Shown: positions 1-34,435, numbered from the stretch's first letter. The stretch is 34,435 nucleotides of DNA from a virus (IMGVR_UViG_3300024346_000262:1-34435), one strand, 5' to 3'. Made by a program: numbers and translations. Notes: generated by a model not told the origin, from the letters alone.

Positions 1-2080
1 AAGTGTACCACTTAGTGACAACGCCTGTCTCGGTAGTAACGCCGGTCCAGTATTCGGTTCGACCGCTGTCGGGGTTACACGTAATCTGAGAAACAGACGT
101 ATCTTCACTGGCACTATACATGACCTCATCGTCATAGTAATCAAATGCCATTCCCGTCCAGTTTTCTCCCTTAAACCATTCCTCAGCATAATAAAATGTA
201 GTGGGACCATTGCCAACCGTGTTCTTAAAGATTGACGCCATACCCTGCACGATTGCTGTATTTTCAGTGGGGTGGAACGCAACCTGCGTCCTAGAGCCAG
301 TGATGTATCGCTTCCACGTGGAGTTCTCTGCTCCATCGTAGTCTGCGTTATACATATAGCGGCTCGGCGTGTTTGTATCTTCGGGCGCCTCACCAAATTT
401 CGCAAGGCCGCTGGAATCTACAGCAGCGGTTGCAAGTTCTGCTGGCCAGAAATAAAAGTTTCTAATCCTACCAGACTGATCGGGACCACTGATAATCCAA
501 GCTGAGCCGGCTGAGCCGTTGGTTTCGCTGGGGTGGAAGAAGATACTGTACGGTTGAAAGACCTTGGTTGCACTGTACTTCTGCCAGTTGGGACCAGTCA
601 TGTCCTTAAAAGACGTTGGGTCAATGAACCGCTTCCACGTACCGGGGTCACCGTTCTCTGTTGAGCGCCATACTCCACCACCGCCGTAGTTTGCGTGAGT
701 ATCGGAGTAATCGCAATCAAGCGAAATGGCGTACACGTCTCCCGTACTAGGGTCAACCTGAACTGAAGTAAACCAGTTAGGTAGATCAGTGGGTCCGCCC
801 TCGAGGCTCGACAGCGGCTCGCGATCTTCCGGCGGATCAGAGCTAACCCAATCAGTAGGATACCTACCGGGGTTCGACCAAGGAGCCGGAGCATTAGTGA
901 GGTCAGTAGGATTCTCAGGGGTACCCTTACTGGCTTCAGCGCAGCTAATCCAGGTGACCTCGTCATCCGCTGCGCTGTGCGCGTTGTCGGAGTACCAGAG
1001 GCCGGTATCAGCTGCGATAAACACGCGGTGGTTCGCACCGACGCAGAGCTGGTTAGCATAGACATAATGTCGATCAAGCGTCTGTCCTGCCTTAGGGTGA
1101 CCGGTTGGAGGCACCCACTGATACTCGAGGTGAGGGGACAGGTCGTTATTACCCTTAGTCCAAACGTCTCCAAAGCCGTCAATGGAGCGATAGAAAGGCC
1201 GATCGCCTTCTCCGTCACCATCAAGAGCCCAGTACATTGCATAAATGTCGTTGCCGTCCTCATCCTTAGGCCCAAGCGGGTTAGGATCGACAACGAGTGT
1301 ATCCTCATTGCTGCGGTTACCGACGATGTTAGAATCGTTAGGGTTCACGCGCTTTTCGCGAAGGATCATTTCGTATGATTCTCCACGATCCGTAGACTTA
1401 AGAAGTCCACGCGGTCGATTACCGTAGTCCTTATTACCGCTGTAATCAGACATAGCCACAAACAGTAGATTCTCGTATACGGGATGCTCGAGCATTGTCT
1501 GCTCTTGCTGTCCGTACATATACTTGGACTTCATCTTAACCCAGGTCTCGCCGTTGTCCTCAGTCTTCCAAGGCACGGCACAGTCATGCACCCCATACAC
1601 AACATCTTCATTGTGTACAGATCGGAACATCCAGTTAAAGTACTGCTCACCGGCACCTCCGGGAGAGGGGAACAAATTACCGGGCGTTTCCGGACCACCA
1701 TGGGTAGTTACTGCACGGTCATAAGCTTCCTCGCCCTTTCGGAAAGGAATGATCTTCCACTCCGCGGCGTCGGTGCTCTCGACCATCTCACTGGCATACG
1801 TATTATCCCATACGAGATCTTCCGTAATCAAGTCATCATTGTCATCATAAGCGAAGCCGTACAGAAGTTGTCCCGAGGGAGGGTTGTCTGTAACGTCCTG
1901 TCCCGCAGGTTGGTTGTTATACATCGAGGTAAACACTCGAATCGAGACAACGTTGATATTCGAGGGCTCAATCACATTTCCGTTGAGCGTAGCGGTTTCA
2001 GTTGTTCCGTCAAGAACCTGTGCCGTAATACTAAAATTGACTGGGACTGTTCCAGCTGTAAATATATAATAATTAGCCAT
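1..2080 (-). CDS. Asp-box (BNR-like) beta-propeller tail protein, C-terminus cut by window edge
   Basis: An open frame of 693 codons runs from ATG at 2080 to the window edge without a stop, so the C-terminus is missing. It starts MANYYIFTAG behind a Shine-Dalgarno AAAGGAAT. Several Asp-box motifs of the S-x-D-x-G-x-x-W type are visible: KTEDNGETW, KSTDRGESY, RSIDGFGDVW and RSTENGDPGTW. Such motifs mark the blades of sialidase-like or VPS10-like beta-propellers. The N-terminal part carries a segment (FAYDDNDDLITED, about 1.80-1.96 kb) also present in the neighbouring Ig-like protein. It is the last of three large genes after tail tube protein B, so a virion-borne receptor-binding or glycan-processing tail protein is likely. 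No sialidase catalytic set was identified, so enzymatic activity is not claimed. The frame and domain are clear; the role is inferred. Confidence 0.75.
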   Translation of the reverse strand, partial: MANYYIFTAGTVPVNFSITAQVLDGTTETATLNGNVIEPSNINVVSIRVFTSMYNNQPAGQDVTDNPPSGQLLYGFAYDDNDDLITEDLVWDNTYASEMVESTDAAEWKIIPFRKGEEAYDRAVTTHGGPETPGNLFPSPGGAGEQYFNWMFRSVHNEDVVYGVHDCAVPWKTEDNGETWVKMKSKYMYGQQEQTMLEHPVYENLLFVAMSDYSGNKDYGNRPRGLLKSTDRGESYEMILREKRVNPNDSNIVGNRSNEDTLVVDPNPLGPKDEDGNDIYAMYWALDGDGEGDRPFYRSIDGFGDVWTKGNNDLSPHLEYQWVPPTGHPKAGQTLDRHYVYANQLCVGANHRVFIAADTGLWYSDNAHSAADDEVTWISCAEASKGTPENPTDLTNAPAPWSNPGRYPTDWVSSDPPEDREPLSSLEGGPTDLPNWFTSVQVDPSTGDVYAISLDCDYSDTHANYGGGGVWRSTENGDPGTWKRFIDPTSFKDMTGPNWQKYSATKVFQPYSIFFHPSETNGSAGSAWIISGPDQSGRIRNFYFWPAELATAAVDSSGLAKFGEAPEDTNTPSRYMYNADYDGAENSTWKRYITGSRTQVAFHPTENTAIVQGMASIFKNTVGNGPTTFYYAEEWFKGENWTGMAFDYYDDEVMYSASEDTSVSQITCNPDSGRTEYWTGVTTETGVVTKWYT

Positions 2081-2105
2081 AGTTTATTCCTTTAGTCGTA
2101 ATTGA

Positions 2106-4466
2106 TTATGGGGCAATCAATTCGATTGTTAGAGTATCAGTACTATTCCAGCCCCAGATGCCGGCTTCTTCTATGTCGGCAACAAGCTGAGTACCGTCGT
2201 CCCACCAGAATGCCTCATCACCACCAATGGTTGCTCCAAGGGTAATGCCCCTCTCCGGGGGCGGGTCGGGCGGTGTATCCGAACCAGCGTCGGGCGTAAA
2301 TGTAACACGGATTTTAGCCCCAGTGGGAACCGGGGTCGAGGTGGCCGGACCGAAGCGTACATTTGCGTCTCGAATGTAAGAGCTGGCGTCTACCTCAAGC
2401 CAAGTACCAACATTGGTACCCGTTGAGCTCCAAGTACCAGTCTGTAGCACATTCCACCATCTGTTACCCGAACGCCACACCTGGCCAGTGTTAGTAAAGG
2501 TGTCTAGGATTGTTTCGCCACTACTAGCTGCAATCGCATTAGTCCAGGTACTAGTTTCTGTGTCAGTGCCAGCGGCGTTGGTGCCGCGAACACGTGCTCG
2601 AACCGTAATACCCACGTCGTTTACATCCGTAAGGTATGTGTTACTGGAGCCAAAGGCTTGAAGAATAGGCCCGCCTAGCGCGGCGTCTTCAAACTGATAC
2701 TCGAGCGTAATCGGAGTATCACCTGTTGCGCTCGCAGTAATCGTTAGCGTATCGCCTTCAGTAGGCGAAGCCGGTGTGAGACCGGTAATACTAACATCCG
2801 GTGGGACCGCACTAGAGGGAACGGTACCGAAGCTAAGCGGGGGAACTGTAGCAGCGGAACTGCCACCGCTAGTCACTGAGGCAACACACGTAATCGCAAA
2901 GCCTTCATCAGCTTCCTCAACTTCATACGTGGCGTCATCATGCTGCAGTGCCCCACCTCGGAACCACTCGTAGGTTACAAGACCTCGAACAGGGTCGCCC
3001 GTCACAACAATATTATCAACAGTCAACGTGTCGCCAACCGCAGCAGCATTAGTGCTGGCTTGAGCGGAAATCGTGGTCGTAACCGGGTTTCGGCTATCGC
3101 CGTAGAGTACGTCCTCAGTGATTAGATCATCGTTATTGTTATATGCAAAGACATAGTACTCCGCGCCAATGGGAACCCGAATTTGACCGCTTGTAGGAGT
3201 AATCTGCGTACCCGCTGGCGCGCTGTCGTTTTCTTCGGTCCACATTTCAAGATATGAAATCTCAGGGTCGAGGTTTGGAGTAATAACAATTGAGTTACTT
3301 GACAGAATCGTATCAACGTACGTCTGGCTATTGGCTGTGTTAGAACCAGTCACATCAACCGTGTAGGTACCCGGATCCGTAAGGGTCTGAGAGGAGCTAT
3401 TGGTACCGAAGGCATTATTATCCTTCATCCACTCATAGGAAAATGTAATCGGAAAGTTGCCGACAAAATTTGCCGGGGCGGTCGGTAAGACGAAGTAAGT
3501 TTCTGTGTTGGCATCAAATTGAATTTGAGGTCCCTGTACCCATTCGAACGGCTGGAAGGCATTACTAGAAATCTCAGAAGCCGAAACGCCCGTAGTCACA
3601 GAGTCAAGAGCATACAGAAGCTCGACCTCGACTCGGTAGTTCGCCGTAGTGGTTGGGGTGATGCTGCTCGTAGAGGAGGTAGTTGTCTCAGTCATAATCG
3701 GAGTGTTCGTACCGGAGGGGTTTTCGTGCCACGTCCACTTATACTTAATCGGAATACGAGAATCGTAGCCAGTGACGGTAGCGGTAGCCGTAAGAGGCTG
3801 GTCCACAATCGGGGTACCCGTCGGAAGCGATACGTTCACCGAAATCGGCGCAAACGCGATGGTCGGCGAAAGGAACATATCATTAAACTCAGGAGGCGGA
3901 ATGGCTACGTCGCTGACACGCACGCGAACACGGTACTCCATACCGTACTCGGCCTGAATATTAAACGACTGAAACGCAACACCAGTAGTAATAGTATTCT
4001 TGTCAGATGTAAAATTGGTCTGACCAAAAGTAGTGGACTGAAGCCACAACTCGTTGAGTCCGTTGTTAGTGATGTGGCGTTGTCCGTAGCCGTCCTCAAT
4101 CCAAGTAGTTAGATCGAAGTTACGAATCGTGCCTGTGAAGGTACCATTGTTAACGCGCTGAGAGATAAGGTTATCACCTTCGGGATCAAGAACCGATCCC
4201 CCTCGGTTTATCATATCATCAAGAGCAAATTCAAAACTATCTTCGTGTCCATTATGCTGGTACATAATACCATAAAGAACAGAGATTGCAGCAGCCTGGG
4301 TAGGATAACGTCCTACAAAAACGTGTTTGTTGACAATCAAATGCCAGGCGTCCTGCGACTCGTTAGTCTTAATATCAAAAGACTTAACAGCAGGAATTCG
4401 ACGACCTTGAGAAGCTTGACCACCAAGGGCTAAGTACTCGTGGTCAATATTTACAAAATTAGCCAT
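2106..4466 (-). CDS. Large tail protein with repeated Ig-like/PKD-like beta domains
   Basis: The protein has 786 residues if it starts at ATG 4466 (MANFVNIDHEY), which has a perfect AAGGAG at normal spacing. An in-frame ATG at 4523 lies inside the terminator hairpin and is rejected as the start. The N-terminal ~120 residues are non-repetitive. The rest is threonine- and serine-rich with repeated segments such as YKWTWHENPSG, YEWMKDNNAFG and YEWFRGGALQ, which resemble the Y-x-W strands of Ig-like or PKD-like domains in series. The C-terminus (ending TLTIELIAP) looks like another beta-sandwich. No enzymatic motif was seen. Ig-like domains on phage virions commonly bind surface carbohydrates. 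The position behind the tail fibre gene supports a tail or capsid decoration role, which is inference. Confidence 0.75.
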   Translation of the reverse strand: MANFVNIDHEYLALGGQASQGRRIPAVKSFDIKTNESQDAWHLIVNKHVFVGRYPTQAAAISVLYGIMYQHNGHEDSFEFALDDMINRGGSVLDPEGDNLISQRVNNGTFTGTIRNFDLTTWIEDGYGQRHITNNGLNELWLQSTTFGQTNFTSDKNTITTGVAFQSFNIQAEYGMEYRVRVRVSDVAIPPPEFNDMFLSPTIAFAPISVNVSLPTGTPIVDQPLTATATVTGYDSRIPIKYKWTWHENPSGTNTPIMTETTTSSTSSITPTTTANYRVEVELLYALDSVTTGVSASEISSNAFQPFEWVQGPQIQFDANTETYFVLPTAPANFVGNFPITFSYEWMKDNNAFGTNSSSQTLTDPGTYTVDVTGSNTANSQTYVDTILSSNSIVITPNLDPEISYLEMWTEENDSAPAGTQITPTSGQIRVPIGAEYYVFAYNNNDDLITEDVLYGDSRNPVTTTISAQASTNAAAVGDTLTVDNIVVTGDPVRGLVTYEWFRGGALQHDDATYEVEEADEGFAITCVASVTSGGSSAATVPPLSFGTVPSSAVPPDVSITGLTPASPTEGDTLTITASATGDTPITLEYQFEDAALGGPILQAFGSSNTYLTDVNDVGITVRARVRGTNAAGTDTETSTWTNAIAASSGETILDTFTNTGQVWRSGNRWWNVLQTGTWSSTGTNVGTWLEVDASSYIRDANVRFGPATSTPVPTGAKIRVTFTPDAGSDTPPDPPPERGITLGATIGGDEAFWWDDGTQLVADIEEAGIWGWNSTDTLTIELIAP

Positions 4467-4488
4467 TATTGGGCTCCTTATATTAATT

Positions 4489-4526
4489 AAAAGTAAAAGA
4501 CCCTCACCTCCGGTAGGAGACAAGGG
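4489..4526 (-). terminator. Rho-independent terminator between tail fibre and Ig-like gene
   Basis: Read on the minus strand, an 11-base-pair stem CCCTTGTCTCC / GGAGGTGAGGG (three G-U wobbles) closes a TACC tetraloop at 4526-4501. It is followed by TCTTTTACTTTT. It lies 28 bases after the tail fibre stop codon and before the Shine-Dalgarno of the next gene. Confidence 0.8.
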
Positions 4527-4553
4527 CCGCAGCTCGCGCTGTGAAGTGTTAAA

Positions 4554-6674
4554 TTACGGGAGATCAAGCTGCCCACCTTCCCCACCATCCAAACCGTTAC
4601 CAACGGTAGGGCTAGGAAGAACAGGAGGCGTCGGGCTGTTGCCCTCAAGCGTAGCAACCCGTGCTTCAAGCTCTTGAATATAGTTAGTCAAGTAAACAAT
4701 ATTGTTATTGGCCTCATCAGACAAGTCTTTCAGCTGAGAAGAGGCCTTCATGGCCAAACCACCAATTGAAACAGTTGAAATCGTTTGGGTGCTTGGAACT
4801 GCGGGAACTGCGGGAACTGCGGGAACATCCGCTGCACCATCTTCCCCTAGTTCTTCTGCCTGTGCTTCTTCACCCGGAACATTAATATTTTCTCCGTTAA
4901 TTACGGAAAGACCATTAGCTGTAAGGGCTTGCGTAGTTGGTCCGTAGTGATACTGACCAGTTGCGCTGTCATATTCAAAGGCACCAAACTTTTCATTGGC
5001 GTTAGCACCCGGTGGAATAACCCCACCAGCAATACTTTCACCATTATTTACCATGGTTTGAATCTTATCAATAACCTTAGTAGATGATTCGTTGGGGTTC
5101 TCAGCAGGCACGTAAGTTTTAAGTGTTGCATCAGAATTAATATTAAATGCTCTAGCATTCACATCCCCACCCGCGAACACATTGCCTGCGTTCTTATCTA
5201 CACTAAAGATAGTAGCGCTGTTTTTAATAACAGAAAATGCTTTACCATGATAATCACCAGGGGACGTCATCATAGTATAATTATACTGACCATTCATATC
5301 ATCCCTAAGGTGCACATAATTCATCTTGCTATCAGCGTAGGGAATATTTCCCGGGTCGGCGCTGTAAATACGATTCTCAGACGTTAGGAAGGCCTGGTAA
5401 TAACCACCACCACCGCGCGCTAGCGTGTAGGCGCCATCGCCAACAGACGTATGTGTTCCTTCAATATTCTGTGAGTATTGGTTTGGACTCTGATAAATGC
5501 GCGGGTAATCATAAACATTTACACCATTACCCTGCCAACGATTGAACATGTAGGTCCAACCGGCGCTATTCAGCCGCCAAACATTTCTTTGATCAGCAGC
5601 GTCAGTTGAGCTAGGAAATGCTTGAATTCTATAATTATTTCCGGACGAGCCGGGAGCTATTGCAGTACTTCCCATGTAAAGGAACCCGTTAAGGTTATTT
5701 CCCTTAAACTCAAACATTTCTGCCTGCATAGTACCAGCGATACCGGTAGCAGTAATATCGCCAGTAACAGAGAGATCGCCAGTGAATGCGGTTCCATTAG
5801 TCACGTTAGTGTTAGGAGGAGGAAGAATATTAATAGTCTTATCGTTCAGAACATCAATGGCATTAGCGTTCGTTGTAACCTCCCCGAGTGCCAGATCTGA
5901 AATCGAGGTATTAAGTGCGTCAAAATCCCCTTGGATGTTATACCAATCGGTGTCACCATCAGCAGCAGTCTCCTTCCGGAGAACATAGCCCTGGGCTCCG
6001 CCTGCGGGAACCTGGCTACCAGCAGCCCCGACCGAGTAGGTCTGGCTTGGCTCATCATAAGACAAGACGCCGCTGCCCGTGGGCGTACTGACGTTGCCGA
6101 TATCCGACAGGATGTTACCCGAGAGATCTACATCACTGCCGTCTCCACCGCTACCGCCTCCGCTAATAACACCACCCGAAAAGGCGGTAAGTTCTTGCGA
6201 GGCGTGAAGCAACTGGGTAGCGCTAGCGTTAAGCATTCCTGCGGTAAGCCTAGCCCCCGGAGCGAACGTAACAACAGCGGAGTTAATGTCCGTGCTGCGA
6301 CGAAGAACAAGAGGGGAGGTTGCAGCAACATCAGCATTGGGAGCATAGTAATACTTAGTATTGCTTCCCGGAATAGTAATCTCTTCATCACCCAGAGATG
6401 CCAGAGTAATGGTGTCCTTGTCCGTATCAACGGTATACAAAGACGACGAAAGAACCTTAACCGCTTCCTGATGCGCTGGGGTAAGGTCTGAAACTGCGGT
6501 CAGCGTTCCTCCGTTACCAAGGGTATTATCCTTATACACAGTCGCGGCATTGTACCGCGCCTGAATCTGGCTAGCCTCTGGCAGTCCGGCAGACAACGGC
6601 ATACCGGAATAGCTGTAGAAACTAGCCGCAGTTACATAAGTAAACTGAATGTTAGTTGAATCAAAAGTTGCCAT
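4554..6674 (-). CDS. Tail fibre protein, T7 gp17-like N-terminus, probable S74-type C-terminal chaperone
   Basis: This 706-residue protein begins MATFDSTNIQ behind AAGGAG with six bases of spacing. Residues ~1-165 resemble the virion-attachment domain of T7-like fibres, with LRRSTDINSAVVTFAPG then RLTAGMLNASATQLLHASQE. The middle is beta-rich and variable. Around residue 511 a segment NINSDATLKTYV starts a region like the peptidase S74 intramolecular chaperone of endosialidase-type fibres; S514-D515 is the expected self-cleavage position. A linker with three VPA repeats (4795-4826) and a final coiled coil (IQELEARVATLEG, residues ~656-668) follow, as is usual for S74 domains. The S74 assignment is by pattern only and divergent. 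The gene follows tail tube protein B directly, with no internal core proteins in between. Confidence 0.82.
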   Translation of the reverse strand: MATFDSTNIQFTYVTAASFYSYSGMPLSAGLPEASQIQARYNAATVYKDNTLGNGGTLTAVSDLTPAHQEAVKVLSSSLYTVDTDKDTITLASLGDEEITIPGSNTKYYYAPNADVAATSPLVLRRSTDINSAVVTFAPGARLTAGMLNASATQLLHASQELTAFSGGVISGGGSGGDGSDVDLSGNILSDIGNVSTPTGSGVLSYDEPSQTYSVGAAGSQVPAGGAQGYVLRKETAADGDTDWYNIQGDFDALNTSISDLALGEVTTNANAIDVLNDKTINILPPPNTNVTNGTAFTGDLSVTGDITATGIAGTMQAEMFEFKGNNLNGFLYMGSTAIAPGSSGNNYRIQAFPSSTDAADQRNVWRLNSAGWTYMFNRWQGNGVNVYDYPRIYQSPNQYSQNIEGTHTSVGDGAYTLARGGGGYYQAFLTSENRIYSADPGNIPYADSKMNYVHLRDDMNGQYNYTMMTSPGDYHGKAFSVIKNSATIFSVDKNAGNVFAGGDVNARAFNINSDATLKTYVPAENPNESSTKVIDKIQTMVNNGESIAGGVIPPGANANEKFGAFEYDSATGQYHYGPTTQALTANGLSVINGENINVPGEEAQAEELGEDGAADVPAVPAVPAVPSTQTISTVSIGGLAMKASSQLKDLSDEANNNIVYLTNYIQELEARVATLEGNSPTPPVLPSPTVGNGLDGGEGGQLDLP
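4795..4826 (-). repeat. 9-base tandem repeat encoding VPA linker
   Basis: The unit gcgggaact (plus strand) is repeated three to four times within the tail fibre gene and encodes consecutive Val-Pro-Ala triplets between the S74-like region and the terminal coiled coil. Such repeats vary easily in length by slippage. Confidence 0.85.
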
Positions 6675-6696
6675 AATAGGCTCCTTATATTAGAGT

Positions 6697-6731
6697 TTAA
6701 AAGCTCCCGATTATCTCTCGATAACCGAGAG
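6697..6731 (-). terminator. Rho-independent terminator between gp12-like and tail fibre genes
   Basis: On the minus strand a 12-base-pair stem CTCTCGGTTATC / GATAATCGGGAG (two G-U wobbles) closes a GAGA tetraloop of the GNRA type at 6731-6704. It is followed by CTTTTAAA. It sits 15 bases after the tail tube B stop and just before the tail fibre ribosome binding site. Confidence 0.75.
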
Positions 6732-6746
6732 CCGGAGAGGAGAACA

Positions 6747-9554
6747 TCAAACAATCGAAGAGGAGGTTTGTTTAAACTTTACTCTAAGCTGTAGGTTTGT
6801 AATGTTCATTGGTGTAAAGTAATCCGACAGGATATAGATATCTGTCTTGTCGCTAAACCCAAGAACCTTACTTACAAAGTCCCCTTGGTTTTCAACATTA
6901 CCAATTGACAAAATAGACTCATCAAAGGTATCAGATCTCGGGGCGGTAAACGATGATAGGAAGTTCCGCAGGGCGGGGTCTCTTTCCCGGTAGGCAGTCT
7001 GTATGTCCGCCAGCGGGCGGCCTCGACGCTGTACAAGGATATCATAGTTACCAGTTTCAAAGTGGCGGGTGGTGAGTGAGGCCAGGTTGAGGATGCCCTC
7101 TACTGGGTTGTTCGCATTATCCCGCATGAACTGTGTGCTCATTTGGATTGTGGTCAGGTACTTGCGCCCAAACCAATAGTCACCGTTAGGCAGGATGCCA
7201 CTGACGACCAGATCGGTATAGGTGGCGGTTGCCGTCGCGGACAGTACCGTATAAACAATACCGATATCATCGATGAGCATGTAGTTATCAAGATCATCTG
7301 TGATAACCATCGGTATACGAACCGTGGTTTGGTTCACCGTGGGATCGTGGACGCTGTTACAGGTATCACCTGTAGCAAACTTCGGGTCGTTTTCTGACAA
7401 CGCATTGTCACTAAAGAGCATGAGCTTCTGCTTCTTGTCCAGACGCGGCACATCGGCCGAGTCGAATCGCATCAACTGTCGAACAATCGAAAACGAGTCG
7501 CCAGAGCGCGTGACCATGTAGACGTGGTTATCCCAGGCCCGCATGGACTTTACTGCGGTATCATTATACTGGAACTTATAGAAAGCATTCTGTAGAATCT
7601 GTTCGCCACGGTAACGCGTCGTATACAGATATACATCACTTTCGTTGGTAGCGTCTGTAGCCAGCACCGTGTCCTGTGCGGCGGCTACCGCGGTCGTGCC
7701 GTAGGACCTAGGCAGGTACTTCGGGCAATGAGCGGAAAGCTCGGCTGCCGTGGAGAGTGTGCCGCCACGGCCAAGGTACAGATATAGACGCTCGGCATCA
7801 AAGAAGAAGATGTTATTACCGAGGGTCATTGGATCAATCAGCGGTGCCGTAGAATAGAACGTCATCGGCTGCAGCTCAGCGGTGAACGGCGTGATCTGGT
7901 TCTCAGATCCCATCAGCTCGTACTGCGTGTCTGCATTCGTGTTGACGAACATATACTCCTTAAACGGAACCATGCTGGTGATCGGGGTGTAGGTGTTTGT
8001 TGACGCTGCGATGTCAATAACATCACGGTCAATGATCAAACCCGGGTCCTCAATAAACCAGTCGGTAAAATCGCTTTCGCGACTCGAGAACACCACGTCA
8101 CCGGACGACAGCCACAGGCGGTTGCGGAAGAACGCAATCGTCGTAAGCTTGGCTTGGCGTCCATCCTTAAACGGGGTAGGCCCTGGGTTGGTTTGGTTAT
8201 CACCAGACGTTCGATGGGCCCATTCGATAAGATCCCAACTCCACGTAGATACACCATTGGACACACCAGTGAACTCAAGTTCAACGGGAAGTCGCTTAGC
8301 GTCCAGCACCGAGTATTCCTCGGGCGTACGGACCTTAAGCATGTGTGGCACGGGGTCGACATCTTTGGCGATGTAGTAACCGGGAGCTTGTCCCTGGTAC
8401 CCACCCTGGATGTAGTACACCTTACCATCAGCGGAGTTGTGTTCTAGCCCACCGGTTTCCAGGCCGTAAAGAGCCTGGAGCATTGGTTCGGCGTTATTGT
8501 TACCATCCGTTACATCTGCCGTGAGTGGCGGAAGGCGGAGGTCTGCAAACGTCGGGAGGGACTGACCAAGCTGTGGGGTGGTTGAATCGGGGTAGACCCA
8601 ATCCTTGACCTCAATACGCTTCGGTTTACGATCCTCGTCAAGCAAGGGCAAAGCAATCCAAGGCTGAATTAGTTCATTCCAGTTGGGGTTGTTGGTCGCA
8701 ATGACCGTCCAGTCGTTCGCATGACTAATGTGATGATTCGCCGAAACTGGCTCCTGGGCCTGCAGAATATAGTAATATTCAGTAGTACCGGTGCTGGGAT
8801 TTCCCGCGGCAGTTTCTGCATCTTGTACTCCGTTTGATTGTCCAGCAGCGTGCGTGTCATATGTTGCAGTACCGGGGATCACAAGTACCTCGGTTCCCGC
8901 GGCGTAGCTGCTATAGCTATCCCAGTAAACCGCAATACCCGCGGGGTCAACACGGAGCGCTGTGAGATACTTTTCTTTAGCGCCAATGGAATCTACGTTT
9001 GCCGTAGGCTGCCCATCAAGATCGAGCGTGACCCACTGCTCACCAACCCCATCATACACGGAGGTGTAGCCAGCGGTAACATCAGGGTTCAAGAACACGA
9101 GGTTTTCACCACGGGAAACCATCTTAAGCTCAGACTCGCCACCCCAGGTGAGATAGGCGCGCACATCGGCATTAATTTGATCTTGGTCTTCGGGCGTGTT
9201 ATCCTCAAAGTAATCACCAACCTGATTATAGTAATACACATAATACAGGTTCTTATTACTGTCGCTGGCACTTCGATCAACAATGATCAGGAAGCGCGCA
9301 TCATCAGATAACGCGTGCCAAAAGAATTCGTAGACACCGGTCGGGTCAAGCCCAAGGGTCTCGCCTGTGTACTCTGTACTGGACAGGCGGATACCCATAA
9401 GGTCTGTGCCGGGGCGCTTTTCAATGGAACGCTCAACACTACAAAGAGCGTTGATGAGTTCCTGGGATTCACTAGGTAGTCGCTTGGATGGGGCCTGTCG
9501 ACCCACACCACCGGACAATGTATATATCGGGATAGTTGTAGGCCGAGTGCTCAT
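6747..9554 (-). CDS. Tail tubular protein B (T7 gp12-like)
   Basis: This 935-residue protein begins with the typical gp12 opening: PIYTLSGGVGRQAPSKRLP, then INALCSVERSIEKRPGTDL. The family forms the nozzle of the short podovirus tail below the gp11 ring. Further family-like segments include FRNRLWLSSGDVVFSSRESDF in the middle, and FFFDAERLYLYLGRGG. The length is above T7 gp12 (794 residues), as in many marine relatives. The start ATG shares one base with the stop of the gp11 gene (TGATG), indicating translational coupling, and AAGGA lies nine bases upstream. A terminator follows the gene. Confidence 0.92.
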   Translation of the reverse strand: MSTRPTTIPIYTLSGGVGRQAPSKRLPSESQELINALCSVERSIEKRPGTDLMGIRLSSTEYTGETLGLDPTGVYEFFWHALSDDARFLIIVDRSASDSNKNLYYVYYYNQVGDYFEDNTPEDQDQINADVRAYLTWGGESELKMVSRGENLVFLNPDVTAGYTSVYDGVGEQWVTLDLDGQPTANVDSIGAKEKYLTALRVDPAGIAVYWDSYSSYAAGTEVLVIPGTATYDTHAAGQSNGVQDAETAAGNPSTGTTEYYYILQAQEPVSANHHISHANDWTVIATNNPNWNELIQPWIALPLLDEDRKPKRIEVKDWVYPDSTTPQLGQSLPTFADLRLPPLTADVTDGNNNAEPMLQALYGLETGGLEHNSADGKVYYIQGGYQGQAPGYYIAKDVDPVPHMLKVRTPEEYSVLDAKRLPVELEFTGVSNGVSTWSWDLIEWAHRTSGDNQTNPGPTPFKDGRQAKLTTIAFFRNRLWLSSGDVVFSSRESDFTDWFIEDPGLIIDRDVIDIAASTNTYTPITSMVPFKEYMFVNTNADTQYELMGSENQITPFTAELQPMTFYSTAPLIDPMTLGNNIFFFDAERLYLYLGRGGTLSTAAELSAHCPKYLPRSYGTTAVAAAQDTVLATDATNESDVYLYTTRYRGEQILQNAFYKFQYNDTAVKSMRAWDNHVYMVTRSGDSFSIVRQLMRFDSADVPRLDKKQKLMLFSDNALSENDPKFATGDTCNSVHDPTVNQTTVRIPMVITDDLDNYMLIDDIGIVYTVLSATATATYTDLVVSGILPNGDYWFGRKYLTTIQMSTQFMRDNANNPVEGILNLASLTTRHFETGNYDILVQRRGRPLADIQTAYRERDPALRNFLSSFTAPRSDTFDESILSIGNVENQGDFVSKVLGFSDKTDIYILSDYFTPMNITNLQLRVKFKQTSSSIV

Positions 9555-10219
9555 CAGCTAGTCCTTCCACGCCAGCGGCGAAAATCAGGAGACGTACTAC
9601 CGCCGTCACGGAAGACGGCACGCTTGGTCTGCGGAGAGGCCGCATCCCAAACGGTACGGCGCTTAGATTCAATATCACGGGATCGTCCCTTAAGATTGAA
9701 CAGCGCTTCATCTTGTGCGAGATACTGATCCATGGCGCCATCGCCTTGCGTCAGCATTTGATACCGCCTAGCAGCTGATGCCACGATGGCACGCTGTCCA
9801 GGTGTATCGATGTTTTCCCATTCTACAGTAACGATCAGCGTAGCCTTAAGCTCCGATGATGCATATGCTTCAAAGTTACTCGTCTGGTCCGTAACGTTCC
9901 AGAGCACAAAGCCAGTGCCTTCCCGCTTAACGGAAACACGAATGACCTCGTTATCTGCATTATAGAGCAGCGAGTTAAAGTCAAGGCTAATAATTTCCAT
10001 CGGTAATGCCACCTTGTGGGTAGCACCATCGACTGTAAGGGTCTTGTTGTATCGGTTGTTTGCAAGTCCACGGAACTGGTAATCATCCGTGTACTGATCC
10101 AAAAGATACTCAGCGATGGAGGTGTCCACGCCGGAGTTGTTTTCCAAGTCTGAGGCGATTGCTTCGCCTGCAGCCAGGAGACACTGGTTGACAGCATCAA
10201 GTCTAGTCATAGCGCCCAT
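9554..10219 (-). CDS. Tail tubular protein A (T7 gp11-like)
   Basis: The 221-residue product contains the gp11 hallmarks LDAVNQCLLAAGE near the N-terminus, then LLDQYTDDYQFRGLANNRYN and ALPMEIISLDF, and a C-terminal helical region (AAARRYQ-like, residues ~145-175). In the T7 family this protein forms the ring joining the portal to the nozzle. The start at 10219 is chosen because AAGGAG lies six bases upstream; an ATG three codons later would be too far away. The gene lies after the post-capsid terminator region, as gene 11 lies after T-phi in T7. Confidence 0.92.
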   Translation of the reverse strand: MGAMTRLDAVNQCLLAAGEAIASDLENNSGVDTSIAEYLLDQYTDDYQFRGLANNRYNKTLTVDGATHKVALPMEIISLDFNSLLYNADNEVIRVSVKREGTGFVLWNVTDQTSNFEAYASSELKATLIVTVEWENIDTPGQRAIVASAARRYQMLTQGDGAMDQYLAQDEALFNLKGRSRDIESKRRTVWDAASPQTKRAVFRDGGSTSPDFRRWRGRTS

Positions 10220-10249
10220 GATAGTCTCCTTTCAATAAGAGATAGGGAT

Positions 10250-10284
10250 AAAAAAAACCGGTAGCCCCGCTGTGGGACTACCGG
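10250..10284 (-). terminator. Strong Rho-independent terminator after the capsid gene (T-phi analogue)
   Basis: On the minus strand an 11-base-pair stem CCGGTAGTCCC / GGGGCTACCGG (one wobble pair) with loop ACAGC spans 10284-10258. A run of eight T residues follows. Its position between capsid and gp11 genes matches T-phi of T7. Confidence 0.92.
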
Positions 10285-10298
10285 CTGCGGGGGCGTCA

Positions 10299-10462
10299 GT
10301 CTGGTAGATAGCCCAGACCCGTCATGGAAGACGGCACAAAACCGACGACCCCAGTTAAGGGGCCGACGGCCTAAGATCTTTCGATCAGTAGATACAGATC
10401 TTCATCGTTGATCACCTTCTCTCTGTGTGTAATAGTGTAAACTAACTAACACGATCAGAGAG
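10299..10462 (-). other. Intergenic region with additional inverted repeats
   Basis: Between the capsid stop and the gp11 start there are about 250 bases without a credible gene. Besides the two terminators, I see inverted repeats GTCTGG/CCAGAC (10299-10318), CCGTC/GACGG (10319-10334), AAGATCT/AGATCTT (10373-10402) and CTCTCTG/CAGAGAG (10419-10462). These could be RNA processing sites or 3'-end stabilisers for the capsid transcript. No function can be assigned from sequence alone. Confidence 0.6.
10336..10369 (-). terminator. Second Rho-independent terminator upstream in the post-capsid region
   Basis: On the minus strand CCGTCGGCCCC / GGGGTCGTCGG pairs with one T-T mismatch and one wobble around loop TTAACT (10369-10342), followed by TTTTGT. 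It lies between the capsid stop and the stronger terminator at 10284-10250. Confidence 0.65.
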
Positions 10463-10468
10463 ATAGGG

Positions 10469-11698
10469 TCACGGCGTCGGGATAGCCGGTGCGGTGTACC
10501 CAGCCTCAGGCATGTAGCCGAACTGGTGGTTGTCGCCGAGGAGGTCGATGTAGTCGCCTCGCGTGACGGTCGCAGCGATAGCGTCACCGACGAGGACCTT
10601 GGCGAGCTCAGGCTTGAGGATGCCAGTGCCGGAGAACATCGAGGCCACGGTGAACGTGGTGTTACGACGGATGTCGTCCTCGGTGTCGACCACGAGGCCG
10701 GTCTTGCGGATCGAAGCCACGGCTTCGGAGCAGAAGATCAGGCCACGGACCTTAGCGGCCGCGCCAGCGACGCTGTAGCGCCCTTCGCCGATGAGACCTT
10801 CCTGGGTGGCCTGCGTGGGAGACGCCACAATATCCTTGGTCGGAATGTGGTTGCTCTTGAGGATCGTGACACCCATGTAGGTGAGACGGTCGCTGAGCGA
10901 GTTCATGCCCTGGGTGAACTGAGCACCGAGGCCACCGGCGGCGGCAACGCCACCGAACATCGGCTGCATGTTCATCGCCTGTGCATCGCTCTCAGCAACG
11001 CCGAGACGACGAATCTGCTGGAAGAGCTTCGGCGGAACAATGCAGTAGCAGCCCTGGACCGGGACGTCGTTCTCCTGGAGCTCGACGCAGAACTCTTCGA
11101 TGCCCTCAAGGACAGCGAGAGCGTTTGCGGCGAGATCCGTGGGGCCGATCGCAAACGGCGCAGCGTAGCTGAGGCCGGTGCGGGGATCGTCAACGAGCTT
11201 CGCAACGCCGGCGGCGCCAGCGAGGAACGAAGCGATCTGCTTATCTCGCGCGTTGGCGAGGGTCTGACCAGCCTGGCGGGCGAGTTCCTGACGGTACTCC
11301 CACTGGGTGATCATGAGGTCAACGTTGTCGAGCTCGAAGTGAGCGGCCATCGGTCGCTTGTCGAGTTCCACGGAGAAGGTGGTGGCCTTCGAGTTGTTGT
11401 CACCCATGAGGTACTCACCAGCGTCCCACGCCGGCTTGAGGCTGACGGTACCCGTGATCGGGAATTCCATCAGTCGACCGGAGGAGATGGTCTTGGAGGT
11501 GACCATGGGCTCGAACATACGGTACTCGTCGTACGCGTGGAGGACTTCGCCGCTCCAGATGGGCAGCCAAAGCTTACCAGCACCCGAGGGAGTAGCGCCA
11601 TTCCAGGCCTGGTCACCACCCGAGGGGTTCATGCCAGAGGTGTAGGCGGTGGTATCAATACGATACGCCATATCAGTGTTTGAAAGTGAATCAGACAT
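10469..11698 (-). CDS. Major capsid protein (T7 gp10-like, HK97 fold)
   Basis: The 409-residue product has T7-like capsid features: LPIWSGEVLHAYDEYRMFEPMV, interrupted here at LPIWSGEV, near residue 45, KRPMAAHFELDNVDLM near 115, a long helix (QELARQAGQTLANARDKQIA) and GCYCIVPPKLFQQI near 220. It lies directly after the scaffold gene and before the post-capsid terminators. The start at 11698 has AAGGA eight bases upstream. Codon use is strongly biased toward C or G in third position, unlike the tail genes, consistent with very high expression. That bias creates a long spurious frame on the opposite strand. The 156-base leader upstream (11699-11854) holds no gene and no copy of the 24-base motif found elsewhere. 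Confidence 0.95.
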   Translation of the reverse strand: MSDSLSNTDMAYRIDTTAYTSGMNPSGGDQAWNGATPSGAGKLWLPIWSGEVLHAYDEYRMFEPMVTSKTISSGRLMEFPITGTVSLKPAWDAGEYLMGDNNSKATTFSVELDKRPMAAHFELDNVDLMITQWEYRQELARQAGQTLANARDKQIASFLAGAAGVAKLVDDPRTGLSYAAPFAIGPTDLAANALAVLEGIEEFCVELQENDVPVQGCYCIVPPKLFQQIRRLGVAESDAQAMNMQPMFGGVAAAGGLGAQFTQGMNSLSDRLTYMGVTILKSNHIPTKDIVASPTQATQEGLIGEGRYSVAGAAAKVRGLIFCSEAVASIRKTGLVVDTEDDIRRNTTFTVASMFSGTGILKPELAKVLVGDAIAATVTRGDYIDLLGDNHQFGYMPEAGYTAPAIPTP

Positions 11699-11854
11699 CG
11701 TTATTATCCTTGTACATTATTTTAAAAGTAATCGAACTAAAAGTGCTTATACAGATCATTGCAGTTACCGCCAAGGTTGCTCCTGCTGAGGGAATCTCGG
11801 GTAGGTATCTCAGGTTTACAGGGAGAGCCAGCTCTCGCGAGGGGATCACCTGCG

Positions 11855-12838
11855 CTACTGAATTGTGCGCCAATCGGTGTAGGCAGCCCGCTGGTCCACG
11901 GCCATTCGGAACTTTTCGTCCCGAGCGTACCGAGGGTTAGCCTTATCCATGCCATACTCTTGCATGGACTTATAACCCGGGAGTCGCTGGGGTTGAGCGG
12001 TTGCGGGAGTAACCGTCTTAACCTTTCGCGCGGGTTCCGATGAGGCATTCGCCGCATCGTATGCAGAGGTGAGGCCTCGAAGGGTCAGCTCCGACGAAGA
12101 GCCAGCGAGTCCCCGCTGGAGGTCAGCGAGCTGATCCCCAGAGAAATTGTTCGCAGCCCATCGTAGGACCTTCGAAAGCTTTTCACCACTGCCAACAACA
12201 GCGGCTGCTTCGTTGAAGGCAGCTTGTCGCTTAGCCTTCTGAGCAGCCATGAAATCTTCGATCATAGCATCAGTGAAACCAGTCTTGGTCTTGAGCTCGG
12301 TTCGACTCTCCTCGGAGAGCGAGCCAGTGGTCGCGACCTCGATGTTCCACTTATTATAATCTTCATCCGTGACCCGTGCCGGTGGTGTAGCCACTTCGGG
12401 CTCAGCTTCCGCAACGGGATCAGGAATTCGTAGTTCATCCATCACAGGTTCGGTTGGCGCTGGCGCTTCGGCCGGCGGCTGTTCCGTGGTGGGGGCTACA
12501 TAATCGGGGTTATTGGTAGTATTAGACATCTCGTACTGCCGCTTAAGATCAGAGATCTCCTGCTGAGTCTGGGTGTACTTAGCCTGAGCTCCCTTGAGGG
12601 AGTCAAACCAAGCACCAGCGTCAGCGAAGTTCTCGGGGATCTTCTGGCCCTGTGACTTGACGTAGGTCTCGAACATGGCACGCTCGTGAGCCTGCTGTTT
12701 GGTTGTGGCATCCGCATTAGGATCAGCCTTAACCTCTTCGAGGTTTGCCATAGCCTCAGTAGTCATGGGTGCATCAGCACCTGGGGTCTGAGATTCTACC
12801 GGTGCTTCTGCACGGTAATCGGGGGTTTCTTCAGTCAT
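11855..12838 (-). CDS. Capsid assembly scaffolding protein (T7 gp9-like)
   Basis: This 327-residue protein is acidic and rich in Ala, Glu, Pro and Thr over its first ~160 residues, with a likely coiled coil (AQAKYTQTQQEISDLKRQYE, residues ~94-113). Its C-terminal half is more structured (TRTELKTKTGF-type segment, then FSGDQLADLQRGL), ending in a basic helix (KSMQEYGMDKANPRYARDE). Position between portal and capsid genes, size and composition match podovirus scaffolds, whose basic C-terminus contacts capsid subunits. The start follows AGGAGA with normal spacing. Sequence identity to a specific family member was not testable. Confidence 0.85.
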   Translation of the reverse strand: MTEETPDYRAEAPVESQTPGADAPMTTEAMANLEEVKADPNADATTKQQAHERAMFETYVKSQGQKIPENFADAGAWFDSLKGAQAKYTQTQQEISDLKRQYEMSNTTNNPDYVAPTTEQPPAEAPAPTEPVMDELRIPDPVAEAEPEVATPPARVTDEDYNKWNIEVATTGSLSEESRTELKTKTGFTDAMIEDFMAAQKAKRQAAFNEAAAVVGSGEKLSKVLRWAANNFSGDQLADLQRGLAGSSSELTLRGLTSAYDAANASSEPARKVKTVTPATAQPQRLPGYKSMQEYGMDKANPRYARDEKFRMAVDQRAAYTDWRTIQ

Positions 12839-12855
12839 GATGTTCTCCTATTAAA

Positions 12856-14493
12856 TCACATGGGCGGTGCAGGCATCGGCGGAGCTTCTCCACCTGGTGC
12901 ACCCATCTGTCCCATCGCGGCCTGCTGGATGGCGCCTTGTGCAGCACCACCAACACCCTGGGCTACGCCCTGAGTCATTGCCTGTGCTGCCTGCATTTCC
13001 ATCATGCGAGCCTGTTCTTCTGCCATCTGTGCCTGCTTCTCTTCATCAGACAGGACCCAGTTAGTGGGATCAAATCCAATTGCGGAGATTAGGGCTAGGG
13101 CATATTCCTGCCATTTGAAAGACTGTACCGCTTCGGGAGGTAGGTTACGAACCATCTCACCCATTTGCATCAGCTTCTGGAGATCTGCATCTCGGCTGAG
13201 TGCCTGTAGGCCGGTAACAATATCAACATCGAGTCTACCTGCATTCGAGAATTCCGCGACGATACGCTCATCAAGGTCACCACTTTTGGCGAGCATGATA
13301 ATAGTACGACGCACGATGGGTTCAAGCATCTCGCGGGCGATAGCAGAGAAGGCGCCACCGAGGACGTTCTCAATTTCCATGCCCATCATACGAACCTCGG
13401 TAGCCGTCACACGTTCGGCGGATCGCACACCGGATGATCCGATGAGGAAGGCCTGTGAGACTTCACGACGCATCTGTTCAACTGCGGTCTGTGCAGCGCT
13501 GAGCTGCGGGCTGATGCTCTGGGCCGGGGAGATCGTAAAGACGTCCTCCTGTCGAGCACCGATAAACGAACCACTTGGTGATTCAGCGAGATCGTCAAGC
13601 TCGGTAATACCAGAGGGATTGACAGACATCCAGAAGGTTGACGCGGCGGTCATGCCGTCGATCATCGACTTGGTGTATGCCTCAAGCGTCTCAAGGTCAC
13701 CGAGAATCTCTTCACAGTGACTGCGCCCGTAATCCTCACCGGTAACACCCATCCATCGCAGTGCCATGAATGGTGACGTAACGAACTCGCCCTCGTCAAT
13801 CTTACGACCCTCAGAGTCTTCCGACCAGAAATCCCACATGCCCTTTTCTTCGTTCCATACGGTACGGTTGAAGTATGCTTCGTAATCTGGCTGGGCAGTC
13901 ATGGCATTCCATGAGCTGGGAAAGAACTGGTTATCGTACGCATTGAATGCATCATCGTTTGGTTCCTTGGGCTTCCAGTCAAGATAGATAATCTCAACAA
14001 CGGAACCATCTACATCGCGCCGGACGGTGTACTGATCCAACCGATATACTCGGAAGCTCAGATCATCATCCATTACGAGCAATACATCACCAGCAACAAT
14101 AAGCTGCTGGAGTGCCATGAACAAAGATTCGCGCATGTTACCACTGGACAGTCGGGCATACACCTGACCGGCGAGTGATTCCATTTGCGCGTAGGCCTCT
14201 ACGTTTGCCTCAGCACCTGTGTTCAATTCAAATTTGAAGAACGGAAGGTCGTTGAGGGGTAGCAGGGCCGAGAGCATGCGGGATGCCATGTTAGTGACAC
14301 CGCGCGCACCGACCGAACTAAAGGGCTTTGGCATCTCGCTATTACTTGTAATGCCGTTTGGCGGCAGCAGCGTAGGAATAGTGAGTGAGGCCATGTACCT
14401 TGCTCGCTCGAGCTTCATACCGCGGACACTATCGAGGTGATTAAACCTCTCAGCAACCGTGATATCCTGATTAGGCTTTGCCATATTAGTCAT
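12856..14493 (-). CDS. Portal / head-tail joining protein (T7 gp8-like)
   Basis: The 545-residue protein shows the gp8 pattern: RARYMASLTIPTLLPPNG near residue 30, then ASRMLSALLPLNDLPFFKFEL near 70, and GSSGVRSAERVTATEVRMM near 345. A C-terminal Met/Ala/Gln-rich tail (AQMAEEQARMMEMQAAQAM) ends in glycine-proline-rich sequence. Portals of this family form the dodecameric DNA channel at the capsid vertex. GAGGTGA lies four bases before the start codon. It precedes the scaffold and capsid genes as in T7. Confidence 0.94.
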   Translation of the reverse strand: MTNMAKPNQDITVAERFNHLDSVRGMKLERARYMASLTIPTLLPPNGITSNSEMPKPFSSVGARGVTNMASRMLSALLPLNDLPFFKFELNTGAEANVEAYAQMESLAGQVYARLSSGNMRESLFMALQQLIVAGDVLLVMDDDLSFRVYRLDQYTVRRDVDGSVVEIIYLDWKPKEPNDDAFNAYDNQFFPSSWNAMTAQPDYEAYFNRTVWNEEKGMWDFWSEDSEGRKIDEGEFVTSPFMALRWMGVTGEDYGRSHCEEILGDLETLEAYTKSMIDGMTAASTFWMSVNPSGITELDDLAESPSGSFIGARQEDVFTISPAQSISPQLSAAQTAVEQMRREVSQAFLIGSSGVRSAERVTATEVRMMGMEIENVLGGAFSAIAREMLEPIVRRTIIMLAKSGDLDERIVAEFSNAGRLDVDIVTGLQALSRDADLQKLMQMGEMVRNLPPEAVQSFKWQEYALALISAIGFDPTNWVLSDEEKQAQMAEEQARMMEMQAAQAMTQGVAQGVGGAAQGAIQQAAMGQMGAPGGEAPPMPAPPM

Positions 14494-14501
14494 CGTTCAC
14501 C

Positions 14502-14897
14502 TCACAAGGGTCGAGCGTTATCAGTGTTGCCACCGCGCCCGAGCCCTGATGCGAGTGCTGCCTCTAGTTTACCGAAGTCAGCCTTGAGATCGTCTTCGGC
14601 GACGTCCTCGGCCTGCGAGTCGAGTTCAACTCCCAGCGCCTTCTGGGCCTTAGCGAGATCAATCTCCTGGGCTCGCTCCTGCTGTTCCAGAAGCGATTGC
14701 ATCTCCTGGTCCTTTTCAGAAAGGCGTCGCTCGAGTGCCTCCGCTTCATCGGAAGCGTTGCGCAACATGCGGTCGTTATCGAGCGCTTGCCGCTCGAGCA
14801 TGGCGGTCATCTCAGCCTGAGACATACCACCCTGAATAATTGGTGCGCCACCTCCAAAGAAGAGAGGTCCACCCTTGAATGCTTTATAGTGGTGCAT
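14502..14897 (-). CDS. Small protein with glycine-rich start and long coiled coil, upstream of portal
   Basis: I do not recognise a named family. The 131-residue product starts with a glycine-rich stretch (FKGGPLFFGGGAPIIQGG). A charged, probably coiled-coil region follows (MLERQALDNDRMLRN to LLEQQERAQEIDLAKAQ), and it ends in a short acidic and glycine-rich tail. The ribosome binding site AGGAGGT is strong. Its place between the 476-residue gene and the portal gene suggests a structural or assembly protein. The genes either side are separated by only about ten bases, so it belongs to the virion operon. Confidence 0.75.
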   Translation of the reverse strand: MHHYKAFKGGPLFFGGGAPIIQGGMSQAEMTAMLERQALDNDRMLRNASDEAEALERRLSEKDQEMQSLLEQQERAQEIDLAKAQKALGVELDSQAEDVAEDDLKADFGKLEAALASGLGRGGNTDNARPL

Positions 14898-14908
14898 TGT
14901 AGTACCTC

Positions 14909-16339
14909 CTATTGGGGACGGGTAATTGCAAACTGCACGTTACCAGACAGGTCATCGTCAGACGCGCCGAGACCGGCGAGCGTGGACTGATACTCCTGCT
15001 GCTGCTGTGCAAAGGTTTGCTGCGCCTTGCGACGCTGCATAATAATAGTTTCTTCACGTTCCTTACTAAGCTTGTTACGTACCTCAGTATTAGCAACCTG
15101 CCGCTGAGTATACGACTTACGGCGATTGAACTCATCACGGATGCGCTCCATGTTATTGAGATCCTCGACCGCGAAGCGATTAAAGGTATCCTCACTGGTC
15201 TTGTCCAAGAAGCCCTCGAGACTGTAGTCGTCGAGATTAAAGGAGCGAAGGACCGCCTGGGTTCCAGTGATAGCGGATTTCTCATCCTGGTACGTGCTAC
15301 CCCAGTAGCCCTTATCCATGCCACTCATTTCAGCGACAGAGCGTGCCTCTGAAAACTTTTGGATGTCGTTGTACTCCTGTGTGAGGGTGCTGAACCGTCG
15401 GTAGTTATCCAGGCTCATCCTGTCGGAACCCTCGCCGATCATGGCTGAGCCATGCATCGCCCGGTCGCCGCCTTCACGGGCATTAAGCCAGTCCCCGGCG
15501 GCGGCCAGCCGACGATTGAAATCAGAGTCGGGATCGGCGATATCACGCCCCATGTTCCCAAGCCCCTTTTTGTCAATCGTCTTGTTCCAAAGGTCATCCT
15601 TGATAGCCGTGGAACGTGACTGGAACCGATCATTGACAAAGCTACGTACATCTTCCTTCGTACTGAAGGCATTGTACGCGGCATTCTCATCAAACTCCTC
15701 GCTAATGTCCCGAGACTTACCAGTCAGGGGATCGGTAAACGTAGTATCAAAGCTAGCCTGTCCGGGAGCCTTGAAGTTGCTAAGCGTGTTAGCATACCTG
15801 AGAGTGCTCTGCATCTGCCGGCGGGCAGCCTGTGAATAGGCGCCAACGGAAGATGTCGAGGAGGTCTGCATGGCCTGAGAGCGTAGGGAATCTGTTTGTG
15901 CCTGGCTTTGCTGGAAGGCAATATCCTGCGCATCCATCGCAGCCATGGCAGCGTCAAACTCCCCACGCGACTTTAGGGTTTCAGCTTCAAAGGCTTTGTA
16001 ATCGGTCTGGTCCTCCTGCATACGATTAAGGAGAAACCTGTTAGAGGCGTCCAGCGACATTCGAGCGCCAACGCCACCAAGGAATTCTTCATTGAAGCCC
16101 GCCCAGCCGTGCGTGCCAGAGTGTTTGGCAAACTGGTAGCGAGTGTTTCTTCGCATTGGTACATCGAAGGTGCCCGACCCTTGGGTTCCATTACTTAAGT
16201 CCGCTTGCACGGAATAGTCGCCGTTCATTTCACCTGAATACATCTCAGCAATACGGGCACTAGCGTTATCAACGTTGTTGCCAGACGTGGCCAAGTAATC
16301 AATGTACAGGTCGGAAAACATAGTATCCATTGTATCCAT
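14909..16339 (-). CDS. Uncharacterised virion-module protein, 476 residues, helical and glutamine-rich
   Basis: No family was recognised. The product starts MDTMDTMFSDLY behind AAGGAGGAGA. It contains Ala/Gln/Ser-rich helical stretches (FQQSQAQTDSLRSQAMQ; QSTLRYANTLSNF) and a highly charged C-terminal region (NRRKSYTQRQVANTEVRNK, then QRRKAQQTFAQQQQEYQ) likely to be coiled coil. The T7 internal core proteins (gp14-16) are absent from their usual place between gp12 and the fibre gene. This composition makes it one candidate for an ejected internal virion protein, but that is a guess. Its start overlaps the stop of the preceding small ORF (TAATG). Confidence 0.75.
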   Translation of the reverse strand: MDTMDTMFSDLYIDYLATSGNNVDNASARIAEMYSGEMNGDYSVQADLSNGTQGSGTFDVPMRRNTRYQFAKHSGTHGWAGFNEEFLGGVGARMSLDASNRFLLNRMQEDQTDYKAFEAETLKSRGEFDAAMAAMDAQDIAFQQSQAQTDSLRSQAMQTSSTSSVGAYSQAARRQMQSTLRYANTLSNFKAPGQASFDTTFTDPLTGKSRDISEEFDENAAYNAFSTKEDVRSFVNDRFQSRSTAIKDDLWNKTIDKKGLGNMGRDIADPDSDFNRRLAAAGDWLNAREGGDRAMHGSAMIGEGSDRMSLDNYRRFSTLTQEYNDIQKFSEARSVAEMSGMDKGYWGSTYQDEKSAITGTQAVLRSFNLDDYSLEGFLDKTSEDTFNRFAVEDLNNMERIRDEFNRRKSYTQRQVANTEVRNKLSKEREETIIMQRRKAQQTFAQQQQEYQSTLAGLGASDDDLSGNVQFAITRPQ

Positions 16340-16539
16340 TAGTCTCCTCCTTTCTCGTACCTATCATTAAGGTTCTGTAGTTTGGTAAGTGTCCAGAGTT
16401 GGCCGGCATACTCTGCCTGCTCCCTGGCGATTGTTTCACTGCTCTTCGTCGAGTCGTACTTCGGGGGTTTTATTAGAGCCCTTACTTCCGCGAGAGCCTC
16501 GCTTAACGAGGGTATCGAGCTTAATGTCCTGTGCTTCAA
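16339..16539 (-). CDS. Small ORF with TTG start, overlapping the preceding small gene
   Basis: A 66-residue frame starts at TTG 16539 with GGAGG six bases upstream and ends at TAA overlapping the ATG of the 476-residue gene (TAATG). About 100 bases overlap the 3' end of the neighbouring ORF 16436-16660 in another frame. The predicted product (ending LQNLNDRYEKGGD) is charged and helical; no family was recognised. Good Shine-Dalgarno spacing and coupling at the 3' end support it; the overlap and non-ATG start argue for caution. Confidence 0.5.
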   Translation of the reverse strand: MKHRTLSSIPSLSEALAEVRALIKPPKYDSTKSSETIAREQAEYAGQLWTLTKLQNLNDRYEKGGD

Positions 16540-16660
16540 TCCGGGCCTCCATTTCCTCGACGAACTGCAAGACGTCGCGCATAACGAGCGAGAGCTCCCC
16601 GGGGCTCAAGGCTGAACCCCGGGAAAGCTTTGCTTTAAGGATCTTTTTAGTATCATCCAT
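16436..16660 (-). CDS. Small helical protein after ribonucleotide reductase
   Basis: The 74-residue product (MDDTKKILKA to VRLDEEQ) has a central helix (LVMRDVLQFVEEMEARIEAQ) and a Lys/Arg/Ser-rich tail. A longer frame reaches into the reductase gene, but the credible start is the second of two adjacent ATGs (16660), seven bases from GGAG, overlapping the reductase stop by eight bases. No family was recognised. Confidence 0.6.
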   Translation of the reverse strand: MDDTKKILKAKLSRGSALSPGELSLVMRDVLQFVEEMEARIEAQDIKLDTLVKRGSRGSKGSNKTPEVRLDEEQ

Positions 16661-18539
16661 CATTGTTCTCCGTAATGTCAACGATCTCGCAGGCGCCGCC
16701 AGTACAGGCAAACGTCTGCGAACCGCTTGTATTATCTTCTTGCTCGTACGTACTGAGGTTATCCCAATCAATAGTCGGGAACTCCGCAATACGACGATCA
16801 TATTCCTGCTTGTCAATCTCTTCGTAGGGAGCTTGCTTGTACACATGCTCACTGCGTGGGAGGAATGACAAGCCCTGAGCGATATCCCAGTACTGGTCAT
16901 ACAGATCAGCACCGAGTGCCATGAATTCTTCGGCCTTGTACTCAATCGTAACCGAGGGGTTATGATCGGTCCAGAACCGCTTGATCGTGGCCCAGTCTTC
17001 CATCATGTCCTTTGCCGTGCCTCGGGTCTTCGGTCCATCATAACCGATGACGAATTCGAAGACATAGGTGTTGGTAGGGTTGTTGACACAATCCTCACCA
17101 GGCACACCAGCATCGAACATGAGCTGGAACAGTGGATCCTTCTTGTCGATACGAACACGTCGAATATAGTGAGGTGCGTATCGGTGGTGGATACCAGATG
17201 CAGAGTCAACGAGACAGGACACGGTACCCGAAGGCTTAACCGTGGTGACTGCCTTGCTGCCCTCGATACCCAGCCTGTCGGCCCAGACATCGTTGGTCTG
17301 CACGGCGACGAGACGGGCATCGCGAAGAGCCATCTTGTCAAGTGCGAGATCTCTGTTATCCTGAATGCCAGTCAGCGAGACACCAAGCAGTCGCTCCTCC
17401 TCAGAGTTACGCTGCCATTGTTCCCTAAGGTAAGGGAAGTGGGTGCACATAGACTGTACCGTACCGATGATCGTGGCGAGCTCAACACGACGGTTAAGCT
17501 CGGCAGCACTCATGCCCGGGCGAACCACGACCTCGGTGAGGTTGCAGAACTGCATGGGGCGGAGAGTAATCTCACCACAAGGATTAGTCCCGAAGTGGTG
17601 GTCGGCATCACGTTCGATCTCAGACGAGCACTTCTGGGCAGCTTCGCGATTGAAGATGCCGCGCTCGCCAGAGTACGATCGGTAGATACTGAGCCACTCC
17701 TCCATGAACACATCCATTTCGGGACGGTGAGTGTAAGCGGCGGAGTTGTTTGCCAGCGAGCGATAGGAGTGCTTCTCCCACCAGTTGCCGGACTTGGCTC
17801 GCGCCATTTCGTGATCATCGAGATCACTGAGTGAGATCATAGCCGAGCGGCGGACGCCACCGACGATGACCGAGTTGGCGATGACACATGCAATGTCATG
17901 CACCTCAATAGGGCGAAAGGTACGGCCGCGGGCGTTGTAGACTGCGTTGGTAATAAACCGCAGACAGTCTTCCAACGGACCCGGACCGCTTGCACGCCCT
18001 CCGAAGGTCTTAAGACGGGCACCGGCGGGGCGAACTCCGCTGATGTCCCACGTGGGATGAATACCCGAGACGAGTTGCTCAAGGAGTTCACGGACTGCTT
18101 CAGCCCATCCCTCCTTGGAGTCCTCAACCTTGATCACGACAGATTCGTCGCGGAAGATATTCTCGGGAATGGTACCCCACTTGTCGATCACACGGCGCTC
18201 GACGCTGTAGCCAACACCAGTACCATTCATCAGAATGTACAGGAGCTCGGCCATAGCGGTCGGACCATCGAGATCGATATATGAACAATTATAAACAGAT
18301 GTATTGTCTCGGTCAGCTGCAGGTCCTGCGGTCATGAGAGCACGCATGCTCGGCATCACCTCAAGATTATATACGGCTTCCCTAACTTCAGGTCGATCGC
18401 TGAGGGCTGGGGCTTTGGTAAGCATCCAGTCCCACCAACGGTCAACGGTTTCGCCCCAGTTCTCGCGGCGACCGAGGTCATCGCGCCAACGGGCATACTT
18501 AGATTGGTGGATGAAGGTCTGAAACGGGGTCATATCCAT
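16653..18539 (-). CDS. nrdJ: Class II (adenosylcobalamin-dependent) ribonucleotide reductase
   Basis: The 628-residue product matches monomeric class II ribonucleoside-triphosphate reductase. With GTG 18542 counted as codon 1, Cys86 (NCSY) is the first redox cysteine. N320-P-C322-G-E324 holds the thiyl-radical Cys with its Asn and Glu partners, and Cys333 is the redox mate. The spacing from 322 to 333 equals that of Cys408 and Cys419 in the Lactobacillus leichmannii enzyme. PSGTVS lies near 437. The C-terminal pair Cys613/Cys618 (CTGGAC) has the spacing of the regenerating cysteines. I prefer ATG 18539, which shares one base with the dUTPase stop (TGATG). The enzyme makes deoxynucleotides for phage replication and needs host B12. 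The family assignment is firm. Confidence 0.95.
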   Translation of the reverse strand: MDMTPFQTFIHQSKYARWRDDLGRRENWGETVDRWWDWMLTKAPALSDRPEVREAVYNLEVMPSMRALMTAGPAADRDNTSVYNCSYIDLDGPTAMAELLYILMNGTGVGYSVERRVIDKWGTIPENIFRDESVVIKVEDSKEGWAEAVRELLEQLVSGIHPTWDISGVRPAGARLKTFGGRASGPGPLEDCLRFITNAVYNARGRTFRPIEVHDIACVIANSVIVGGVRRSAMISLSDLDDHEMARAKSGNWWEKHSYRSLANNSAAYTHRPEMDVFMEEWLSIYRSYSGERGIFNREAAQKCSSEIERDADHHFGTNPCGEITLRPMQFCNLTEVVVRPGMSAAELNRRVELATIIGTVQSMCTHFPYLREQWQRNSEEERLLGVSLTGIQDNRDLALDKMALRDARLVAVQTNDVWADRLGIEGSKAVTTVKPSGTVSCLVDSASGIHHRYAPHYIRRVRIDKKDPLFQLMFDAGVPGEDCVNNPTNTYVFEFVIGYDGPKTRGTAKDMMEDWATIKRFWTDHNPSVTIEYKAEEFMALGADLYDQYWDIAQGLSFLPRSEHVYKQAPYEEIDKQEYDRRIAEFPTIDWDNLSTYEQEDNTSGSQTFACTGGACEIVDITENNDG

Positions 18540-18961
18540 CACGCACCACCAGTCGAACCGAATGCACCAGCACCACGTGCGGTAACAGTCAGGCTTTTGA
18601 GCGAGTCAACCTTCTTGGCAGCCGCGTCACAGCGGACAACCACAAGCTGTACGATACGGTCACCAGGGCGGATAGTCTTCCAACCCTTGGCCGTGTCTCG
18701 CTTGGCCTTCACGAGGATCTCTCCCCGGTAGTCAGAGTCGATGACACCGACCGTGTTGGCTAGGGTCCAGCCCTGCTCACCCCAGCTCGAGCGGGGGATC
18801 AGAAGACCGACCCAGCCACTGGGGATTTCAACATGTACACCAGTATGGATGGTAGAAATATCACCCTGCTGGATAACTGCGTTAACGTAAAGATCAAAAC
18901 CCGCGGCGCCATCAGTAGCAACCTTGGGATCATAGTTTCCTGAAGTGTAGTATTTAATCAT
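18539..18961 (-). CDS. dut: dUTP pyrophosphatase (trimeric dUTPase)
   Basis: All five motifs of homotrimeric dUTPases are present: DGAAGFDLY, PRSSWGEQG, GVIDSDYRGEI, GDRIVQLVV and the C-terminal RGAGAFGSTG that closes over the active site. The enzyme converts dUTP to dUMP, keeping uracil out of DNA and supplying dUMP for ThyX. The start is ATG 18961 (MIKYYTSG) behind GAGGAGA. A TTG five codons upstream falls in the ribosome binding site and is rejected. The gene is coupled to the reductase gene and lies about 70 bases after the 24-base repeated motif. Confidence 0.95.
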   Translation of the reverse strand: MIKYYTSGNYDPKVATDGAAGFDLYVNAVIQQGDISTIHTGVHVEIPSGWVGLLIPRSSWGEQGWTLANTVGVIDSDYRGEILVKAKRDTAKGWKTIRPGDRIVQLVVVRCDAAAKKVDSLKSLTVTARGAGAFGSTGGA

Positions 18962-19091
18962 ATATGCTCTCCTCAAAGCGATTATAATAATCCTGCTCTA
19001 TAGAACGTCTATAGACTTTTTCTGTCTCCTCTAAAAGGCTCACTCGGTTGGCCCTTTCACGGGGGCCCGTATAGATGCACGGTATTGGCAT
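18954..19091 (-). CDS. Candidate very small gene upstream of dUTPase
   Basis: A 45-codon frame (MPIPCIYTGPRERANRVSLL to FEESIYD) runs from ATG 19091 and its TAA overlaps the dUTPase start by eight bases. It overlaps the 3' end of the exonuclease gene and includes the conserved 24-base motif, so the open frame may be a by-product of a regulatory element. A weak AAGGTGAG lies about ten bases before the ATG. No family was recognised. Confidence 0.3.
   Translation of the reverse strand: MPIPCIYTGPRERANRVSLLEETEKVYRRSIEQDYYNRFEESIYD
19028..19051 (-). promoter_or_regulatory. Repeated 24-base motif, candidate phage RNA polymerase promoter, copy 1
   Basis: On the minus strand the element reads CCAACCGAGTGAG followed by CCTTTTAGAGG, and matches the copy at 29476-29499 in 22 of 24 bases. 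The AT-rich CTTTTA followed by a purine run GAGGAGA recalls the melting region and start (TATA then GGGAGA) of T7-family promoters. It lies after the exonuclease stop and before the dUTPase and reductase genes. A TATAAT hexamer also occurs downstream at about 18983-18988, without a clear -35 box. Confidence 0.5.
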
Positions 19092-19827
19092 TAAAATCGT
19101 ACTCACCTTGACGTAGAATGCGGGCACATCGGGCCATTGCCAGACAGTATTCAAGGTCATAACCACGCTTATCGTATTCTGCGAGAACACACGCGTCCCA
19201 ATTGGCTCTACGATTGGCCCTGAGGAGCTTCAACGCAGACTTAGGACCAAAGCGATACAAACCCTTATATCCATCCGTAACGTCACCAGTAAGCCATTGG
19301 GTGTAGAACATCTCGTCCGCACGCCACTCTGGCTGGAAGATCAGCTCGGCATCATGGGTAACCTTACTCTGCCTGCCCTTCTTATCACGGGGGCCTAAGT
19401 GTGAGTATACAGGGCGGTAATGCCACCCAGGCACCGACAGGAGGTCTTTATCCAGGGTAACGGCAATAGCCCTACCCGAGGATGCAGCGATTCCCATTAG
19501 ATCATCAGCTTCGAGGTGGGGTACAAACTTCTTGTATTGGGTGTCTTCACCCATCAACTCCTTGGCGTACGCAAGACGCTCAGCCAAATCCCCGTCGATA
19601 GCCACACCGTCCCGTGATGCTTTATACTCGGTATAGGCGGCACGGCGATAATTCTTATCCCGGCTATCCGAAAGCGCCACGTAGGCTTTGGTACACCCAG
19701 GAGGTGTCCAGCTTTTGATAGTAACCGCCAGCATCATGGGCATTTCATCAATGTTCTCAGTAATATAAGCGGTCCTGTGGGCAACCATGTCACCATCAAG
19801 GATCGCTGTTGTTGGCATCGTCATCAT
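19057..19827 (-). CDS. 5'-3' exonuclease (T7 gp6-like, FEN/PIN family)
   Basis: The 256-residue product has the acidic metal-binding motifs of the 5' nuclease family in order: ILDGDMVAHR near residue 9, HLEADDLMG near 104, VTLDKDLLS near 123, and LTGDVTDGYKGL near 183 leading into the helix-hairpin-helix-like FGPKSALKLL. In T7 gp6 removes RNA primers and degrades host DNA. The start at 19827 is preferred because GGAG lies seven bases upstream; it overlaps the kinase gene by 32 bases. The gene sits in the replication block after the DNA polymerase as in other marine T7-like phages. Confidence 0.88.
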   Translation of the reverse strand: MMTMPTTAILDGDMVAHRTAYITENIDEMPMMLAVTIKSWTPPGCTKAYVALSDSRDKNYRRAAYTEYKASRDGVAIDGDLAERLAYAKELMGEDTQYKKFVPHLEADDLMGIAASSGRAIAVTLDKDLLSVPGWHYRPVYSHLGPRDKKGRQSKVTHDAELIFQPEWRADEMFYTQWLTGDVTDGYKGLYRFGPKSALKLLRANRRANWDACVLAEYDKRGYDLEYCLAMARCARILRQGEYDFNANTVHLYGPP

Positions 19828-20701
19828 CGTTGTGCTCCTCTGTATCAGGGTTAAGGCTCAGCCACCAGTCAGCCTTGAACATATCCCGTGGGGTAACGTC
19901 ACCCGACTCAAGATCGTCAATAGCCTCTTCGAACAGCTCCAGTAGCCTGTCCTTAATATCCTTATCCAGCGCCTTATCCTTCTTAATGTCCCGAAGCGCC
20001 TCACGGAAACCTTCGATAAGCTCAGATGCCTGGATGTCATAACGGAATGATGCACATTCAGGACACTTGCACGTATCGCTGAAGCGCTCGGGGTGCTCAC
20101 CAATCAGGTACGGCATGCGTGCCTCGAGCTTATCCTCGAGATCCGCCTGGGTACCATCATTGTACAAACCCCAACTGAACCGCTCAGTCAGATCCTCATC
20201 ACCCGCCTCGACACGCTGGGCCAGCTCCTCGGACTCATGGGCACGCCACTCAGCGTCATGGTCCTCAAGCCTACGCTTACCCGCATAGACAAACATGCTA
20301 ACAGCATCGAACTTCTTGACCGCCTCGAGCTCGTTAATGTAGCGGCAGTCATCCACGATCAGCACCGTCTCCTCCCAGTTGCCATTCTTACTGGCTCGCT
20401 TGGTCTCGCGCCGCTGCTCAGCCTTGGCGTACTCAAGCCACTTGTTAACCCAGTGGTCAGGGTTGTGCTCACGCATGCCAGCACCAAGCTTTTGACACTC
20501 CTTGCGGTAAACATCAGGCATATCTGCCTTAAACTTATTTGGATCATCATAGTCATGTTGCGCCGCCACCTCGTACTTGACAGGGGTAGAGAACGACATA
20601 CGCAAGGGCAGGAAGCCTGCCATCTTTGCCTCCATCTCAATGATGTCGGCCACTTCAGTTTTTCCAACGCGGGCCATGCCGCCTAGTACAATTACGTGCA
20701 T
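19796..20701 (-). CDS. Deoxynucleoside monophosphate kinase-like P-loop protein (T4 gp1-like)
   Basis: The 301-residue protein opens with a P-loop, GGMARVGKT (residues 7-15). A hydrophobic strand ending VLIVDDCRYINELEAV near 113-128 corresponds in layout to the VPDTR-type strand of T4 gp1. T4 gp1 phosphorylates hydroxymethyl-dCMP, dTMP and dGMP, which fits the hydroxymethylase encoded elsewhere in this window. The C-terminal part is unusual: C211-x-C213-x2-C216 may bind zinc, followed by charged helices and an acidic tail. The start has AAGGA upstream and overlaps the previous gene by ten bases. A related adenylate-kinase-like P-loop enzyme of other specificity is possible. Confidence 0.6.
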   Translation of the reverse strand: MHVIVLGGMARVGKTEVADIIEMEAKMAGFLPLRMSFSTPVKYEVAAQHDYDDPNKFKADMPDVYRKECQKLGAGMREHNPDHWVNKWLEYAKAEQRRETKRASKNGNWEETVLIVDDCRYINELEAVKKFDAVSMFVYAGKRRLEDHDAEWRAHESEELAQRVEAGDEDLTERFSWGLYNDGTQADLEDKLEARMPYLIGEHPERFSDTCKCPECASFRYDIQASELIEGFREALRDIKKDKALDKDIKDRLLELFEEAIDDLESGDVTPRDMFKADWWLSLNPDTEEHNDDDDANNSDP

Positions 20702-21123
20702 CGGTAGTAATCCTTAATCAATTCATTTGGTAGGAACCTCTCGTTGACGTCCAGTCCAATCGTTCGCAGGCATTGCCATACGAGATCAGTACAGGACTTA
20801 GGCACGGGGAGAAGTCTACCAGTAAAGTTATAGAGATACAGGTATGGCCGGTTGATTGGTCCATAACCCTTGACGAGCTTAAAGATGTCTGACATATCAA
20901 GATCAAGTGGTTTCGGGGATGTAAGTACGTTAGGTGCACAGTACACTTTTTCAAGCACCCGTGTTTGGCGCAGGTGGGCGCCGTATTGGTTGACGAAGGT
21001 TTCGAAGGGACCAATGCGAAGAGCAACATGGTTGATCCTCGTATTGGCCCAGTACGACACCTGTTTGTTTTCCCAGTTGAAGTGGGACCAATCGTAGCCA
21101 GCGATTCGGTACGTCAGTGACAT
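20692..21123 (-). CDS. Probable permuted papain-fold (YiiX/DUF830-like) protein
   Basis: The 143-residue product has a His early (NHVALRIG, His32) and a Cys late (KSCTDLVWQCLRTIG, Cys110). This order is opposite to papain and typical of circularly permuted NlpC/P60-type enzymes (YiiX, DUF830, LRAT). The segment after the Cys (LPNELIKDYY) also fits that family. Members act as peptidases, acyltransferases or amidases. The gene overlaps DNA polymerase at its start and the kinase at its end. Its substrate is unknown. The similarity rests on short motifs and could be fortuitous. Confidence 0.45.
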   Translation of the reverse strand: MSLTYRIAGYDWSHFNWENKQVSYWANTRINHVALRIGPFETFVNQYGAHLRQTRVLEKVYCAPNVLTSPKPLDLDMSDIFKLVKGYGPINRPYLYLYNFTGRLLPVPKSCTDLVWQCLRTIGLDVNERFLPNELIKDYYRCT

Positions 21124-22808
21124 TCAGACCAATCCTTTCCAACCTGGAACTCGGCATCCACTGGCATGTGGAAGCCAAGCCGCGCACCAGCATCGTTAGC
21201 AGCCTTGATGAGCAGGCGACCAACTTCCTCGGCGTGCTCAGGTGCACACGCAACCTGAAGCTCATCATGCACCCACGCCATGAGATCGTGCGGGATGTCC
21301 GCAAGATACTCTTCGGCAAGAATGATCCAAGCCTTACTGATTACAGCGCCAGCACCCTGAAGCAGCGTGTTGAGTGCCTTGTAATCAGATCGGATAAGCG
21401 TCTCGCGGCTATCGAGGAGACGCAGCTTGCCAGTCTTCTTGGCCTTGAACTGCGCAGCCTCAATCAGCTGCTTGAGTGCAGGGATAGCCGTGAAGAACGA
21501 CGCCTTCAGTGCCTTACCCTGCTTCGCCTTACCACCGACGATGCTACCAATCTTCGCGTCACCAGCACCATAGATCAGTGCATAGATGAACGTCTTGGCA
21601 TTGGCACGGGTCGGCAGACCAGCAGCTTGCTGATTCCTGGTGTGAATGTCACCATCAAGAATCTCACGGGCATAGTCACCGTCGTCGTATGGCGCCATGT
21701 AATGGGCCAGACAACGCAGCTCAATGCCGCTAAGGTCACAACCAACTTGCACCCAGCCATCACGAGTAGGACCGAACAATGCTCGGCAACTCGAGTCGGC
21801 GGGAACCTGGGCAAGGTTCGGTTGTGAGTGTGATGCACGACCGGTGGCTGTACCCTGGGCATTGGTGCGGCCGCTGACGCGTCCGTTGTTGCACCGCTTG
21901 ATCCAGTCACTAACCATACCGATCTTCTTGTTGATGTCACGGTACTCGAGGCCAAGTGTAGCTTCTGGGTACTTAAGAGATGAGAGAGTCTCTTCATCAA
22001 CAACCGCATTACCAGAGGTAGTAATCTCCGGCTTCCACCCGTACTTTGCGGTGAGCCGCTCAGCCCACTGCTTGCTCGAGCCGGGGTTGAAGTCTTCAAC
22101 CTTGGTCTTGAGCTCCTTGCCGGTCTTCTCACTGAACCGACGGGTAATGATCTGCGGGAACGCCTGACGCAGCTCGTCTTCAATCTCTGCACGGCGTGCG
22201 GTCATTTCGTACTCGAGCTTCTCAGCAGCCTCGGTGTTAAAGCCGAAGCCAGTGTTGCCCATCTTAGCACAGATCTGTGCCACACGCTGCTCGAAGTTCA
22301 CGAGCTTCCAGTTGGCATCGACGAACGCCTGCTGGAACTTAAGGATCGTGACATTAGCTGACACGTCCTGCACACAGTACTTCAGCATGTCTTCACTGAA
22401 CTCCATCCAACCACCGTCATAGTCCATCTTGTAGTCACCACAGTACTTTGCCCAGGCGGCAAGTGAGTGTGAGGCAAGACCACCGGGCATGTTGGTACGG
22501 TCTGGGTGCATGAGACGACCAACGATCAGCGTGTCGATGAGCTTGCAGGTGGGCGTCCAGCCACACAGCTTCTCGAGCACGCGGTTGTCGTAGTCGATGA
22601 TGTTATGGCCGATGATGACGTCAGCAGTCTTCAGCAGCTCAACAGCATACTCAATCTGATCGGGCCTATACGACCAGCGATCACCAGTGTCAGCATCCTC
22701 GACACAGATACAGTGAATGGTATCGGCAATCTTCTTGACGCTACCCTTCTTGTCGAGTTCACGGTTAACGAGGCCATTAGCCTCAATATCATATACGAGT
22801 CTCTTCAT
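21114..22808 (-). CDS. Family A DNA polymerase with 3'-5' exonuclease (T7 gp5-like)
   Basis: The exonuclease domain shows YDIEANG (Asp7, Glu9), GHNIIDYDNRVL (Asp74) and YCVQDVSANV (Asp148). The polymerase domain shows TGRASHSQPNLAQVP, motif A CDLSGIELR (Asp358), motif B RANAKTFIYALIYG (Lys405, Tyr409) and motif C VHDELQV (Asp515). Tyr409 is at the position of T7 Tyr526 and E. coli Phe762, as in T7. With 564 residues it is about 140 shorter than T7 gp5. Exo III and motif A are about 90 residues closer, consistent with loss of the thioredoxin-binding insertion. AAGGT lies eight bases before the start. Confidence 0.96.
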   Translation of the reverse strand: MKRLVYDIEANGLVNRELDKKGSVKKIADTIHCICVEDADTGDRWSYRPDQIEYAVELLKTADVIIGHNIIDYDNRVLEKLCGWTPTCKLIDTLIVGRLMHPDRTNMPGGLASHSLAAWAKYCGDYKMDYDGGWMEFSEDMLKYCVQDVSANVTILKFQQAFVDANWKLVNFEQRVAQICAKMGNTGFGFNTEAAEKLEYEMTARRAEIEDELRQAFPQIITRRFSEKTGKELKTKVEDFNPGSSKQWAERLTAKYGWKPEITTSGNAVVDEETLSSLKYPEATLGLEYRDINKKIGMVSDWIKRCNNGRVSGRTNAQGTATGRASHSQPNLAQVPADSSCRALFGPTRDGWVQVGCDLSGIELRCLAHYMAPYDDGDYAREILDGDIHTRNQQAAGLPTRANAKTFIYALIYGAGDAKIGSIVGGKAKQGKALKASFFTAIPALKQLIEAAQFKAKKTGKLRLLDSRETLIRSDYKALNTLLQGAGAVISKAWIILAEEYLADIPHDLMAWVHDELQVACAPEHAEEVGRLLIKAANDAGARLGFHMPVDAEFQVGKDWSECH

Positions 22809-22831
22809 CTGAGTTACCTTTCAATAGGGAT

Positions 22832-24574
22832 TCAGAAATCACCGGAAACTTGAGGGGCGAATCCAACATCGCCACCCTCTTCAACAACGAACTCCGTCTC
22901 CTCCATACGACCTGTGTCGTGGTTATAAAAGATTGCACTTGCGATACCTGCTCGACCATCGAGTCGGTTCTTAAGTACACGAACAGTGGTGGTGTTAGCC
23001 ACACGGTTATCAGGATTCTGTCGGTCACGTTCGAGAGCGACAACCGTATTGGGAACAGATGCGAGTGCACCTGAACCGCGCAGATCCTGCATGGTAATAC
23101 GCGAACCTTCTTCGAAGGCCTTATCGGTCTTCTTTAGCTGGGACACGACATCGATGTGAACACCGGTACGGACAGCCAGTGCGCGCATGTCACGCATCAT
23201 GGCATCGATGATGAGACGCTCTGATGCGCCGCCTTCAATGTCCTTGCCAGCGGTGTTCATCAGACCAGCCGCAGCAGCGGTGATGTGGTCTAGCATGATA
23301 ACATCCACACCGAGGCTAACAGCCATGTACTCCATACGAGCCATAAGGTTAGCCATTGCATTATTACCGAGGTGGTCGTAGATGTAAAGACCAGTCGCGC
23401 CCAGATCAGTCTTAGCCTTCGCATACTCTTCGTCAGTGAGGTCATCAATAATATCCATATCAATAGTGGGCTCACCCATGGTTTCAAGCAACTGGTTCAT
23501 CATACGACTGGACCGAATCTTGCGGACCGGCTTGTTGAGGATGAGCGAGATCATGTCGTCCATGGTCTCCTCAGGCGACTCCTCAAGCATGATCATACCA
23601 ACACTGCGTCCAGCCTTGAGATGGTCGTGAGCGATCTCACGAAGGAACGTAGACTTGCCTGAGCCAGTGCCAGACGCATACAGAGTAATCTCACTAGCAC
23701 GCTGGCCAGTGAGGAACTTCGTAAGTGACCGGAACGGGAAGGGCCACACCTTGCTGGTGTTGATCTCCTCGGAACGGTCAACGATACTGCTGACGTGAAG
23801 GATCTCGTCAGGTGAGTAAACCTTGGCCTGCCAGATCGCATCGATGATGGATCGGCTGCTACCCTTGGTGAGACACTCATTGGCATCCTTGTAGGGCAGC
23901 GAAGCGATCTTCGCCTTACCGGGTGGCAGGATGTCACAGACAGCCTTAGCCGCGGCTTGACCGGGTTCATCAGTATCAAACATCAGGATCACCTCGTTGA
24001 ACGAACTCACGAACTCGAGGTTGCTCTTGATGTCACGCACGGCACCAGCTGCACCGTTGGGAAGCGAGACGACAGGCCACTTACAGTCCTGCATCTGCGC
24101 GACGGTCAGCGCATCGATTTCACCCTCGGTGATCACGATCTTCTTACCGCCATTACCCCACAGGTGCTGACCAAACAGCTCACAGCCACGCGGGCTGCCA
24201 ACCCAGTGGAACGTCTTGTCTGGACCGCGCATGTGCTGCGCGACCAGCGTGCCGTCCTTGAAGTAATTGGCGATCTCGATATCCTTGCCACGAATGTCCG
24301 CGGTCTGGTAACCGAAGACACGGCACGGCTTGGTATCAATCTTACGATGGTCAAGTGACTTGATTGCACCCCTGTAAACCTTGAACGCTGAGGGGGAGGG
24401 CTCGACAACAGCCGAACCCTCCCCACGCTCGTAGTATTCACAGGAGAAACAATAAGCACCACCGTTACTGTAACGGGCGAGGTTATCGCCCGAGTTGTCA
24501 CGGCCGTTCTCACGGCACTTAGGGCACGCCTCACGACCGACAACTACGGATTCTGCTTCGGTGATATCGCTCAT
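22832..24574 (-). CDS. Primase-helicase (T7 gp4-like)
   Basis: The protein has a zinc ribbon (CPKC and CFSC, residues ~18-46), a TOPRIM primase domain (VITEGEIDAL near 148; FDTDEPG near 200), and a DnaB-type helicase domain with Walker A ASGTGSGKST near 301 and Walker B VIMLDHI. It ends in a short acidic tail with a terminal Phe (VSGDF), like T7 gp4, whose terminal Phe contacts the polymerase. It unwinds DNA and primes lagging-strand synthesis at the phage fork. Two ATGs are adjacent; 24574 has better spacing from AAAGGAGG and is preferred over 24577. Confidence 0.96.
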   Translation of the reverse strand: MSDITEAESVVVGREACPKCRENGRDNSGDNLARYSNGGAYCFSCEYYERGEGSAVVEPSPSAFKVYRGAIKSLDHRKIDTKPCRVFGYQTADIRGKDIEIANYFKDGTLVAQHMRGPDKTFHWVGSPRGCELFGQHLWGNGGKKIVITEGEIDALTVAQMQDCKWPVVSLPNGAAGAVRDIKSNLEFVSSFNEVILMFDTDEPGQAAAKAVCDILPPGKAKIASLPYKDANECLTKGSSRSIIDAIWQAKVYSPDEILHVSSIVDRSEEINTSKVWPFPFRSLTKFLTGQRASEITLYASGTGSGKSTFLREIAHDHLKAGRSVGMIMLEESPEETMDDMISLILNKPVRKIRSSRMMNQLLETMGEPTIDMDIIDDLTDEEYAKAKTDLGATGLYIYDHLGNNAMANLMARMEYMAVSLGVDVIMLDHITAAAAGLMNTAGKDIEGGASERLIIDAMMRDMRALAVRTGVHIDVVSQLKKTDKAFEEGSRITMQDLRGSGALASVPNTVVALERDRQNPDNRVANTTTVRVLKNRLDGRAGIASAIFYNHDTGRMEETEFVVEEGGDVGFAPQVSGDF

Positions 24575-24576
24575 CA

Positions 24577-24780
24577 TTAGCCTCCTTTGGCTTTACGCCA
24601 TGCTTTCAACGTTTCTTCATACTCAGGTGTACCTTGCTTAAGCTCGAGCAAGCGCATACCCAATTGATACTTACTACTAAACACATCAGTACGGGGTCGG
24701 TCACCCTTACCGTAATCACCTGATGCTATCTTCCTGCGCCGCTGGTCATCGTAGCGTGCGCGTTCTTCATTAGTCGCCAT
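24577..24780 (-). CDS. Small basic protein between RusA-like and primase-helicase genes
   Basis: The 67-residue product is charged and helical (MATNEERARYDDQRRRKIA; QLGMRLLELKQGTPEYEETL). No family was recognised. The start has GGAGG six bases upstream, inside the end of the resolvase gene, and the stop overlaps the primase-helicase start region (TAATGATG). The conserved packing supports a real gene in the replication operon. Confidence 0.65.
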   Translation of the reverse strand: MATNEERARYDDQRRRKIASGDYGKGDRPRTDVFSSKYQLGMRLLELKQGTPEYEETLKAWRKAKGG

Positions 24781-25225
24781 TGGCAGCCTCCCACTTTAAT
24801 AGACGTTCACGGAATACAAAGAAGTCCTTGAACTCGTCGACGACATTCCACCGTAGGGTGAAGTAATCCTCACCCGTTGGCGACCATTCTTTACTGATGG
24901 TCTCAGTGCGTATCTGCCAGTCATCGACCCACAGCACATCAGTGCACACATCCAATATGGACTTGCTGAAATTATCTACATCCCCGAGTGGAAAGGGTAG
25001 CTTGCTCGAGCCTGGCGGCTTGCAGCTCACCATGATCTCGACATCAAGCGGTTCGTAGAGAATATCCATATCTTCAGTTGCTTTCAGGAGGTATTCATTC
25101 ACCTCCTTGCGGAACTTCTTATAACCTGCCTTGCCCCAATGCCCGCCACCTTTCTTCGAATGTTGAAACGAAGGCTTGGTGACGGGCTTGAGGGGCACAA
25201 TGATCTCGCCTTGCGGCGTATACAT
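24770..25225 (-). CDS. RusA-like Holliday junction resolvase
   Basis: The 151-residue product carries the RusA signature GDVDNFSKSILDV then LWVDDWQI, with Asp82, Asp84 and Asp101 at the metal-binding positions. RusA enzymes are dimers that cleave four-way junctions. In this genome it takes the place of T7 endonuclease I (gp3) between SSB and primase-helicase, where it would resolve branched replicative DNA before packaging. The start is coupled to the SSB stop (TGATG) with no separate strong ribosome binding site. Confidence 0.82.
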   Translation of the reverse strand: MYTPQGEIIVPLKPVTKPSFQHSKKGGGHWGKAGYKKFRKEVNEYLLKATEDMDILYEPLDVEIMVSCKPPGSSKLPFPLGDVDNFSKSILDVCTDVLWVDDWQIRTETISKEWSPTGEDYFTLRWNVVDEFKDFFVFRERLLKWEAANGD

Positions 25226-25776
25226 CAGAAGGGGAGGTCGTCAGCGTCTTCAGCAGCGACGCCCGGCACTTCAGGTTCTTCGTGTGCATCGAACGCCGAT
25301 GCAGGCGTCGACTCTTCGGCGGCGGTGTAGCCACCTTCCTGAGCACTGAAGCCAGCGCCAGACGAGCCGGTACCGTACTGGCTGTTCTTCTCAACGATCT
25401 GCACGCCATCAAGGTAGATGGACATTGAGTCATCACGCGAGATCTTACGCGGGCTCACAGCGAGGATGACAACGTCACCACCAGCGGCCGTAGCCTTGGT
25501 CGGGTTGGTTGCCGCATCTACACATGGAAAGGCCTTAATACCTTCCTTAACCATGTAGCGGTTCTTAAACTTGATGGTCTTGACACCATTGTATTCGGAC
25601 ACGCCGTTAACCTTCTTAGCACCAAGATCCCCAGCCGCCTTCTTGACCAGAGCAGCAAGCTCATCAGTCATTTCGACGGACACGTTGAAGTTGGCAGTAT
25701 CCTCACCGAACTTATCGTCGGGCTTGTTGAGGTAGGCGAAGGTAACGGTAACACGCGGGGTAATAAACTTGGACAT
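25225..25776 (-). CDS. Single-stranded DNA-binding protein (T7 gp2.5-like)
   Basis: The 183-residue product starts with a beta-rich OB-fold-like region (ITPRVTVTFAYLNKPDDKFG). A segment DVVILAVSPRKISRDDSMSIYLDGVQIVEK is seen in phage gp2.5-type SSBs (residues ~101-130, quoted in part). A flexible Ala/Glu/Pro-rich acidic tail ends DADDLPF. The acidic tail with terminal Phe is the part of gp2.5 that contacts polymerase and helicase. The position before resolvase, helicase and polymerase fits. AAAGGA precedes the start. Confidence 0.82.
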   Translation of the reverse strand: MSKFITPRVTVTFAYLNKPDDKFGEDTANFNVSVEMTDELAALVKKAAGDLGAKKVNGVSEYNGVKTIKFKNRYMVKEGIKAFPCVDAATNPTKATAAGGDVVILAVSPRKISRDDSMSIYLDGVQIVEKNSQYGTGSSGAGFSAQEGGYTAAEESTPASAFDAHEEPEVPGVAAEDADDLPF

Positions 25777-25824
25777 CGTTAGATCCTTTCAAAGGGGCTT
25801 AGTCATCAGACTATTCATGTTCGA

Positions 25825-26517
25825 TCATGCATACTGTTCGAGAGGCATGGGTTCGAAGATGGGATACTCTCCGTCGAGTACCACACCACAACCGACAATC
25901 GGCTTCGCAGCATAGATTTTACTATACCGCATGTACGGGCTGTTGGTCTCGGTTCCGCAGCCGACCTGCATACCGAACCAACGGTGCTTCTGGTTAGCAC
26001 CAAAGCTAACTCCTCCTTGTGCATGGTAGTGACCACAGACAACTGATCGGTGTTCGGCATCGGCTTGAGCACGCGCTGCGTTGAACGTGTTGCTCTTACC
26101 CTTGTCACCGTGTCTGTAGAACACATCGTCGATCTCGAGATCAGCGAACCTTGGGTGGACCGTCCATCCCTCAGGCATTTCAAGGATTTCACCCAGTGAG
26201 CGCATGAGCTTGGCGGGAATACCAACACCAGTTGCCTGGCGGTTCGGTAGATCCGAGTGGTTACCGGTCATGTAGTCCACGACGGGGAACCGATCATACA
26301 ATTCACTGAGCTGCTCAACAGCGAGCTCGATCTCATTCTCAATATTTGGCAAGTCAGTATGCTTCAGATGGTAGCTGATACCATGGAAGTCAACTGCATC
26401 ACCGATGTGAACCACGCGGTCACAGTTCCACTGGTCATAGATATCTTCGAGGAAGTCGGGATAGTTGTCCCTCATGGCAGGTGCATGAGTATCACCAATC
26501 ACTAGTACTCTACTCAT
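25825..26517 (-). CDS. Calcineurin-like metallophosphoesterase
   Basis: The 230-residue protein contains the metal-binding motifs in order: GDTHA (Asp9, His11), GDAVD (Asp40), GNHSD (Asn86, His87), RHGD (His136) and CGHYHA (His163, His165). Family members are phosphodiesterases, nucleases or phosphatases; the substrate cannot be told here. The start is ATG 26517 with AAGGAG seven bases upstream, sharing one base with the stop of the cysteine-rich gene (TGATG). A TTG one codon earlier is less likely. Its location just before the SSB gene suggests a nucleic-acid or nucleotide role. Confidence 0.85.
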   Translation of the reverse strand: MSRVLVIGDTHAPAMRDNYPDFLEDIYDQWNCDRVVHIGDAVDFHGISYHLKHTDLPNIENEIELAVEQLSELYDRFPVVDYMTGNHSDLPNRQATGVGIPAKLMRSLGEILEMPEGWTVHPRFADLEIDDVFYRHGDKGKSNTFNAARAQADAEHRSVVCGHYHAQGGVSFGANQKHRWFGMQVGCGTETNSPYMRYSKIYAAKPIVGCGVVLDGEYPIFEPMPLEQYA

Positions 26518-26696
26518 CAATCAGCTCCTTCACGAAAGTTGAGGTCACCGATGCTGCGGTTTTCGCAACAGTTAACGGAAGACTTGCCAGGGCAGTCGTT
26601 ACAGTCCTGGTCACAGGCGGGTTCGGGGTTTGTTTGGTCCAGGTTAAGGACCCACTTATCGAGGTTGTCGAGATTGTTCATGTTAACTTGTCGCAT
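26517..26696 (-). CDS. Cysteine-rich miniprotein, 59 residues
   Basis: This short gene starts MRQVNMNNLD at ATG 26696 with GGAGGT six bases upstream and ends at TGA sharing a base with the next ATG (TGATG). Five cysteines cluster in CDQDCNDC and NCCE (positions 28, 32, 35, 43, 44), a pattern suggesting a metal-binding knuckle. No family was recognised. It overlaps the preceding gene by 19 bases, consistent with the tight packing of this operon. Confidence 0.7.
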   Translation of the reverse strand: MRQVNMNNLDNLDKWVLNLDQTNPEPACDQDCNDCPGKSSVNCCENRSIGDLNFREGAD

Positions 26697-26938
26697 GGGA
26701 GCACCTCCAGGTGTTGAATCATACAGCTAGGAATCTTGTGAACGCTTGAGCACTCGTCGCCACCAAGCGTATCGGTGAGTGTGAGCCAGCCGCACGGCTC
26801 GGGATCGTAGTACAGCACGTACCCAACAGTCTTCATGACTGGCGGCTCGGACTCTGCAAACTCGCGGGCATCATCGAGGTCAACCCAGCCGGGGCCTCCA
26901 TGGCTTGAAGCATCAACCCAAGAGACCTGGGCAAACAC
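26678..26938 (-). CDS. Small conserved-looking phage protein after RNA polymerase
   Basis: The product (VSWVDASSHGGPGWVDLDDA to HLEVLPCDKLT) resembles small phage proteins of unknown function with a WVDLDDA segment and an SSVHKIP segment. I prefer a GTG start at 26938 (86 residues), seven bases after the polymerase stop with GAGGA spanning that stop. The frame also extends back to ATG 27103 with AAGGAGA upstream, but that would overlap the polymerase gene by 158 bases with low-complexity sequence. The function is unknown. Confidence 0.65.
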   Translation of the reverse strand: MFAQVSWVDASSHGGPGWVDLDDAREFAESEPPVMKTVGYVLYYDPEPCGWLTLTDTLGGDECSSVHKIPSCMIQHLEVLPCDKLT

Positions 26939-26945
26939 GGGTTCC

Positions 26946-29450
26946 TCAACCGAATAGATATTCGGATTCGAGGACGTCTCCGATGTCGAAGCTTCCTCGA
27001 ACATTGTGCTTGTGGGCTGGGTGTTTTTCGGGGAGTTGTTCTCCCATGAGGACTTCGGCACGGTGAATGAGGTCTTGGAGTAGGTCTTTGGAGTGAATTT
27101 CATAGAAGGTCTCCTTGATAATGCGACGTAGCTGACGCACGAATGGTGCGGGTACGCCAAAGGAATCGTGTATGAAGCTGAGCTGTTGACATTTGATTGT
27201 CAATAGCGCTAGGATAACCAGAGTCATATGCGCCGCGTCCAATGAGTGCACGAAGTTGGGTGGCATAGCGGTCGCCGCCTTCTTAGCGTGGTGCTCGTTG
27301 GTCCAGACCTGAAAGTTCAGTTTGAACTGCTTGTTCCAGAGCCTGATGGCATTGGTATCGATAGCTGGCTTGCGGTACTTGTTGATCACCATGAACCCAG
27401 ACGGTGTGGTCCAGGACAAGGGCTTATCACCCAGCCAGCCCGCCAATAGTTGGACGAGTAGCTTGCCGTGGTTGCAGTGCTGCATCTGTATATCTTTCGA
27501 TGCACAGATGAGGGCGCGCATTGCATCCATGGCTTGTCGTTGTTCATCATGATCAGAGATCCAGTCAAGGTGACCCTCTTGGATAATGTAGTTGCCAACT
27601 GAGTGTGAGCTGATCCCGTATGGGTCACACATAACCGAGCGCTTACATACCTTACGAGGAATACAACCTTCCCAGTGCTCCAAGAACCGTTCATGCCAGT
27701 CATTAGGATCTTCTGCACACATAGACGTGCAACCATCAGCAACGAGCTGATAGACATCCTGGGGAACCTCAGACGTAGACAGGTTAACTTCAGGGCCAAC
27801 CTTCTCGTCGCGTGTCAACGCTGCCCAGTGCTGGACACCGTTACATGCACCATCCAACTGCACTGGGATCTGCGACTTGCCCTCATCAATAGCCATGATA
27901 AGATCGTAGATAGCAGCGAGCCGCTGGAACGATGCATTCTTATGCGTGGCATCATCTGCCCAGATGTCGGTTGTACCGTATGGGTCGGCTACGACCTCAC
28001 GCCACAACTGCATCCGAGCTTCAACCCACGCAGCACGGTCATCAAACGAGATCTTATCTTCACCCATCAGGTTCGCAAGGTTAACCCTAATCCAGTAGAT
28101 GTCTTCGGATTCGACATCCACAGGCTCGGCGAACATGATGAGAGACTTGTCAAGGTCACCGCCTTGAGGGTGGAGAAGATATGAATCACTGTAGTAACGA
28201 CCACGGAAGTCACAGAAGTATGCGTGCCAGAGCGTGAACTTGGCAATCTTCTTGGCCTCGGCGACACGGAGGATGTGCTGCTGTCGCAACGCTTCGCTCT
28301 TATGCCACTTAGCCCATCGCTGTTCACGTGCCTTCAGCCATACATGCTGTTCATTCTTATCCCCATCCTCGGGGTAGGTTGTTTCCATTTCATGGTCAGG
28401 TGCCTCATACAGTGGCAGGCTGCCGATGATGTGGTTGTTAACCCATAGGTTATCCATGACCTCGAGCACTGGTGTATTAATCTTCCACTCAGTAGCTTGG
28501 AGTGCGTTGATCACCTCACGTGTACTATCGGACATGCATGACGGTTCAACAGGATGGGCCGCATCAAAGATCTCCTCTGTTGCGGTTTGCCTGGTCTTCG
28601 CCGTCTTGCGCATGGCGCGTAGTGTCCAGTCCATTAGACCACCAGCTTCATCCTTGAGATGATCCACTGGCCGACACACCATGGGCAGGCGGTTGGGTAG
28701 CAGGGCGGAGATGTAATCCTGCACTGACGAGTACAGTGATTCAATCAGCCCTTCAGCAGGCATGACATACTTACGTACGGTAATACCGTTCTTAGACTTG
28801 GTAGACTTAATCTCACGAACAGACTTCGTGGATAGAATACCTGCTGACTCAGCGATCCTAAGTACGGCATGACCGAACCGATCCTTATCCTTGAGACTCA
28901 GCTCAGGCAATGCGTTAACCTTGTTGGTGAATGCACGCCGTCGCTTGGGTGTCCAGTTCTTAAAGAACCTAGACTGCTTCTTGTACCACCCGTAGGAATG
29001 TTCTTTGGCTTCAAGCCAACGACAGATATCCCAGCAGTGAGTACCCACATCACGAGCAACAGACTGTGCTGTGGGCAAGGCATAGATGTTCTTAGCGAAA
29101 TCCATATCCTTAAAGTGTGCGGACTTGAAGACCGACTCGAGCAGTGTCTTGACGAACACCGTTGCGATACGATCAGGTCCTAGGTTAACAATCTGATACA
29201 GCCACTGTGGCATACGTGCCTTGGATGAATCATCATCCCGCTTCTCAAGCTCTTCGTCGAGAGCAGCCTTGATCCACGTAGACAAGTAAGCTGCAGCGCT
29301 ATCGACCGTGTCGTTGAACGGGTCGAGGTGCTCAGGCTTAGTGTCATAGGTCTTCAGCATAACTTCGTGCTTCCACTGCTCTTCACGAGCTAGCTGAAGG
29401 TTCTGAAGCTGTTGCTTCTTGTTAGTTGAGTAGGTAGTCCATTGGTACAT
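26946..29450 (-). CDS. Single-subunit T7-type RNA polymerase
   Basis: The 834-residue protein contains the T7 RNA polymerase catalytic elements. DFRGRYY (Asp414, Arg416, Arg418) matches T7 DWRGRVY. QLDGACNGVQHW holds Asp533, the counterpart of T7 Asp537. KRSVMCDPYG holds Lys603 and Tyr611 (T7 Lys631 and Tyr639). FIHDSFG holds Asp762 (T7 Asp812). The C-terminus, FDIGDVLESEYLFG, parallels T7's ending in DILESDFAFA. The region before FVHSLD that corresponds to the promoter-specificity loop (VWTNEHHAKKAA) differs from T7, so promoters should differ too. AGGAG precedes the start. It transcribes the middle and late phage genes. Confidence 0.97.
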   Translation of the reverse strand: MYQWTTYSTNKKQQLQNLQLAREEQWKHEVMLKTYDTKPEHLDPFNDTVDSAAAYLSTWIKAALDEELEKRDDDSSKARMPQWLYQIVNLGPDRIATVFVKTLLESVFKSAHFKDMDFAKNIYALPTAQSVARDVGTHCWDICRWLEAKEHSYGWYKKQSRFFKNWTPKRRRAFTNKVNALPELSLKDKDRFGHAVLRIAESAGILSTKSVREIKSTKSKNGITVRKYVMPAEGLIESLYSSVQDYISALLPNRLPMVCRPVDHLKDEAGGLMDWTLRAMRKTAKTRQTATEEIFDAAHPVEPSCMSDSTREVINALQATEWKINTPVLEVMDNLWVNNHIIGSLPLYEAPDHEMETTYPEDGDKNEQHVWLKAREQRWAKWHKSEALRQQHILRVAEAKKIAKFTLWHAYFCDFRGRYYSDSYLLHPQGGDLDKSLIMFAEPVDVESEDIYWIRVNLANLMGEDKISFDDRAAWVEARMQLWREVVADPYGTTDIWADDATHKNASFQRLAAIYDLIMAIDEGKSQIPVQLDGACNGVQHWAALTRDEKVGPEVNLSTSEVPQDVYQLVADGCTSMCAEDPNDWHERFLEHWEGCIPRKVCKRSVMCDPYGISSHSVGNYIIQEGHLDWISDHDEQRQAMDAMRALICASKDIQMQHCNHGKLLVQLLAGWLGDKPLSWTTPSGFMVINKYRKPAIDTNAIRLWNKQFKLNFQVWTNEHHAKKAATAMPPNFVHSLDAAHMTLVILALLTIKCQQLSFIHDSFGVPAPFVRQLRRIIKETFYEIHSKDLLQDLIHRAEVLMGEQLPEKHPAHKHNVRGSFDIGDVLESEYLFG

Positions 29451-29475
29451 TGTTGTTCTCCTAATGTAGCTATAT

Positions 29476-29499
29476 CCTCTAAAAGACTCACCCGGTTGG
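29476..29499 (-). promoter_or_regulatory. Repeated 24-base motif, candidate phage RNA polymerase promoter, copy 2
   Basis: On the minus strand the element reads CCAACCGGGTGAG followed by TCTTTTAGAGG, matching the copy at 19028-19051 in 22 of 24 bases. The identity continues weakly into the following A-x-A-x-AG. It overlaps the last codons and stop of the IF3-like gene and lies about 26 bases before the RNA polymerase start codon. A promoter or RNA-processing role is inferred from recurrence in two gene-boundary positions. Confidence 0.5.
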
Positions 29500-29736
29500 T
29501 ACCACTGTTACCTGTAGTTGTGGTCCAGACCACTTTGGCTGGCCTGACTTAAGACCCTGAAGAAACTCCTCCATGGTTTCCTCAGCTCTATCCTTGAACA
29601 TTCGTTGCCTACCTTTAAGAGCTAGGGTTACTTGGGTTGTTAATCCTTTCTCAGAGAAGCGGCGGACCTGCTCGCGTTTGCGTATCAGGTCTGCCTTGCC
29701 TATGTTAACGCTTAGTTTAATTGATTTTTTCTTCAA
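29488..29736 (-). CDS. Small protein resembling the C-terminal domain of translation initiation factor IF3
   Basis: The 82-residue product (MKKKSIKLSVNIGKADLIRK, then RRFSEKGLTTQVTLALKGR, then QLQVTVVPTG) follows the bacterial IF3 C-domain pattern. That is an opening K-x-I-x-L strand, a D-L-x-x-K helix, an F-x-E-K-G turn, a V-T-L-x-x-K/R-G-R strand, a helix, and a final strand ending in a proline. IF3's C-domain binds the 30S platform and monitors the start codon. The N-domain and linker are missing. The start is TTG 29736 with AAGGAG five bases upstream. It sits directly before the RNA polymerase gene. The assignment is by pattern and needs profile confirmation. Confidence 0.62.
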   Translation of the reverse strand: MKKKSIKLSVNIGKADLIRKREQVRRFSEKGLTTQVTLALKGRQRMFKDRAEETMEEFLQGLKSGQPKWSGPQLQVTVVPTG

Positions 29737-30103
29737 GTTGTCTCCTTAATGGGCGCATGAACGTTTCTTCTACGCACTCGATCATGTAGTCGTTATCTTC
29801 GGCACCAGCGGCTGAGGCTGGCGCTTTGATAGTTCCGTAGTAGAACGAAGACTCGATGAGTGTGAACGCGATGATAGTCTTGCCGGAGTACAGCGCAACA
29901 ATCAACAGGTCCTCATCCTTGAGCTCACGATTACACATCTCATACTTATCTAGAAGAATTTTAGGTGCACGACCACGGTAAACCTTGATCGCCAGCTTGG
30001 CACCTCGTATTCGGCACTTGTCAAGCTCACGCTCGAGATACTTCTCGTAGCTTGCAGCAAGGTTGCCGCCGAACTTGTGTATGCGCTTACGCTTCTTTTT
30101 CAT
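29717..30103 (-). CDS. Uncharacterised early protein with basic N-terminus
   Basis: The likely product has 128 residues starting MKKKRKRIHKFGGNL at ATG 30103; the frame continues upstream into the previous gene, but that part reads as shadow sequence. It has a basic N-terminus, a predicted alpha/beta core (LKDEDLLIVALYSGKTIIAF) and a charged C-terminal helix. No family was recognised. It overlaps the neighbouring genes at both ends (17 and 20 bases). The ribosome binding site is weak, so coupling to the upstream gene is probable. Confidence 0.6.
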   Translation of the reverse strand: MKKKRKRIHKFGGNLAASYEKYLERELDKCRIRGAKLAIKVYRGRAPKILLDKYEMCNRELKDEDLLIVALYSGKTIIAFTLIESSFYYGTIKAPASAAGAEDNDYMIECVEETFMRPLRRQLEEKIN

Positions 30104-30338
30104 TGTTCCACGCCTTGGGATCTTCATCGCCAGGGTCATGCGCACAGTAGTTACCATTACTGTCACAGTTCCTGAAGTCATTCTCTACATCCCTGTAGAA
30201 CTGTGCGCGAACGTTAGCAGCATCACGATGCGGCTTGGGCATAGGCGGTGAATCATCGAGTAGTGCGTTAATCCGGGCTAGCTCAGCCTGTAGCTGAGTA
30301 CGTCTTATGCGTAGTGCCTTTACTTCATCTGTTCTCAT
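30087..30338 (-). CDS. Uncharacterised small early protein
   Basis: The product of about 83 residues has an N-terminal helical, probably coiled-coil region (VKALRIRRTQLQAELARINA) and an acidic, low-complexity C-terminal half (CDSNGNYCAHDPGDEDP). No family was recognised. Two adjacent ATGs follow GGAGGCTA; the second (30338) has better spacing. The first overlaps the GIY-YIG gene stop (TAATGATG). Confidence 0.65.
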   Translation of the reverse strand: MRTDEVKALRIRRTQLQAELARINALLDDSPPMPKPHRDAANVRAQFYRDVENDFRNCDSNGNYCAHDPGDEDPKAWNNEKEA

Positions 30339-30340
30339 CA

Positions 30341-30934
30341 TTAGCCTCCAATACGGATGCGGGCAGAATCGAAGTCGCGATTCGCCTCGAGGTTAGGGAA
30401 GGGTGAGCCACCGTTGCTGAACTTGTTACCGAACGCGGTCGAGTACAGTGCCAGCACATTGCCGACCTTGCTCGCAACCTTCGGGCTTTCAGCCACCTGA
30501 CGGTCACCCTTGAATGCGCAGATACGATACGGGCCAGTACAACCAGCCTGTGGCGTGACATTGGGTTCAGCCTGTACAAGATTGTTAATCGGCTGGTACT
30601 TCTGGATGAGGCCATACTCAATAGCCTCAGCGGTTTTACCATCAAGACCATCAATCACGATCTCGATGTTTGCGTCACGTTGGAAGTTATCAGCGATTGC
30701 GTTGCTGTGAGGTTGCCACGGGCGGTCAAGCTTACCGTTACCAATGTACGTGATAGAACGCGGGTCGCTACGCTTAAGCTTGGGGTCGCGGTAGAGATAC
30801 ACGCCATAACCCTGGATGAGCGGGTTGTCAGCCTTGCTTGCTTCCAGGTCCTGGAGCAGGGTCATGGCTTCTTCGATCGCGAGGCGGGCATCGCTAAGGG
30901 CGGTCCAGATAGGGGCAGTGTCTTGCTTGTTCAT
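30341..30934 (-). CDS. GIY-YIG domain nuclease
   Basis: The 197-residue product carries a GIY-YIG core at residues ~42-118: GYGVYLYRDP (the GIY element), SITYIGNGKLDRP (the YIG element followed by the conserved Arg71), and AEAIEYGLIQKYQPINN, which supplies a candidate metal-binding Glu (103 or 106) and the usual terminal Asn. The last ~75 residues match nothing I know. The start is ATG 30934, overlapping the hydroxymethylase stop (ATGA) with GGAG eight bases upstream. T4 endonuclease II, which cuts cytosine-containing host DNA, has this fold. A similar role here is inferred only from the neighbouring hydroxymethylase gene. A homing-type endonuclease is the alternative. Confidence 0.75.
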   Translation of the reverse strand: MNKQDTAPIWTALSDARLAIEEAMTLLQDLEASKADNPLIQGYGVYLYRDPKLKRSDPRSITYIGNGKLDRPWQPHSNAIADNFQRDANIEIVIDGLDGKTAEAIEYGLIQKYQPINNLVQAEPNVTPQAGCTGPYRICAFKGDRQVAESPKVASKVGNVLALYSTAFGNKFSNGGSPFPNLEANRDFDSARIRIGG

Positions 30935-31569
30935 CGGTACTTCTCCAGAAGGTCTTGGTGGCGGGGGTAAACGTGAAGGGAACCAACGTTCCATACAATA
31001 GGATTGATACGCTCAAGGTTGAGCTCTTGGGCCAGACGGGTGGCGACGGTTGCTTGCCACGCGTAGTCGTTGTTGAAGCCGAACACGGCGTCGTTGCTAC
31101 GCATGTAGACATAGGTACACAGCTTCTTGTCACGGATGAAGTATTGCACGTGCGTGGTGCACATGTGGTCGTTCATGCCGTCGTCATTCTGCTGCGTGTG
31201 CATGTTGGGATTGGTGTAGTACATCACAGCGCGACGTGAGTGTGAATCGCGTCGCAGTTCGTTGACAACGCTGTTGAACTGGTTACCGTTGGCCGGCGAG
31301 TAGACACACCAGCCGTAGTTACTGTTGATGCGGCCATGCTTGCTTGACACATCACGCCAGATCTTAGGCGTATCGCCAGGGATGTCATCAACATACAGTG
31401 ACGTCGAATCATACCACTCGAGCTCGCGCTTGATGTAGTCTTCGTTAGGCTCACGCAGAATGTACGGCTTATCACAGATAAACTGTGCGCCGATGTACTC
31501 GCTCATGCCATTGACGATAGGTGCGTCAACAAGCTTGAAGAGCATAGTGGTAGTGGTATCCATAGTCAT
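30931..31569 (-). CDS. Deoxycytidylate hydroxymethylase-like protein (ThyA fold, T4 gp42-like)
   Basis: The protein has 212 residues and closely follows T4 gp42 over its length: RELEWYDSTSLYVDDIPG then TPKIW, INSNYGW, SRRAVMYYTNP, CTTHVQYFIRDKK, MRSNDAVFGFNNDYAWQ and WNVGSLHVYPRH. Cys137 is the catalytic Cys of the ThyA fold. Asp168 stands where thymidylate synthases have the Asn that selects dUMP; T4 dCMP hydroxymethylase has Asp179 there, and the Cys-to-Asp spacing (31) is the same in both. The C-terminus is about 30 residues shorter than in T4. The expected reaction is dCMP to 5-hydroxymethyl-dCMP with methylene-tetrahydrofolate. ATG 31569 overlaps the upstream stop (ATGA); ATG 31563 is possible. 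Confidence 0.85.
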   Translation of the reverse strand: MTMDTTTTMLFKLVDAPIVNGMSEYIGAQFICDKPYILREPNEDYIKRELEWYDSTSLYVDDIPGDTPKIWRDVSSKHGRINSNYGWCVYSPANGNQFNSVVNELRRDSHSRRAVMYYTNPNMHTQQNDDGMNDHMCTTHVQYFIRDKKLCTYVYMRSNDAVFGFNNDYAWQATVATRLAQELNLERINPIVWNVGSLHVYPRHQDLLEKYR

Positions 31570-32417
31570 ACACCTCCTTTATAGATCTTGCCGTTAGCCT
31601 TGCCATCGCGCCACGTGATATACTTACGGTATTCACACAACGCCTGCTCAGCGTCGAGCGGGTACATGAACCGCGCTTGCGGATCCTTATTCCAATCATC
31701 ACACATAGCGTGCAGCAGTTCGTTACGATCATACCCGAACATAGCCAGCACGGGCTTGGCACCAGGACCAAGCGGGAACGTGATGTCTGCTGGGGTATGT
31801 CCAAGCATTACCATATCCAGTACAACCTGAATCATTACAAACTCAGCACCGAATCCGAGTACCTCCTTCATGTCAGCGAGACAGCCTGAGTCTTGTAGGT
31901 CTTCGCCGGGCTTAATGTCCATGACAATGTCAAGCAGGGCATCAGATACTTCAGGCAGGTGGTTGATGATCATATCCTCACGGGATGTGTACCCAAGCTT
32001 GTGGAAGCTTGAAGACACCTGATATGGGCAGCCCCAGACCGGGTTACGGTTACTCTTAGGCTTGCCGTCCTTATCGTAGATCTTACCACCGCTGATCTCG
32101 TTGATCATGGCGATGTACTCATCGGGTACAAACGACTCGAGGTAACCACGCTCGAGGATGCTTTGCCGACACGCGAACCGTGCGTACAGCAGGTTAAGGA
32201 ACCGTTCGTCAGTGCCGCGGATCCAGTCTTTGATGAACACGCTCAGGCGATCCTGATCACGGAAGATGTTACAGAACTTCTTGGTCTGCAGTGTGACATC
32301 ATCAGTCCAAGGAGCGGGCTGACCTGCTTCCTTGCGCGTGTAAATATCCTGACGCTCACGGCAGAACCACATCAGTTCATCCCATGGCGCACGGTAATCA
32401 TTGAGGCAGTTCTGCAT
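31566..32417 (-). CDS. HMUDK_hel / aGPT-PPlase family protein, putative DNA base hypermodification enzyme
   Basis: The 283-residue product begins MQNCLNDYRAPW behind AAGGAG with seven bases of spacing. An ATG 13 codons earlier lies inside the previous gene and lacks such a site. Residues ~16-68 show what I recall as the signature of the 5-hmdU DNA kinase helical domain family (alpha-glutamyl/putrescinyl thymine pyrophosphorylases): FCRERQDIYTRKEAGQPAPW, then TDD, then KKFCNIFRDQDRLSVFIKDW. That family acts on hydroxymethylated pyrimidines in phage DNA. The rest is largely helical (FVPDEYIAMINE; NPVWGCPYQVSS). It overlaps the hydroxymethylase gene by four bases, which supports a shared pathway. 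Identification is from memory of motif shape, so moderate. Confidence 0.6.
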   Translation of the reverse strand: MQNCLNDYRAPWDELMWFCRERQDIYTRKEAGQPAPWTDDVTLQTKKFCNIFRDQDRLSVFIKDWIRGTDERFLNLLYARFACRQSILERGYLESFVPDEYIAMINEISGGKIYDKDGKPKSNRNPVWGCPYQVSSSFHKLGYTSREDMIINHLPEVSDALLDIVMDIKPGEDLQDSGCLADMKEVLGFGAEFVMIQVVLDMVMLGHTPADITFPLGPGAKPVLAMFGYDRNELLHAMCDDWNKDPQARFMYPLDAEQALCEYRKYITWRDGKANGKIYKGGV

Positions 32418-33114
32418 CAGCACTCTCCTTAAAGCGGTCGTCGCATTCTCCGGCATTGTTGAGCATGCTGTAACGAAGGATCAGCAGCTGGCTGATTGCA
32501 TGGTCAACGTGGTTGAGGCCAGACTCGGGGTCGATGTCTTCGCCAGCGTACCACTTGGTGAGGTGACGCAGCACTGAGCCGAACGAGCGGCTGTACACAG
32601 CAGGCTTGGCTGAGCGCCACGAATCCTGGTAGTATTTGTCAGCACCATAGGCGAACACATCAGCGACGCCGGTGAGTGTGGCAAAGGGTAGCAGCTCGAG
32701 GCGCGTCTTGCCACTGTCATCTTTAATTACGTTATCATCGTACATCGGTGAATCTCCAGTAAGGATTTCCCAAATGCGGACTTCAGGGCCAACCCATCCA
32801 TCGGGCTTGACTAGATCCCTGGATGTTCCACGACCCTTGTCGCCGAACACCTTAGCTTCGTTGGCATCCATCACCACGTCAAAGATCGGCAGCAGCGGGT
32901 AGCCATGGACAATCATCGTACCAATAGTGAAGACTAGCAGGTCAACGAGAGCATCAGCCTCGTCGGTCTCGGTGCATGCCTCATGGTACTCGTTCAGTTC
33001 TTCTTGTAGCATGCAGATACGTACATGCTTATCACGATCAGTGACTACGGGATGGAGAAGATCAAACTTCTCGTACATGGCTTTGATGCGTTCATAGATG
33101 TAGTTGTCAGGCAT
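32398..33114 (-). CDS. MazG-like all-alpha NTP pyrophosphohydrolase fused to a DUF5664 domain
   Basis: The 238-residue protein has two parts. Residues ~1-110 resemble all-alpha NTP pyrophosphohydrolases, with metal-binding LQEELNEYHEA and DEADALVDLLVF helices. Residues ~130-220 resemble DUF5664 (listed as a dATP/dGTP diphosphohydrolase domain): KTRLELLPFATL, YGADKYYQDSW, LRHLTKWYAGEDIDPESG, NHVDHAISQLL. Such enzymes hydrolyse dNTPs to dNMPs. Here it could trim dCTP, as T4 gp56 does, feeding the hydroxymethylase two genes downstream, but its substrate cannot be read from sequence. The start is coupled to the ThyX stop (TGATG). The next gene begins inside its 3' end. Confidence 0.75.
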   Translation of the reverse strand: MPDNYIYERIKAMYEKFDLLHPVVTDRDKHVRICMLQEELNEYHEACTETDEADALVDLLVFTIGTMIVHGYPLLPIFDVVMDANEAKVFGDKGRGTSRDLVKPDGWVGPEVRIWEILTGDSPMYDDNVIKDDSGKTRLELLPFATLTGVADVFAYGADKYYQDSWRSAKPAVYSRSFGSVLRHLTKWYAGEDIDPESGLNHVDHAISQLLILRYSMLNNAGECDDRFKESADAELPQ

Positions 33115-33794
33115 CAGTAGGTAATCTCCAGTAGTTCTCGGGTGGATATAGGGAATAGCCTCTCAAGCTGCTCTTGCACGAGGTTGGCATATGGCCAGCA
33201 CTCGGCTTGGGCATGGTGATCGCCACGCAACTGCACAAACCGCGTCCATGCCATGAGTGAGCCAGTCCAGATCCACTCAGTGATCATGGACTGTGGCATA
33301 CACATCCTAACCTGTTCAGGGCAAATACCCTGACTGATCATGGATTTGTAATCCTTGTAGTGCTCACGCATTTGATCGACGTACGCATCGAGTACATCGC
33401 CAGCGAGCAGGACTTCACCTTCGCTGACACTACCCTGCTTCATGTTCTCAGGTCGTTGACGCCATGAGATCGGCACGAAGAACGCGGGTGGGTCGTCGAC
33501 ATAGCGGCGTGACACCTCGTTCCACACGAACCCGACGACATGCTTCTGAAACTGCCGAGCGATGAAGATCGGCGCACGGAAGCGGAACTTAATCGAGGTA
33601 TGCGCGAAGGGTGACCAGTGCTTATGCTTAGCAAGATACCCGATCAGCTTAGCGTTCTGGTCATACGAGTAGTCAGTAGCAGCCTTGTAGAAGGACACGC
33701 GAGCTGCATCACAGACGTCGTTATCCGTGCCCATGTGATCGATCAGCGTCACTTCGTTAACGATCTCGTTGTCATATCCATTGGTTACAAGCAT
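33114..33794 (-). CDS. thyX: Flavin-dependent thymidylate synthase
   Basis: The 226-residue product has ThyX landmarks: HKHWSPFAH near residue 57, the signature region RQFQKHVVGFVWNEVSRRY (residues 80-98), and LRGDHHAQAE near the C-terminus, holding the Arg that binds dUMP. The signature departs from the classic RHR form (KHV here), as I recall from other phage ThyX proteins. The enzyme converts dUMP to dTMP using FAD and methylene-tetrahydrofolate, with dUMP supplied by the phage dUTPase. AAGGAG lies eight bases before the start. ThyX alongside a ThyA-fold hydroxymethylase implies separate roles for the two. Confidence 0.93.
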   Translation of the reverse strand: MLVTNGYDNEIVNEVTLIDHMGTDNDVCDAARVSFYKAATDYSYDQNAKLIGYLAKHKHWSPFAHTSIKFRFRAPIFIARQFQKHVVGFVWNEVSRRYVDDPPAFFVPISWRQRPENMKQGSVSEGEVLLAGDVLDAYVDQMREHYKDYKSMISQGICPEQVRMCMPQSMITEWIWTGSLMAWTRFVQLRGDHHAQAECWPYANLVQEQLERLFPISTRELLEITY

Positions 33795-33871
33795 CAGAGA
33801 TACTCCTTGTTTCGGGTCCAGTTGTCATAGCGACTCATGAGATCGGTGAAGAAGTGGGGCCTAGCACGCAT
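33794..33871 (-). CDS. Candidate 25-residue ORF coupled to thyX
   Basis: A tiny frame (MRARPHFFTD to TRNKEYL) fills the gap between ORF 33861-34091 and thyX. It overlaps the former by 11 bases and its stop shares a base with the thyX ATG (TGATG). GAGGTG lies about nine bases before its ATG. It may be a leader peptide or just chance coding in a translated gap. Confidence 0.3.
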   Translation of the reverse strand: MRARPHFFTDLMSRYDNWTRNKEYL

Positions 33872-34091
33872 CTTCCGCCACCACCTCAGTATCCTCATAC
33901 AGTTTGTTTTCCATTTCACGTTCGATAGCCTCCTCGTTAGTGTTCAGCAGTTGGCGCCACTGGTTGAGCTCCGAGTTTAGCACCTTGATGCGGTTGCAGA
34001 TGATCTGCTCAGCCTCAAGCGAGCCGACACGCAGTACCAGCTTGTCGCCTATGATGATGTGATTGCCGGTGAGTGTGAATGGCTTAGTCAT
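33861..34091 (-). CDS. Uncharacterised small early protein
   Basis: The product of 76 residues (MTKPFTLTGNHIIIGDKLVL to VVAEDAC) has a short beta-like start and a helical, acidic second half (LNSELNQWRQLLNTNEEAIE). No family was recognised. It overlaps the upstream acidic gene by eight bases. An ATG three codons earlier (34100) is possible; neither has a strong ribosome binding site, so coupling is likely. Confidence 0.6.
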   Translation of the reverse strand: MTKPFTLTGNHIIIGDKLVLRVGSLEAEQIICNRIKVLNSELNQWRQLLNTNEEAIEREMENKLYEDTEVVAEDAC

Positions 34092-34332
34092 CGAAGTCAT
34101 TGTCCATCATGAAGTCATTGTCCATCATGGTATCAAACAGATCGGATTCCATCATACCATCCTCTTCATCGGGATATTCGCCATCCCAGTCATCAGCACG
34201 CACATCATCTTCGAAGTTGTCGGGGTCATGAGTATCCCAGGGTTCGCGGTTATCAGGCATCAGTGAATCCTCCAGTGAGATAAAGCCGTGGTAGGTATCG
34301 AAGCACAGGTCAGAGTTAAGGATACTAAACAT
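34084..34332 (-). CDS. Small, strongly acidic early protein
   Basis: The 82-residue product is very rich in Asp and Glu (DNFEDDVRADDWDGEYPDEE) and ends in repeated MMDNDF units. ATG 34332 has GGAGG nine bases upstream and shares a base with the upstream stop (TGATG). A second in-frame ATG at 34260 also has GGAGGA and could start a 58-residue form. Small acidic early proteins are often DNA mimics or host-protein binders, but nothing specific is visible. Confidence 0.6.
   Translation of the reverse strand: MFSILNSDLCFDTYHGFISLEDSLMPDNREPWDTHDPDNFEDDVRADDWDGEYPDEEDGMMESDLFDTMMDNDFMMDNDFDD
34093..34128 (-). repeat. 18-base perfect tandem duplication
   Basis: The plus-strand unit gaagtcattgtccatcat occurs twice head to tail, encoding MMDNDF twice at the C-terminus of the acidic protein. 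It keeps frame and is probably a recent slippage duplication. Confidence 0.9.
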
Positions 34333-34435
34333 CAGTCTTCCCTCCAGCCGTAGAAGTAGGTATCGTTAATCTTCTCCTCGTACACGCAGCCATCGTAGTG
34401 AGCGACCTGGGATTCAACGTCCATGTACGCATCAC
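34332..34435 (-). CDS. C-terminal fragment of a gene cut by the window edge
   Basis: One frame is open from the window edge to a TGA that overlaps the next ATG (TGATG at 34332). The visible end reads DVESQVAHYDGCVYEEK then NDTYFYGWRED. The gene start lies outside the window and no family can be assigned from about 33 residues. Confidence 0.55.
   Translation of the reverse strand, partial: DAYMDVESQVAHYDGCVYEEKINDTYFYGWRED

Follow-up and report, generated by a model that had tools for sequence, protein, structure and literature searches.

Proteins of the HMUDK_hel family have hitherto been linked to thymine hypermodification. What is such a gene doing in a phage operon beside a hydroxymethylase of the phage T4 type? 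T4 replaces cytosine by hydroxymethylcytosine (hmC), using a system of gp42 hydroxymethylase, gp56 dCTPase and gp1 kinase. The operon in question lies in the window, by which we mean the whole viral contig analysed (34,435 bases, a genome fragment with its genes on the minus strand). Gene content marks the phage as a T7-like podovirus: besides a single-subunit RNA polymerase, which had no close relatives in single-sequence scans, the contig encodes a primase-helicase and a head-tail adaptor of T7 type, a family A DNA polymerase and a protein of a major head protein family. A class II ribonucleotide reductase is also encoded. The main features are collected in Table 1.

Table 1. Features of the window that bear on nucleotide modification and phage type
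Feature	Coordinates	Strand	Evidence
ThyX, flavin-dependent thymidylate synthase	33114..33794	-	PF02511 E 1.6e-42
MazG-like (PF01503) + DUF5664/dGTP_diPhyd_N (PF18909) pyrophosphohydrolase	32398..33114	-	Pfam, PHROG 801
HMUDK_hel (PF18723), 283 aa from preferred ATG	31566..32417	-	Pfam E 1.4e-21
dCMP hydroxymethylase, T4 gp42 type, 212 aa	30931..31569	-	phmmer vs T4 dCMP hydroxymethylase E 2.5e-64
Nuclease-like ORF, GIY-YIG-like motifs, 197 aa, family unconfirmed	30341..30934	-	position kept, 28% identity in L007
Single-subunit RNA polymerase, T7-like	26946..29450	-	tblastn: ~26% identity to T7-like RNA polymerases over ~90% length
Deoxynucleoside monophosphate kinase	19796..20701	-	PHROG 139 E 3.9e-16
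dUTPase	18539..18976	-	PHROG 135 E 2.7e-43

The operon (30341-33794) runs from ThyX through MazG+DUF5664, HMUDK_hel and the dCMP hydroxymethylase to the nuclease-like ORF; next in the early region come small genes of unknown function, a protein with an IF3 C-domain and the RNA polymerase. The initial annotation had described overlapping minus-strand genes here, and the ORFs are present where it placed them, joined by short stop/start overlaps throughout the block (ATGA in two cases). Good ribosome-binding sites precede the HMUDK_hel and hydroxymethylase genes. The G+C content of the operon is that of the remaining contig, and base composition shows no anomaly that would point to HMUDK_hel as a recent arrival. 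Elsewhere in the contig, a 476-aa protein (14909-16339, minus strand) was considered as a glycosyltransferase and rejected, having no family match and no relative in 50,697 phage records; from its sequence and position it is probably structural.

The hydroxymethylase had been called a close relative of T4 gp42, and phmmer bears this out: thymidylate synthases were matched at only E 7.6e-11, against 2.5e-64 for gp42. The pairing of Cys137 and Asp168 with T4 Cys148 (the nucleophile) and Asp179 (cytosine-selecting), proposed from spacing, held in the alignment. In the T4 enzyme Asp179 is the dCMP determinant, and activity requires Ser94, Tyr96 and Asp145 (PMC6400193). Retained T4 active-site residues (as given in PMC6400193) are E49, S83, Y85, R112, R113, D134, D160, Y201 and R203, the counterparts of Glu60, Ser94, Tyr96, Arg123/124, Asp145, Asp171, Tyr218 and Arg220; residues 1-22, the expected place of Lys28, do not align with the T4 enzyme. 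Equivalents of Ser94, Tyr96, Asp145 and Asp179 are also retained in the hydroxymethylases of contigs L007, L066 and L134. The best relatives in annotated phages belong to Acinetobacter T4-like phages (57% identity over 88%). Together the T4-type active site, the cytosine-selecting Asp and the T4-like nearest relatives strongly indicate, at the level of sequence, dCMP as substrate and hm-dCMP as product.

Several other genes would support such an enzyme. ThyX, named earlier as the source of dTMP, is real (Table 1), and both domains of the predicted pyrophosphohydrolase were recovered, in a protein 52% identical to its sister-phage counterpart. We regard this protein as a candidate dCTPase by analogy with T4, the Pfam naming of the enzyme pointing to purines. 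The kinase previously described as gp1-like and downstream does match its PHROG family, scores under the Pfam DNMK cut-off and lies 10 kb downstream; it is conserved in L172 and L173, and is a candidate for converting hm-dCMP to hm-dCDP.

The last gene of the operon fared less well. It had been annotated as a GIY-YIG nuclease parallel to T4 endonuclease II, an enzyme of the T4 set that destroys host DNA. No match was found in Pfam, NCBIfam or PHROG, comparison with true GIY-YIG proteins by hhalign gave a probability of 1.2%, the AlphaFold model is poor (mean pLDDT 41), a genome scan likewise gave no confirmation, and endonuclease II was not among the PDB sequences that the ORF matched. What speaks for a GIY-YIG protein is a set of YxVY...YIG motifs recognised by eye in the window and L007, with sub-threshold matches to homing-type GIY-YIG proteins; the endonuclease II parallel finds no support beyond that motif, and destruction of host DNA in the manner of T4 is unsupported. 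The most likely start is at 30934, sharing ATGA with the hydroxymethylase stop, and the 20 extra N-terminal residues of a longer ORF merely repeat the overlapping hydroxymethylase frame. Since true GIY-YIG genes, some of them homing-type, adjoin HMUDK_hel or hydroxymethylase genes in L086, L126 and L150, descent from a homing gene and a function like that of T4 endonuclease II are equally likely. In L086 (phage AIIMS-Plu-RaNi) the GIY-YIG gene (6861-7430) sits between HMUDK_hel and the hydroxymethylase; PaMx11 has none at the equivalent site, and the L086 gene looks like a homing insertion.

The HMUDK_hel assignment, for which a profile search had been proposed, is secured by the Pfam match (77.5 bits, cut-off 25), which covers 255 of the 296 residues of ORF 31566-32456 and profile positions 5-272 of 281. 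The start at 32417, also that of the initial annotation, is the better one, with AAGGAG directly 5' of that ATG. Single-sequence scans gave no close relatives of this protein, and a search of PDB sequences gave no convincing ones. Its AlphaFold model (pLDDT 84.4) retrieved nothing significant with Foldseek alone; VIA-align, by which alone the following were ranked, placed PaMx11 gp46/PUGT (8z2n) at the top (207 residues, Z 10.1), followed by 8-oxoguanine glycosylases (Z ~6.5-7.7) and a queuine salvage enzyme. Gp46 is the 5-phosphomethyl-dU glycinyltransferase, acting on modified thymine in DNA. Middling Z values are common among helical models, so the gp46 match is only a lead; at 5% sequence identity and with gp46 in another Pfam family, a common fold does not mean a common reaction. 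The model predicts an HhH-glycosylase-like fold that would act on or read modified DNA bases, and base flipping appears likely because the top structural match is an enzyme of modified thymine in DNA. At the 31 columns conserved among uracil-type homologs, the window protein keeps 23 and changes 8, the changes being partly clustered around GPGAxRG; the core residues R35, N63, D69, GPG and C274 are retained. Pfam holds the kinase (PF18748, PF18747) and amino-acid:DNA transferase (ADDT; PF18724) as families separate from HMUDK_hel.

A sister contig (L007/L173), its RNA polymerase 47% identical to that of the window, has the same order of ThyX, MazG+DUF5664, cytosine-type hydroxymethylase and nuclease-like ORF. 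There the hydroxymethylase gene comes straight after MazG, and the 20.9 kb of the contig contain no HMUDK_hel. Because the remaining block is retained there without HMUDK_hel, the hydroxymethylase block appears to be the stable core of the lineage and HMUDK_hel an accessory. Contigs L172 and L174 are uninformative about the module, since they end before the hydroxymethylase block and no wrapped-round copy was found at their far ends.

HMUDK_hel is mostly found in hmU systems (PMC9599517), and our viral scans agree. Among ~130 HMUDK_hel loci, some redundant and with partners counted inside the fetched flanks, the adjacent hydroxymethylase was uracil-type in 96, absent in 30 and cytosine-type in four distinct cases: the window, L066, L134 and L227 (L234, a copy of the window, was left out). 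The selecting position is Asn in all typed uracil-type enzymes beside HMUDK_hel. PaMx11 and its relatives have HMUDK_hel between a small P-loop kinase and a uracil-type hydroxymethylase. Among the cytosine-type loci, L134 has a canonical HMUDK_hel domain (E 2.8e-51) together with its own thymidylate synthase, DUF1599, dCMP hydroxymethylase, dCMP deaminase, a HAD protein and a C5-methyltransferase-like protein; L066 and L227 have in common a hydroxymethylase, an inositol-phosphate synthase, a small HAD-like protein and a divergent HMUDK_hel. The cytosine-type cases fall on at least three branches. No PF18748 or PF18724 was found in them where searched. This lack is weak evidence, since the contigs are partial and many uracil-type contigs are without these partners too: of 50 records 17 had PF18748, and of 41 records 11 had ADDT.

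The window HMUDK_hel groups with the L242/L092/L093/L102 lineage in two trees (98/91 and 99/98), and has changes in common with it at several consensus columns; the placement is unsure because the branch is long and the protein departs from the uracil-type consensus. In the nearest relatives (L092, L093, L102, L103, L242, L253) the order is TerS-HMUDK_hel-TerL (L092 6156-14168, L093 6240-11959, L103 6198-9735, L242/L253 ~6129-9700). The 187-kb L242 contig is a further cytosine-type case: the hydroxymethylase that it encodes, ~100 kb from HMUDK_hel, has T4 gp42 as its closest match and Asp as the selecting residue. L281 (1480-2256, minus strand) encodes a divergent dCMP-hydroxymethylase-like protein (T4 gp42 E 1.6e-17), also with the selecting Asp; it comes from a phage contig of 187 kb in which HMUDK_hel is flanked by terminase genes. 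The terminase large-subunit ORFs of L092 and L093 contain apparent inteins. Genes resembling myo-inositol-phosphate synthase (PF01658) recur near HMUDK_hel (L066 3767-6750, L227 487-4079, L126 171-2868, L166 6962-12975), twice alongside dCMP hydroxymethylase, which hints at an inositol-derived base modification.

The reading that we favour, at a probability of about 0.6, is that the phage incorporates 5-hmC in its DNA and that HMUDK_hel is an accessory acting on that base in DNA. ThyX would make dTMP; the MazG/DUF5664 enzyme would deplete one or more competing dNTPs (dCTP if T4 is a guide); the hydroxymethylase would convert dCMP to hm-dCMP, which the dNMP kinase and a host kinase would raise to hm-dCTP; and the polymerase would insert 5-hydroxymethylcytosine. 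HMUDK_hel might then flip or bind 5-hmC in DNA, and either activate its hydroxyl for further modification or protect or read the base. The initial annotation had proposed modified cytosine with further decoration. Its cytosine hydroxymethylation is upheld by the T4-type active site, ThyX, MazG and the dNMP kinase; decoration by HMUDK_hel is a plausible hypothesis, given the gene's position, the predicted fold of a DNA-base enzyme and the recurrence beside cytosine-type hydroxymethylases. The nearest relatives of the window protein, lying between terminase genes and not beside a hydroxymethylase, count against our reading, as do the failure to recognise a kinase, ADDT or glycosyltransferase in the contig, the 8 altered consensus columns with the unsure placement on a long branch, and the sister phage that has the hydroxymethylase and no HMUDK_hel.

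It is possible, if on the unlikely side, that the phage converts cytosine to hmC and nothing more, in the manner of T4, leaving HMUDK_hel as a non-catalytic reader or protector or as a leftover gene. The contig yielded no hypermodification partner genes, the sister phage is without HMUDK_hel, and 8 of 31 consensus positions are altered; against this reading, the gene is intact, with its core residues kept, overlaps its neighbours and is served by a good ribosome-binding site. The terminase neighbourhood of the relatives is what raises the thought of modification-dependent packaging, in which terminase would pack phage DNA only, HMUDK_hel of this branch recognising it by its modified cytosine, and the cytosine-type hydroxymethylase of the L242 contig fits with it. 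We hold this to be very unlikely. In the window the gene adjoins nucleotide-metabolism genes and not terminase; the sister phage is again without it, and gene neighbourhood alone does not demonstrate function. Scarcely credible is a thymine-modification operon whose ThyA-fold enzyme works mainly on dUMP to give thymidylate or hmU. The preponderance of hmU loci in the family (PMC9599517; 96 uracil-type loci here) would favour it, against Asp168 in place of Asn, a match to T4 dCMP hydroxymethylase that beats thymidylate synthase by 50 orders of magnitude, a ThyX already encoded, and a contig in which PF18748 and PF18724 were not found.

To return to 5-hmC with an accessory HMUDK_hel, the system resembles that of T4 in the active-site residues of its hydroxymethylase, its dNMP kinase and its candidate dNTP pyrophosphatase. 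It differs in that the phage is T7-like with ThyX, the pyrophosphatase is MazG+DUF5664 with no gp56-like match found, and neither a glucosyltransferase was recognised nor an endonuclease II confirmed in the window. As in the 5-hmdU systems of M6, PaMx11 and ViI, the PF18723 gene directly adjoins a ThyA-family hydroxymethylase; unlike theirs, this enzyme is cytosine-type (Asp, not Asn), and kinase (PF18748, PF18747), ADDT (PF18724) and glycosyltransferase were all unrecognised in the incomplete contig. Environmental phages have been described with a dCMP-hydroxymethylase homologue and a 5-hmC carbamoyltransferase (PMC8670742); the window likewise pairs a hydroxymethylase with a second, putatively hmC-acting protein, which here is HMUDK_hel.

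What sets the operon apart is that an established type of hydroxymethylase occurs in T7-like phages and is combined there with a protein family familiar from the hypermodification of thymine. As the closest annotated enzymes are T4-like, the T7-like operon widens the possible range of whole-genome hmC, and the lineage is small enough for study as one unit. That HMUDK_hel adjoins a T4-type hmC gene set suggests that the family serves modified cytosine too, and its place beside cytosine-type enzymes points to yet undescribed cytosine modifications. With the recurrence on at least three branches, action of HMUDK_hel on hydroxymethyl pyrimidines generally becomes directly testable. A bolder proposal, and in our estimate a distinctly unlikely one, is that the family includes hmC-specialised branches functioning without the known hmU kinase and ADDT, and that in the branch of the window and the TerS-HMUDK_hel-TerL loci hmC is recognised or altered, distinguishing phage from host DNA, possibly at packaging.

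Upstream of the RNA polymerase gene, a small gene (29488-29736, minus strand) encodes a protein that matches only the IF3 C-terminal domain (PF00707, E 7e-11). It is conserved in the lineage (L007 4735-5004, E 5.8e-11; L172 715-1011; L174 1805-2074), and a phage-borne IF3 C-domain could change initiation of host translation.
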